A DNA stretch of 64,000 nt, from positions 5,273,504 through 5,337,503 of the forward strand of contig OZ038460.1 of NCBI GenBank assembly GCA_964036195.1, in the 5' to 3' direction. Made by a program: the position numbers and the translations under genes. The stretch is from Sphaerolaimus hirsutus (lineage: Eukaryota; Nematoda; Chromadorea; Monhysterida; Sphaerolaimidae). Shown here piece by piece: positions 1 to 64,000 of the stretch (position 1 is the first letter of the stretch; each line of letters begins with the position of its first letter). The notes under the pieces are model-generated. The model was not told the origin of the DNA. It saw nothing but the letters and a program-made list of their open reading frames with translations, and searched no databases.

Positions 1-1638
1 AACTCCATTAAATATCCAATGACCATAGATCATTACAAACCGCATTGTCACACTGGGTGATGCCATTTCGCTGGGCGGCATGTGACAATGCGTGTGGAAT
101 GCAGAGTTGTTAAAACGCACCTTTTTATTTTTATGTAGAAATTACCCATGTTTTCCGATACTGATTTGACTGAACGCTGTGCACCATATTGCGTGAGTGT
201 TACCATATTTTGCTGAGTAAGGAAAACAATTGTGCACCAAATTCACCCATAGTGAGAGCAAATAGATATGATGAGAAGAAATGAATTTTTTGGTTTTTAT
301 TCAGGTTGGGGACGGTAGATATTGTCAAGTGAGCGGTCATTGCAGTATATAGACGAATACCCAGTAAAACGTTTACTTTTCTCCCGCAAAGTTTTCAAGG
401 AATCCGAGTACAGAAAACGTAATTTTTATGATAATTTACTCTAAAAAAGTCACAGCACTTTTAACAACTCTAGTGGGAATTGATACGAGACCATGCAACC
501 GAATCATGAGGTAAAATACTAGTTTGTACTGTTAGTTTGTTTGAATTGCGCGAGTACATACCGTATTTGCTTGAATAATTCTCTCTTGAATAATCCCCCT
601 GGAGGAAGTGAGAGGGAAAATAATTCCCCTCGTTGAACACCCCCCCCCTTCAAGGCATATGATAAATCACTTACCTACATTCAATTTGAATAAAAACGGC
701 AGGTTATTGTGTTTATAACGATTTCTTGGAGTGAATTTATAGAAAGGCTCGAAACATTTGACGAAATAATAATTCCTCCCCTTGAATAGTTCCCCATCGA
801 AATGTCTGATTAAAAAATAATTCCCAGGGAAATTATTTGAGCAAATACGGCATGGGTATGCTGCAGTGAACACGACAATAAAAAGCCCAATTTTTATGTC
901 CACAAAATGCAATCAAACCTGCAACACACAGCGCCGCGGCGACTGCTCAAGCAGGTGGGGGATGCGACCATTCCCCCAGGCAATCCCCCCACTTGTCTTC
1001 GCTAATCAGCTGAAGTCAGCGACAAAGGTGAAACGTTCATTGCGCTGCTCTGCACAGTTGAGCTGCAGCATTATTTCCCAACCATGCTTTTAGTTGGTCT
1101 GAGCCAGTGTGCAGTGCGGTGCAGTGTCAAGTCAGGAGCCAGTTCCGCAAAATGAAAAGTGAGAAGTAAAATGGCAAAGGCGAAGTAAAAGCGCTTCGGC
1201 CAATTCACTTGTCCTTTCACTTCGCCTTTGCACTTTTACTCCGCCTTTGCCACTTCACTTCTCACTTCTCATTTCGCGGAACTGGCTCCAGGTGAAGTCA
1301 AGTGTCAATTGAATCGTTTAGTGATGGGACGTAAACGGCACCGTTTTACTTTCTGCCATTTGGCGCCGCTCTGGCGGTTGGATGTTCTGCCGCATGGCAC
1401 TGAAAGTTTTGCCAATTCTATTTCATCGTTGGCGCCCTCACCACAAAGCATGGCGCTGTCTGCAGCTCCAATCACATAGCAGTTTGGCTACAAGTTTCCT
1501 GGATGGATAGTAAATCGGGTGCCGATGCCCCATCGCGTCAAGTGACAAGTTTCTGATTAATAATTGACAATAAGTGAATTAAGCCGGGTGAACTATGCCG
1601 TGAAAAAAAAATATTCCGTGTGAACCTTGATTTACCTG
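1..1638. repeat. Non-coding flank with foldback/MITE sequence
   Basis: I see no supported gene here. Positions 103-472 are bounded by inverted AGAGTTGTTAAAA / TTTTAACAACTCT ends; related copies lie at 55893-56334 and 60133-60594. Positions 560-853 carry a degenerate copy of the family ending ACCGTATTT...AAATACGG. Positions 1135-1291 form a hairpin of its own family. Short ORFs in this stretch look like chance frames. Confidence 0.6.
1135..1291. mobile_element. Foldback MITE with CAG target duplication
   Basis: The two arms are near-perfect inverted repeats. The left end reads GGAGCCAGTTCCGC and the right end GCGGAACTGGCTCC, with complementary stems of the AAAAGTGAGAAGT type between them. CAG flanks both ends (GTCAG before, CAGGTG after), matching a 3-bp duplication. 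The end sequence resembles the GTGCCA..TCCC ends of the intron-forming family elsewhere in the window, so it may be a sister family. No coding capacity. Confidence 0.6.
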
Positions 1639-3558
1639 TGTCATGAATCCGTGTATTCAGCTGTTTTTCGATTACACGATTCACGAGGTTTTTTACCGCA
1701 CTTTTCCCTCTATTCCCACTTCACCGGCCGCTTGCCGCTGCAGTGCACTGCACTGGGCCCGGAGGTCCAGATTATAAATGCGTGTTGTAAATTTTAAGGA
1801 AACGTGTCCGAAGACGGTAGGTTTTTCAGAACGTGCGATGAACCACTCGGTGGCTCACGCTGTTCCGTTTCCCGCAGCACGCACAGCACTTACACTCAGC
1901 ATAAGCAGCGCGGTAATTAGAGCAGTTGTTAATTAGCTAACTAAGGGAAAAAGTTAGTACTTAGTGCCAATACAAAAAGGGGTCCAAGTTGGGTTGAGAA
2001 GAGAGTTTATTTTTTTGGGCGATGGAAGAACAGTAGCGGCAGAGTAGAAGCAAAATTAGCTTACGTCGCATCGACGAAGTTGTTGGAAAAAACAATTTCA
2101 GCTACTTATAAGGCAATCAAGACTACCATAATCGACTTGAATGAAAAGCTAAAAAAGACATAACATTGCGAAGTTACAAAATCACTTTCAAATCACATAA
2201 GCTCTGATGTAAGCACTTAGTAAAATCGTACGTAACGCAACTGCTTGGAGTATTAATTAAGATCAGCTAACAAAAGTAATTAAAAGCTTCATGCGACATG
2301 GGGCTAAGTCTATAAGTTACAAGCTTATTCGGTGCAACAATTACTCACTTCCATAATTACCTACAAATCCCTACTTAATATAAAACGACCTAAAACAAAT
2401 AACAATGCAGTGCAACGCATTTTTACAAAAACGGAATGAACAAAGTATGTACAAAGGCAATTACGGCATCATAATCCAACACAGCAATTTAAGCTAAATA
2501 ATTAGACAGCTAACACAAGCTTACAATTAATGTTAATTAATTAAGATACAGAACGATTAATTAAGCTCGTGGGAATGAAAGGCATTGACGTGAAACGATC
2601 TGTACAATAGTTTCTACATGTCACATGGAAACTTTGCTTGGGGGTTTTGTATTCATTAGTTACGGTAGCTAGAGAATGCTCGCGGGCGCGAAGTGCTTAT
2701 CACCTCCAGTCCCGCGACCCACTATTGTGACTATCCGGTCAGCTAGCGCCCGTGAGAAAGGTTTCAGCCCGATGGCCACACCCTTCCGAGCGCGAGGAGA
2801 TATTTATGCTAGGGCGGCGGAAAAGTATTTTTTTGGACTGCGACTTGTCACTTGGGGCGTTATCAGAAGCTGTTCCTACCACCCACCGATACTAGATGAC
2901 GCACGACAATCTAGTCAACATGGGGAGGAACGCGGAACAGTGCTTTTGTATTTTTTGAGTGAGATTCATTGTTCCTGGCTTCCGGTCGCCACCTACCTAT
3001 CAGCCGTCAGTCTCCGCCTCTGCCCAAAGATAAGTAAAGGGTAAAATGTGCTTTAGACCGCCCAGAGAGTCACAACAGTGTGCCGGCGAGCCCAAAGGCG
3101 GCCACACGCCGCGCCGCGGCATTTCAAAGTGAAAAATGTGAAATTCCCCTCTCACCTTATGCCATGTGGAATGCAGTTACACCTAAGTTAGACATAACCT
3201 AGCTAAATTGACTTAAATAGATTTGGCGCACGAAAATAGTAATTAAAATTGGGGGGTAAGGAAACGAAATTGTGCAGAGCACTACAACCACTATAAAACA
3301 AGGCGAACTCGGTCAGCCCAGGTAGCGGCGTCGATCTTGCGATGCAGTGCTCTGACGGGGTACTGCGCAGCCCACTGCAGGACTGTGCATGCCATGCAGT
3401 CCCCGTTGCCGTCGAAAAGCCGCCGTAATGTCTGAGAAAGTTTGCCCAAATTTAGTTTACAAAATACATAGTAGTTTACGTTCCGTGAATTATTATTGCA
3501 TTTGTTTGTCTAAAATTTTGTGGGGTGGTGTTTTTCCCATCGTAAAAACGCTCTTACA
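1639..3558 (-). repeat. LTR (3' LTR in element sense), 1,920 bp
   Basis: Direct repeat of 17760-19679. I noticed only one difference by eye, an A/G at the GGCATTG(A/G)CGTG position near 2588 / 18709. It begins TGTCATGA and ends CTCTTACA on the plus strand, giving the usual TG...CA termini. Plus-strand ORFs inside it (for example 2676-3044, repeated in the other LTR) are antisense to the element and I treat them as chance frames. Confidence 0.95.
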
Positions 3559-4161
3559 ACCCACCAGCCATTGCGGTTTACCTCCTGGCTAAACTATTGA
3601 GGTGTGACCGGTGATTATTTTTACGATCGCATGCACAAAATTTTTCGTTAAATAAAAGTTGTTCATCTTTTCGAAATTTTCAAAAAGTGGTTGTTTGCAT
3701 GCAAAATGGCTTGCGTGTATTTCACAGTCGAAAATCAAATTGCGAAACGTGGCTGGCAACTACAGAAATGCAATAATAAGCTGAGAACGGTATGGGAGTT
3801 AATCAACTGCCCTGCCTTTTGCAGTCGTGACTTTATAATGGAATTGCCAATTGGGTTCTGGAGGTATTTCCATTTTCAAAATATTCTGCTCTTTTCAAAT
3901 TTACAAAAAACTTTGTTTTTTATTCAGAAAAGTGCCAATTTTGGACGGTCAACTGGGGGCGGCGGTTACGTTCGTCAACTCGGGGGGACAAAATGCGGCC
4001 ATTCGGTGCCGCAGCGAACGTCTTGGAAACTATTTGGTGTGTGATTTCGAGATACTTGGTTAATTGTTTTGTTTGTTTCACTGTTGGTTATAGTTTCCAT
4101 TACGTTATTAGTTTCCAAAAACTTTCAAAAAACTTGCAAAACAAAAATGTCCTGGATTTAC
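3559..4161 (-). other. Non-coding 3' internal region of giant element
   Basis: Lies between the helicase stop and the 3' LTR. No convincing ORF in the sense direction. The sequence directly before the LTR (sense) is only weakly purine-rich (GGCTGGTGGGT), so the polypurine tract is not clear. Confidence 0.5.
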
Positions 4162-7100
4162 TCAAACTCCCTCGTCGGTGCCCTCCATCGGCACGTCTTC
4201 TTCGGCAGCAACCTCGGGCTGCATGTCGTCCTCTTTAGTCGGCGCCGGCGCGGCGACCGCCACGGGCTCATCGGGCTCGATGTCGCCGTCGGGGGCTAGC
4301 GGCGCCTCCTCTTCCGGTGCGGAGAACGTGGCGTCGTCGCCATCGCCATCGGAGGTGCTGGCGATGTCCTCGACCTCGTCCGCGGGGTCGTACGGCAGCG
4401 GCTCGTCCGCCGGCTGGGACGCGTTTTGTACGTCCACGGGCTCGTCCATATTGACGTCCGGTTGGGCGAGCTCGGTCTGGGCGGCTTCGTCGTCATCGTC
4501 GTACTGGTGCTCGGGGCAGTGGGCCTGTGGTCTCCAGTCGGGCGACCAGGTCCATATCCTGGATCCCCAGATTTTTTCTGCGTGGTACTGGTAAAGACCA
4601 GCCGAAGCGAATTCGTACGAAAAGAAAATGTGGAAGAAGTCAGACCACAACAAGGTCTCCACGTTGGCCACCACGACTCTGGCGCAACGCGAGCGGGAGG
4701 TGGCCACGTTTCCACGCTCCAGCTGGGCCACGAAGCCGACTCGAGTGGTCTGCTGAGAATACTGGGTGGTCAACCTGTCGCGCGCGGGCGGCTCGCTGCT
4801 GCGCACGCACGACACGATGGTCACCTCAGCTTCTCTGGCTTGCGCTTTGTCGGCGGTGAGCACTCGAGTCGCCCAGAATTCTCGCCCGTAGTGCTTCAAC
4901 GACGGGTCGGTTGCCAATTTGTCGATCAGCGCGCGCTGCTGCGCCGCATAAAAAGTGACCACCAAAATGGCATCCGCCCGACTCAAATCACTCCAGGGCA
5001 CGCCGCCCTGGTTCGCCAATTCGACAAAATGTTTAACCAACTGCACTACGATGAGCTGCTCGGGTACGTTGACGGTCGACGTGCCCTCCTTGGTCTCCAG
5101 TCCGGTGTGGTTGATGACCGTGGACAGCGGGATCGGGACGTTGTCGCCCGGCATACGCGGCAAGTTGTCGTCCCGGCACGGCGATTTCTGATGATAGGGG
5201 CGGAGCCGGCCCTCGTACGCCGCGTGCGAATTGGCGTTGATCAGCTGGGGGTGCCCGCGGAAGACCGTTTCCAGCCGCAGCAGGGGGCACATTTTGGATG
5301 CTGTGAGTCCATCAATCAAGGATGGAGAGGGATTAAGGAAGGGTTCAACCCATCGCTGGGTCTGAACTTTGCGGGTGAGTTGCTTGCTGTCGCCAAACAG
5401 CAAGACTAAGCCGTTGTGGGGGAGCGACACAGGGTTCAACGCTGTGACCATGGAAATGTTCGTGGCGAGCGACGCCTCGTCCACTATCATGGCACAGTAC
5501 CTGATGTGCTTGATGCGCACATCATGTGTCGAATCGACAGTCACGTGGATCTGTCCTGGCTGCAACAAATCCAGAACGTACTTGTGCAGCTTGACGGTGC
5601 CCTTGGCGTACCTCCGGGCGGCCCTGCGCAGCACGCGGCCCCAGTCCGTGTCCTCGAGGTCCGGGTCGTTCACATCGACGCCCGTGCGACCCGCTACGAC
5701 CTCGTCGTTGTCGTCGTCCCATTCTTCGTCGTCGTCCTCGCCAGTGACGACCAGGTGCGGCACCTTCTCCATTAGCGCCTTCATCACCTGCTGGGGGGTT
5801 TGATTGGGACCTGCGACGATAGAGTGCACGGTCTCGTACTCAGTTTTCACCGCCCAGTACTGGTCTACCAGCTCTATCCACTGGGCGTCGATCCGCGCGA
5901 CCGAGAAAGGGGTGTCCTGCGCTATTTTGTGCAGCGCGGGCAGGTCGTCTACAGCGAGGTCGCTGTAGACCTCCTGGGTTTCCAACAGGGGGCTCAGCAC
6001 CCTTACAGCGAACGCCGCTCTCAATTTCAAATATTCGACGTACCCGGGCTCTTGCAGCATGTCCTTAACTTGTGCGGCGGGCAGTTCGGACCACTGCTTG
6101 CGGCCCAGCAGCAGGCGGCGCACGGCATCGTGCACGCCGTCGCAGCCGGTGCGCTGCATGTTTTGCACAGCGCGCCTAGCGCTCTCGTCCGTCGCCGAGT
6201 TGACGGTGCACGTGACGATGGTGGAGTGGTACTTGGCATTGGAAGTGATGTCGGAGGAAAGGGTGGAATTACTGTCTGGGAATGGGCGACCATTAAACTG
6301 GTTGAAGTACAACGAGCACATGTACGCCACCTGGTTCTGCACAGTGGTCTTGCCAGTGCCGAACAGGGAGTCGCACATGAGCAACAGCGGCCACGCCAGC
6401 TTCAAGGCGGCTAAAACGGCCGCCAGGGTTTTCGCCTGGCCGCCCAACGGCTTGAACTCGCCGGGCTTACTCACCAGCAGCGCTTCGGACGTGCCCTGAC
6501 GGATTTCGTCTTCTAGGGGCGCGGCCGTGGCGCGGATGTGCGACCACTGGGTGAACGTGTCGGACAACCGATCATCATACACAATGGCAATGGCGATCTG
6601 GTCACCCAGTTTTAGGACATTGCCCGAGCGTATGTTGGACGGTCTCCAACCTTCGTTCAGGCGCTTGATAGCGCCTTGTAAAGAGCGCATGGTTCGCACA
6701 TAGTTGGGCGACTCATTGGTGGTGCGCACCATGTAGTCGCCGTTCTCGAGCTCTGACGGGAGCGCCGCCTGGCTCAACTTCAAGTCCAAATTGCCCACAA
6801 TTACAGCCCGCTCCGGACTTACCTCTAAGGTGGCCACTCGCAGTTGCAACTTTGGCTGCGTCGGGTCGGGCCTGTCGTCGTCGGGCATCGCCTTGGTCAA
6901 CGTCAGCACCGACATCGGTCCGGCGCCGACCAGCAGCTGGGGTAGCGCGTTGATTTGCGCGTTCGCGCGTCTCTGCTGCTCGTCCATCTGCTCCTGCTCG
7001 TCGTTGACGGCGTCGGCCAGGTCCGGCCTGTTGATCGTGATGCACGCCTTGGTACCTGCGTCGGTCGCTTCCCACTCAATTAGCGCGCGCACCGCCGTGG

Positions 7101-8166
7101 CGCGTGCTGCTCGGAAACGCAACAAGGACTCGTGGTACATGTATGCTGCGGCCAGCATCACGTACTTGGTGCGCAGGTGCGGCGGGTGCACCCGGTTCAA
7201 TTCCACCTCGTGGGGGTCGTGGAAGTAAAAATCTTCCAGCGCCGATTTTTCGAGCAAGAAAACGCCATACGCATGTGCGTAATAGACGTTGTCAAACACG
7301 TCGTTGTTCAGGTCGTGAAACTCGACGTGTGCAATCCCCAACATACCTGCACTCGGGATCGGGTTGCCGGGCATGGTGTATTCGCGGTGCGCGAACGCCA
7401 AGCGCTCCGGGCCGCAGTCGTTGCGCTCGCCCGCGCCCAACTCCGGCAGCTCCTTGTAGCGACGGGGCGTGAACGCCACTCGCAGCCGCAGCGACCGCCA
7501 GTTCGTTGAGTAGCGCTGGTAGCCGACCTCGTCGCGCTGCGCGTCGTATTCATGGTCGGCCGGAGCGCGTCCCTGTACCGTTACGACGACGGGCACTGCC
7601 ACCAATAGGGGGCTAGCGCTTTTGTTCATGTCCAATTTAATGTCAAAGAACTCCCAGTAGTCGGGCTTGGCAGTGCAACGCTGCACATACCTGGCCGTAA
7701 ACTTCATACCGTGTCTGACGAGCGGCAAGTGCAGCTCCGGGCCGTACTTCTCGTTGACGCTGGCGTACTGCGCCACCACGACCGACGTGCGGCGGTCGCG
7801 GGCGCCGCGCGCGATGTTGGTCGAGTAGGTGAAGAACGGGTACACGTTGTCGGCGCCGTTCCATTCGTCGTTCTCGGCCAGCTCGGCCAGCGCGTCGTCG
7901 TGAAGTCGCACGTGGGCTTGGTAGTATTCCCGGTCTGCAGTGTCGTGTCTCCAATAGACACGGTCCACCCAGCCGGCGAACATCCGCCTCGCGTAGACGG
8001 GCGGCGGGGGCCGCTGGTTCTCACCCCACTGGTGATCCACCTTGGGGGGCGGTATGGTGGCGCCCGGTTCGCCACGTTGGGTGGTGGCTTTCGTGAAGCC
8101 CGAGCCCGCGGCGCTGGCACGCCGGCCATTGTGCTGCCGTTTGGCGCCCATGCTCCTTCCGGCCAT
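4162..8166 (-). CDS. UPF1-like superfamily 1 helicase carried by retroelement
   Basis: A 1,334-aa ORF, third in the element, 262 bp after pol. Residues 1-600 have no domain I recognise. The helicase core follows: Walker A FGTGKTT at ~604-610, motif Ia-like TIVTCTVNSATD, Walker B VDEAS at ~893-897, motif III FGDSKQL at ~920, motif IV VTFYAAQQ, motif V KAQAREAEVTIVSCVRS and motif VI NVATSRSRCARVV at ~1110-1160. The GD-x-x-QL and VxTSRxR forms place it in the UPF1/SETX/MOV10 (SF1B) type, not PIF1 or Helitron Rep-Hel. The C-terminal ~110 residues are acidic and Pro/Ala-rich. In motif V the usual QG is QA. The UPF1 Cys-His domain is not seen. It may act on element RNA (RNP remodelling, NMD evasion, reverse transcription), but that is speculation. 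Helicase identity is sure; function is not. Confidence 0.85.
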   Translation of the reverse strand: MAGRSMGAKRQHNGRRASAAGSGFTKATTQRGEPGATIPPPKVDHQWGENQRPPPPVYARRMFAGWVDRVYWRHDTADREYYQAHVRLHDDALAELAENDEWNGADNVYPFFTYSTNIARGARDRRTSVVVAQYASVNEKYGPELHLPLVRHGMKFTARYVQRCTAKPDYWEFFDIKLDMNKSASPLLVAVPVVVTVQGRAPADHEYDAQRDEVGYQRYSTNWRSLRLRVAFTPRRYKELPELGAGERNDCGPERLAFAHREYTMPGNPIPSAGMLGIAHVEFHDLNNDVFDNVYYAHAYGVFLLEKSALEDFYFHDPHEVELNRVHPPHLRTKYVMLAAAYMYHESLLRFRAARATAVRALIEWEATDAGTKACITINRPDLADAVNDEQEQMDEQQRRANAQINALPQLLVGAGPMSVLTLTKAMPDDDRPDPTQPKLQLRVATLEVSPERAVIVGNLDLKLSQAALPSELENGDYMVRTTNESPNYVRTMRSLQGAIKRLNEGWRPSNIRSGNVLKLGDQIAIAIVYDDRLSDTFTQWSHIRATAAPLEDEIRQGTSEALLVSKPGEFKPLGGQAKTLAAVLAALKLAWPLLLMCDSLFGTGKTTVQNQVAYMCSLYFNQFNGRPFPDSNSTLSSDITSNAKYHSTIVTCTVNSATDESARRAVQNMQRTGCDGVHDAVRRLLLGRKQWSELPAAQVKDMLQEPGYVEYLKLRAAFAVRVLSPLLETQEVYSDLAVDDLPALHKIAQDTPFSVARIDAQWIELVDQYWAVKTEYETVHSIVAGPNQTPQQVMKALMEKVPHLVVTGEDDDEEWDDDNDEVVAGRTGVDVNDPDLEDTDWGRVLRRAARRYAKGTVKLHKYVLDLLQPGQIHVTVDSTHDVRIKHIRYCAMIVDEASLATNISMVTALNPVSLPHNGLVLLFGDSKQLTRKVQTQRWVEPFLNPSPSLIDGLTASKMCPLLRLETVFRGHPQLINANSHAAYEGRLRPYHQKSPCRDDNLPRMPGDNVPIPLSTVINHTGLETKEGTSTVNVPEQLIVVQLVKHFVELANQGGVPWSDLSRADAILVVTFYAAQQRALIDKLATDPSLKHYGREFWATRVLTADKAQAREAEVTIVSCVRSSEPPARDRLTTQYSQQTTRVGFVAQLERGNVATSRSRCARVVVANVETLLWSDFFHIFFSYEFASAGLYQYHAEKIWGSRIWTWSPDWRPQAHCPEHQYDDDDEAAQTELAQPDVNMDEPVDVQNASQPADEPLPYDPADEVEDIASTSDGDGDDATFSAPEEEAPLAPDGDIEPDEPVAVAAPAPTKEDDMQPEVAAEEDVPMEGTDEGV

Positions 8167-8427
8167 GTTACGTTTTTAAGTTTTAAGGAAGAGTGCAATT
8201 AATCACAATCAATCACCGGCACTGCAGTGGACTCTCGGAGCCCACTAGTGTACCAGCGAATTACAACCGCACTCACACGCACACGAACACGCAGTCACAC
8301 GCACTTGGGATCACAAGTTTGTCAAACTTACGTGATGAGGGAATTAATCGAATTACGGGAACACAGTTAATTAATTTGTTCTGTGGCTACGTCGATAGCC
8401 ACTTAAGGGCTTTACCGCAATGAGAGT
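8167..8427 (-). other. Pol-helicase intergenic spacer
   Basis: A 261-bp gap between the pol stop and the helicase start. Sense strand contains a GT-rich tract followed by CACTGCAG about 50 nt before the helicase ATG, a possible 3' splice site for a subgenomic mRNA. No independent support. Confidence 0.3.
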
Positions 8428-11211
8428 CTAAGTAGGGCCGAGATTCTGCGTACAAGTGGGGATTATGTTTTCAAGCGTTGGTTTACAGCGATCCGCATGC
8501 ACTACATAAATCTTATCATTAGTATCATTATAAATAGTTACAAGCGGATGAGCATAGCGAATGCATTCGTAGGGGCCTAAAAAGAAAGCAGCGAATTTTT
8601 TACAAGGGCCGGTCTGATCGGTCAAGCGCGGAGTGAAAATACGAACCGCTTGGCCCGGCTTCAAATTCAAATGGCGGGCGCGGCGATTGGCGTAGTATTG
8701 CTCTTTCAATTGAGCATTCCTAAGCGCGGTATGCGCCGCATTGCGCGCCGCCGAGAGACGCTGCGCGAGCTCGGTGGGTTCACCGTGCTTATCTGTCGAC
8801 TCGGGTAGCATTGCGCCAGGCGCGGGGGGCGTCAACATTCTTTCCCATAGCGACGCGGCTGGGCGCCCAAACAAAAGTGCGTACGGCGTGGTGCCCATTG
8901 CCGGGTGTTTCGACGTATTGTACGCATGCACCGCGGTGCCTAAGTGGTAATCCCAATCGGAATGAGTTTGGTTCACGTAATGGGACACGATTTCCATCAG
9001 AACACCGTTTCGGCGCTCCACCATTCCGTTGCCTTTTGGCATATACGCAAATGAGCGATGCTGAAGGGTATTGAAATACAATAACAATCTTTTGAATGCC
9101 CCTTCGACAAAGCTTGGCGCGTTATCGCTCAAAATGGCGCCGGGTACGCTAAATATGGGAAGAATGTGTAGCAAGAATGCAAATGCTACAGTATCCTGCC
9201 GGATATCGGGTACCGGAACAGCGATACCAAATCGCGTGCACTGGTCAACGAAAACCAACACGTGTTTATGCCCGCGCCGCGTGCGTGGCAGCGGGCCAAC
9301 GGCGTCGACTGCGATGACATCGCCGGGAGATCGCGCGATTTTCCGGCACGCCATCAAAGTCTGCATCGACTGCCTGAGTCCTTTTCGCGCACAACACAAA
9401 GGGCACGTGGCGACCCAATGCGCGCTTTCGGGGCGCATATTTGGGAACCACGCGAATTCCTGTAATCTTTCGAACGTTTTCATTATTCCCAAATGTCCCG
9501 CTGTAGGGTGATTGTGTGCTAGTTCGAATACTAGCGGGCACAGTGAGGCTGGAATACACACAGGATCATACAACTTGATCCCCGGTACTATTGAAGCCTC
9601 AGCCCTTTTTCGCATGATTCCATATTGATCAATGAAAAACGGTGGCACACATTGCCCAGGTGCATCCTTACAAACTTCCATCAAATTCACTATATACGCT
9701 TCTTGCATCTGCAAGCGCTTCAATTCAATTATGGGGACAAACGGGGGCAAAACGTGATCAGTGTGAAAACCGTTGACGCGCACTTCGGTAGCCGCGGGGC
9801 CACCAGCCATTGTTTGTGGACCTACGGTAGTGAGTCCGGTAATTGGCTCCACCCTATTGTTCGCCGGCTGTCGCGTGTCCATTGTCCCAGGGTTGCGGTC
9901 ACGCACCGCAGACTCCGCCCTCGCACGCGCGCGTGTCCTCATTGGTTCCTTGGTAGGCGCGCGTCTGGAAACAGTAGCTACCGTATCCCACGGGTCAATT
10001 GCGGTCTGCGTCGCGACAGTTTTATTGTGTGATATTTTAATGAGTGCAAATTGCTCGAATGCTTCGTCAAGTTCTAATTTCTCGTCGAAAGTTATTGGCG
10101 CATCACGCCTTCGGGACAGAGCATCTGCGAGCTCATTGCATTTTCCTTTCAAATGCTTGAATGTAATTTGATACGGGGCAATGGCCAATGCAAACTTATG
10201 CAATGCGGCGTGCGGTGTAGCCTCCAAATTGGGGTTCTTCACCCAAGGGATACTTTTGGCATCAGTCCACACTTCAAAGGGGCGTCCCGCCAAGTAGCAA
10301 TGCCAATTTCGGACGCTCTCAAAAATTGCGTAAGCCTCTAGAGTGATGGCGGGCCATCTGCTCTGAACCTCAGTCAACTTCCGGCTGTAGAACGCGCACG
10401 CATGCAGTCCAGATTTTTCGTCGGCTCGCTGCACCAGCACTCCAGCGACCGCAATTTGTGACGCGTCTGTAATTACGATGAACGTTTTATTTGGGTTCGG
10501 GTATTGCAAACAGGGGCTGTGTAACAGTATTTCTTTTAATTGGAAGAAGGCTCTCAGAGCCTCAGGATTGTCGTTGAGATCTACCGGCGCGTTTCCATCG
10601 TAGTTCTCGCGCGGACCGGTGCGTGTCAAATTCGATAGCGGCACTGCTATTTCGGCGCACCTGTGTATCATGCGTCTGAAAAATCCCACTGCTCCCAAAA
10701 ACCCTTTGACTTCCTTGACAGTTTTTGGGAGGGGCCATTCTGAGATAATATTGCGTTTGTCCATGGGAATGCAAATGCCCTCACGGCCGATCATGAAGCC
10801 CAGAAATTTTACCGCGGTAATGCGTGCGAAAAAACACTTACGGGGACTAATTTTGAAGTTATTTTTGATCAATCGATCCAAAATTTGGCCGATGTCACTC
10901 AAATGGGTTTTCCAGTCCTGACTGTAAATTAACAGGTCGTCAATGTACAATAGCACATTGCGATGAATCAATCCCGCCATTGCAAGCTCAAAACACCTTT
11001 GTGCCAAACTTGGTGAGCATTTTAATCCCATAGGTAATCTCTTTAATTGGAATTGACCAAAAATATTACGGAACGAAGTGATGTGTCTGTCGTCGGGATG
11101 CAGTGCAATGTTATAGAAAGCCTGATTAATGTCGGCACTGCTAAAAAAACTTGCAGTTGCTGAGTGCATCCACGGTGTCATCCAGCCTCGGCAATGGAAA
11201 TTGCGGCGCAT
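8428..11211 (-). CDS. Pol: RT (rest), RNase H, integrase
   Basis: A 927-aa open frame whose first ~20 codons overlap the upstream ORF out of frame; genuine RT homology starts at about residue 21 (FFSSADINQAF). RT palm motif YIDD is at ~89-92. RNase H acidic residues can be placed at ~D249 (TDAS), E292, D317 and D363. An integrase zinc-binding HHCC module lies at ~565-615, then the DDE core (VDAVG, LSDNAPSF, MVERRNG) at about 640-740, and a GPY/F-like C-terminal module (FLGPYECI). This is complete for a Ty3-type Pol except that RT is split from its N-terminus by the T-run shift at 11143-11149. The Met at 11211 is unlikely to be a real start; the frame is the continuation of the polyprotein. 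Confidence 0.9.
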   Translation of the reverse strand: MRRNFHCRGWMTPWMHSATASFFSSADINQAFYNIALHPDDRHITSFRNIFGQFQLKRLPMGLKCSPSLAQRCFELAMAGLIHRNVLLYIDDLLIYSQDWKTHLSDIGQILDRLIKNNFKISPRKCFFARITAVKFLGFMIGREGICIPMDKRNIISEWPLPKTVKEVKGFLGAVGFFRRMIHRCAEIAVPLSNLTRTGPRENYDGNAPVDLNDNPEALRAFFQLKEILLHSPCLQYPNPNKTFIVITDASQIAVAGVLVQRADEKSGLHACAFYSRKLTEVQSRWPAITLEAYAIFESVRNWHCYLAGRPFEVWTDAKSIPWVKNPNLEATPHAALHKFALAIAPYQITFKHLKGKCNELADALSRRRDAPITFDEKLELDEAFEQFALIKISHNKTVATQTAIDPWDTVATVSRRAPTKEPMRTRARARAESAVRDRNPGTMDTRQPANNRVEPITGLTTVGPQTMAGGPAATEVRVNGFHTDHVLPPFVPIIELKRLQMQEAYIVNLMEVCKDAPGQCVPPFFIDQYGIMRKRAEASIVPGIKLYDPVCIPASLCPLVFELAHNHPTAGHLGIMKTFERLQEFAWFPNMRPESAHWVATCPLCCARKGLRQSMQTLMACRKIARSPGDVIAVDAVGPLPRTRRGHKHVLVFVDQCTRFGIAVPVPDIRQDTVAFAFLLHILPIFSVPGAILSDNAPSFVEGAFKRLLLYFNTLQHRSFAYMPKGNGMVERRNGVLMEIVSHYVNQTHSDWDYHLGTAVHAYNTSKHPAMGTTPYALLFGRPAASLWERMLTPPAPGAMLPESTDKHGEPTELAQRLSAARNAAHTALRNAQLKEQYYANRRARHLNLKPGQAVRIFTPRLTDQTGPCKKFAAFFLGPYECIRYAHPLVTIYNDTNDKIYVVHADRCKPTLENIIPTCTQNLGPT

Positions 11212-14200
11212 GCAAAACCAAATTTAATCGCCTGTAATCAATGACCATGCGTTTAGAACCATCAGGTTTAGAAACAACTAATGTGGGAGCGCAGTATGGG
11301 CTTGTGCTTGTTTCAATTATGTCGTGTTCAATTAGACAGCGCAGGTGCTTTTCCAAGTATTGCTGGTCATCCAGGCTCAACCTATACATGCGGCACGCAA
11401 TCGGTTTTCGATCAGTCAATTGCAGTCGATAATCGACTAATTCACTGTACCCTATGTCGTACTTGTGTCTCGCAAAGGCGCCTTTGTGCTTCAAAAGTAC
11501 GGCTGCAAGTTCCTTGCGCTCATTTTCCGACAATGTTTGGGGCACAGAAAATTCCATTTCGTGTCCATCTGGACATTTCACATGCAATGGCTCACCTAAG
11601 TGGTCTTCAATTACCTTCTCTGGAACGCTTGAAGATACCGGCTCTGTCGCTTCGTTGGCGCGGCACTGCCGTATCCATTCCTCCGGGGGGTCGCCGGCTT
11701 TGACTTTCAGAACACAATCGACGGGCTCAACCAAGCCGATTTTTTGTTCCATCTGCAAGGTAACCGGTTGATCACGCACGTTCGCGACCCTCATTAGAAA
11801 CACCTCGTCACTTGTTTCATATGCTGCAGATGCAGCAACTACCCCATCCTTCAAGTTTACGGATTCCAGCCCAGTGACCGTAAATGTGCGATAGCTAACT
11901 GGAGCTGATAGGCGCACCGGCACCATTGCTTCATGCCTTGCCTTGATTTCGGTAGCCGCCGTGACTAATGCAAACACTGCACGAATCTGCACGTCCGGCT
12001 TGTGGTTATCAAAGGGAATGCTAACGCCTACTGAGGGGATTTTTAAGAGGCGCGCGGGCATATCAATTATCATGTGCCGCAGCACATCCGCGCCCAAAAT
12101 TAAATTGTCAACCAGGCCATCGATGGCTTGAAAAACAACACGAAACGTGTGTCCCCCTATGTCAATGGGCATTTCCAACTGACCAATTATCATTAGCTTG
12201 GAATCCGCAGCGCATCGCATGTGAGAAATGGGAGAAGTTTCTTCAACGGCGTCATGTCCATGTCGATGCTCCTGGAACACGTCTCTGCTGCATAACGAGC
12301 GCATGGCGCCGGTGTCCAGCAAACATCGGTGGTACATGATGCCGTCCATGCACACGGGCACTGCAGGACTGTAGTAGACATGCACAGGCCCGTTCCGCCT
12401 CGCGACGACAGACTTTATATTTTCCTGTTCATCTTTTGATAGCGTAATCATTCTGATTCTATCCACCGATGGGCTCATGGAAATTTCCGCCATTTCTAAT
12501 TGGTGATTATATTCAATTGATGGAAACATCTGTACCGTTACCGTGTCGTCTGATGCGCGCTCGGACGCACCTGTTGTCGGGTTCAACACGGTCAATCGGC
12601 CGTCATAGCTTTTCATAAAGCTACGCTTACCTGCGTCTCTGTGTCTGGTAATTAGCGGCCTCGACTCCCGTCGCAGTCGTCGGCGCGCTCGTTCAATTAG
12701 CGTCGTAGCTGCCGGGGGCGCGGCGGCTAACAGAGCTGCTAATAAATACTGGCAAGTCACTATGGCGCACACCAGGTAAATCCATACCTGCAGCCATGAC
12801 CTTAAGGCGTCAAAATCCCAAAATCCCACGCTTACCATTGACCTGGCCATTAATCGATGCGATTGTAAACTGCCATCAACCGCATGCGTCGGCATTCCAT
12901 GCACGCGCCGCACAATCGCGTATGAGTGCCACACGTCGTTCAGCGTGGTGGTCGGCAGCAGCTCAGACAAATTGTACATTGTCGTTGCGGCAAAGATCTG
13001 ATGGTGCACGTCCGTCGGTCGTTCGAGTTGCCACCTGTGTGGGAAACTGTGGGTGTTGTAAACGGGGATATGTTCCAGGGCGCCTTTCTCAGGTAAATAC
13101 TTGTACCACTGCCCATGCAATTTCAACACACGGTTGTGGCGATTTGTGCACGTTCCCATAACCGGCTGGAACAGAAGGGCATTTGTAATTGTATCCAAAT
13201 GCAAGGTCACATTCTGTCCATGCAATTTCATTCGTATTGGGACCGTAGCGTGGCACGCGCCTTTACCTGTTTCGGTGCCCAACTGATACGTCTTTACCGC
13301 AAAGCACTTATGCACTAGAAATCCGTCTGGCGCCGCCTTGGCCAAAATCTCATTGTCGCGCATATACCAGCGCGCCGTGGTCGTCGGGTGCTCGGTCATG
13401 GCTAAGCGGAGAAGTTCCTGAAAGTGTTGCACATGCCTACAAGTAGACACGGCCTGTGCACGCATAGTTTGCTCAGATGTCTCGTACACCGCTTGCATCG
13501 CTGCGGCCAAGTGACCGGTGTCCACTACGCCAAATCCGGGGCGTGCTGCGCGACGCTTCTCCCGCACATACCTAATTGGGGGGATTTCGAACGGTGCCAC
13601 AACAATATCCTGGTCTGATTTCCATAGTTTTTTACCACATGAAATGATTTCTTCTTTTGCTCGAAATGACAATGCCAAAGTGTGATCACGCGCGAGCCAA
13701 ATATCTTGTCTAATTAACCCAGCTATTTCTTGCCATTTCTCATAGGGGCATTCAGCCTTTGGGTTTGGTTTCCAGACTAATTGGCTACCGTCGGGTAGGG
13801 TACAGGTGCCCTCCTCGTAATTACACTTTGACACTTCTCCTAACGTACTTTGCATAACCTTGGCGCCGTAGCGCATGCGTACATCTCCCTTAAACAACCC
13901 ACACTGCGGGGTCTTGGTAATTAACCAGCTGCAACAGTACAGCCCGTGCCCCGAGTAACTCACGTTTGTCGGGTATTGAGTGTCCCATGCGTTGCTCAGC
14001 TCGTCCACTGGCTGAAGCGCGCCGTCGTTGCACTTATGGTACTTCATCATGCTCTCACACTCCGAGGGATCTACCGCACGCGGCTGCGAGTCAAAATGTT
14101 CCAAAGTGACGTCACCCCAGAAGTTCTGGTATGTATGAGCCGACCGCGTGGCCGCTACACATCGATACGCAGTGGCACGATACTCTACCATATTGCGTTT

Positions 14201-17200
14201 GTAAATAGTAAGTTTCAGGGGAACCGGTTTAGTCAACGACACAGCAGAATCGACTAACGCGGTGCAGTTAGGCAGGTCGGGGTAGGTGTACAAGTCGTAA
14301 TGATCGGTCAGGTCGCTGCACAGCAGTGGCGTGTCCGGCATCGTCGTGGCCACCGCCAGAGGCATCAAGCTCAAGCACGCCATCACCACGGCGACGGTGA
14401 ACACTGTAAACAAAGCGCCAAAGACTTGATTATTATACGGTGGCTCAGAATACGCTCGCTGGCGAGGCACTGCGGACGTTTTGTCTCTAAATTCGGCCAT
14501 TTTATCAACGCATGTGCTCGAAAACGTACGCGGGGACAAAATCACAGGGGGCTCATTTAGGAATGGGTCTAATGGGGCGTCACGCAAAACCCTCCACTCG
14601 ATTCTAGTAAGCGTATCATTGTGGTCGTCATGCGGGCGACAGTCTGGGAGCACCACGCAATCTTCATCCTTCAGATCATGCATTGCAGTGCGCCGCAGAT
14701 AATCTAACCAACTGGTACGAAATAGGATTGACGTGGCTTCGCGTTGATACGCCCAGTGGCTAATCCACTGTTCCCTATCTACCATGAGCGCATGCATTTT
14801 ACACTGAAGGCTAGCTACAGGTTGCTCCTCCATCTCCTCCTCCTCGTCAGGGGCTTCCGGTTCCAGCCCTTGCAATGTCAATAGTTGATCATGATGGAAG
14901 AGAATTCTAGCATAAGACGGCGATGACTCGGTCACGGCCTTGTAAGTGCATTCACCCACCTGTGTCACTGTCGTCGGGTTCAACAGCGGCACGCTGCTGC
15001 TCTGGCCTTGCTGCGATTCCAACGGCCGTTGTGCCGGTTGTGGCTGCGGGTGCCATCCGATGGCCGCGGGCTGCTGGCTCTGAACGTACACAGGCTGCAT
15101 CATCTGCGAGGAAGGCACGGTCATAGGTTGACTTAATTGCATCGGTACCCATCCACCTGGATACCCAAAGTTTTGTGGATATTGTCCTCCCTGTCCACGG
15201 CCTCGCCCTCGGCCGCCACCTCTACCGCGCGCACGAAAGTCGCCTCCGCGGCCACGCTGATTGCTATCGTTGCCGGCAGATGGCTCGGGAGGGGGCTTAT
15301 TTGGACATTGGTAGCGGAAGTGATCAGGAGATCCACATTCCCAACATCCATTTTCAAACCTTTTGGGCGGTAACTCACGCCTCGGGCGCGGTGCGCCCAT
15401 CATCTTAGCTTCCTGGGCGTCGAGTTTTTTCTGTCGTTCGTCGAGCGCCCGTTCCTTGGCCTTGAGCTTCGCATTCTCGGCACTCTCTGCCTCCATCGAC
15501 TGGACCGAGGGGTGCAGGTTCATGGCCATGATGCGCTCCATGACCTGGTTCGATGTCTCGGCGACGATCTCGCTGGCCGACTTCGCATGTTCCTTCTGAA
15601 CGGTTTCAAGGTTTTTGTAGCTTTCTTGCATGCGCGCATTATCAACTAATTCCTTCCAGCTTATATTGGCGTGCACCGCCAGGTTGCGCCTAATGTCCTT
15701 GTCCAACCCCTGGTGAAACTTAGTGATGCACATGCCTTCCCTTTGGGCGGAGTGCAGCATTGGATATGCGCGCTTTACTGCACGTTCCAATCTAGTTGCC
15801 CAATCCAGCACAGATTCAGTGGGACTTTGAGTTGACTCAATAAACTCGCGCTGTGCATGATGCTGGGCGTTTGGGTTTGCAAACAATTCTTCCAAACGAT
15901 CCATCATGGCTTTGTAATCGAGCGCGCGCAGTTCCCGCCTTCTAGCTACAAAGATAGAATTGGCATTCTTTTGTAAAAAGATAGGCAGCAGCTTTTGCCT
16001 AGAGCGCATTGAAACACCTAGCGCATCACACAAAATATCCCACTTACGTCTCCAATCCTTGAAACTCTTGTCAGCCCTTCCAGTGAATGCATCGCACTGC
16101 GTAGCCAGGGCGGTCAGCGTAGCGGCCGTGCCGTGCGGCACCTGGTGCTGCGCCAAATAGTCTGGATCCGTAGGATTGGGTGCAGGTGAGAGCGATCCTG
16201 ACGATCCTGGGGAGGAGGGACCCGGCTGTCCCGCCAAATTGATTACACTGGTAGCTGGTTGGGCCGTGGCGTTTGCAGGCGCCGGTGCCGCTCCACTGCC
16301 ACCCGCTGATCCGCTTACACTCGCCGGCGGGGGCACAGTCTGCGCGGTTGTGTTCCCAGGGGCCGTTCCCGCGCCCAAGGTAGCATTAGCTGCCGATGCT
16401 ATGGGTGGAATTAATCCCCTGTTAGAACAAAATGCCAAAAATTGAGTAGTGGCCTGCTCCAGCGCGCTGGGGTTACCTACGCTGGTGTACATACTTAAAC
16501 CTAGCCTAATGGCCTGTAGCTTATTTTTATCTGCTGTGGAAGCATTGACTGAAATCGCCGCTGGTCCCGCGCGGTTAAGTTCCCCAGACCACTGGTGCAA
16601 TAGCTGTATCATGCCCGGGAAGGTCCAACCTTCTCTAGTGTACCCAGTGGTCTCCCTGCCCGGGTCCGCCGCGGTCGCCGCCGTCAGGATCTGGCCCGGC
16701 GTCACTTGGTTGGCCGCCGCCGGGGTAGTCGTCACCGTTGTGAGCGTGGCCGGCGCGGTCGTCACACTCGAACCTGGGGGTGGGGTGCTGGTCATTCTAC
16801 TTTGATTTATGGGAGACGGTCCTACGATTCTGCGCCGTGCTCTATTCGAAGAGACACAGCTTTCAATCGAGCCTTGCGCGGACGCAAGCTCGCGTGGTGT
16901 GGATGAGCTTCGCGGGGCACTTAATTGAAGCTCCCCCAATGAATTTTCCGCCTCTTCGAGCTCTTCGGCTAACGAGGGAAATTCAATATTTATATCTGGG
17001 ATCGCTACTGGGGTGTCAATTAGATTTACGGAAGTCTCACCACTTCTACGCTGGTATGCAGACGAACTCACGGGCTCGTCTTCACCAGCGTACCCTGCTG
17101 AATCAGCCTGTGATCCAGACCCTGTCGACACCGGGGAGCTACGGCCGCTTTTTCCCCACGGTCGTCGAAATAAACCCCACTTACTTGATTTCCGCTGCTC

Positions 17201-17650
17201 TCGCCCGGGCTCAGCACTTACTGGCCTGTCGGGTCGCAGGAGCGGACTATCTGGTGGGCGTTCTGTTTCTGTGCCTCCACTGGACGCTCGTCGAGCCACC
17301 CCAGTCGGTAGCGCACCTGGCGCGCAAGCCGGCGTATCCCAACGGCTGCCGCCTGTTCCTGCACGTGCAATTCCAAATTGCAGCACTGGCCGGACGACGG
17401 GAGTGCTATCCTCTGTGCGTCTGGTCCAAGTCGCTGCTTCCTGTGCGCGCTCGGCTTCCGCTTCCGCTTCCTGCGCACCTGCTTCAACTCTTACCTGTTC
17501 AACCTCAGCGTCCTGCGCGTCCGCAGTCTGCTGTGCCCTGCGCAAAGCCGCTTCTCGGCGCGTGTGCTTCTGTAGCTGTTCTGCAGCTCTCCACACTTCC
17601 TCAACTGACCCTGGGATCGACGCTGGCCCTCCTGACCGCAGCGTTTCCAC
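11141..17650 (-). CDS. Gag / envelope-like glycoprotein / protease / RT N-part polyprotein
   Basis: A 2,169-aa ORF. Residues 1-510 are low-complexity (charged, then Ser/Thr/Ala/Pro-rich). About 515-690 is a retrotransposon Gag-like helical region (FTGRADKSFKDW...). A CX2CX4HX4C zinc knuckle (CWECGSPDHFRYQC) lies at ~766-781, followed by an RGG-rich stretch. About 1073-1100 is a hydrophobic signal/TM segment, then a Cys-rich ectodomain with NXS/T sites, a furin-like REKRR at ~1362 and a second TM at ~1621-1650. A DTGA aspartic protease motif is at ~1777. From ~2076 the RT N-terminus runs to a premature TAG at 11141-11143. The ectodomain pattern resembles mononegavirus/chuvirus-type glycoproteins; that is inference. 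No stop separates Gag, Env-like and PR, so separate products would need proteolysis or splicing. The start is the first Met, 110 nt inside the 5' LTR boundary. Confidence 0.85.
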   Translation of the reverse strand: METLRSGGPASIPGSVEEVWRAAEQLQKHTRREAALRRAQQTADAQDAEVEQVRVEAGAQEAEAEAERAQEAATWTRRTEDSTPVVRPVLQFGIARAGTGGSRWDTPACAPGALPTGVARRASSGGTETERPPDSPLLRPDRPVSAEPGREQRKSSKWGLFRRPWGKSGRSSPVSTGSGSQADSAGYAGEDEPVSSSAYQRRSGETSVNLIDTPVAIPDINIEFPSLAEELEEAENSLGELQLSAPRSSSTPRELASAQGSIESCVSSNRARRRIVGPSPINQSRMTSTPPPGSSVTTAPATLTTVTTTPAAANQVTPGQILTAATAADPGRETTGYTREGWTFPGMIQLLHQWSGELNRAGPAAISVNASTADKNKLQAIRLGLSMYTSVGNPSALEQATTQFLAFCSNRGLIPPIASAANATLGAGTAPGNTTAQTVPPPASVSGSAGGSGAAPAPANATAQPATSVINLAGQPGPSSPGSSGSLSPAPNPTDPDYLAQHQVPHGTAATLTALATQCDAFTGRADKSFKDWRRKWDILCDALGVSMRSRQKLLPIFLQKNANSIFVARRRELRALDYKAMMDRLEELFANPNAQHHAQREFIESTQSPTESVLDWATRLERAVKRAYPMLHSAQREGMCITKFHQGLDKDIRRNLAVHANISWKELVDNARMQESYKNLETVQKEHAKSASEIVAETSNQVMERIMAMNLHPSVQSMEAESAENAKLKAKERALDERQKKLDAQEAKMMGAPRPRRELPPKRFENGCWECGSPDHFRYQCPNKPPPEPSAGNDSNQRGRGGDFRARGRGGGRGRGRGQGGQYPQNFGYPGGWVPMQLSQPMTVPSSQMMQPVYVQSQQPAAIGWHPQPQPAQRPLESQQGQSSSVPLLNPTTVTQVGECTYKAVTESSPSYARILFHHDQLLTLQGLEPEAPDEEEEMEEQPVASLQCKMHALMVDREQWISHWAYQREATSILFRTSWLDYLRRTAMHDLKDEDCVVLPDCRPHDDHNDTLTRIEWRVLRDAPLDPFLNEPPVILSPRTFSSTCVDKMAEFRDKTSAVPRQRAYSEPPYNNQVFGALFTVFTVAVVMACLSLMPLAVATTMPDTPLLCSDLTDHYDLYTYPDLPNCTALVDSAVSLTKPVPLKLTIYKRNMVEYRATAYRCVAATRSAHTYQNFWGDVTLEHFDSQPRAVDPSECESMMKYHKCNDGALQPVDELSNAWDTQYPTNVSYSGHGLYCCSWLITKTPQCGLFKGDVRMRYGAKVMQSTLGEVSKCNYEEGTCTLPDGSQLVWKPNPKAECPYEKWQEIAGLIRQDIWLARDHTLALSFRAKEEIISCGKKLWKSDQDIVVAPFEIPPIRYVREKRRAARPGFGVVDTGHLAAAMQAVYETSEQTMRAQAVSTCRHVQHFQELLRLAMTEHPTTTARWYMRDNEILAKAAPDGFLVHKCFAVKTYQLGTETGKGACHATVPIRMKLHGQNVTLHLDTITNALLFQPVMGTCTNRHNRVLKLHGQWYKYLPEKGALEHIPVYNTHSFPHRWQLERPTDVHHQIFAATTMYNLSELLPTTTLNDVWHSYAIVRRVHGMPTHAVDGSLQSHRLMARSMVSVGFWDFDALRSWLQVWIYLVCAIVTCQYLLAALLAAAPPAATTLIERARRRLRRESRPLITRHRDAGKRSFMKSYDGRLTVLNPTTGASERASDDTVTVQMFPSIEYNHQLEMAEISMSPSVDRIRMITLSKDEQENIKSVVARRNGPVHVYYSPAVPVCMDGIMYHRCLLDTGAMRSLCSRDVFQEHRHGHDAVEETSPISHMRCAADSKLMIIGQLEMPIDIGGHTFRVVFQAIDGLVDNLILGADVLRHMIIDMPARLLKIPSVGVSIPFDNHKPDVQIRAVFALVTAATEIKARHEAMVPVRLSAPVSYRTFTVTGLESVNLKDGVVAASAAYETSDEVFLMRVANVRDQPVTLQMEQKIGLVEPVDCVLKVKAGDPPEEWIRQCRANEATEPVSSSVPEKVIEDHLGEPLHVKCPDGHEMEFSVPQTLSENERKELAAVLLKHKGAFARHKYDIGYSELVDYRLQLTDRKPIACRMYRLSLDDQQYLEKHLRCLIEHDIIETSTSPYCAPTLVVSKPDGSKRMVIDYRRLNLVLHAPQFPLPRLDDTVDALSNCKFF

Positions 17651-17738
17651 CCGGCGCGACAGATCGTTTGTTACTTATCACTTAACGGCTTGGCGTTGAT
17701 CAGGCGCCGCACCGTTCACTGAAGTGAATTAAGCTAAC

Positions 17739-17756
17739 CACTCGCGTCTGCTACCA
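17739..17756 (-). other. Candidate primer binding site
   Basis: Three nucleotides after the 5' LTR, the minus strand reads TGGTAGCAGA followed by CGCGAG. TGG is the complement of a tRNA CCA end. The first ten bases fit the 3' end of initiator tRNA-Met type molecules, but the match then breaks down. The tRNA identity is therefore uncertain. Confidence 0.5.
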
Positions 17757-17759
17757 AGT

Positions 17760-19679
17760 TGTCATGAATCCGTGTATTCAGCTGTTTTTCGATTACACGA
17801 TTCACGAGGTTTTTTACCGCACTTTTCCCTCTATTCCCACTTCACCGGCCGCTTGCCGCTGCAGTGCACTGCACTGGGCCCGGAGGTCCAGATTATAAAT
17901 GCGTGTTGTAAATTTTAAGGAAACGTGTCCGAAGACGGTAGGTTTTTCAGAACGTGCGATGAACCACTCGGTGGCTCACGCTGTTCCGTTTCCCGCAGCA
18001 CGCACAGCACTTACACTCAGCATAAGCAGCGCGGTAATTAGAGCAGTTGTTAATTAGCTAACTAAGGGAAAAAGTTAGTACTTAGTGCCAATACAAAAAG
18101 GGGTCCAAGTTGGGTTGAGAAGAGAGTTTATTTTTTTGGGCGATGGAAGAACAGTAGCGGCAGAGTAGAAGCAAAATTAGCTTACGTCGCATCGACGAAG
18201 TTGTTGGAAAAAACAATTTCAGCTACTTATAAGGCAATCAAGACTACCATAATCGACTTGAATGAAAAGCTAAAAAAGACATAACATTGCGAAGTTACAA
18301 AATCACTTTCAAATCACATAAGCTCTGATGTAAGCACTTAGTAAAATCGTACGTAACGCAACTGCTTGGAGTATTAATTAAGATCAGCTAACAAAAGTAA
18401 TTAAAAGCTTCATGCGACATGGGGCTAAGTCTATAAGTTACAAGCTTATTCGGTGCAACAATTACTCACTTCCATAATTACCTACAAATCCCTACTTAAT
18501 ATAAAACGACCTAAAACAAATAACAATGCAGTGCAACGCATTTTTACAAAAACGGAATGAACAAAGTATGTACAAAGGCAATTACGGCATCATAATCCAA
18601 CACAGCAATTTAAGCTAAATAATTAGACAGCTAACACAAGCTTACAATTAATGTTAATTAATTAAGATACAGAACGATTAATTAAGCTCGTGGGAATGAA
18701 AGGCATTGGCGTGAAACGATCTGTACAATAGTTTCTACATGTCACATGGAAACTTTGCTTGGGGGTTTTGTATTCATTAGTTACGGTAGCTAGAGAATGC
18801 TCGCGGGCGCGAAGTGCTTATCACCTCCAGTCCCGCGACCCACTATTGTGACTATCCGGTCAGCTAGCGCCCGTGAGAAAGGTTTCAGCCCGATGGCCAC
18901 ACCCTTCCGAGCGCGAGGAGATATTTATGCTAGGGCGGCGGAAAAGTATTTTTTTGGACTGCGACTTGTCACTTGGGGCGTTATCAGAAGCTGTTCCTAC
19001 CACCCACCGATACTAGATGACGCACGACAATCTAGTCAACATGGGGAGGAACGCGGAACAGTGCTTTTGTATTTTTTGAGTGAGATTCATTGTTCCTGGC
19101 TTCCGGTCGCCACCTACCTATCAGCCGTCAGTCTCCGCCTCTGCCCAAAGATAAGTAAAGGGTAAAATGTGCTTTAGACCGCCCAGAGAGTCACAACAGT
19201 GTGCCGGCGAGCCCAAAGGCGGCCACACGCCGCGCCGCGGCATTTCAAAGTGAAAAATGTGAAATTCCCCTCTCACCTTATGCCATGTGGAATGCAGTTA
19301 CACCTAAGTTAGACATAACCTAGCTAAATTGACTTAAATAGATTTGGCGCACGAAAATAGTAATTAAAATTGGGGGGTAAGGAAACGAAATTGTGCAGAG
19401 CACTACAACCACTATAAAACAAGGCGAACTCGGTCAGCCCAGGTAGCGGCGTCGATCTTGCGATGCAGTGCTCTGACGGGGTACTGCGCAGCCCACTGCA
19501 GGACTGTGCATGCCATGCAGTCCCCGTTGCCGTCGAAAAGCCGCCGTAATGTCTGAGAAAGTTTGCCCAAATTTAGTTTACAAAATACATAGTAGTTTAC
19601 GTTCCGTGAATTATTATTGCATTTGTTTGTCTAAAATTTTGTGGGGTGGTGTTTTTCCCATCGTAAAAACGCTCTTACA
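17760..19679 (-). repeat. LTR (5' LTR in element sense), 1,920 bp
   Basis: Same length and termini as 1639-3558. Read on the minus strand it starts TGTAAGAG and ends TCATGACA, directly before the internal region. It should carry the element promoter. A possible TATA-like ATTTATAATC lies on the minus strand at about 17891-17900, roughly 135 nt before the LTR end, which would imply a very long U3. That promoter reading is inference. Confidence 0.95.
17891..17900 (-). promoter_or_regulatory. Candidate TATA box of giant element
   Basis: The minus strand reads ATTTATAATC, placed so that transcription could begin in the last ~110 nt of the 5' LTR. The same motif is in the other LTR near 1770-1779. 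Only the motif and position support it. Confidence 0.3.
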
Positions 19680-20895
19680 CCTGTGTGTTGACCTTGCTGA
19701 CTTACCTTGTTTTACCTTACCTTTGTTCAAAATTAGTCACTTGACAAAATACTTGACACTTGACACTAAGCAAAACAGTCCCCAGCTATTCCATTGCCAT
19801 TCGATAATGGCCGCGGGTCACACAGTCGTAGATGCGCCACAGTTCGCCCGTACATCCCATCCCCGTGTGGCGCACTTGCATGCATCACTTAGTGCTTTTA
19901 GCTTTTCCGGTGTGCACTGCGTAAGTGCTCCGCACCGGTAAGCATGCCGGGGGGGGGGGGGGTTGACGGCAGGTTGTGTGCACAATTTATGTGTTTTTGT
20001 CGGTATATATGTGTGTGTGTGTGTTTGTGTGTGACCAGCTGCCGCTGCAGTGTACTGGGCTGGATGGTGGCTTTGTCACGGGATATACTGCAGCGGCGTG
20101 TGATGACTGTATGTCTGTGAAGTGTGACGTGTGATTGTTGCAGCCGTTGGGATCAGACGACTCGTCATAGCCTAGCTGTTTTTAAATGTGTGAATTTATT
20201 CGTAATTACGTTATGTATTATTTCGCTTTCTTTTAACCAGGCGCGATAGATATACATGTATGTGTATTTGAGTACATAGCAGATTCGTAATGTATTTACA
20301 TAAATCTTAGACAGGAGCAAGCAGCGATTACACCATGCTCTTAATCAAAGGTAATCCCTTAACATCATAAGTTTTGCTGCCATTTAATGTATTTTTTATG
20401 AATACCTTCGTGTGAATTATTTTTGTTCTAGGGCGTGATTCGTGGGTAAAGTTGTGTATAGATCTCTTTACCAAAATAAAACAATTTTATCTGCCGGAAG
20501 TTGTCGGATTTGTATCGATGACCGGGAAATTTGCTGGGTAATTTCGCAGTATCTAATATTTATAAAAAGTAGTAACACTCATTTTGCACAACTGTGTACG
20601 GACATCCGTCGACAAAGACAAATAACATGGACTATTTTATGCAAAATATCTAAGCAACAGTACTTTTTATACGTAATCAGCGCCGCGCCTGTGATGAATA
20701 TGCGCATTATTACGCAAGCTGTTACCGAACGATGTTCAGAACATTTTACACGCTGAAATCATGGACAGACCGTGTTCCCTCCAAATACTGTTAAGCAATG
20801 ATGCTGTCGTAATGAAACCACATCGTATAGACCGAATCGACACTGCCGCGGTGATATAACAAGCCCATCAAAAACGCCGCCAAAAACTATGCGTA
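19680..20895. other. Intergenic region with simple repeats
   Basis: A run of about 15 G lies near 19948-19962 and a GT microsatellite near 20007-20032. I see no supported exon. Confidence 0.5.
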
Positions 20896-22967
20896 ATGCG
20901 GCGCGGCGCGGCCCACAGCGCGCGTGAAAAGTGCGACGCGCTGCACTTGGACGACATACCCGATATCGACGCCGACTCGCTGAACAACTGCGACAACGCC
21001 CACGCCAACGCCAACGCCAACGCCAACGCCAAGGTGACTGGCGTCGGCGTCAAAACTTCCAGGGAGTGCAGGCCGTATTGTTGCGGCGTGCGGCACGCCA
21101 CCACCAGTTCGTACGCGCTGGTCGCGCTGCCGCTAAGTGAAAGAGAGTTTCTGTTGCTGTTGGCACTGTCGCTGTTGGAATTGGCTAGGTGAATTGGATC
21201 GTTGTGTTTTTTGTTTGTTTGTTTGTTTAAGTTCCTTATTTTGGGTGTCTTAAGTGCTGGGGCCGGACGATTTTTTTTTTATGGCTGACTGCCCGAGAAA
21301 GTTTAGTTTTCTGATCGCTAGGCAAATGATTTCAGATACTGTCAATCAGGGGTCTCGAATTGGGGGGGGTTGGGGGGGGGGGGTTACCCCCCCCCCCCCC
21401 AAAACCGCCCAGCTATCTATCTATCCCGGAGGCCGCTCAGCTATCTATCTATCCGGAGGCAAAATTTTGGGCTACTACCCCCTAAACCCCCCCCCCCCAA
21501 ATCGCCCAGCTACCTATCTGGAGCGATTTTTCAGAAACTATACCCCAATTTTCGCTCAAAATCGCTATTTTTCATACCTATATATAAATTTTCACCTCCA
21601 AAATAACTGGTTCATGCGTCTAACTGCCTATTTTCAGCTATTTTAAGTACTATATGCTATTGTATACCCATTTTGAGCTATTTTACACCTACTTTCTCCC
21701 TTTTCTTCCTTCTATGCCAGAAAAAGCCTATATATCGAACCACCACAACCCCCCCCCCAAACTCCCCCCCAACCCCCCCAGAAAATTTTTCAGCTATCTA
21801 TCCCTCCGGAGGAGCGATTTGCTATCTATCCAACCACTCGGAGGGTCAAAATTCAAGATACCCCTGCTGTCAATAGTCACGCGTTGGGGATATTAAGACA
21901 GCAAAAGCCGCAAAAATCGCGGCCCCACTCACAGAACCATTCACCCACCTCAATAAAACCCCGAACCGAAACCCCCAAACCGAACCCAAACCCAGGCACG
22001 CCACCTTGTTCGCGCTGACCGCGTCCGCCGTGCTATTCGACAGCCCCATCGGGCGCAGCTACGCCATAACGCTGCTCAGGTGCTACTCCCAAAGCCTGTA
22101 AAAAGCCCTGTCAAATGTCATGCAAAGCGTCAAAAATCATGGAAAATGCCCTACAAAATGGTAAACGTACGTTTGCCATTTTGCAGGGCATTTTCCATGA
22201 CTTTTGACACTTTGCATGACATTTGACATTTTACAGGGCTTTTTACAGGGTCTGGGAGTGCCCCCAGCGCCACTTTCCTGGACGCGGTTCTGTTGACATT
22301 CGTGTGCGCATTGACGGTGCGATCGCTCTTCACCGCGCACGGGAGCGATTCAGTTGACAGATTGAAGTGGTATCAGAGGATTTGCTTGGTCGTCAATGTG
22401 AGTGTGTATTTGTTTGGTTGCTCTCGTTTTTGTGTTCGTTTGTTTTCCGGGAAATTGACTTATGATTACAGAACAATTGGGGTGCGTGAAGCGCCGTGAA
22501 GTATCGTGAAGTGTTATCGTTGGGTTTTGGCGTGAAGTACTCACATAGATACTTCGCGTCGCTACACATGCCGTGCAAAGTATGCCGCTTGATTTGTGAG
22601 GTTGCGATTACAGATTCTGATAGCCATGAAGAGGGGTGAAGCACGTGATAGGCTATTCATTAAAAATCTCGTGACGCTTGTGTAAGTGCCTTTACAGCAA
22701 TTAGTTCTGGCCCACCAGCCAGCTTCCACACGCTTCCCGAACCTCTTTTTTTGCAGCGAACCATGAAAATTGCAGATTCTCATCGCGCTAGGTCGCCTGG
22801 AAACGGTGGGAACTTCAACAATAGCCATTTTTGACAGCGACAGCAGCTGGGCTATCGATTGGCCTCAATATTGGCAATTGGTTGCAGATTTGGTCATTCA
22901 GACACTTTGCGCAGTTGGCAGGGCTTGGTGGCTGGTGAAAAGTGGTTATGGTATACGGGAACTTTGA
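20896..22967 (+). CDS. Multi-pass membrane protein, unrecognised family
   Basis: Four exons whose phases agree: 20896-21188, 21996-22079, 22268-22397 and a last exon from 22757 or 22776. All introns are GT...AG. Exon 1 encodes a hydrophilic acidic N-terminus with an Asn-Ala repeat from (GCCAAC)n at ~21004-21030. Exons 2-3 encode hydrophobic helices (HATLFALTASAVLF, FLDAVLLTFVCALTV). The join at 22079/22268 restores an AGC codon and a continuous hydrophobic stretch, and that intron is a MITE. For the last exon, acceptor 22776 gives a 63-residue hydrophobic tail ending at 22967; the better polypyrimidine acceptor at 22757 gives a short basic tail with an earlier stop. The upstream Met at 20896 is a guess at the start. 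I do not recognise the family. Confidence 0.6.
22080..22267 (+). mobile_element. MITE that is exactly an intron (introner-like)
   Basis: The exon ends CTCAG, the element begins GTGCTACTCCC and ends GGGAGTGCCC, then CCAG and the next exon. The arms (CCCTG..AAAATG, ..GACACTTTGCATGAC) are long inverted repeats meeting near 22170. Removing GT...AG joins AG to C as Ser and keeps the frame. The CAG before the element and the CAG after it look like the target duplication, the second serving as splice acceptor. Confidence 0.8.
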
Positions 22968-23364
22968 CGTCAACTACCCATACGGATACGCATCCAATTC
23001 CCAAGGACTAATCTGCTAGCGGAAAATTGGCCATTGCAATTTGCTAACTAAAAAGTAATTTTAGCAAAAAAGGGGCCGTCTTACGGTAGTGCAGCGGATA
23101 AGTGAACTGCCGCAGCTGACCAATCATTGTGAACGAGCTACATTTGTGTGATGAGTCAGCACATTCAATACGCGGCAAGGGGCAATTCGAGTTGAGTGTG
23201 CGTCATCAGTTGACTACATATCTTTTAGTGCTGCCTTGTATTGGATTGAACTACATAATTTGTGGTATACGGTAGTGACAACGTTTTAATATTTATTTAC
23301 TTACCTATCCACTTATTGTGGATTTGACACTTTTTCTGAAGTATCAGAAATAAATGAAAGCAGC

Positions 23365-26074
23365 ATGTATTGCCGATCAGCTACGGACATTGTTCAGAGA
23401 TTGATTTTTCGCGTGGATATTTTCCACTTGCTGCTATTGGCTATTCTTGATTTCAGAATTGCATCATCCACATTGGCATTCTCTATCACAGGTAAAGTAA
23501 ATATATTTTATTCTTAAAAGTTTTAAAACAACATTACTTACATAATTATCTGCTTTAATTACATAATTCAGATGGACCATTCAAAGTCAATCTAACTGCA
23601 ATATTGGAAGGAGTAAATGCCGATTTAGTACCACATAATTACCTTCACAATGGTATCGATCTCAAGGCTAATTCCAGTTCTAATTCTAATATCATGGGTC
23701 AAAAAGATCCTGGCAAGCTGCCAATGCCCATTGTCAGCTATGTAAAGCAAAGAAGAGTGAAGAAAGATGAAAATTTGGACCGTGCAACAGTGCGGCAGAG
23801 AAGATCGCCTCCAATAGGATTGATACCAGGTAAATCTTGTCATTGTCCTTTAAATTCAGAGAAATATTTTTGCACGCTGTGCATCAAAAGTTTGAGTTTT
23901 TTATTGAACGTTTTGTATGAAAGAAAAATCATAAGTGAAACGCCCCATATTTTATCCATACAAACGTCGTTTGCTATTTTCTGGGGCATTTTAGACTAAC
24001 ACTATGCATGGCATTTGACATTTTCTACGTCTGCGCACGTTATTAGTACTGGGAGTTCACAAAAATTCTGGGGAAATAATAACCCCCCTCGACTTACCCC
24101 CTTGAATTACCCCCCCCCCTCGACATACCCCCCTCAAAATTCTCACTCTGAAAAAATTAAACCCCCTGGGAGTATTTGGAGGAAATACGGTAGTCTAGGA
24201 TTGGCAGCATTGTATTTATCATTTCAGGGCGCGGCCAGACACTATACCGGGTCGCCCTGGAGGACACGTTGCGGCGGCACGGCAAGCTGATCCACGCCAA
24301 CCGCAAGGACATGGACATGTTCGCGGAGATGTTCGTGCAGCAGGCGACCCTGTCGGCCGGCCTCAGCGCCAGGGTCAACGAGCCCGCCTTCGCGCTCAAT
24401 GTGGGTTCCTTCCGGGTGACTAATTCAGTTGGACCGTTTTTCTGGCGCTCTTCCATCACTAAAGTAATATGAACTGTAATTTTATGCGATATGGACAGTT
24501 GCCATGATATAGCGCGAGCACAATTCTTCAAAATACTCTCAAATTCTCCCATTGAACACACACACACAATACCACAATAATTACACACAATACCTTCCAG
24601 GGGGTATTCAAAAATATACAGTAATCCCTCACAATGATCTGCTTAAATACATCACACACAAAAAAATATGAACATATCCCTAAAAAACCACTACCTCTCC
24701 CAGTTCGACAAACTGGCGAACCAAACCCGTGACGAATACGCACAAGGCAAACGGCGTTATCACCAAATCCGATCGGTTTTCTTCGCTGATGAAGTTCTAA
24801 GCCGGCGCAGACGGGAGAACGGAGGCTGGGGATGGTGGAATACGGTGAAATCGTGGTTTTCGAGGTGAGTTACGGGTGCGGTGCAATACTTTAGGGGTTG
24901 AGGGCAGTCCCAGACCCTGTAAAATGCAACCGAGTTGCCATTTTGCAGGGCATTTCACCTGACTTTTGACACTTTGCATGACATTTGACATCTTACAGGG
25001 CATTTTACAGGGTCTGGGAGTGGCACTTGGTCGATGATTATTGGTCGATGTCACTCGCCTGACGTCTGAACTTTGTTTTTGTAAAAAGCGAGCATAAACA
25101 CACGCTGTCGTTAATTCGGGTTACAGTATTTTTCTAATAGAACGGCACGGCACGCCTTCAATAGAAGGGCACCTCCAATAGAGCGGAAGGTTTTCGCACG
25201 TTAAATAACCACGACAAATAGGACGGCACCCTCCAAGAGAACGACACCTCCAATAGAACGGCAGGTAAAAATTTGACAAAAAAAAATTGAACGGCGCTTT
25301 TCTATTAGAAGAAATACGGTGTTGCAATTTTTCGAATTGGTCAAATAATCGGGTGCATTGCGAATGGGTCCATTGATTTTTGCTGCATAACGAGTTTCGT
25401 CAGCCAGGCTTTTACGGTTGTACTTTCTTTCACATGGAAAATCGAGATTATTTTAGCTCGGAAAAAGTAACTCTGTACCATGTAAATATTTAAGTTCCCT
25501 CCGTTAAGTGACAAATTTCAGAGAAAGTGTCTAATTGGCAGATGTTCGGAGTTTACGGATGTTCGGAGATGATTTACAAGGAATTTGAAGCTTTGTCACA
25601 CGAACATTATCAACCTCACACTAAAATACCACAAAATCCCAAAACCCTCAATTCAGACTGGACATCATGTTGGCGCTGGGCGCCAGCGGCGGCACGGCCA
25701 CCCTAATAATCACCCTGGTCGCCAAAATCATGTGGAGCCGTTTTCGGGCGCGCCGGCGCCACGGCGCCAGCCGCCATGGAATTTCCGAGGCGCCAGGCTC
25801 CCAAACGAATCAAACGCATCTGCATTTGTACGGAGTGAACTGCGACGATGGAAAAACGGGCGCGGATAAAAAAGTGCTGAAAAATAAAAATAAAAATGAG
25901 AAGAATAACAATAATTGTGATGATCGCAGTTTTCGGGTGGATTTTGGCAGTGATTTGTGTCAGAGTGACAAAGTGAATACTCATAATAAGAGACGGGGAT
26001 TGGCTATCACGAAGTATAGAAATGATAGGAAAGAGTCTAAGCGACCTGTATCAGATCTCCCAATGACTGTGTAG
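23365..26074 (+). CDS. Secreted/single-pass membrane protein, unrecognised
   Basis: Five exons with matching phases: 23365-23491, 23572-23829, 24228-24400, 24704-24864 and 25657-26074 (stop TAG). Every intron is GT...AG. The predicted protein is about 378 aa. The N-terminus has a hydrophobic signal-like stretch (FHLLLLAILDF), then a basic segment with KQRRVKKD and VRQRRS (possible proprotein cleavage sites), a soluble central region (YRVALEDTLRRHGK..), a Trp-rich GGWGWWNTV and, in exon 5, a TM helix (GTATLIITLVAKIMW) followed by a basic Asn/Lys-rich cytoplasmic-type tail. Introns 2 and 4 contain MITEs. A putative AATAAA is at 26303-26310, just before the second LTR element. I do not recognise the family. 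Confidence 0.65.
24901..25026 (-). mobile_element. Foldback MITE, intron-forming family, intronic copy
   Basis: Ends AGGGCAGTCCCAGACCCTG and CAGGGTCTGGGAGTGGCAC are inverted repeats; TTG flanks both sides (24898-24900, 25027-25029), a 3-bp duplication. It sits within intron 4 of the 23365-26074 gene in the orientation opposite to transcription, so it would not act as its own intron. Confidence 0.75.
25123..25321. mobile_element. MITE with ACAGTATTTTTCTAATAGAA ends
   Basis: Terminal inverted repeats of the type TATTTTTCTAATAGAA / TTCTATTAGAAGAAATAC enclose repeated units such as ACGGCACCTCCAATAGA. It is intronic in the 23365-26074 gene. No ORF. Confidence 0.6.
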
Positions 26075-26313
26075 AATATTTACGCACGGCGCAAAAATAT
26101 AAACGGAATTGCGCTGCCTTTCAAAGTTTTGAATTTTTTTTCTCCATTGTACCGCAATTTCGCATTTGTTGACAATACTTTTCACGATATGATTTTGTAG
26201 TTTACCTTAAGATAATGATATCGTGCGAGTTCATATTTCACACCGCTAGTTTTACAGTCTCGTGTAAAATAATTGCGTTTTATTCAGCACGGTAAATTAA
26301 TATAATAAATTAT

Positions 26314-26472
26314 TGTTATGTCTGGTGAAATGCACACGTTGTTTTGTGACTGTTTTGATGGTATTTATGTATGGCCGTGAGACGCATCGAGAGGTTGACA
26401 TGAATAAACATTGTGACTAAAACCCCCTTGCTTGCACTGCTTGAACTACAAATCAACTAGTAGCCGGCAACA
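26314..26472 (+). repeat. 5' LTR, 159 bp
   Basis: Begins TGTTATGTCTGG and ends GCCGGCAACA. Identical by eye to 33633-33791. Short for a Ty3-type LTR. Confidence 0.95.
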
Positions 26473-26473
26473 G

Positions 26474-26491
26474 TGGTGGACGACCTGGATC
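26474..26491 (+). other. Candidate primer binding site
   Basis: One nucleotide after the 5' LTR the sequence reads TGGTGGACGACC, beginning with TGG as a PBS should. I could not assign the tRNA. Confidence 0.45.
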
Positions 26492-26530
26492 AAGCTTTAC
26501 GCTACCCAGTGTCCAAGGGGTCAATTTGTT

Positions 26531-29500
26531 ATGTCTGATTCCTCATCGTTTCGGCGGGTGGAAGGGCGTAGGCATACGCGTTCGCACCCAATCAACCCAA
26601 TCACGGGTTTCCGCTTTGATTCAGCCGCTCAAAGACAGTTTGAAGCTGCCGCTTTACGTGACGCCGTTCATGTCAACAGAGCTCCTTTAGTTCAGAGTGA
26701 AGAATTCTGGCGACCCGCCAATGAAGTCCTCCAGTTATCCTCAGCATCTGAAACGGCAGTTTCGCGTCGTGTCGCTCTCCCTGTACCACAGTTTGTTTTG
26801 CCACCTTTGCGGATTGCACAGTCAGGCTCTCCAGTCGTTTCTCCGACGGTCGATTTTTCGAGGCCACCGCCTCGCTTTTCAGCAACAAGACATGTCACTC
26901 TTCATGACTTCAAACAGGGGAAGCATCCCTTCGCTATTCATCATTCCGATGTCGTTCACATTACTCCTCAACCAAGGACACCTTTTCTCGTGCAATCTTC
27001 TCGGTTCCCAGGAGGGAAATATTTATCGGAGGTCGATTTTGTCGATGGCTTTTCAAATCGGCATTACGTCATGGAGTCACCTTTGATTTTGTCTTCAGAT
27101 GACCAGCCTATTCGCGATGAGGAGAATCATGAAACCCATGAGGATCATGGAATGCAAGAGCACGTTTTTGCATTGGATTCTCGTTTGTCCCGCATGGAAA
27201 ATATGTTCGAAAAGGCTATGGCGCAGTTGACGTTGTTGAGTTCACCGGCACCCAATTCGAGTTCACCAGCAGTTGACATTGCACCCGAAAATGTCGCTCC
27301 AGTCAATATTTCGCCACCCACAGTCGATTCGCCACCCACAGTCGATTCGCCACCCACAGTCGATTCACCATCAACGGCCGTGCCTGAAAACGATTGGTTG
27401 TTACAGGGCATGGCTAGGGCACCACAAGCCATGGCGAAATCAACTTCAGTCGACATTTTACACCAATGGATGCTTGTCAAGCCCCATTTACTTGATAAAA
27501 TTCCAACGTTCAAGGGTAAAGGTGAGGTCATAAAATTTTCTGAGTGGCAGAGAAATGTTGAAGCCACAGCGAGGTCGATTACCACTCCAGAGTTATTGTC
27601 ACATTTTTGGGCTGACGTTTTTTCCACGAAGTTGTCTGGCGAAGCCTATAAAGTGTTGAATGTTTTGTTCAAACCCGAGCAGTTGTCTGATGTTTCCACA
27701 GTTATGTCGTCTTTAACTGATGTCTTTAAAGATCGTTCGAAAAGTTACACCATGTTGGAGTGGGACAACGCGGCCATGACAAGAGTTGAAACTTTAACTG
27801 ATTTCTATCTGAGATTATTGTCTAAGGTCCCGACAGATTTGAAAACAGGTGTCAACAATTCCAGGGAATGTGTGGAGGGTGTAGTTGCGGCAAAATTTTG
27901 GTCACGGTATGACACCGTACGTTTTGACAAATATGTAATGGCCAATTTTCGAAAACAATTTTCCTCCAATTCGCTACCATTGGCCAGGGCTTTGCAAATT
28001 GTTGAAGATTATTTCGCTGATCTCGTTAAACCACCGACACAAAATCCGATCCGATCACAAAATCCACCTCGAATTCCAGTTGTTCGTCAAATTTTGCAAC
28101 AGTCAAATGACCCTTGGTGTCCCAGGCCTGGACACTTTGGGCATCGCACCAGCCAGTGCCGCATGGGTAAAATAATTCCAGGTGCAAATTCCACCCCGCC
28201 AGTCCCGTTTAGCATGAAATCAGAAGGATATGGACACGTTAAACGTTTCGGGCCGCAACAAACTCATGATACACCCGTACCTCGATCTCAACCGACGGCT
28301 AAAGCGGCTAATTTCGTTAAGGTTGATAAATCCATTGAGCAAAGTGTCGATGAAGTCGATAATTCTCCAGAATTGAATGATTTGTGTGAAACGAATGTTG
28401 AAAATGATATAAATGACCCTTGTGCCGAGTATGTGTCCGAATTCCAGCACCGTGTTTCTCGCTTATACAACGATGATCCCGGTGCGTTCGCTGGGTGGAA
28501 TTCCACTTTCATTCACGCATTACCCATTCTCTCACAGAGTTATGCGGGTCACGAATTGGACAGTTTTTCCAAAACGTCTTTGCCGATGCATCAACTTCCA
28601 CCGAGCGCGGGGAGTGAAATTGAAATTATGAATGATCAAAATCGGCATGATAAAAAATTGGATGGTAAAAATTTGAGTGAAAAATTGGATGAACGTGTTG
28701 TTTCTGCTACTGATGTCAACCCCATTGCTGGAGTTCTGTGCACATTTCATTCTCGAAATAAAATTGGCGTTTTGAGACAGGTGAATTCCGGTATTTCTGC
28801 ACATACAGTTATTGGTGAAAACCAACGATTGTGTGTAAAACTCGCATCTACTAATGGCCCATTGGTATATTCAACTGTTAACATTGCGGGAATTCCATGC
28901 CGCGTTTTATTGGATAGTGGCTGCACCAGATCGCTTATCCCTATTTCTCTCCTTAAACAAATTTCTGAAAAATCGAACACTGATTTTGTGTCTCAACTAT
29001 CCAAATCAGCTGTTTGTCTGGACACAGTGAATGGTCCAACTTCATCAGGGGAATTATTTGAAATCCGACTATTTGTTGAGCACATTTCGCCCATCGACCA
29101 AGTCCGACGCAAAGTTCTTACGGTATTTTTGGTGAATAAAAATCCTGACGCCTTAACTGAAATTCTTTTGGGCACCGATGTCATGCCATTTTTACGCATG
29201 AGCTGGTTAATTCCTCTTATTCTTGAGAAAAATTCAGAAGCTACGCTGCCACAGGATTGTCCGCAGGTTTCCCAGCAGGTTGTGGAGAATGAGGATCGAT
29301 TCCGTACCATTTACTCGAAAATTATTGCGTCTACAAAATCGCTGTTTGTGCCAGCTCATGGTACATTAACCACGGGCTTTTCGATGCTGCAAAAACCTCA
29401 ACATTTATCCCAGAAGGATTGGCGTAGCTCAGTGTTGATTTGTTCCAATGTGGAGGTACCACATACTGGTCTGTCGATGCACAACACCCTGATCCCTGTA

Positions 29501-32500
29501 AATGGTACACAACGTTTTTCGATACAGTTCGTGAATGAAAATTCGTTTCCTGTCCAGTTATCTGACAAAACGCCTCTCATGAAGTGTGATGTTGTGGATA
29601 AAAAGGCAATTTATTCGCCTGGTGCAAATTTTGCAGCATTATTTGGTGAACCACGATATTTGTCGTCATTTGGCATTGAGCCAGGCGTCGTTCGCACCCC
29701 AATGGCTTCATCAATTACATTGCCTGAACCTCCTTCATCTTCAGAAAACCGGACAGTGTTGGTTGAAAATATTCCTACCGACCCTAAAGATCGCGCGATG
29801 CATATTTGGTCAAAAATTTCTCAGGATGTCCAAATACCGCTTTCCGAGGAGAATAAAGACAAATTTTTCAAATTGATTTCGGAATTCCACGACGTGTTCA
29901 GTTGTAGTGACTACGATGTGGGTAGAACGCCACTCATTTCACACAAAATAATCACTGATCCTACTCAACCGCCGATCAAACAAGCCGCTCGGTATGAGCC
30001 CAGAAATAAACGGGAGTTCATACATAAAACAATCGCTTCCATGCTTAAGGAGGGAATAATTGAGACGTCTGATGGGGCCTGGGCGTCACCCATCACCATT
30101 GCTCCGAAGGGTACTTCCGATTTCAGGTTTTGTGTCGATTTTAAACAGGTAAATTTGATCACCAAAATCGATTCGTATCCTCTTCCACGTATCGGAGAAT
30201 TATTGTCAGAATTTTCAGGACGAAAGATATTCTCAGCGCTTGACATACGACACGGTTATTACAATATCCCGCTTGCGGACGAACAGACGCGGGAGCGCAC
30301 GTCGTTTGTGTGTAGCTTGGGTCAGTACAGGTATACGCGCCTCCCATTCGGTACTGTGAATGCTGGAGCTTCTTTCCAGAGGCTTATGAACGTGTTATTA
30401 AGTGGTTTGAATGACAATCCATCATCTCCATGGGTTCGGGCGTACATTGATGACATTTTGTGCAGTAGTTTTCACGTTTCGGAGCATTTTTCCCATTTGC
30501 GAAGATTGTTTGATCGCCTGCGTTGGGCCAACCTAAAAATACAACCTGCAAAATGTAAATTTTTCGCCACTTCATTGAAATATTTGGGACATCAGATAAG
30601 TGCTGATGGCATTTCGCCAGCACCAGCACGGTACCGTGCAGTCATTGAGCAGCCGAAAGTCCACACAAAACAGGATCTGCGTCGTTTTTTAGGCAAATGC
30701 ATCTATTATTCACATTTCATCCCGAATTTCAGTCGTATTTCCGCCCCTTTATACACAGTGTTGAAGGGTCACGTGCCGAAAAACGGTTCTACTCCCTTTG
30801 AATGGACAGAAGACATGTTAACTGCATGGGATACTTTGAAACACATGTTGTCGACGTCGCCAGTCTTGGCACACCCTGTTTTCGATGACCCTCGCGGTTT
30901 TATCCTAGAGACAGATGCTAGTTGCCAAGGTTTAGGAGCAGTTCTTTCTCAATATGACAAGCAAGGCAAGCTGCATCCTGTGTCATACATTTCTAAGCGC
31001 TTGTCACACCCCCATACATCTTATTCTGCTGCTGCTTTAGAGGCACTTTGTATTTGTTGGGCTTTGAGGCGCTTTGCTGACTACATTGAGGGACAGAAAG
31101 TGACGGTGATCACGGATAATTCAGGAATACAACAGGTGTTACGCAGTCCGCATTATACTAAACTTGAACGTTGGGCAATGTTCGTTCAGGATAAAGTACA
31201 CAGCTTTGTCCATAGACCAGGTGTGCAAAATGCCGTCGCTGACGCTTTATCACGCAATCCAATATCTGAGAGCGAATTCGGCGTTGATGAGTTGAAATTA
31301 CCATCTGATTTGGTCTCTGGATTGTATACGACATGTCAAATTCAAGATAAAGTTGTCTGCGCCCGCGCAGAACCTTTGTTATCTACACATGTTGAAATTG
31401 ATTGGATAAAAATACAGCAGGATGATCATGCTTTGAAAGAAATAATTGATATTTTGAAAAAAGAACCAGATTCAGTGAAAGATGCTTTTCTCATTGATGG
31501 AATTTTATATTGTCGGGCACCAGTGACTTCTCGACATCTAGCTATTTGGCCTCCAAAAGCTTGGCAGCATGCATGTTTGATACAAGCTCATATGGGCATT
31601 TACGCCAGTCATGGTGGTCAGGCGCGGACACTCGAATTGTTATGCAATTATTTCGCATGGCCAAACATGAAACAGGACATTATCAACTTTTGTGCACAAT
31701 GCTCTGAGTGTATGACGAATAAAGCTCATAGGGTGAACACTGCTCCGCTCGGTGATATCTCCACGCCTTCACAACCTTTTGACATTTTTCACATGGATGT
31801 CATGTTTTTCGACAAAAATTCGAAGAAAAAAGTTTTAGTTGTGGTTGACGCTCTATCGCGGTACATGATCACAGCGGTGTTAGGCTCATTATCTGCAGCA
31901 ACAATTTCACGCGTGGTATATAATCAAATTTTCATGGTCTATGGCGCACCGCGGGTCATTGTGTCAGACAGGGGTAGAGAGTTTGTTAACGTTGATTTCA
32001 GACAGTTATGTGAGTCGTTTGGAGTGACCCATTCTCCCACATTGGCACATAACCCTGCTGCTAATGGCATTGTGGAGCGTGCCAACCGATCTTTACGGGA
32101 ATCCCTTTTATTTTCTCAAAGAGAGTTTCCGGGACAAAACTGGCCACACCTGGTACCCATGGCGACGCTCCGCTGTAACATGGCCATGAATCACTCTACG
32201 GGATGCTGCCCATTTTACATTGTTTTTGGGCATTTGCCCCACTGGAACTTATTTTATTCGGCGGCTCGTCAAATTGATCCGCAAGCTGCTCGTTCTATCG
32301 CTCGCACTCAGAGTGATAAAAATAGGGCATTGTACAAAAAACGTTTTGATTCAAAACACGCTGTCATATTTAATGTCAATGACCGGGTGATGGTACGACG
32401 TTTGTCTGCAGAGAAAAATCTGCCGAAGTTTGATGGCCCGTTTGTTGTGGTTTCGGTTTCTTCTGCTACTTTATTGCTTAGAGACGATGATGGCAACATA

Positions 32501-32575
32501 TTTACCGTTGCACAAAGATTTGTTTGGCGCCTGCCGGTATCCAATAACGATACTTCCTCGGAAGCGAACATTTGA
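26531..32575 (+). CDS. Gag-Pol polyprotein of Ty3-type element
   Basis: The frame is open from 26432, but the first Met lies in the LTR. ATG 26531 (MSDSSSFRR) is the likely start, giving about 2,014 aa. Numbering from 26432: a Pro/Ser-rich N-part with three PPTVDS repeats (~295-312); Gag-like helices (~355-530); a zinc knuckle at ~561-577 in which the second Cys is Pro (CPRPGHFGHRTSQC); protease DSG at ~827; RT with YIDD at ~1336; RNase H TDAS at ~1494; integrase zinc module ~1720-1765; DDE residues near HMD ~1788, SDRG ~1845 and VERANR ~1881; a GPF-type C-terminal module ~2000. No frameshift separates Gag from Pol, as in Tf1-like elements. All catalytic motifs look intact. Clade within Ty3 not determined. 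Confidence 0.92.
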   Translation: MSDSSSFRRVEGRRHTRSHPINPITGFRFDSAAQRQFEAAALRDAVHVNRAPLVQSEEFWRPANEVLQLSSASETAVSRRVALPVPQFVLPPLRIAQSGSPVVSPTVDFSRPPPRFSATRHVTLHDFKQGKHPFAIHHSDVVHITPQPRTPFLVQSSRFPGGKYLSEVDFVDGFSNRHYVMESPLILSSDDQPIRDEENHETHEDHGMQEHVFALDSRLSRMENMFEKAMAQLTLLSSPAPNSSSPAVDIAPENVAPVNISPPTVDSPPTVDSPPTVDSPSTAVPENDWLLQGMARAPQAMAKSTSVDILHQWMLVKPHLLDKIPTFKGKGEVIKFSEWQRNVEATARSITTPELLSHFWADVFSTKLSGEAYKVLNVLFKPEQLSDVSTVMSSLTDVFKDRSKSYTMLEWDNAAMTRVETLTDFYLRLLSKVPTDLKTGVNNSRECVEGVVAAKFWSRYDTVRFDKYVMANFRKQFSSNSLPLARALQIVEDYFADLVKPPTQNPIRSQNPPRIPVVRQILQQSNDPWCPRPGHFGHRTSQCRMGKIIPGANSTPPVPFSMKSEGYGHVKRFGPQQTHDTPVPRSQPTAKAANFVKVDKSIEQSVDEVDNSPELNDLCETNVENDINDPCAEYVSEFQHRVSRLYNDDPGAFAGWNSTFIHALPILSQSYAGHELDSFSKTSLPMHQLPPSAGSEIEIMNDQNRHDKKLDGKNLSEKLDERVVSATDVNPIAGVLCTFHSRNKIGVLRQVNSGISAHTVIGENQRLCVKLASTNGPLVYSTVNIAGIPCRVLLDSGCTRSLIPISLLKQISEKSNTDFVSQLSKSAVCLDTVNGPTSSGELFEIRLFVEHISPIDQVRRKVLTVFLVNKNPDALTEILLGTDVMPFLRMSWLIPLILEKNSEATLPQDCPQVSQQVVENEDRFRTIYSKIIASTKSLFVPAHGTLTTGFSMLQKPQHLSQKDWRSSVLICSNVEVPHTGLSMHNTLIPVNGTQRFSIQFVNENSFPVQLSDKTPLMKCDVVDKKAIYSPGANFAALFGEPRYLSSFGIEPGVVRTPMASSITLPEPPSSSENRTVLVENIPTDPKDRAMHIWSKISQDVQIPLSEENKDKFFKLISEFHDVFSCSDYDVGRTPLISHKIITDPTQPPIKQAARYEPRNKREFIHKTIASMLKEGIIETSDGAWASPITIAPKGTSDFRFCVDFKQVNLITKIDSYPLPRIGELLSEFSGRKIFSALDIRHGYYNIPLADEQTRERTSFVCSLGQYRYTRLPFGTVNAGASFQRLMNVLLSGLNDNPSSPWVRAYIDDILCSSFHVSEHFSHLRRLFDRLRWANLKIQPAKCKFFATSLKYLGHQISADGISPAPARYRAVIEQPKVHTKQDLRRFLGKCIYYSHFIPNFSRISAPLYTVLKGHVPKNGSTPFEWTEDMLTAWDTLKHMLSTSPVLAHPVFDDPRGFILETDASCQGLGAVLSQYDKQGKLHPVSYISKRLSHPHTSYSAAALEALCICWALRRFADYIEGQKVTVITDNSGIQQVLRSPHYTKLERWAMFVQDKVHSFVHRPGVQNAVADALSRNPISESEFGVDELKLPSDLVSGLYTTCQIQDKVVCARAEPLLSTHVEIDWIKIQQDDHALKEIIDILKKEPDSVKDAFLIDGILYCRAPVTSRHLAIWPPKAWQHACLIQAHMGIYASHGGQARTLELLCNYFAWPNMKQDIINFCAQCSECMTNKAHRVNTAPLGDISTPSQPFDIFHMDVMFFDKNSKKKVLVVVDALSRYMITAVLGSLSAATISRVVYNQIFMVYGAPRVIVSDRGREFVNVDFRQLCESFGVTHSPTLAHNPAANGIVERANRSLRESLLFSQREFPGQNWPHLVPMATLRCNMAMNHSTGCCPFYIVFGHLPHWNLFYSAARQIDPQAARSIARTQSDKNRALYKKRFDSKHAVIFNVNDRVMVRRLSAEKNLPKFDGPFVVVSVSSATLLLRDDDGNIFTVAQRFVWRLPVSNNDTSSEANI

Positions 32576-32671
32576 CTTCCGAAAAACTTCTCTCATCCAT
32601 TCTCTGTAATTCGGCTGCGTGCCAAGTCGAATGCAACGTGTGAAATCAATATTTACGGTTGTAAACAAAAC

Positions 32672-33572
32672 ATGAATCCTTTGGCTCGCAATTCGTTGCG
32701 GTCGACTACCGCGAGTCGACCCAGTTTGCCGTTCTCGACAGCTACTCTATATGGCAGCCACGTTACCAACCCGATGCATTTTTCCGCTCCGCCGGTTGAT
32801 TACGCTGAGAAGTTCTACACGTTGAAGGCCAAAACTGAAGCGGAGCAAATTGCTGACAAAGAAGTCTGTTTTGTCATGTTTTATTGATGCCTTTGTCACG
32901 AGTTGTCGACAAAGTAGTTTGTTTTGCCAGTCATTTTGTCGTGTTTTGTCGATTGTCAGGGCTCGATTTTATTTGATATTTAGGGTTCGAACTCAGTCAG
33001 GATGTTTAAATAGTTTTCATTTGTCGTTTGTCATTGGTGTTTACTTGTAGGTGGTTTTACTAGTTGACAATTTTGTCGTTTTTCAGGTTATCAGCTCTCT
33101 GCGCCGTCAGTTGCAATTCAAGAACACCGCCGTACGTGATCTGCTCGAATGCAAGAAGTCGCTTAAGGAGAAGCTTTCTAACGCACGCAAGGATTTCGAC
33201 GCCGACTACAACACGTTGCGCGACAAGTACGACCGGGTCAAACGTCGCTACAAACTTTATCGGGACAGTTCTCGGGCTTTTGAAAGTGATTTATTGGCGT
33301 TGCGTGGTGATAGTGAAGTTCAAAAGGCACGTATTGCCATTTTGGAGACTCGTTTGGAAAAATCCATGGCCCACGATGAAGATCAGGCGTTGTTGCCACC
33401 TGATCATTCCGATATAAATGAAAAAATTGCCAAATTGGTTGGCAACAAAGGTGCAAAAAATTTGGCACCCCCCGCTGAAAATATTGTTGCAGCGGAAAAT
33501 GTCCCCGAGGAAGATTTTCTGCAGGGGGAGGGGGATATAGTTTCTGATAGCGTTGATAATGCGCAGCCCTGA
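32672..33572 (+). CDS. Spliced accessory coiled-coil ORF of LTR element
   Basis: Two exons, 32672-32863 (64 codons) and 33087-33572, joined in phase 0 by a 223-nt GT...AG intron with a T-rich end (TTTTGTCGTTTTTCAG). The product is about 225 aa. The N-part is Ser/Thr-rich; residues ~55-150 form a strongly heptad-like, Arg/Lys/Glu-rich coiled coil (RRQLQFKNTAVRDLLECKK..); the C-tail is acidic and ends DNAQP. No signal peptide or TM, so it is not an envelope. It lies between pol and the polypurine tract, where env or accessory genes sit. Reading through without splicing stops at about residue 71. Function unknown; oligomerisation or a Gag-like assembly role is possible. Confidence 0.7.
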
Positions 33573-33617
33573 TATTGAATATCCCTTGAATTGATACCCC
33601 CGTAAATTTAGTTTTTT

Positions 33618-33630
33618 GAAAACAGGGGAA
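33618..33630 (+). other. Polypurine tract
   Basis: GAAAACAGGGGAA directly before the 3' LTR, the expected plus-strand primer of reverse transcription. Confidence 0.7.
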
Positions 33631-33632
33631 TT

Positions 33633-33791
33633 TGTTATGTCTGGTGAAATGCACACGTTGTTTTGTGACTGTTTTGATGGTATTTATGTATGGCCGTGAG
33701 ACGCATCGAGAGGTTGACATGAATAAACATTGTGACTAAAACCCCCTTGCTTGCACTGCTTGAACTACAAATCAACTAGTAGCCGGCAACA
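33633..33791 (+). repeat. 3' LTR, 159 bp
   Basis: Identical to the 5' LTR. It is preceded by GAAAACAGGGGAA (33618-33630), a good polypurine tract. Confidence 0.95.
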
Positions 33792-36700
33792 ATTATGACT
33801 ACAATCTAGAACATTTATGATCTCATCGGGAGTTTTTGAATATGATTATGGCTATGCTAATGAAACGTGACATTTAAATATGTATATAACCGATATTGCG
33901 AGCGGCACCCTTTGAATTGCAAATTAAATGTAGCTAGATGAAATTTCATCTGCCAAAATACGGTTCTATTTATTCACAGTGAATGATAAGATACGTTCCG
34001 GAACAAAGTAAAAAATACTCATCGTGTTCGAAATGTCCCGCCCTTGCAGATGATGAAAAATGCTGTGAAAATGCTTCATATTGGTAATAGCAAACGAGCC
34101 AGGTCCGGCACCTACTTTCTGAGTCAGTGCCAGAGCCCATATCTCCCAGCTGTAGTGGCGGGATTTATTTGAAATAATTGATGGCATATTCTCAAAGCTC
34201 AAACCCCCCCTACTACAATTAGGGTGTCAAAAATTTTTTTTTACAGACAACAGAAACGGAAATGGAAAAAATTTTCAGTGGCCGGAAAACGGAACGGAAA
34301 ACGGAAAAAAATTTGCACTTTACGGAAAACGGAAACGGAAACAGCATCGAAACAGAAAAATTTGCTGAAATTTTGCCAGAAAATGGATAAAATTTGCTGA
34401 AGTTTTGCTGGAAGTGGAAAAAATTTGCATAAATTTTGCTGGAAACAGAAAAAATTTACATAATTGACAATCTGCATGAATGTTTACCAGTTTGGCTGGA
34501 ACAGAAAACAGAAAGTTGAGCCAGAAAAAGGTGAAATGATGCGCAAAAACAAAAAATTGACGCGGAAAACAGAAAAAAAGTGAAAAAAAACTGGAAATTG
34601 AGCTGGAAAACGGAAAAAAGGTGGAAAAACTTAAAATTTAGCCGGAAAACGGAAAATGAGCCGGAAAAATGGAAACAGAAAAAATGGTGACCGGAAAACG
34701 AAAAAAAATTTTCAGCAGCTGGAAAATGGAACAGAAAACGGAAAAAATTTGCCTGCAAAAAACGGAAACGGAAAACGGAAAATGGCAATTTGACACCCTA
34801 CCTGCAATATACAGGCTAGTAAATACTTGTGTATCTTTTACATCCCTACAGAAGTTCGAGATCAAATTTTGATGTTTAGTCAAATTTTAAATATACACTT
34901 TTAATACTGGTTTACAATGTCCTCTGCAAGACAATTTAAGGTAAAAATAAGTGTAAACAACTTTGCTTCAAAAATGAACCACCATGGTGATTCAATGGGT
35001 GTCACTGTAATGATGTCCCACAAGCTGAATTTTGTTCCTGCATTTGAATGCATGAAATTTTGATTTTCACTGTCCAGTGATGATTAGGGTTTCAAATATA
35101 TGGGTATCTAAGTGCTTCGGGTACCTGTACTGGTTTTAAGTATATGCCTTCAAAATTTTGAGTGAACTCCCCATATTGAGTCCCGCCGGTGGATGCCGGA
35201 CCTGGCTTGTATGCTATTTGCAAGCAAAGGCTCAATTGAAGGAAAATTTTAACTTCTTCAGAAACACTTTAAATTGTGCTTTTCATTTTAGCAATTCAAA
35301 TTTTTTTGAGGCAACAAAATTTAGAAAACAAGAAAAGAATCATGCACAGAAGAAACAGAATTATTGTCATCTATATGTTTCACAGAAAACTCCCAGTGAG
35401 GAAAGGCTTTTGGGCCCTGATTTTTTTGAAGGTCAGATGACCCATTTTTTGGAAATGAGTACCTTGCCTTGATGTGTATTCTACAAGAAATCCAAAAATG
35501 ATAACATTTCGGAATATTTTTGTGAATGAGTTTTCTATCTGAGGATTGATATTCAATCATTTTGAGTAACATTAGAATATTGTTCATTATGTTCACTTAT
35601 TGTCATCTGGGATCGAGAACCATCTGAAACTTTAGGTCAGTAAAAATCAAGTCTTGAGCAGAGTTAGATAAATACATCACCTTCCAGTGTGAATGATGCA
35701 TTGCTGGGAAGATTTATACAGTAGTTGTTGTTCACCAATGAATTAATTCACTTGCATCAAATAGAATCTTTAAACCTGGGTTTTTTTAAAATATTTTTTA
35801 AGCGGCGTTTACACTGCAAAATGTGCCGACAAATCAAAAAGTGAAAAAGTTCCATAAATCCAGCATAAAGTTCCATATCTGCGAGAAAAAACAGTGAAGT
35901 ATACTCACTAGTTAGGTGCACTCACATGCCAAATTTCAGATAAATTGATCTTTTCGTTTCATAGTTATCAGCATTTGAAAAAATTTTGTGTTGTCGGTTC
36001 GCTTTTTTGGATCGAAAAAATGTTGTTGTTGGCACAAGCTTTTGATTGGCGACAATGCGACGATGTGCGCTTGTCGTCACACTAGAAACAATGTTGTCAT
36101 GGGAGCCTGATTTTTGTTGTCGATTGTCGCCACAAGCTGCGAACGTGTTTTTTTCATTTTTTTTGTGACGACAATGAGTAAATTTTTCAAGAGGCGGAGT
36201 TTACCACAGTTGCTTATATGAGTGTGTGAGCAAGTAGTATAGTGAGTGATAGGGGGAATGCATATACTGTATTACCGCGAATTACCCCCCTTGAATTGAT
36301 CCTCCTCATAATACCCCCAGGAGGCAGTTCAAGACCATGTAAAAGACCCTGTAATGTGTAAAATGTCATGTGTCATGAATTAGACCCTGTAAAATGCCAG
36401 GGTTTATACTAGCTACATAATTAAATATATTTATGTCTATTGAGTTTTTTACATGGTGGTTTTGTGCATTTTTGTACATCTGAGTACATTTAAAACAATG
36501 AATCAGTACTGGGAGTTCAAGAAATTTCTGGTGAAATAATAACCCCCCTCGAAATACCCTCTCGTTTAACCTTCCCCCTAGATTTCCATTCTGAAAATGA
36601 ACACCTTGGGGGGTAATTCGAGGAAATACAGTACTTTATCAAAGTATCAACAATTTGTTTGTGATGCTCAATCACTTTTATGGTTTCTGTATTTCTTCTA

Positions 36701-36926
36701 ATAGAACAGTGCTCTTCTATTTTGTGTCAACATTTTTCATTGTCAACAATAAATATACCCCAGTTACTTTACACCCTGCACGCGTGGTTCCCGTTGGAAG
36801 CGTGCCAACGATTTCTTTACGCATGCGACTTTCATAAAAAGTTGAAAAAGTCATCTCTGTTATAACGCTATACGTTAACTCATTGACAAAGATGTTTTTT
36901 CATCGTTTATACAGACATCACATGCT
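33792..36926. other. Gene-poor stretch with hAT-like MITE
   Basis: A hAT-like repeat occupies 34220-34800. From 34900 to about 36240 I see no coding signal. Positions 36269-36633 are a MITE bounded by ACTGTATTACCGCGAA and TTCGAGGAAATACAGT; it contains a fragment of the intron-forming MITE at about 36321-36410. Confidence 0.5.
34220..34800. mobile_element. hAT-like MITE with satellite core
   Basis: Ends TAGGGTGTCAAA and TTTGACACCCTA are inverted repeats; flanks ACTACAAT and CCTGCAAT match at 6 of 8 positions, fitting an 8-bp duplication. The interior is many variants of GGAAACGGAAAAC and AAAATTTGC. The same family is at 45937-46560 and, in miniature, at 62759-62840. Confidence 0.75.
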
Positions 36927-37126
36927 NNNNNNNNNNNNNNNNNNNNNNNNNNNNNNNNNNNNNNNNNNNNNNNNNNNNNNNNNNNNNNNNNNNNNNNNNN
37001 NNNNNNNNNNNNNNNNNNNNNNNNNNNNNNNNNNNNNNNNNNNNNNNNNNNNNNNNNNNNNNNNNNNNNNNNNNNNNNNNNNNNNNNNNNNNNNNNNNNN
37101 NNNNNNNNNNNNNNNNNNNNNNNNNN
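36927..37126. other. Assembly gap (200 N)
   Basis: Exactly 200 Ns, the usual placeholder for a gap of unknown size. Missing 3' exons of the PGAP2-like gene at 37863-41158 could lie here. Confidence 0.99.
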
Positions 37127-37620
37127 AAAAAGCCTATCTGAAATACGTATTCTGTACTCGAGTACTTTCAAAAAGTATACGTAAAAGCGAGTACAGCTAC
37201 TTTTTTCAAAGTATACGTAAATGTCTTACTCAGTCTTGTATTTGTATTTCGAGTCTACATACTTTTTGGGTAAACGTAAATACCTTTTAACAACTACCGT
37301 ATTGGCTTGTTTTGAAACCCTGGGTTGTATTTTTTCACAAGGCTCTTACAGTGGGGTTCTATTCGAGCATGGTACTCAATTCAAGCATGGTATAGTATTA
37401 TTTCATAAGACATTTAGTACATATTTCCATTCCATAATAAATAAATTTTCTGTTTTTACCAGCTTCCAAGTTAAATTAAGACAATGTAAATATGTATGTA
37501 CACAATTAAAAATTTTCTGCAAATTGCAGTGCACTTTGCCGCCGATGCCGGCCTATTAGCGAATTTCCGGGCAGCAGGCACGGGAGGCACGCAACGCTTG
37601 AGTAAGCAAATTATAAAATT

Positions 37621-37702
37621 ACCGTATTTCCTCGAAATACCCCCAGGGGGTTGATCATTTCGCCAGCAAATTTTGAGTGGGTTAATTCGAGGAAATACGG
37701 TA
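37621..37702. mobile_element. Short MITE, ACCGTATTTCCTCGAA family
   Basis: Inverted ends ACCGTATTTCCTCGAAATACCCCC and AATTCGAGGAAATACGGT with only ~35 bp between them. One of many copies in the window (38434-38896, 40315-40718, 45276-45360, 46625-46686, 54651-54762, 55467-55892). Confidence 0.7.
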
Positions 37703-38006
37703 GGCGCGTTTGATGTGGGGTGGTACTTTTTCATATTTTGCGAGGCGGATAAAATGTTGAAATATGGTACAGATAGTACAGACGCTGCCACGCTTCCAAA
37801 CCCAACTCCTATAAATCCACCCCAAAAGCAAAAACACCATATTAAAACAACCCATAACCGACTCTATAGGACGTATAATACCATCCACTGGCCCAATGCG
37901 CCACCGTACTGTCCAAAGAAAATCCGCAAGCGCCGCCAATCCAAGCTATAGTAGCCAAAATGTGCAGCGTAAAGAACTGTTCTATGTCGAAAATGCTCGC
38001 CAGCAC

Positions 38007-38212
38007 CAGGGGGCAGTCCCAAACCGTGTAAAATACCCTGTAAAATGTCAAATGTCCTGTAAAGCGTCAAAAATCATGTAAAATGTCATGCAGAACGTCA
38101 AACTTACTTTTACTGAGCATTTGACATCTTTCATGACATTTTACACTTCTCTTGACACTTTACATGACATTAGAAACTTTACTTTACACTTTACATGGCG
38201 CGGGACTGACAC
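38007..38212 (-). mobile_element. MITE inside PGAP2-like exon 3 (CTG target)
   Basis: On the coding strand GGCCTG is followed by GTGTCAGTCCC... and ends ...GGGACTGCCCC CTG then GTGCTGGC. The intact paralogue reads GGCCTGGTGCTAGC at 47258-47271, giving the empty site. Arms are inverted repeats of the same family as 22080-22267. Donor GT is present; the acceptor position reads CTG, not CAG. Confidence 0.85.
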
Positions 38213-38433
38213 CAGGCCGACCGTTTCGAACCAGTTTGACGTGTACACGTTGCGCGCGAAGAATTGATACCTGTGTGGTTGGGGGTGAATTCGTGGCTCA
38301 AACTTTAATTGTAAAAGGTTTTGATTTTGATTTTTTTATCGCCAAACTTTCCCTCTTTCCTTCCTATCTAGGTATATTTCTATTATCACGCTGCAATAAT
38401 CAAGTCGGTTTGCGTGTGATTATAGATAAATAT

Positions 38434-38896
38434 GCCGTATTTCCTCGAAATACCCACCCTCGAAATACCCACCCTCGAAATACCCGCCCTCGAAATACGC
38501 CCCTCAAAATGGACACTATGAACTTATAACCCCCCCCCCCTCCCCCCTCGAAATACCCCCCCCCCAATTTAGTGTACAGAGAACAAAATTACAAAGGCTG
38601 CGGTTTGTCATCCGGGCAATGCAGAACACGTGTTAAAAACGATGACTCCGTTATGTGAGAACATAGTTTATACGTCTGCACACTTATACAATTCTTTAGA
38701 ATCTTATAAATGGCGATTTTCGTTGCATTTTTCGACGTCTGCGTACGTTTCAGACAACAATTTAGTACTGGGATTTCAAAAAAATTCTGGCGAAATAATA
38801 CCCCCCCTCGAAATACCCCCCCCCCCTCGTTTAACCCCCCTCAAAATTCTCACTCTGTAAAAATAAACCCCCTGGGGGTATTTCGAGGAAATACGG
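38434..38896. mobile_element. MITE, ACCGTATTTCCTCGAA family
   Basis: Begins CCGTATTTCCTCGAAATACCC and ends GGGGGTATTTCGAGGAAATACGG. It lies in intron 2 of the PGAP2-like copy 1 and shares its interior with 40315-40718 (both contain GTTAAAAACGATGACTC and ACGTTTCAGACRACAATTTAGTAC). Confidence 0.75.
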
Positions 38897-39650
38897 TCAC
38901 CAAAAAAAGTATTTGAACACGACCAAATATTGGAGTGTAGATAATAACTGCTTCTTGTGAGACTCAAACGCGCTCAAATGCACCGATAATTAGAGCTTAC
39001 ACAGAGGTTTTCGTCAGACAACTATGTATTATTCTATAGTAATTCAAAGATCCTATTTCTTAACGGGAAGCTTATTCAAACATACCTAGACGGTATATTT
39101 ATACGAGACAATAACGATGGTAAACATTCGAATTTTTTGAGGTTTTCTGATTTCGAATTTTCGAAAAAAGGTTTTTGAGGTTTTTTGGTATTTTTGATTG
39201 AAAATGAGTATAAAATGAAGAAACCATTCAATACATCACATTCTCATGAATCTAATCATAGCGGCAGAACAAAATTTGTGCAAATGTCTCTGCGGTCACA
39301 GCTTGGAGGGCCGTGAAACATAAGTACCTATGTATTTATTCAAAATTCAGCGGAAAAACTCGAAAATGCAAAAATTTAGAGGTCGAATTTCAAAAAGTAT
39401 TGCATAAAATTCGAAAACAAAATTCCAAACTATTTTTTGGGAAAAATTCGAAATAGTTTTGCTAGTGAAAAAACACTTTCTTGACACTTTCTCGTCACAT
39501 CAAACGAACCACTGTCGATTGTAGTGCGGCGAGTCGGTGGCGCTCAAAAACAGCTCGGAGTACATGGCGCCGCAGAAAATGCGCAGCGGGAAGTGCAGCA
39601 CGATGCCTAGCAGCCAGATGTGTCGCTGCGGCTCGAACACCCCGATGGAC

Positions 39651-39842
39651 CAGGGAGCACTCCCAGACTCTGTAAAAAGCCCTGTAAAATGTCAAATGTC
39701 ATGCAAAGTGTCAAAAGTCATGGAAAATGCCCTGCAAAATGGCAACCGAGTTGCCATTTTGCAGGGCATTTTCCATGACTTTTGACACTTTGCATGACAT
39801 TTTACATTTTACAGGGCACTTTACAGGGTCTGGTAGTGGCAC
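39651..39842 (-). mobile_element. MITE inside PGAP2-like exon 2 (CTG target)
   Basis: On the coding strand GCGTCCTG is followed by GTGCCACTACC... and ends ...GGGAGTGCTCC CTG then GTCCATCGG. The paralogue has the uninterrupted GCGTCCTGGTCCATCGG. The arms (AAAATGGCAACCGAG / TTGCCATTTTGCAGG) form an almost perfect hairpin. GT at the 5' end, CTG at the 3' end. Confidence 0.9.
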
Positions 39843-40314
39843 CAGGACGCCGCAGGCACCACCACCGACGAACTGTCGCACGAGGTGCCTGCGGATTTAA
39901 ATACTAGGTTTTCCTAGGAGTAAATACTAGGTTCGGCGCTTTTCCATCACTAATAACGAAGGGACAGTATGGCGCCCTGTAAAGTGTGAAGTCAAGTGTC
40001 AAATGAAACGTAAATTGTCGATCAAAATTTAAAAAAGATAGTTTATTACTGAACTTTTGACACTTTATTTACATGACATTTGACACTTGAATTTACACTA
40101 CACCTATCACCTGGGAAGGCACGTATCGAGGATTTTTGTCTCGGTGGTGGTAGAGAATTTTTTACGGAGCCTGACGAACGGTTGGGGGGTGGGGCGGCGT
40201 CCCCCTGTAAAAGTTTACACCTACAGTAGGCTCCACGAGATGACGTCATTGGCATTGGCGCTAACAAGCACCATCCCTGAAAATACTTTCACAGTCAGGG
40301 AAGCTATCAAACTA

Positions 40315-40718
40315 CCGTATTTCCTCGAAATACCCCCCCCCCCTCAAAATGGACACTATGAACTTATAAAACCCCCCCTCGAAATACCCCCCCCCCATAT
40401 TTAGTGTATAGACAACGTAAATGATAAAAGCAGCGGTTTGTAAGCTGGGCAATGCAGAACACGCGTTAAAAACGATGACTCTGTTATGTGAGAACAGTGT
40501 TTATACGTCTACACACTTATACAAGTCTTTAGAGTCTTATAAATGGCGATTTTTCTCGCATTTTTCGACGTCTGCGTACGTTTCAGACGACAATTTAGTA
40601 CTGGGATTTCAAAAAATTTCTGGCGAAAAAATACCCCCCCCCCCTCGTTTACCCCCCCCCCTCAAAATTCTCACTCTGAAAAATAAACCCCCTGGGGGTA
40701 TTTAAGGAAATACTGTAA
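40315..40718. mobile_element. MITE, ACCGTATTTCCTCGAA family
   Basis: Starts ACCGTATTTCCTCGAAATACC and ends GGGGGTATTTAAGGAAATACTGT. In intron 1 of PGAP2-like copy 1. Interior like 38434-38896. Confidence 0.7.
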
Positions 40719-40767
40719 ATATTCTACAAACCCCTTGCCCTTTCCCATAAAAAAACCCAGCCCCCTG

Positions 40768-40921
40768 GTGCCAGTCCCAGACCCTGTAAAATGTCATGCA
40801 GTGTCAAAAGTCGTGTAAAATGTCAGGTAAACCAACGTAAGTTTGCTATTTTCCCGAGCATTTTACACGACTTTGCCACTTTGCGTGACATTCGACATTT
40901 TACAGGGTCTGGGACTGCCCC
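40768..40921 (+). mobile_element. Intron-forming MITE family, intronic copy
   Basis: Starts GTGCCAGTCCCAGACCCTG after CCCTG and ends CAGGGTCTGGGACTGCCC before CCAT. In intron 1 of PGAP2-like copy 1, antisense to that gene. Confidence 0.7.
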
Positions 40922-41317
40922 CATTGACCGTATTTTTCAAATACCTAAATTCAAATTAACTTCAATCAAATCAAACCAACCTTCATTAGTGAAATTAACC
41001 AGCAAATCTCTGTGCAAATAGTATGTCATAGTGCACACGACCCATGAATTCCACACGGGAATGGTGATCAAGGGAATTGTCCATTGTATAGGAAATTCAC
41101 TCAGGATGGTAAATGCGTGCAGCCGCGGCGCGTGTCGGGGTGGAAGTTTATTTGGCATGGGGGTGTAGAAAGTGCTTGTTTTTTTTATTATTTTTTTTGT
41201 ATCAAAAATCGCGAAAAACTACACAACATTCTCAAAGTGAGAAAAATCGGGGGTGCACTGATACGCACATCTGCCCGTTACGCACATTTGCCCGTTTTTT
41301 TCACAGGTGCCGGACAG

Positions 41318-41509
41318 GTGCCAATCCCAAGCCCTGTAAAGTGTAAAGTAAAGTGTCAAATGTAAAGTCAAATTCAAAGTAAACTGGCAATTGACATGCA
41401 AAGTTCAGTAATAAAATCTTTTCTTTTGTGTTTTGATTGACACTTTACTTTGCATTTGACTTTACATTTGATACTTTACTTTACACTTTACAGGGCTTGG
41501 GACTGCCCC
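41318..41509 (+). mobile_element. Intron-forming MITE family copy
   Basis: Starts GTGCCAATCCCAAGCCCTG after GACAG and ends CAGGGCTTGGGACTGCCC. Long inverted arms (TAAAGTGTCAAATG...). It abuts half of a palindromic element (41258-41308, GATACGCACATCTGCCCG) whose full form is at 45499-45864. Confidence 0.7.
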
Positions 41510-41566
41510 ATGGTGACAAGAAAATTTTTATCTGATAAGGAATCTCAGTCACAAATAAAGTCATAA

Positions 41567-41664
41567 AAATGTCAAATGATCAGTAAAGCAAATTTTTCAT
41601 AACATTCAACATGACTTGACACTTTGTAGGACATCTGACATTTTACAGGGTCTGGGAGTGGCAC
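41567..41664 (-). mobile_element. Partial MITE, intron-forming family
   Basis: Only the GTGCCACTCCC side is clear (CAGGGTCTGGGAGTGGCAC then CTG). The other arm is eroded. Confidence 0.5.
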
Positions 41665-43060
41665 CTGTTGTACAGGATTGATTAATGAATTGACATCCAT
41701 GTGTGAATGAAAATATTCTCTCTTTCGATGAGCCCATGTGCAGCCATGAAAAATGAAAAACTGTATATTTTGCTGCTTGCGATGCGCTGCGCGACCATTT
41801 GCGCAGTTCAACAGAGTTTCAGAGGGCGCACTCAATTCATTCGTTGTGCGCATGTTGAATTGTTACAGATGTTAAATAGTTGAGTATGGTCAATTGATGC
41901 GGGTGAGGTGTGAAAGTTGCCGGGCTGTGATGATGGGGATCTGTGATTTGGGACAAAAATGATCAGATTTCAGGAATGGTGCAGTGGACAGTGGAGCATG
42001 CCGATAATACTCAAAGTGAAAATAATTTTTGATATCAAAATAATAATATCCTTAACGTTTACATCGAGACGCAATGATCACATAGTGCGCATCACAAATT
42101 TCAATTGAGACAAGTACAATTCAGTAAAATTGAGGCCTCACATCTGAAAGTCGATAAGTCCCAAAAGTTGATTATGAGAGAGTTGCATTTTAAGTTTCAT
42201 CTTCTATTCTTTGTCGGCAATACACATGTTTAAGTCCAACATGTTCCTCAAAATTTGGAAAAAGGGTGAAAAACGTGGGTGAAGACCGATTCTAGGTGCC
42301 GTTTCCGTGCTTAACTCAAATTTCGACATTTTGGGTTATCTACTTGGAGAAATAAGCGCCTCAGTTTTCGAAGCTGACAAACATGCAAATTAACACATTT
42401 GAGTTAATCAAAACGAATCATTTACGTTCACCGTCAACAGTAGTTGACGAAGATCACATTAAGGTCAACGTAAATGTGTTCGAAGCTGATTGATCAGTTT
42501 CTAAAATTTCGGCTGTTAACTACTTTCTGTGTGTGGGAAAAACTGAACTTTTTAGTACCTTACTTAAAAAGGTGACATGTCATTAACGCAGAACTGGAAA
42601 TGGTAAGAGTGGCAAATATTCACGTTCTATTAATTTCCATTGCGCCTGACAGAATGCAATTCGAAATAAATATATACCTAAATATGCTGTAAATACACCA
42701 TCGCGTGTGATGTCATAAAACGTACAATAGTAAAACGTCGATATTGACGTGGGTATTCAGAATCAACAGATGGTGGAACACGTGATGTCTTAAAATACAC
42801 GCGGAAATTTCGACACAAAAACGATGGCAAATAAAAATTCCAGAATTTTTTAAATTTCCTAACATTCATTGTGTTTTAAGTTGTTTCACTTCCAAATTGT
42901 CCATAGAAATTTGAGCTGATAATTTTCTCAGAACAATACACATTGATACAAGCCGGGACAGCGATTTTTCCAAAACAAATTATTTATATGGCAGTCCAGT
43001 ATATTTGCCAAAAATTCAAAATGTACATCCACCGCAGTCGTAGATATCTAACACAGATTT

Positions 43061-43380
43061 AGAAAGTAGGTGCCAAATCTGGCCTGGACAGTGTTTATAA
43101 CGTTTCCAGGTGCAAAATTGAAGTAAAGTAGAGTAACAATCCTCAAGGACTTTTTTGTTTTGATGAAAATTTTGAAATTCAACAAAAATATTCAACAATG
43201 AATAAGCCGTAGATGTGGCATCAAGCACCGACGCAGAAAGTGCCAAACCTGGCCTGGACAGTGTTTATAACGTTTCCAGGTGCAAAATTGAAGTAAAATA
43301 GAGCAACAATCCTCAGGAACTTTTTTGATTTTGATGAAAATTTCGAAATTTAATAAAAATTCATCCAACAAGGAACTCAA
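43061..43380. repeat. Two-copy tandem repeat, period 170 bp
   Basis: GGCCTGGACAGTGTTTATAACG occurs at 43081 and 43251 within two similar units. Minus-strand ORFs across the units are repeats of one another and probably not genes. Confidence 0.75.
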
Positions 43381-43549
43381 AAACAATTTTGAAAAAAAAC
43401 AGATCGAACCACTACTTTTTCAAAGACCTTGCCAACGCGTTATTAGCGTATTATACTGCAGACTGGAAAGTGTAATGGTAAATTGAACTTCTACAAAGGA
43501 ACAGGGCATAATTTTACATCAATGTGAATAAATTTGCACCATTGCTACT

Positions 43550-43828
43550 GCACACACTAGTTTAAAAATAGCTATAAACTAAAATTATACTGCACTAAAA
43601 TATGAACTAAAACTAAACTGCACACACAACAATAAACCAAAAATTTAGTTGACTCATAAATCAATTCTGAATGGCATTTGAGTTTACTGGAATTAGGTGT
43701 TTGTCAACTAAATTTGACTGAGAGTAATAATAAATTGCTCCAGTAAACTCAAATGCATTCAATTCAATGTGCTGATTTATGAGTTTACTCAATTTAAAAA
43801 CATTCATTAGCAAACTAGTGTGTGCAGC
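43550..43828. mobile_element. Foldback element with CTGCACACACTAGTTT ends
   Basis: Inverted ends CTGCACACACTAGTTT / AAACTAGTGTGTGCAG, with a further inner inverted pair around TTTGAGTTTACTGGA. Non-coding. Confidence 0.6.
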
Positions 43829-44528
43829 GACATTGCGCCGATTGTAAACAATAAACATAGCCTTTGGCAGAAAATAAAAGTCAACGCAGACATTGTTATC
43901 TTCACCGATTGATTTACGTGATTTTTTATATTTTACAACAGATAATTAACGATACTATTCGCTCAAACACGTCACAGCGATGAAAACTTTTTTCTGCACT
44001 TTTTACCACTATCGCGAGTGTCATTGGTTGCCCCAGTATTAGACCTCAGGTGGTCTCAAATTTATCTTTTATTATGTTCATTGAATGTGGTTTACAAGTA
44101 CAAGAATGCATGAGGAGAAAAGTGATAAATAAAGCTATAAGTGGCAAGTGACAGGTAATCCCACGTGTTTTACATTTCTAATATCTTTGTTTGTTTTCAA
44201 TTTGGTTTTTCATTGGCGACAGCAATTTCGAGTTTTCAACCAGATTTTTGTGATGAAAGCGGACAATTTGAGGTGTTTGATGGGTCGATTGATCATCACG
44301 AAAACAAAATCACATCACACTTTTCTTATCGGAATTGTGCTATGTGGCTCCATTTAGCGATGGTTGAAAGCATGAAATTTTCGTTGTCACAAATAAACGA
44401 GTGAACGCGGTCTCAAATTTACTTGTCTCGTGACTTTTCAGATCACTTGTCGACTTGCGGAAATATCACCTGGTACCACAAACCCAGACACTGTGCTGTG
44501 GGCCCCTTCACAATCACGTCACATCACT

Positions 44529-47500
44529 TCACACGAATCGACCAAACTCCTCACAAAAGCTTCCATCCGGTCGATAATCGACATTCGACCGGAATCTTTC
44601 CGAAGTTGTCGGCACTTTCGCGATTTTCGTGCCGCACGCGCAACAATCGCTTTCATTCGCGCAAAGTCGACGCACATCGATATTGTTGCTAGTCGACAGC
44701 GTGTCGAATCGGGCGAATAGACCCACGCGAACGTGGTAAAAGTCGATTAGAATTAGCATGTTGAAAAGACCTTCGCACAGGCCGACTGTGTACTCTGCCA
44801 CGGCGAATATTAGGTAGACTGCGTGTATATATTTGTCGGTATACGTTTTGTCACAGGACAACTTGACACGTGACGATTCGTCACAGGGATTTCTCAAGGG
44901 AAATTGTGACACATACCCAACTGGAAACATGACCGCACATGTCAATATGGGCCCACACACACTAGTTGACATCGCAAATTCGCGTCAACTCAGTGTCAAT
45001 CGAATAAAACAAGAAGTTTGTAAAAAGCATCACACTTAACAGGAGCAATGAAAATGAAGTGTCATGATGTAAAATTGACTATGCTCTATCAGATAGATAA
45101 GTTGAGATCACAGTATCACTTAAATTCAGTTGACATTTAGTTGACACGAATTCAGTTGACATCCAGTGTGTGGGGGCCCTATGACACATGTCAATAAAAC
45201 AGCAGATTTTTCACCCAGTTTGAGTTGTAAACACATTTGTAATTACAAATGTAAAGTTATGCTTTCACTGTAACATACCGTATTTCCTCGAAATACCCCC
45301 AGCGGGTTTATTATTTCGCCAGAAAATTTTGAGGGGGGTAAATTCAGGGTGGGGGGCTTATTCAAGGGGTTTTTATTATTCCGTCAGAAAATTTCGTGAA
45401 GGATCGTAGTAATGAATAGGCCAAGCCAAAACATACCCAAAACTGGTAATAAATGAGACCAAACACGATGTATTTGGACGTATTTTACGGGGCAGGCCTG
45501 ATACGCACACGTGCCCGATACGCACATATGCCCGTTTTTTTCACTTGACACTTTTTCAAGTGATTTTCAGATATGAGTAAAGTGAAAAAAAGTTGCGCAA
45601 TGACATGAGTGAACTTTTTTCACTTCACTCATATCTGAAAATCACTTGAAAATGTGTCAAGTGAAAAAACAGTGAAAAATAGCCATTTTTCACTGTTTTT
45701 CATTTGACACATTTTCAAGTGATTTTCAGATATGATTGAAGTGAAAAAGTTTACTAATGTCATTGCGCAACTTTTTTTCACTTTACTCATATCTGAAAAT
45801 CACTTGAAAAAGTGTCAAACGAAAAAAACGGGCATATGTGCGTATCGGGCACGTGTGCGTATCAGTGCACGCCCGTATTTTACATTGGGATATATGCATA
45901 TCTAGACAAACTTGCGTACCTATGTGTAGCTGCGATTAGGGTGTCAAATTTCCGTTTTCCGTTTTCCGTTTCCGTTTTCCGCAGGCAAATTTTTTCCGTT
46001 TTCCGTTCCGTTTTCCGGCCGCTGAAATTTTTTTTCCGTTTTCCGTTCCGTTTTCCGGCCACCTTTTTTTCCGTTTCCGTTTTTCCGGCTCATTTTCCGT
46101 TTTCCGGTTAAATTTTCAGTTTTTCCGCCTTTTTTCCGTTTTCCGGCTCAATTTCCAGTTTTTCCGCCTTTTTTCCGTTTTATGCCTCAATTTTCTGCTT
46201 TCCGCATCATTTTAGCCTTTTCTGGCTCAACTTTCTGTTTTCTGTTCCAGCCAAACTGGTAAACAGTCATGCATATTGTCAATTATGTGGAAAAAATTCT
46301 TTTTCCAGCAAAATTTCAGTGAATTTTATCGTTTTTTTGGCAAAATTTCAGCAAATTTTTCCATTTCCATGCAAATTCCATTTTTCCGTTTCCGTTTTTC
46401 CGGCCCCTTTTTCCGTTTTCCGGCCACTGAAATTTTTTTTCCGTTTCCGTTTCCGTTTTCCGCCAAGTGCAATTTTTTTTCCGTTTTCCGTTCCGTTTTC
46501 CGGCCGCTGAATTTTTTTTTCCGTTTCCGTTTTCCGTAAAAAAATTTTTTTGACACCCTAGCTGCGATGCAATTTGGGAGCAATGAATACATCATGTACA
46601 TTGCATATATGATGTACATTATTCCAGACAAAGTATTTCGAGGGGGTCAATTCAGGGGGGGGGGGGGTAATTCGAGGTAATACGGTATACCTAAAGGCGT
46701 AAAATGAAACCCAAACGTGAAACTGACTTTCAGCGATGCAGTAATGTCTGTAGATAGGGTAAAATGTGGCTGTGATAAACATGCTGATCCACATTACCAC
46801 AGTTATCACCAGTTTGATCCAAAAAGACACATATGCCTGTTAAAAAGGTAATGGAGCCCGTGCATTTGACTTTGCCTGTTATAACCTTCAATACATCTGG
46901 CACTAGGGAAGAAAGATTCGAAAGAAATTCGATGGTAAAGAAAAATTCGAAAATACGAAAACATTTTTAAAAACAACTTTTTATACTTTTTCAAATTTTC
47001 CATTTTAAAATTTTTAAATCTTCCATTTTATCTTTATTTTATAAATTTTCCTGAGATTTTGCCAACCCAGCTTAAAGCGCACAACAGAAACCACCCAGCC
47101 CCCATCCATCCAACCTTCATCGAAGTACCCGCCCATCCACTGGCCCAATGGGCGATAGTCACGTGCAACATGAGCGCGCAAGCTCCGCCTATCCACGAGA
47201 CAACCGCCACGATGTGCAGCTCGAAGTGCGCGCGGATGTCGAAGATGCTCGCTAGCACCAGGCCGAGCGCTTCGAACCAGCCCGCCGTGTAGATATGGCG
47301 CGCGAAGTATTGGTACCTGGGCCGGAGTCCAATTTGAAGGTAGGGCGCGTGTGGGGTACCCGGCATGACAGTAAGCGTGTGAAATTGGGTGCGGGCACGG
47401 GTGGGTGGGGGGAGTTTGGTTTTTATAACATTGAAATTGAAAGTGTCCATAGCGGTTTTCAAAACTAAAACTTCATTTGCGACACGATCCAACAATTTTG

Positions 47501-49121
47501 CATTTGAACGTCGTTAGTCAGGTGAAGCTTTGAATTGAACCAGTTGACATTTGGCGTCGTCGCAAACTATTCTCGGATACAGAAACTAATCACTACAAAG
47601 TAGTGATAAAATTGCAAATGCAAAAATATTCAAACCGTCAAACATTTATAACAAAAAACACATTCAGATCCGCTTTCCACTCACCACTGTCTATTGTACC
47701 ACCTCACGGTGGTGGCGCTCAAAAACAGCTCAGTATACATGAGGTAGTAAAAAATGCGCAATGGCAAATGCAGCACGATGCCGAGCAGCCAGATGTGTCG
47801 CTGCGGCTCGAACACGCCGATGGACCAGGACGCCGCCGGCAAAACCACAGATGAGCTCTCGCATGAAGTGCCTGCGATGAAATGGGAGAAACTCTCAGTG
47901 CATCTAATATGACCCCGGTGCATCTAAACTCTCACTGGACTGGGGAATTATTAGAGCAAAAAAAACAATATACATAGCCCCGACTAGGGTTCAAACGGGA
48001 ACGCGGTCTCGGTACATGGTTCGGCAAAAAGTCGGGACTGGGGCGGTCCCGGTCCCGGTCCCGACACCCCAGTCCCGGTCCCGGTCCCGACAATTTAAAA
48101 AAGCCAGTCCCGGTCCCGGTCCCGACCACCCAGTCCCGGTCCCGGTCCCGGTCCCGGAATTTTATAGTGGTCCCGACATTGGGTGGAAAAAACGTATTTT
48201 TCAAAAAAAAATTGCCAGAAATGGCACTTTTCTAAAGCGATTTTGTAGGAACATACAAAAAATTTTTGCGCGCAAATACCCAGCCAATGATTACTATGTA
48301 TTTTTCCATAATGTGACAGCATTAGAAAGGTCCTAAACATGATTCTAGTACGAAATATAGGTATATAAAGATACCTATATTGTAGACGTTGGCGCCAACG
48401 CCAGCGCCAATACTGGCATGGCGTTGGCACCTACAACTGGCGCCGCCCCCCCTCCCAAAAAAATCCTGTGTACATTGCGTTTCATCATATATTCACAAGT
48501 TCAAGTGAAGATGGCAATGGAATACTGCTTGAATAATGTTATAAGAAAAGGCTAATACATTGAGAGTGGTCCTTCACACAGTGGAGTTGTGTGGAACAAC
48601 ATTGGCTGGATATTACATACCAATAAGGTTCAAACAATACCGCAGTGCCGGTACCTGGTTCGGCAAATCCCAGTCCCGGTCCCGAACCCCCAGTCCCGGT
48701 CCCGTCAATTGCCCGGTCCCGGTCCCCCAGTCCCGGTCCCGACATTAGAAAATTTCTGGTCCCGGTCCCGGTCGGAAAAACTGGTCCTGTTTGAACCCTA
48801 GCCCCGACCCCAAACCACAACATACTCGAACGGCGTCAAAACCGGCCAACGTACAACAGAATGGGACGACACGAAAGTCTGCTGGACCCCTCCCCCCTAA
48901 AATGCCACCCTCAATTTTTTCAAAGAGTGCAGGACACCAGCGCAAAAAACCTCAACCTCCAATCCCTCCAACCTTCATTGGTAAAATTGGCCAAAATATC
49001 GCCATGCAAATGGTAAGTCAGCACGCACACGATCCAAGAATTCCACAGGGGTATAGTTATGAACAACAAAGTCCAGCGCACGGGGAACTCGCTCAGGATT
49101 GAGAAGGCAGCCGGGTTGGGT
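44529..49121 (-). CDS. PGAP2-like (FRAG1 family) membrane protein, copy 2
   Basis: Minus-strand exons with matching phases: 49121-48973, 47871-47685, 47316-47115, 46836-46728 and 44818-44529 (stop). All introns are GT...AG. The predicted part is ~311 aa; an upstream exon with the start codon is expected beyond 49121, since exon 1 begins at an acceptor (CCCTTATCCAG). Family signatures: an FPVRW TM, the GTSC segment, PQRHIW..IVLHLPLRIF, SIFDIRAHFELH, a TM pair and the last-exon LIFAVAEYTVG helix followed by FYHVR. PGAP2 proteins remodel GPI-anchor fatty acids in the secretory pathway. The ~60-residue C-tail after the last helix is Cys/Asp-rich and unusual. Tandem paralogue of 37863-41158. Intron 1 carries a hAT-like repeat, intron 4 two further repeats. 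Confidence 0.75.
44949..45181. mobile_element. Foldback element, GGGCCCACACACACT ends
   Basis: Ends GGGCCCACACACACTAG and CAGTGTGTGGGGGCCC are imperfect inverted repeats with AGTTGACA motifs inside. In intron 4 of PGAP2-like copy 2. Confidence 0.5.
45276..45360. mobile_element. Partial MITE, ACCGTATTTCCTCGAA family
   Basis: Left end ACCGTATTTCCTCGAAATACCCCC is clear; the right end is degraded. Confidence 0.5.
45499..45864. mobile_element. 366-bp near-perfect palindrome
   Basis: Begins TGATACGCACACGTGCCC and ends GGGCACGTGTGCGTATCA. Arms contain four copies of the CATATCTGAAAATCACTTGA motif in alternating orientation and meet near AATAGCCATTTTTCAC. A half-copy is at 41258-41308. Confidence 0.8.
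45937..46560. mobile_element. hAT-like MITE with satellite core
   Basis: Ends TAGGGTGTCAAAT and TTTTGACACCCTA; perfect 8-bp target duplication GCTGCGAT on both sides. The interior is CCGTTTTCCG and TTTTTCCGGC variants, the reverse complement of the core at 34220-34800. Confidence 0.85.
46625..46686. mobile_element. Partial MITE, ACCGTATTACCTCGAA family
   Basis: Contains TATTTCGAGGGGG, a G run, and a right end TAATTCGAGGTAATACGGTA. In intron 4 of PGAP2-like copy 2. Confidence 0.5.
47985..48800. mobile_element. hAT-like MITE with GGTCCC satellite core
   Basis: Ends TAGGGTTCAAAC and GTTTGAACCCTA; perfect 8-bp duplication GCCCCGAC (47977-47984, 48801-48808). Two blocks of (GGTCCC)n-type repeats lie at each end with unrelated sequence between. 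In intron 1 of PGAP2-like copy 2. Confidence 0.85.
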
Positions 49122-49315
49122 CTGGATAAGGGGGGGGGTATTTAAGGGAATAGGGAGGAATGGGAATGTTGGTGTTTTTGTGGTGGAAATGATAAAAGAA
49201 AAGGATTTATGGGTGATGGACGGGTTCAAACTGTGTTCACTAAAAATCACTATTTTTCACAATTTTTGTCCAACTTCGCCTATTTTCCCCCTTTTTTAGA
49301 AACATATGACCTCAC

Positions 49316-49711
49316 TAGCAGGATTCTCTCCGACCTTCGGTCGGGTTTTGTGGTTCTCTACAATTAATACCATTGGAGGAAATATGATAGTTTAGTTAAG
49401 TTTGCCCACATGCTAGGCATGTGTTTTGAAATGTGGTATGTAATGTACCAACAATAACAAGACCAATACCAAAGATGCAATGTTTTGGAATGGATTTTTT
49501 GTAAACTTCTGTAAAATGGTTGGGCAGTGTGCATTTTGTGTGGTATAGGTTTTGTGATATGATAGTGTGGTTTTTGCAAGGTGTCAAACTTTGTTGTTAT
49601 CTTAAATTGGTTACATTTGTGCTTTGCTGTTCTTTTTGTGTTTGTAAATCCTTGTGGTCTTAATTGTAGAGAACCACAAAACCCAACTGAAGGTTGGAGA
49701 GAATCCTGCTA
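49316..49711. mobile_element. MITE with ~50-bp inverted ends
   Basis: Both ends carry TAGCAGGATTCTCTCC..ACCTTC and GGGTTTTGTGGTTCTCTACAATTA in inverted orientation, about 90% matching over 50 bp. Interior A/T-rich, no credible ORF. Confidence 0.8.
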
Positions 49712-49739
49712 TAGGTACCCACTACTCAGAGGCTTGCAA

Positions 49740-50270
49740 AAACTGACACCCCAGTGGGGACCCCCCTCCAAATGGCATCACCCAGGGAACCCCCCAAAAG
49801 TGGCACCCCCTGGGAACCGACCAAAAATGGGACCCCCTAGGGCCCCACAAATATGGCACCCCCTGAGGACCACCAAAAAATGGCACCCCTTAGGGACCCC
49901 CCAAAAATAGCACCCCCTAGGGATCCCCCAAAAATGGCACCCCTTGGGGACCCCCCAAACATGGCACCCCCTAGGAACCGCCACAAAAATGGCACCCCCT
50001 GGGGACCCACCCAAAGTTGGCCCCCCTGGGGACTCTCCAAAAATGGCACCCCCTGGGGACCCCCCCCCAAAATGGCACCCCCTATGGACCCCCCCCCACA
50101 AAAAGATATAGCACCCCCCTAAGGACCAACAAAAAACGGCACCGCTGGGGACCACCCAAAAAATTGCATCCCATGGGGACCCCCTTGAAATGGCACCCCC
50201 ATATGTGCCTCCAAAAAATGGCACCCCCTGGAGACCCCCCAAAAATGGCACCCCATGGGGACCCCCTCTA
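49740..50270. repeat. Minisatellite, ~30-bp unit
   Basis: Tandem units like GGGGACCCCCCAAAAATGGC. The Gly-rich minus-strand ORF (49778-50470) is produced by the repeat and is not a credible gene. Confidence 0.85.
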
Positions 50271-50407
50271 AATCCTGTAAACACAGCCCCTAGTTTGGAA
50301 ACTCCTGTAAACTCAGCCCCTAATTTGGAAACTCCCATAGACTCAGCCCCTAATTTGGAAACTCCCATAAACTCAGTCCCTAATTTGGAAACTTCTGTAA
50401 ACTCATT
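50271..50407. repeat. Tandem repeat, 30-bp unit
   Basis: Four units like AAACTCCTGTAAACTCAGCC. The same unit returns, degenerate, at about 51927-52090, on the far side of the 115-bp satellite. Confidence 0.8.
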
Positions 50408-51910
50408 TTCAGGTTTATGGTAATGTAGTGTCAAAATAGAATGAATATTTGAAATAATTGCTAGCATCAATCCACAAATGCATCAATTCACAATCTTCAA
50501 TTTTTTAGCCCCAGGGGTTAGACTTAAAGGTTATGGTTATGTAGAGTAGAAATGGAGTGCACATCTCAAATCACTGCAATAAAAAACCCACAAATGCATC
50601 ATTTCACAAATTGAAAGTTTTTGGGCCCAGGGGTTCATAATCAGGGTTTTAGTAATGTGGTGTAAAAATGGAGTGTATATTTGAAATTGCTACAATCAGA
50701 AACCCACAAACACATCATTTTATGATTTGAAAATTTTTTGCCCTGGGGGTTCATTTTCAGGGTTATGGTAATGTAGTGTCAAAATGATCTGCATATTTCA
50801 AATCAAGGCAATCAAAAAGCCAGAAATGCATCATTTCACAATTTCTAATTTATTTTCAATTTTCAATTTAAGGCTTACAGTAATGTAGAGTTGAAATTGA
50901 GTCATTTCGAATCAGTGCAATTAGAAACCTGCAAAATGCATCATTTCACAATTTGAAATTTTTGGGTCTAGGGGTTCAATTTCAGGGTTTTAGTAATTTA
51001 GTGTCAAAATGGAGTGCATATTTGAAATTGCTACAATCAGAAACCCACAAATGCATCATTTTATGATTTGAAGTTTTCAGCCCAGGGGGTTCATTTTTAG
51101 GGTTATGGTAATGTAGTGTCAAAATGAAATGCATATTTCAAATGAGTGCAATCAGAAACCCAAAAATGAATGATTTCACAAATTGAAAGTTTTTGGCTCC
51201 AGAGGTTCATTTTCAGGGTTATGGTTATGTAGTTTTCAGGGTTAAGTAGTGTCAAAATGGAGTGCATATTTCAAATCAGTGTAATCAGAAACCCACATTG
51301 AATCATTTCACAATTTCTCATTTTTGAAGCCCTGGGCATATTTGAAATTGTTACACTCAGAAACCCACAAATCCGTCATTTTATGATTTGAAAGTTTTTG
51401 GCCCAGGGGGTTCATTTTTAGGGTTATGGTAATGTAGTGTCAAAATGAAGTGCATATTTTCAATTAGTGCTATCAGAAACCCGAAAATGCATTATTTCTC
51501 AAATTGAAAGTATTTGGCCCCATGGGTTCATTTTTAGGGTTATGGTAATGTAGTGTCAAAATGGAGTGCATATATCAAATCAGTGCAATCAGAAACCCAA
51601 GAATGAATGATTTCACAAATTGAAAGTTTTTGGTTCCAGAGGTTCATTTTCAGGGTTATGGTCATGTAGTTTTCAGGGTTATGTAGTGTCAAAATGGAGT
51701 GCATTATATATCAAATCAGTGCAATTAGAAACCCACAATGAATCATTTCACAATTTGAAAGTTGGCCCCAGGGATTCAATTTCAGGGTTATGGTAATGTA
51801 CTGTCAGAATGGAGTGCATATTTCAAATCATTGTAATCAGTAACCCACAAATGCATCATATCACAATTTATATTTTTTAGCCCCGGGGGCCTCACTGAAG
51901 GATTATGGTA
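50408..51910. repeat. Satellite, ~115-bp unit, about 13 copies
   Basis: The phrase AGGGTTATGGTAATGTAGTG recurs with a spacing near 108-120 bp; one interval near 51216-51418 is larger. Non-coding. Confidence 0.8.
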
Positions 51911-52514
51911 ATGTTATTGTTAACTCCCACAAACTCAGCCCCTAATTTGGCAAACACCCATCAACTCAACTCCCATAAACTCAGCCTCTAATTTGTAAAC
52001 CTGTGTCAACAGCCCCTTATTGTTAAACTTCTGTCAACTCAACCCTAATTTATAAACACCCATCAACTCAACCCTGAATTGAAAACTCAGCCCCTAAAAA
52101 CTCAAGTTCACCCCCTATACATGTGCAATTGCATTCTTGGGAAGCAACTTTGCCATCTACTAACCCTGTTTGTCAAGATTGTAACGTGTTTGTAAGGGCA
52201 TTTTGTACTAATAAATAGTGACTGCATTGTGTGCAAAAACACACACAAATCGGGCAAAAAATGAGGCTGTGATTGTGCCCCTATCTTTTGCATTAGGCAT
52301 CCTTTGCACGCAGTAGTTCTCTCGAAATTGTATAGGTTATAATGTCAGCTGATAGGTAGGTAGGTCTCTTTATCTCTGACGGCAGACGTTCAGCATTCAA
52401 ACTGGTGTTTTCGACACGGTGCCAATTTAGCTGGCCGCACGGGCATTTTTTCTAGCTCGAGGCAGACAAAAAGACATATCCAAGAAGATTATTACCTACG
52501 TCAAACAGATATAC

Positions 52515-53030
52515 GTACCGCAAATCCTTTAATAAGTTCCCCCTCGAATAACTCCCCCTTGAATAAGTCCCCCTCGAATAACCCCCCTTGAATAAGTCCC
52601 CCCTCGAATAACTCCCCCTTGAAAAAGCCCCCCCCCCTCGAATAACTCCCCCTTGAAAAAGCCCCCCCCCCCCTCGAATAACTCCCCCCTGTTGGCGAGG
52701 TGAGGAAAAAACCTCCCCCCTCGAATACATCCCCCTCTTGAATAACGCCCCCCCTTGATGAAAAGAAAACAAAAGAATGCAGTAACAGCAGATACATGAT
52801 GTGTATGCAGCGTATATTTACACATTGTTTCGTTGTAGTTTGACAGTTAAATATTTGAATTACATGAGTTGACAGACCGCATCAATACAATGAACCAAGT
52901 TCAAGTTTTCTGAGTAAAAAATACCTCCCCTTGAATAACTCCCACCCCCTTGAATAACTCCCCCCTTAAAAACTTTGACGGAAAAATAACTCCCCTGGGG
53001 ACTTATTCGAAGGATTTGGGAATTACCTAT
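52515..53030. repeat. Repeats of CTCGAATAACTCCCCC type
   Basis: Two clusters (52515-52760 and 52918-53010) of CCCCTCGAATAACTCCCCCTTG-like units, related to the ACCGTATTT MITE interiors. Minus-strand Gly/Arg-rich ORFs arise from the repeat. Confidence 0.7.
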
Positions 53031-53205
53031 TCGACAAGTAATCTGTGTTTGGTACGTATTTGTATTTAATTGTTGCAACTGGAATTAATCAGGGGTCGGA
53101 TTAAGTGTCTACCTAATTTTATTCTCGCATGCTTCGATTGACTTATTACCGTCCTTTACAAGTGTTTATTGAATGGAATCGTGAGAAACAATCACCTCGC
53201 GTACA

Positions 53206-53367
53206 AAATGGATATATGTATTTATGATAATTTTGAGGACGCCAGCCGGGATGTGCGACTGCGACACAGGCGCAAAGATTGTTATTTGGTCGTTTGCAAG
53301 GATGGAACCTGGGGCCAATTCCGTGTCTTGTCAATTCGAGAGACAGATTGTGACGAATCAAAGTGAA
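53206..53367 (+). CDS. Possible small ORF or exon, hypothetical
   Basis: A 53-codon frame from ATG 53208, with coding-like composition (charged, RLRHRRKDCYLVVCKDGTW), in an otherwise repeat-rich stretch. The region downstream to ~53660 is CpG-rich and contains AAATGGCGCC and ATGGCGCGCCAT motifs, so a promoter may lie nearby. I cannot identify it or link it to other exons. Confidence 0.2.
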
Positions 53368-54650
53368 ATTATGTTTGACTGACAAAACTCAACTACGTAA
53401 CAACCAAAACTTGAGCTCAACCGTCCCCGAAATTTGCAACTTTTCACGGCACTTGATAAACGTTTCGTCACTTGACAAAGTGTGGAATCGAATCCCGAAT
53501 GCACTGCGAAAGACAGTGCGCCGTGCTAAATGGACCTTCCAAAAAGTCCCAGAATGGGTCGCCGGGGCCGCCGCGGCGACAACTGTCCATAGGCGGGCTT
53601 TTTGCACGCCAAAACGCGTATTTATCGATGGAGGCGAAATGGCGCCGCGCGGCAACGTATTTTCTGATGTATTTTATTGGTAAAACGTGAAAAAAACGCA
53701 AAATATTAAGGAAAACGTATAAAAAGACAATACTATAAAAAGAAATCACAATGAATGGTCCTTTCTTTTCCGCACTCACAAATACCGTCGAAATCGTGTC
53801 GACTCTCTTTCCGTTGGCGTCAAAATGGCGCGCCATTTAAAACAAATTGTCAGGTTAAAACTGATGCGACTTAGCCGAGCTTTCGTGTCGCAAGCAGCTT
53901 TACCAGTCGCTCAAACATCACCCTAGAAATCTATTTTTGCATTTCTGCTACCCAAAAACGTCTCTATCGGCCCACTTTTGAATTCCAATTTTGCGAATGT
54001 CAATTCTATTTTTGATGGCATTTTATTAGACGATGAAAACATTCCCATCAATCTATAGATCGAATTAAAGCGACAAAATCGAGGGAAATTCCCAGGCGGC
54101 GCCCAAATTTTCACAAACTGCCGACCGGTGGAACTAAATAACTGCCGTCGCTGCAACTGCAATCACCGCGCCATTTTCACTTTTTACGCTGCACAGAGCC
54201 GGCCCAACTTTTTGGCCGCACTTCCAAAACTCCCTGAAACTTTTGCTCTGGGTATATGGCCAATGTCTGAATATGTCGAGCTGCAGAAAGTGACTGCCGA
54301 TTGAATTGTGCAACATATCGACTTTGGCGGGATTTAGGTAAAATGTTTATATTGGATACATATTTTTACCTATTGTATATTACTCCAATAATTGTCAAAT
54401 TCAGATGAAGTTGCAAATTTTCTGTCGAATAATAAGTCAAGTTTCAAATGCCATGTCAAGTTAAACTGAAAATGAAAGGAAATTTCACTTCTCCCTTTCA
54501 CAGAGCTTTTTCTAAACTTTTAAATTAAAATATTCCTTTGACTGAATTTGGAATTGGCTCCGGTATTATTCTTCTGTTTTGGGTGGTGCGAGGATATTTA
54601 TATAGGTAAATAGTAAAGACGCACAACATATTTTTTACATTTGTACGTAC

Positions 54651-54762
54651 CGTATTACCTCGAAATACCCCCAGGGGATTTATTATTTCCCCAGCAAAAT
54701 TTGAGGGGGTATTTCGAGGCGGGGGTTAATTCAACGGGGGTAATTCGAGGTAATACGGTATG
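54651..54762. mobile_element. Complete short MITE, ACCGTATTACCTCGAA family
   Basis: 112 bp with inverted ends ACCGTATTACCTCGAAATACC / GTAATTCGAGGTAATACGGT. Confidence 0.75.
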
Positions 54763-55466
54763 TAGTTAAATATGTAATGATGTAAATATGTCTAACATCC
54801 TTAATTTCCATAGCATTTAATGGTCAATAAAATGACGTGGTAAAAGATTAGGCTTGGCTGTTTGTAACAAGTGACTATAGAGTTCACATCTTTTCCATAT
54901 GAAACACAGTAGTGTCTTTTTTGCGATGCGCAGCGAGTGCAGTGCACTCAAATTCGACACGTTTCACTATTCATTTATCGTACAATTTGTTATGAGAGCG
55001 GCGCACTTTCCACAGCTGTAGATAAATATTTTAAATGAGCTGGATGGGCTCTGAAAATTGCGCACGCCGGCCTACAAATCACTAATTTATAAGCCGCTCA
55101 GTCCAGTGTGATTCCACACTGTTTTTTTTTGTACCACCGGACGCACGGATTTTTGAGTATTTTTTGTGTTAAGTTGGAATTAAGTGAAGCTTTAGATCAA
55201 ACTTTACTGCGCTGAATCGTGTGTTCTGATCGGACTGCACACCACAATTGTTAATGCGTATTTACTTTTACTCTCAAAGTACGCATACTCGAGTACCGAG
55301 TAAATATGCATACGCATACTTTGAAAAAAGTATCTGTACTCGCCTGTACACTTACTTTTTGACAGTACTCAAGTACAGTAGAGTAATTTTTGCGGGGACA
55401 GAAAGAGTATTATTGTCATTAGAGACTCTTGCTTTTCATAAAGAATACTCATGTAATAGAAAGCAT

Positions 55467-55892
55467 ACCGTATTTTCCCGAAATACCCCCAGGGGTTTTT
55501 TTCCAGGGTGAGAATTTTTAGGGGGGTAATTCGAGGGGGGTATTATTTCGCCAGAAATTTTTTGAACTCCCGGTACTAATAATGTACGCAGACGTAGAAA
55601 AATGCGACAAAAACCAACATATATAAGAGTCTACAGCCTTATATAAGTATGTAGATGGTATAAACCATGCTCTAACGTAACACAATCATTGTTTTTAACG
55701 TGTGTTATGCATTGCATGGGTCATGAACCGCAGCTTTTGTCATTGACGTTCTATTTACACTCAATTGGGGGGGTATTTCGAGGAGGGGGTTAATTCATAG
55801 TGCCCATTTTGAGGAGAGGTATTTTGAGAAGAGGTATTTCGAGGGGGGTATTTTGACGGGGGGGGGGGGTGGGTAATTCGAGGAAATACGGT
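55467..55892. mobile_element. MITE, ACCGTATTTCCTCGAA family
   Basis: Ends ACCGTATTTTCCCGAAATACC and GGTAATTCGAGGAAATACGGT. Its interior shares sequence with 38434-38896 and 40315-40718 in reverse orientation. An AGTTGTTAAAACG element abuts it directly at 55893. Confidence 0.75.
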
Positions 55893-56334
55893 AGTTGTTA
55901 AAACGTATTTACGTATACTCGAGTACTGCGTAAATATGTTTACGATTCTTCCCGGAAAAAATACCGGTACTCACTTACTCGTGTACTTTTTGAATGTACG
56001 CGAGTACAGAAAACGTATTTTAACGGGACAGAAATTATCATTTTGCCAGACAGAAAGTAACAAACATAGGAGCTTTTCCAAAGATATACTTATTAGGAGA
56101 GAAAAACACATCTTTTATGTATTCCGGAGTAAAATTGAAAAAGATACAGATTTTTACGTTAATTTTACTACTCGTTTTTACAATTTCTGTTAAAAAAATT
56201 ATTTTACTCACCTTTTACGCAGTGTAAAAGTAAAAAAAAATTACTTTCCGTTTTCTGTACTCAGTGGTGAGTAAAATAAAAATACTTTACGTTTACATTT
56301 ACTTTTAAAAAAGTTCAGTACTTTAAACAACTCT
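55893..56334. mobile_element. Foldback family AGTTGTTAAAACG
   Basis: Ends AGTTGTTAAAACGTATTTACG and TTTAAACAACTCT; the interior repeats GAGTA, TACTCG and ACGTTTTC. Related to 103-472, 60133-60594, 55247-55400 and sequence beside the N gap. Confidence 0.65.
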
Positions 56335-56571
56335 GAAAAAGGAAAGCACCTTTTTATTGTCCAGGGTAAACACTCACAATGCTCCCTTCTACATTTTCCA
56401 GAACGAAAAGGTGATTTTACTCGCTTTTACGCTTTCCTGAGCAACGAATACTCACATTTACGCTGTCTGGGAAAAAGTGTTTTACTATCATTTACTTTAT
56501 ACTTTCTGTACTTGGGGGTGAGTAAAAACAAAATGCTTTATAGCATATATACTCGGATGACATTACACCGT

Positions 56572-56995
56572 ACATTTTTCCGGAGGAAACACTCCATCAT
56601 GACGTCATCACTTTAGTCAATTCTGGCATTTCACGTTTCTTTTCCTTTTTTCTTTTTCTTTTTGCGAAATGTTGATTCATAAGTTTTCAGTTGGCCGTCT
56701 GCCAGCCGAAGACATAAATAATATCTATTTGTAGAGTATCATGTCTGCCGAGTATACTTGGTGGACCGCAAAGTATGCGCCCAAAATTATTTATGTCTTA
56801 GTCGATAATGCGCGAGCGGGATACTTATGTATACATTTCACAAAACAAGAAAATATGTATTTTAAAATGAAAAAGGCGGAGTCGAATGTACAAGCGACGG
56901 ATGTTTTTTTCTGAAATGGTTTTTCTTTTTTGCTCTAACAATTTTTTTTATTAACGATGACGTCATGATGGAGTGTTTCCTTCAGAAAAATGCAT
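56572..56995. mobile_element. Foldback element with TGACGTCA in its ends
   Basis: Ends of about 35 bp (GGAAACACTCCATCATGACG / CGTCATGATGGAGTGTTTCC) are inverted repeats, each holding a TGACGTCA CRE-type palindrome. A degraded relative is at about 60667-60960. Confidence 0.7.
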
Positions 56996-57818
56996 AGCGT
57001 TCGGTCCACGATCTATACTCATACTTTGAAAAAAGTTTGGTACTTTCAAGGGGTCGGGCCCATTATGCAAACTCATTACGCATCTACATCCATTGTAGAC
57101 ACATTATCATCGCAAGGGAAATAAAGTGGCAGGTTCTCAACCCCAAACTGCCCAGCTATATATATATATATATACCAGAGGCAGTTTTTTTGCTTACTTT
57201 TCCCTGAACCCAAGCAAATTGCCCAGCTATCTACCTAGGTTATATGGATCGCTTTTGAGCGATTTTACCCTAATTTTCACCCAAACGCACTAATTTTCAT
57301 ACTTTTTATAGATTTTCACCTTTAAAATCATATGTGTTTTAATGTGTAATGTGTAATAGTAATGTGTTTTATTGCATTTTTCAACATGTCTGATAAACAT
57401 AGTTAAATGCGTTCTGGTTCTAGATGCATAATGGGTTTACATGTGTAATGGCACAGGGTACTTTCAACAACTGTGCTGCACACCATACAAAGAATGATAC
57501 TGTATTTCGATGAATAAAGTTATTTTAAGTGAAAAACGGTGCATCCATAGTGAGAGTGATCAAGTGTGATGAGTAAAATAAAACTTTCGGTTCTTATTCA
57601 GATGGTAGATTTGATTAAAAAGTCTGCAATCGGTTGATTATAAGAGGTAAATATTTTTTTTAATCAACTCAACTTAAACCCGCCGTTTACACGTAAGCAA
57701 AAAGTAAACATATTCCAAACTGTACTTAATAGGTATAAATAAATATTTACACACATTTAGATATTTATCAATCATACACATATTCAAATACATATAAGCA
57801 CTTAAACATACTACCCAG

Positions 57819-57984
57819 GGGCAGTCACGTAGCCTGTAAAGTGTCAAATGTCTGTACCTAAAATGCCAATTAAATTTAAAAAAAGAGTTCAGAGAAAAAG
57901 AAAAAAAAGCATGACAATTTAGTATGAGATTGTACATTACATTTCACACTTAATTTCACACTTTACAGGGCGCTGGACTTCCCC
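57819..57984. mobile_element. Intron-forming MITE family copy upstream of globin gene
   Basis: CAG flanks both ends (57816-57818 and 57985-57987). Ends GGGCAGTCACGTAGCCTGTAAAG and CTTTACAGGGCGCTGGACTTCC. Both ends are of the GGGG type, so no GT donor is present. It lies ~80 bp before the putative start codon of the globin gene. Confidence 0.65.
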
Positions 57985-58066
57985 CAGACAGCACCCACTA
58001 ACCAACTCCCAACCCCCTCACCCCCACCCAACCCCCACAGGCTTCCAACTAGGTAATTACCACCAC

Positions 58067-61000
58067 ATGGGTAACACGTGTGGGTGCTGTTCACGCTGCT
58101 GCATGCGGCAGGGCGGCGGGCAGCAGGGTGATGGCAAAGCTGATGGCCAGTTGATACAGGACGATGGCACCGTGAATAATGGAGGGCCACCGGGCACAAC
58201 TGGGTGAGTTGGGGGGGGGGAGGTTTTTTTTTGGGGGGGCAATGGATGTGTGATTTAAATAGCTATGGGAAGAGTTTTGAGTGGATGTGTGGGACAGTTG
58301 ACAGTCATTCATTCATGGCAGTATTTTTATGTTCTCATATTTATGCAAAATTTCATTGTTCACAATTTTATTAGCTCGACTTACCATTCAACTTATTATC
58401 ACTTATCGCACTTTTTGACACTAGACCGCTGCAGAATTTCCTTCAGAAAAGACATAGAAAAAGTCATCAAATGAATCTACCTAGCTCTAGAATGAATTAA
58501 TAGTTTTGATCTTTATCAACTATTGGACTGATACCGTATTACTTCCAATATAAGGTATACCTCTAATATAAGGCACATCTGGCTGCGTGCCAAAAGTATA
58601 AAATCGTAGAAACCGTTGCCAAACATTGCGAAAAACGATGAAAATGGCATTAAAAGCCGATGTATCAGTATTGTAAATTTCTGCTGTCGACCAGTTTCCA
58701 TGGGCAGGGTTGGCAAAATCTCAGAGAAAAATAAAAATAAAATAAAAATAAAATGGAAAATTATAGAATAAAATAAAATAAAATAAAATGGAAAATTAAT
58801 AAAATAAAAATACAATTTTACTAAAATTCGAATTTTTGTAAAATTTTAGTAAAATTGTACAATAATTCGAATTTTTGTACAATTTTACTAAAATTTTACA
58901 AAAACTCGAGTGTCTGTTAAATTGTATAGAAAGTTTTCTATCATGTTGCTTGAGTTCCTAGCTGCCAATTTGCAGAACTAGTGCCTTGTTGTATCTTTCA
59001 TTGTTGTGATTGAAACATATTGTTGCTCAAAATTGCAAATTTTCACATTTTAAAAAATATTTTCACCTTAAAGATAACTAATTTATGTGATTTGCTTCCC
59101 ATTTTCTTTGTTCCATACCTTGAAAAAGCCTATATATTGAACCCCGCAAGCCCTCCCCCACCCAAATAAAACAACCAAATTTTAGGTATCTTCCCTTGGG
59201 AGGAGCAATTAGATGCATATATCCAGGACCTCCTGAGGGTCAAAATACAAAATGCCTACCTCACAACTCATGTCAAAAGTTAACATAATTTTTTTTGTAT
59301 TCATCTGCATGCTTCTAGCATGCACATTGTTTTATGTCATTGCATCCAAGATTTCCGATTTTTTGTAAAATTTTTGTAAAATTATTGTAAATTTTTGTAA
59401 AATGGTTTCATTTTATTTTATTAATGACATTTCATAATAAAATAAAATAAACTGAAACATGAATAAAATAAAAATAAAATACAATTTTAATAAAAATAAA
59501 ATACAATTTTAGTAAAAAGAATTTTACTAAAACCAACCATGTCCATGGGCACTAAATTCGCCAACAAAATTCCTCCAATTTTCCAATTCCAATCCTCACC
59601 CACCCCCACAAATATTCCAAAATTCACAAACCAATAAAACTATTAAAAAACAGGAACCCATCTCAACATTCTCAACAACAAAACGGCGCCAGATCGAAGG
59701 CGCGCCGGCGCTCGGCCGCCAGCCACCCGCCCAACCAGCCCGCGTCCGGCTTGGACCAGGTGCCGACCCCAGAGCCATGTAAAATGTCATGTAAAATGTA
59801 AAATGTCATGCAAAGTGTCTGCAACGTAACGTTTGCCATTTTGCAGGGCGTTTTACATGACTTTTGACACTTTGCTTGACATTTGACATTTTACAGGGCA
59901 TTTTACAGTCTCTGGGACTGCCCCCAGAAGATCACCGCCGAAGAGGGGGAAAGGAAATTGACGTGTCCCGATTTGCCGGCTTATGAGGCCAGTCCCAGTA
60001 CTAGAAGACGGACGACCACACCTAATTTGTTGCTGGGCGGATGGCCCCTGCCCGCTGGTTTGTTTGGTGTTTTTTTTTAAACTTGAAGGGGTTTGTATTT
60101 AGATGTGGTCTAGTTGGTGGCAATTCGACCACAGTTGTTAAAATGTACGTAAATTTACTCGACAAATACGCGTACGCGTAATGTAATGTACTTTTTTAAG
60201 TAATGTTTTACGCGTACATTTTACAAGTACACGCATACAGAGAAAATGTATTTTCGTTGCTAAAATCCTAATTTTCTGTTGCTGAAAAAAGAAAATTTTG
60301 AAGAAATCATATAATTTTTCTAAAAAAGACTAAATAATCACTAAAAACGACATTCATTATTTATGTCTTCCAGTGTAAAACTCACTCTCACATGTAAAAT
60401 GTAGTAGCTTTTACGTTTTCCAGGGGAAAAGTACTGGCTTTTACATATTCCTGGGAAAAAAAACTGTTTTACTCACGCACGCATGAGTACGAGTAAAAAA
60501 AAGTATTTTACATTTCTATACTCTTTGGTGAGTAAAAAATAAATACTTACATTTACATATACTTTTTAAAAAAGTTAAATAATTTTAACAACTCCGAATT
60601 CAACAAGTGGCAAAAAAATTGGCAAGTTGCTGTGGCATACTCCGCGGATCGCATGCTATACATTCTTTTGAAAGAATGACGTGACGTTATCCATCATGAC
60701 GTTATCGTCAATAAAATAAAAATCGTTCCACAAAAAAACGTTGCATGAAAAAAACATTCGAGTTGCATGAAAAAAACATTCGACGCTTGCACGCGACTCC
60801 GCTTTTTCTTTTTGGAACATTTTTTGTGAAGTACGTACATAAGTATCCTACTCGAGCATTATCGACTACAACATGAGTAATTTAGGACACATACTTTGCG
60901 GTCCGCCGAGACTAAGTGATGTTATAAGCGATGGGCATTTTAATTTAGAACATTTGCAGATCACGTCAAGTTTACTCGCCCCTCAAGTTAACACCAATAA

Positions 61001-63077
61001 CATACTTAGTTACCTATCATATTTTAGTTTTTACAATATTGTCACTTGACGTTTTGCGGAATTGGCACCTGTCCAGTAACAAATTCTTTAAAAATAAGAT
61101 CGTTTCACCATTAACTTGTATTTTGAAATTTCACATGGAATTGTTCACATTTGGAATATTCGATCGAAATTTTGTCACATGTTAGAACGCACATGGATTA
61201 CCTGCCCAAGTTTATTTAGCTGCGTAATGAAGCTATTTTAATTTTTTACCGCCATATTCAGTTAGAGAAACAAAACAGCGTGGAAAATCGCGTGCCTACG
61301 AATTCAAATCTACTGTCGCTCGGAATTTTCCTAATCACGACAAACATCAGCCGCCGGAGGCGGCAACACTTTCAGGAATATCTAATCAAATAAATCATCA
61401 CATGCAGGCGCCTTTCCATTGAATCAAAATCCCGGTTCCAAGTCGCCTAATTCGCCCGGCATCACATTCCAATCGGGAGTGAATCCGGCCGACGCGATGC
61501 GCGCCGCAGTCGAGGTGAAGTGTATCATTTGGTCACTTCCCGTTTCGACATGTTCCCATTCGTCACATTGTGTCGGGCGCAGGCGGCCTCTGCAGTCGAG
61601 CCGCCGCCCCTGCCGCCGCTGTGCAAGATGTCCCAGGAGGACCGAGAGTTCTACGTGAACTCGTTGCCGCCCGGCGTGCCCGCCAGTTTCATTTCTCCCA
61701 GGTTTTTGATGGATTTAAAGTGATTTTTGTGTGGTTAAATTTGATTTTTTTAACATTTTTTTGCCTATTTTATCGCAGGAAAAGAGTGAAGGATCGCAAA
61801 CGGAAGGGTAAGGATCAAGGCGGAGGTTCCAATGATGCTGGAGGCAGTATATTCAGGTGGGTGCTTTTTTCGGTAGTCTTTATCTCGAGCAACTTTTGTC
61901 TATAAATAATGTCTATTTTGGATCAGTCAGGTGATTTGACGAATTACATATTATTTACCTATGTTTAAAATTCGACATTCATCGGATGGATTTGATTCGT
62001 TTCATGCTTACCTTATTTGCTCAAGTGACACTAAAAGTAACACTAAAAATTCAAAACAAGTCACATGTGTAAGTTGACATGTCCACTTCACAACCCCTCC
62101 CAACTTACCACTTACCACTTACCACTAACCCACCACTTCCCCACCCTCAAACTCGCCCCCCAGGTCGTTGTCCACGTCGGAGCTGCGCAAGCCGGGCGAC
62201 GGCTCCAGATCGCCGTCGCCGCAGCAGATGCGCCGCACGAAAACCGTCGGCGGCGGCAACACGAAATTGACCGGCGCCCAAATACACATGATGCAGACCG
62301 CTTGGAGGGGCATGGTCAAGACTCAGGGATGTTCGGTCATTGGAGAGGGCATTATGCAGAAGTTGCTTTTTAAGATGCCCCAGATGAGGACGGTTAGGTT
62401 TTGGGAGGGTATTGCGAAGTTCTTTGCCTGCCAGTTGGAAGTGGTGTCATGTATGACAAATTTCAATCTGACTTCAAATTAATGGCACATTTTACTGCGA
62501 AAATGTAAATCTGTCTTAGTAAGTAGTCAATTCAGTACTTTTTCTGGAATCTGTCACTTGACTAGTTCGGTATCGATGCAATACTAGCACTAGCAGGGTC
62601 GATAATTGACATGAAATTTGACCTCAAGATGGACTGATCCTTTGACAACGCAGCACCGGTCCCAAATTTGATTGAAATGTAAGACACTTGTAAAGCGTCC
62701 AACAAACCACTACCTAAGTGAAAGTGTATGAAATTTTCCGCGTTGTGTCGCTCACGAGTATGGTGTCAAAAAATATTAACGGAAACGGAAACGGAGAAAT
62801 ATATGCCTGCGGAAAACGGAAAACGGAAAGTTAACACCCTACTCACAGGCGCCTTACCTGCGCCTTACGATATCATTAAATCCAGCCCTAGGCACAGTTC
62901 AATTCACAATCACTTCAAATCGCAGGTGTTCTCCCGCATGGAATTGCCCGAGCGCTTCGCCACGCCCGACGACGCGATGAAGTTCCACCAGCGGGCGGCG
63001 GCCGAATTGTTGGACTTGGTCATCACCAACTTGCACGACTGGGAGACCACCGCCGATCAAGTTAGGGCCATTGGCAG
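58067..63077 (+). CDS. N-myristoylation-type globin with long N-terminal extension (3' partial)
   Basis: Exons with matching phases: 58067-58203, 59693-59759, 59928-60057, 61408-61514, 61583-61701, 61779-61856, 62164-62392 and 62926-63077; the rest lies beyond the window or was not found. The start MGNTCGCCSRCC has Gly2 for N-myristoylation and clustered Cys for palmitoylation, as in globin X and crustacean gill membrane globin. About 200 residues of Ser/Pro/Lys-rich linker follow. The globin fold begins at LTGAQIHMMQTAW (A/B helices), continues KLLFKMPQMRT-VF (C/CD) and FHQRAAAELLDLVI (E helix, probable distal His), and the window ends before the F-helix proximal His. It likely binds haem at membranes in redox or signalling; that is inferred from relatives. 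Intron 2 is an introner-like MITE, and intron 7 has a tiny hAT-like MITE. Confidence 0.75.
59760..59927 (+). mobile_element. MITE that is exactly an intron in the globin gene
   Basis: The exon ends GGACCAG, the element begins GTGCCGACCCC and ends GGGACTGCCC, followed by CCAG and the next exon AAGATCACC. Arms TGTAAAATGTCATG / CATGACTTTTGACAC are inverted repeats. Phase 0 splice; the frame continues DQ-KITAEEGER. Of the same family as 22080-22267. Confidence 0.8.
60133..60594. mobile_element. Foldback family AGTTGTTAAAACG
   Basis: Ends CAGTTGTTAAAATGTACG and AATTTTAACAACTCC. In intron 3 of the globin gene. Confidence 0.6.
62759..62840. mobile_element. 82-bp hAT-like MITE in globin intron
   Basis: Ends TATGGTGTCAAA and GTTAACACCCTA; flanks CTCACGAG and CTCACAGG approximate an 8-bp duplication. 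Core GGAAACGGAAACGG, a mini version of 34220-34800. Confidence 0.7.
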
Positions 63078-64000
63078 GTGGGTTTGGGTGCGGTGGGGTT
63101 GATTTTGGTTTGGTTTTGTGATTGATGGAAGAGTGTATTTACTTGTGGAATGTTTTGTACGTTTTATGCTTGCCCGTAGGGTCTCATTGCGTTCAAATTT
63201 TACGTGCGTTTAACACGTTGCAACGTCGACTTTTCCTAGATATTTTTTTGCTGAACCTCAGTGATTTTTCCCCGCATTTCCATTGCTGCGCATCACGATG
63301 AAGCTATACCAGGGGGCTCTTAAAGGTGTTTAATCGTAGCCCAATTATTCATCCAAAAACTTTCACGTGTAAACTTTCAGTAACACATGCAAAATAAATC
63401 AGAGCGCACGAATTTTTAGGTTATGCGTTATAATTGAAAGTTTTGCCAGTTAAGTTACCGATGTTCATTTTTGTATCCGCTTTTAAATTAGGTATGAATA
63501 AACAATGGGGATTATTCGAGTAAGTACAATATGTCAATTATCTATGTACAGCATTTCCTTCACTGTGAAAATCTCATCACCCCTCCCACAATCAAAACAT
63601 CCCCAATCCAATTCGATCAAAACATGTTTTCAATTTGGCCATGACCGCGTTGGTGGCGGTGGAGGAGGCTGTGTAATTCCAATGTCACCAACTGGGGGCA
63701 CTCCCAGACCCTGTAAAGTGCCCTGTAAAGTGTCAAATGTGATGCAAAGTGTCAAAAGTCATAGAAAATACCCTGCAATTCGGCAGTCGGATGTCAATTC
63801 CACACTAAGTCGTGAGTTTGCCATTTTCCAGGAAATTTTACATAACTATTGACACTTTGCACGATATTTGACATTTTACAGGGCATTTTACAAGGTCCGA
63901 GAGTGGCACCGGGAGCGCGCCCAGGGCTATGATGATAATATGGACCGGGGGCATCGCACCACCCCCAGTTACATGTGCATCTAAATTCCATTCCATAGTG
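63078..64000. other. Globin intron or downstream sequence with MITE
   Basis: No plausible continuation of the globin fold is seen. The MITE at 63692-63909 lies here; on the minus strand it could be an intron between short candidate exons. Confidence 0.4.
63692..63909 (-). mobile_element. Intron-forming MITE family copy, minus-oriented
   Basis: On the minus strand CTCCCG is followed by GTGCCACTCTC... and ends ...GGGAGTGCCCCCAG then TTGGTGAC, i.e. GT...AG. Joining the flanks keeps an open frame (LGALP-LVTLELHS..) that ends in a stop near 63622. Whether a minus-strand gene exists here is not established. Confidence 0.65.

Follow-up and report, generated by a model that had tools for sequence, protein, structure and literature searches.

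The window, the whole 64,000-nt stretch of Sphaerolaimus hirsutus DNA analyzed here, holds a short foldback element at 22080 whose bounds nearly coincide with those of a putative intron, raising the question of whether this element is itself the source of the intron. We consider, with a probability of roughly 0.88, that it is an introner, namely a CWG-targeting MITE whose GT tip would serve as the 5' splice site and whose duplicated CAG would serve as the 3' splice site, with splicing deduced from the DNA.

The foldback element and its host gene

On the plus strand, the locus reads CTGCTCAG/GTGCTACTCCC ... GGGAGTGCCCC/CAG/CGCCACT, with a 3-bp direct repeat of CAG on either side of the foldback element (22080-22264). 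When 22080-22267 is taken out, the sequence becomes CTC AG/C GCC, encoding Leu-Ser-Ala in an open frame, and the joined reading frame is HATLFALTASAVLFDSPIGRSYAITLL-S-ATFLDAVLLTFVCALTVRSLF. The earlier note had described the intron as a foldback transposon from end to end, whose excision gives a serine back; the arms, the 185-bp bounds and the CAG/CAG repeat confirmed the former, and the codons CTC AGC GCC with their open frame the latter. Its placement of the donor at the element tip and of the acceptor in the duplicated CAG is supported at the DNA level, and splicing is predicted at exactly the 22079/22268 sites. The element with short flanks gave a predicted RNA folding energy of -133.6 kcal/mol against a mean of -52.0 for shuffled sequences (z -19.5), and no long pyrimidine tract immediately precedes the AG in the 3' end of the predicted intron, GGGAGTGCCCCCAG. 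Because the same tip (GTGCC or close to it) recurs beside CAG or CTG in unrelated flanks, position 22080 is a true element end, and because the family occurs genome-wide, the element is not a chance structure. The view that CAG belongs to the inverted repeat rather than to a target duplication was rejected, as the flanks of family copies are mostly CAG/CAG or CTG/CTG, and TTG/TTG in two.

The assembly that contains the window (348,482,957 bp in 762 contigs) was searched with the 71-residue peptide that the two flanking exon parts encode. Three paralogs uninterrupted at this site were found: paralog P on the same contig, 49 kb away (71/71 codons, 96% identical), one on C2 (41%, residues 1-71, with the junction gap-free in the alignment) and one on C1 (44%, residues 4-51). 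These matches, at 96% identity in paralog P and lower in the other two, show the host frame to be a real gene, and the opposite view was ruled out by the paralogs together with the divergence from paralog P (dN 0.022, dS 0.135). No Pfam domain was found in the joined 224-aa host protein, nor were relatives outside its own genome in a set of 5.8 billion proteins. The corresponding site in paralog P is CTCACG versus CTCAGC in the window, and is thus homologous to the target but not the unchanged target. Paralog P carries its own 388-bp element with the same tips and CTG flanks, located after the base matching 21120, within the equivalent of exon 20860..21188, which is continuous in the window gene. 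The window gene and paralog P have therefore each gained a different element. The suggestion that the family is recent agrees with these different insertions in paralogs 96% identical over 71 residues, and with the 3.8% divergence of the 22080 copy from the family majority sequence.

Other copies of the family in the window are listed in the table. With the element at 59760..59924 removed, SGLDQ/KITAEEGERKLTCPDL is joined. Gene A, which carries two elements, has a paralog, gene B, with both sites empty; the Pfam Frag1 match of gene B (E 4.5e-7, 30.1 bits) is slightly below the cut-off of 30.3. Comparison of the two genes gave dN 0.22 and dS 0.83, indicating that gene A evolved under constraint for a large part of its past; even so, it may have been broken recently.

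Table. Positions in the window of the element, its host gene and other family copies
Feature	Position	Strand	Remarks
Host gene, upstream open exon	20860..21188	+	Constrained versus paralog P; start approximate
Exon part before element	21995..22079	+	HATLFALTASAVLFDSPIGRSYAITLL(S)
Left CAG target copy	22077..22079	+	Final bases of upstream exon part, ...CTC AG
MITE/introner element	22080..22264	+	185 bp; start GTGCTACTCCC, end GGGAGTGCCCC; palindromic arms
Predicted phase-2 GT-AG intron	22080..22267	+	Element plus right CAG; splicing deduced from DNA
Right CAG target copy	22265..22267	+	Would give the 3' splice site AG
Exon part after element	22268..22398	+	(S)ATFLDAVLLTFVCALTVRSLFTAHGSDSVDRLKWYQRICLVVN
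Host gene, last exon	22776..22967	+	ILIALGRL...GIREL, stop
Family copy	24901..25026	-	Target duplication TTG/TTG
Second element in gene A	38010..38212	-	WFETVGL/VLASIFDI; sense-strand target CTG; continuous in gene B (47.3k)
Element in gene A exon	39654..39842	-	Frag1/PGAP2-like gene; sense-strand target CTG; continuous in gene B (47.8k)
Family copy	40768..40921	+	Flanks CTG/CAT
Diverged family copy	41318..41509	+	36% from majority sequence
Gene B exons with both empty sites	47037..47923	-	Paralog of gene A
Second GT...CAG copy	59760..59924	+	Flanked by CAG (59757-59759, 59925-59927); only the open frame marks it as exonic
Family copy	63695..63909	-	Flanks CTG/CGG

The element family across the genome

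The earlier note had proposed a genome-wide search for the family. When this was run, the exact 23-base left end was found 922 times, 490 after CAG and 432 after CTG (reversed-pattern controls, 0), and a further search of the assembly gave at least 83 matches, with 40 of 1911 first-look candidates scored. The target of the family is C(A/T)G (CWG), a point beyond the earlier observation. The excess of CAG over CTG at left ends is small genome-wide (binomial p 0.06), suggesting that selection for CAG is not strong. Short length, inverted repeats, target duplication and high copy number place the family among MITEs, and a literature search for a paper naming it found none.

For closer study, 38 further copies were taken with 3-kb flanks, picked by similarity to the 22080 copy, together with 40 more with short flanks, comprising, on the CAG-left side, 20 of the first 25 places (of the remaining five, one was already in the copy set) and, on the CTG-left side, the first 20 places. 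Family elements start with GTGCCACTCCCAGACCC and finish with GGGTCTGGGAGTGCCCC, so that the two tips are unlike (GTGCC versus GGGGC). Among 86 copies with distinct tips, the first bases were GT in 83 and GA in 3, the finder accepting only these two, and the left/right flanks were CAG/CAG in 34, CTG/CTG in 19, CTG/CAG in 9, CAG/CTG in 2 and other in 22. The surplus of CTG/CAG over CAG/CTG copies (p 0.065) hints that AG is selected for on the right side. Measured against a majority sequence built from 47 full-size copies, divergence ranged from 1.6 to 39.9% in a sample that is not unbiased, with 3.8% for the 22080 copy. In addition, a tandem array on C4 (G000:C4:881751-982294, L089-L098) strings together ten right ends with CTG flanks at intervals of about 7-15 kb, and inflates the genome count of CTG right ends (269). 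Looked at as a possible gene array, it had flanks that are not coding-like and degenerate left ends, and is therefore silent on splicing.

We deleted the element and one target copy from each of the 86 copies and took all junction-spanning frames of set length on both strands, yielding 120 frames in the sense orientation (GTGCC tip first) and 90 in antisense. Pfam scanning of 117 of the sense frames matched 43 families (25 listed), with Fn1_2 among the matches, while all 90 antisense frames together matched one, at residues 83-121, past the junction at 60; no domain spanned the junction among the 90 antisense frames. The joined proteins, including the one from the matching antisense frame, were then scanned individually against Pfam. 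A domain was made continuous across the junction in 14 of the 86 copies, all 14 in sense: KxDL (L013), WD40 (L014, site 1424), COMM (L017), Sushi (L018), LDL-A (L029, with a GA rather than GT tip), TSP1 (L030, with one extra base before the right CAG), rhodopsin-type GPCR (L033), FLYWCH (L035, CAG left and CTG right), CUB (L043), carnitine acyltransferase (L059), chondroitin transferase (L073), lipase (L080), glycosyltransferase 11 (L082, below the Pfam cut-off) and bestrophin (L086).

In alignments to solved structures, the GPCR, carnitine octanoyltransferase and bestrophin had no gap at the junction, and the alignment to gastric lipase was gap-free there, with one 1-residue gap two residues earlier. 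A COP1-like gene (L014, G000:C15:18590048-18596250) contains three elements within 1.8 kb, all in sense and flanked by CAG/CAG. Its parts, joined by eye, match human COP1 over query residues 10-227, with two junctions gap-free and the third in a loop that exceeds its human counterpart by 12 residues. Two copies were left uncounted, L028, whose LDL-A match begins at the junction and whose left flank is unrelated, and L060, whose lipase match begins at the junction in the row scanned. In L061, PLC-Y and C2 pieces flank the junction, both below the Pfam cut-off and neither spanning it. Readings by eye of L064 as PRMT5-like and of L049 as SMYD-like were set aside after nothing was found in Pfam or PDB for the former and in Pfam for the latter, and a codon-usage classifier (31 sense and 13 antisense copies) was dropped as wrong on clear cases such as the GPCR copy. 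As a separate observation, L060 and L080 are neighbouring lipase genes (C1:12.059 and 12.066 Mb) with an element at the corresponding place, and their left target copies differ, CAG in one and CTG in the other; the target copies possibly changed after duplication.

Competing readings and known introners

In the mechanism that we favor, a non-autonomous DNA transposon (MITE) would insert with duplication of a 3-bp C(A/T)G target, and its GT-starting tip would then serve as the 5' splice site. At 22080, insertion into an exonic CAG on the sense strand would turn the AG of the duplicated CAG into the 3' splice site, and the spliceosome would remove the element together with one CAG copy, so that the mRNA stays as it was before. 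The bounds, the target duplication, the empty sites in paralogs, the exact coding restoration and the bias to one orientation are directly observed. The features by which introners are recognized were found here: a single sequence family with many copies genome-wide; insertion into coding exons where homologs have no intron (the 22080 copy, gene A and the 14 domain copies); ends that are plausible splice sites with exact frame restoration, for copies with AG on the right; and exonic copies lying in the orientation of transcription. The analysis thus supports the view that the 22080 element works like an introner and, by every testable DNA feature, would be one. Against this view, the AG has no long pyrimidine tract just ahead of it, the very stable hairpin could hinder splicing, and copies with CTG on the right occur in exons too, for which the GT-AG scheme has no explanation.

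Alternatively, an ordinary MITE might have disrupted one of two gene duplicates, in which case the GT...AG fit would simply follow from the CWG target and the tip. The intact paralog could cover the function, nearly half of the exact left ends (432 of 922) follow CTG, and many family copies have no spanning coding frame. Breakage, however, predicts both orientations, and the domain-interrupting copies are all in sense (two-sided sign test, 2 x 0.5^14, about 1e-4); moreover, the COP1-like gene still has a readable propeller after three insertions, and the last exon of the host gene, downstream of the insertion, shows 0 nonsynonymous versus 6 synonymous differences to paralog P. We consider this reading quite improbable. 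MITEs often lie within introns, which would suit an older ordinary intron at this site later filled or replaced by a MITE, but here the intron consists, to the base, of the element plus CAG, and the three paralogs are uninterrupted (the nearest one shares 96% identity over 71 residues), so that such a history is very improbable indeed. It is also unlikely, if slightly less so than breakage, that the element carries both splice sites, its GT start and, 6 bases short of the element end and 9 nt ahead of the exon, the AG of GGGAG, each insertion adding three codons (here SAP). This AG is found in 27 of 34 CAG/CAG and 14 of 19 CTG/CTG copies, the 9-nt remainder stays in frame, part of the CTG class would become spliceable, and an Aureococcus introner adding 12 bp is known (PMC9860276). 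Yet exonic copies exist without it (L014 sites 1424, 2373 and 3008, L029, L035, L082 and the 38.1k copy of gene A), and three added residues would fall in gap-free stretches of bestrophin, GPCR and carnitine octanoyltransferase.

For the introner reading, the copies with CTG on the right need separate treatment, as their exact excision gives GT...TG and not GT...AG. Those in exons represent one of three things: TG 3' splice sites, use of the inner AG in frame, or broken genes. Splicing as GT-TG introns, with TG picked at the second step owing to a canonical TTTTACAG 19 nt upstream, is a possibility to which we give somewhat less than even odds. Seven such copies have exon homology support (bestrophin L086, CUB L043, glycosyltransferase L082, FLYWCH L035, the 39.7k and 38.1k copies of gene A, and that of paralog P), all seven in sense, and L082, L035 and the 38.1k copy also have no inner GGGAG. 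Pfam domains were spanned in 4 of 20 CTG-left versus 1 of 20 CAG-left copies, giving no sign that CTG-left copies are scarcer in exons, with the caveat that two of these four have CAG on the right. Also in favor, the human TG 3' splice sites described in PMC2374985 are all accompanied by an AG no more than 28 nt away. On the other side, the hosts may be broken, since gene A is backed by its paralog B and paralog P by the window gene, and a FLYWCH gene such as the host of L035 can belong to a transposon. The mixed copies favor CTG/CAG over CAG/CTG, 9 versus 2, as if AG were preferred. Furthermore, TG is never the sole 3' splice site in the human genes of PMC2374985. More tentatively still, one CWG introner family may yield both GT-AG and GT-TG introns in an animal, with CAG and CTG ends alike tolerated in sense exons and the 3' site set not by AG itself but by the hairpin or the distance from TTTTACAG. 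If true, the genome would amount to a natural experiment, on a genome-wide scale, into the rule for 3' splice sites.

Huff et al. reportedly traced in 2016 the introners of Micromonas and Aureococcus to non-autonomous DNA transposons, with the target duplication used in splicing. The 22080 family resembles these as a non-autonomous DNA transposon whose target duplication would take part in splicing, and differs in lineage. Among the introner types described by Gozashti et al. 2022 (PMC9860276), the Chrysochromulina type carries the 5' splice site and obtains the 3' site from the target duplication, and most families leave mRNA length unchanged. Like that type, the 22080 family is present in many copies, its element bringing the donor and the target duplication the putative acceptor; unlike that type as described, it has a 3-bp CWG target, long inverted repeats and an animal host (PMC9860276). 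Aureococcus introners, different from the 22080 family, are described there as bringing both splice sites, with 12 bp added (PMC9860276). The same 2022 survey reports introners, among animals and land plants, in only two groups (PMC9860276).

Amoebophrya introner elements, as described in PMC7789003, form hairpin introns with inverted repeats and direct repeats of 3-5 nt at exon borders, and the 22080 family likewise combines a hairpin, inverted repeats and short border repeats. Many of the Amoebophrya borders are non-canonical and diverse, and no family-specific inverted repeats are reported in that account (PMC7789003), whereas the 22080 copies form one family with near-fixed tips and CWG targets. 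In Fritillaria borealis, according to PMC13326754, animal introns tolerate non-AG 3' ends and repeat a triplet class at both borders; there the triplets are YAY and the commonest non-canonical termini AG/AC and AG/AT, unlike the GT-AG, or possibly GT-TG for CTG-right copies, of the 22080 family. Nonconventional introns of the Euglenid type are defined in PMC4770533 by non-canonical borders, and the 22080 copy, despite its strong hairpin, is set apart from them by its GT...AG borders. This animal genome thus offers over 900 exact element ends, close paralogs that were hit differently and a COP1-like gene with three elements. New introns would be open to study soon after their birth, with an intron-free twin as the reference, and the CAG versus CTG insertions would provide a direct test of how strictly the spliceosome requires AG.

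Other features of the window

Exons at 62129-63102 (+) are globin-like by eye, with single exons giving no Pfam match. Two direct repeats of 1920 bp, 99.95% identical (1639-3558 and 17760-19679), bound an 18-kb LTR retroelement on the minus strand, which was inserted very recently. Its open reading frame at 8428-11223 (-) encodes reverse transcriptase, RNase H and integrase. Also inside it, at 4162-8175 (-), lies a 1337-aa open frame matching AAA_12 (E 2.9e-23) and, weakly and below the cut-off, AAA_11, a helicase that we take to be UPF1-like and an unusual cargo for a retroelement. A separate second retroelement at 26417-32575 (+) consists of a single 2052-aa open frame with reverse transcriptase, RNase H and integrase.
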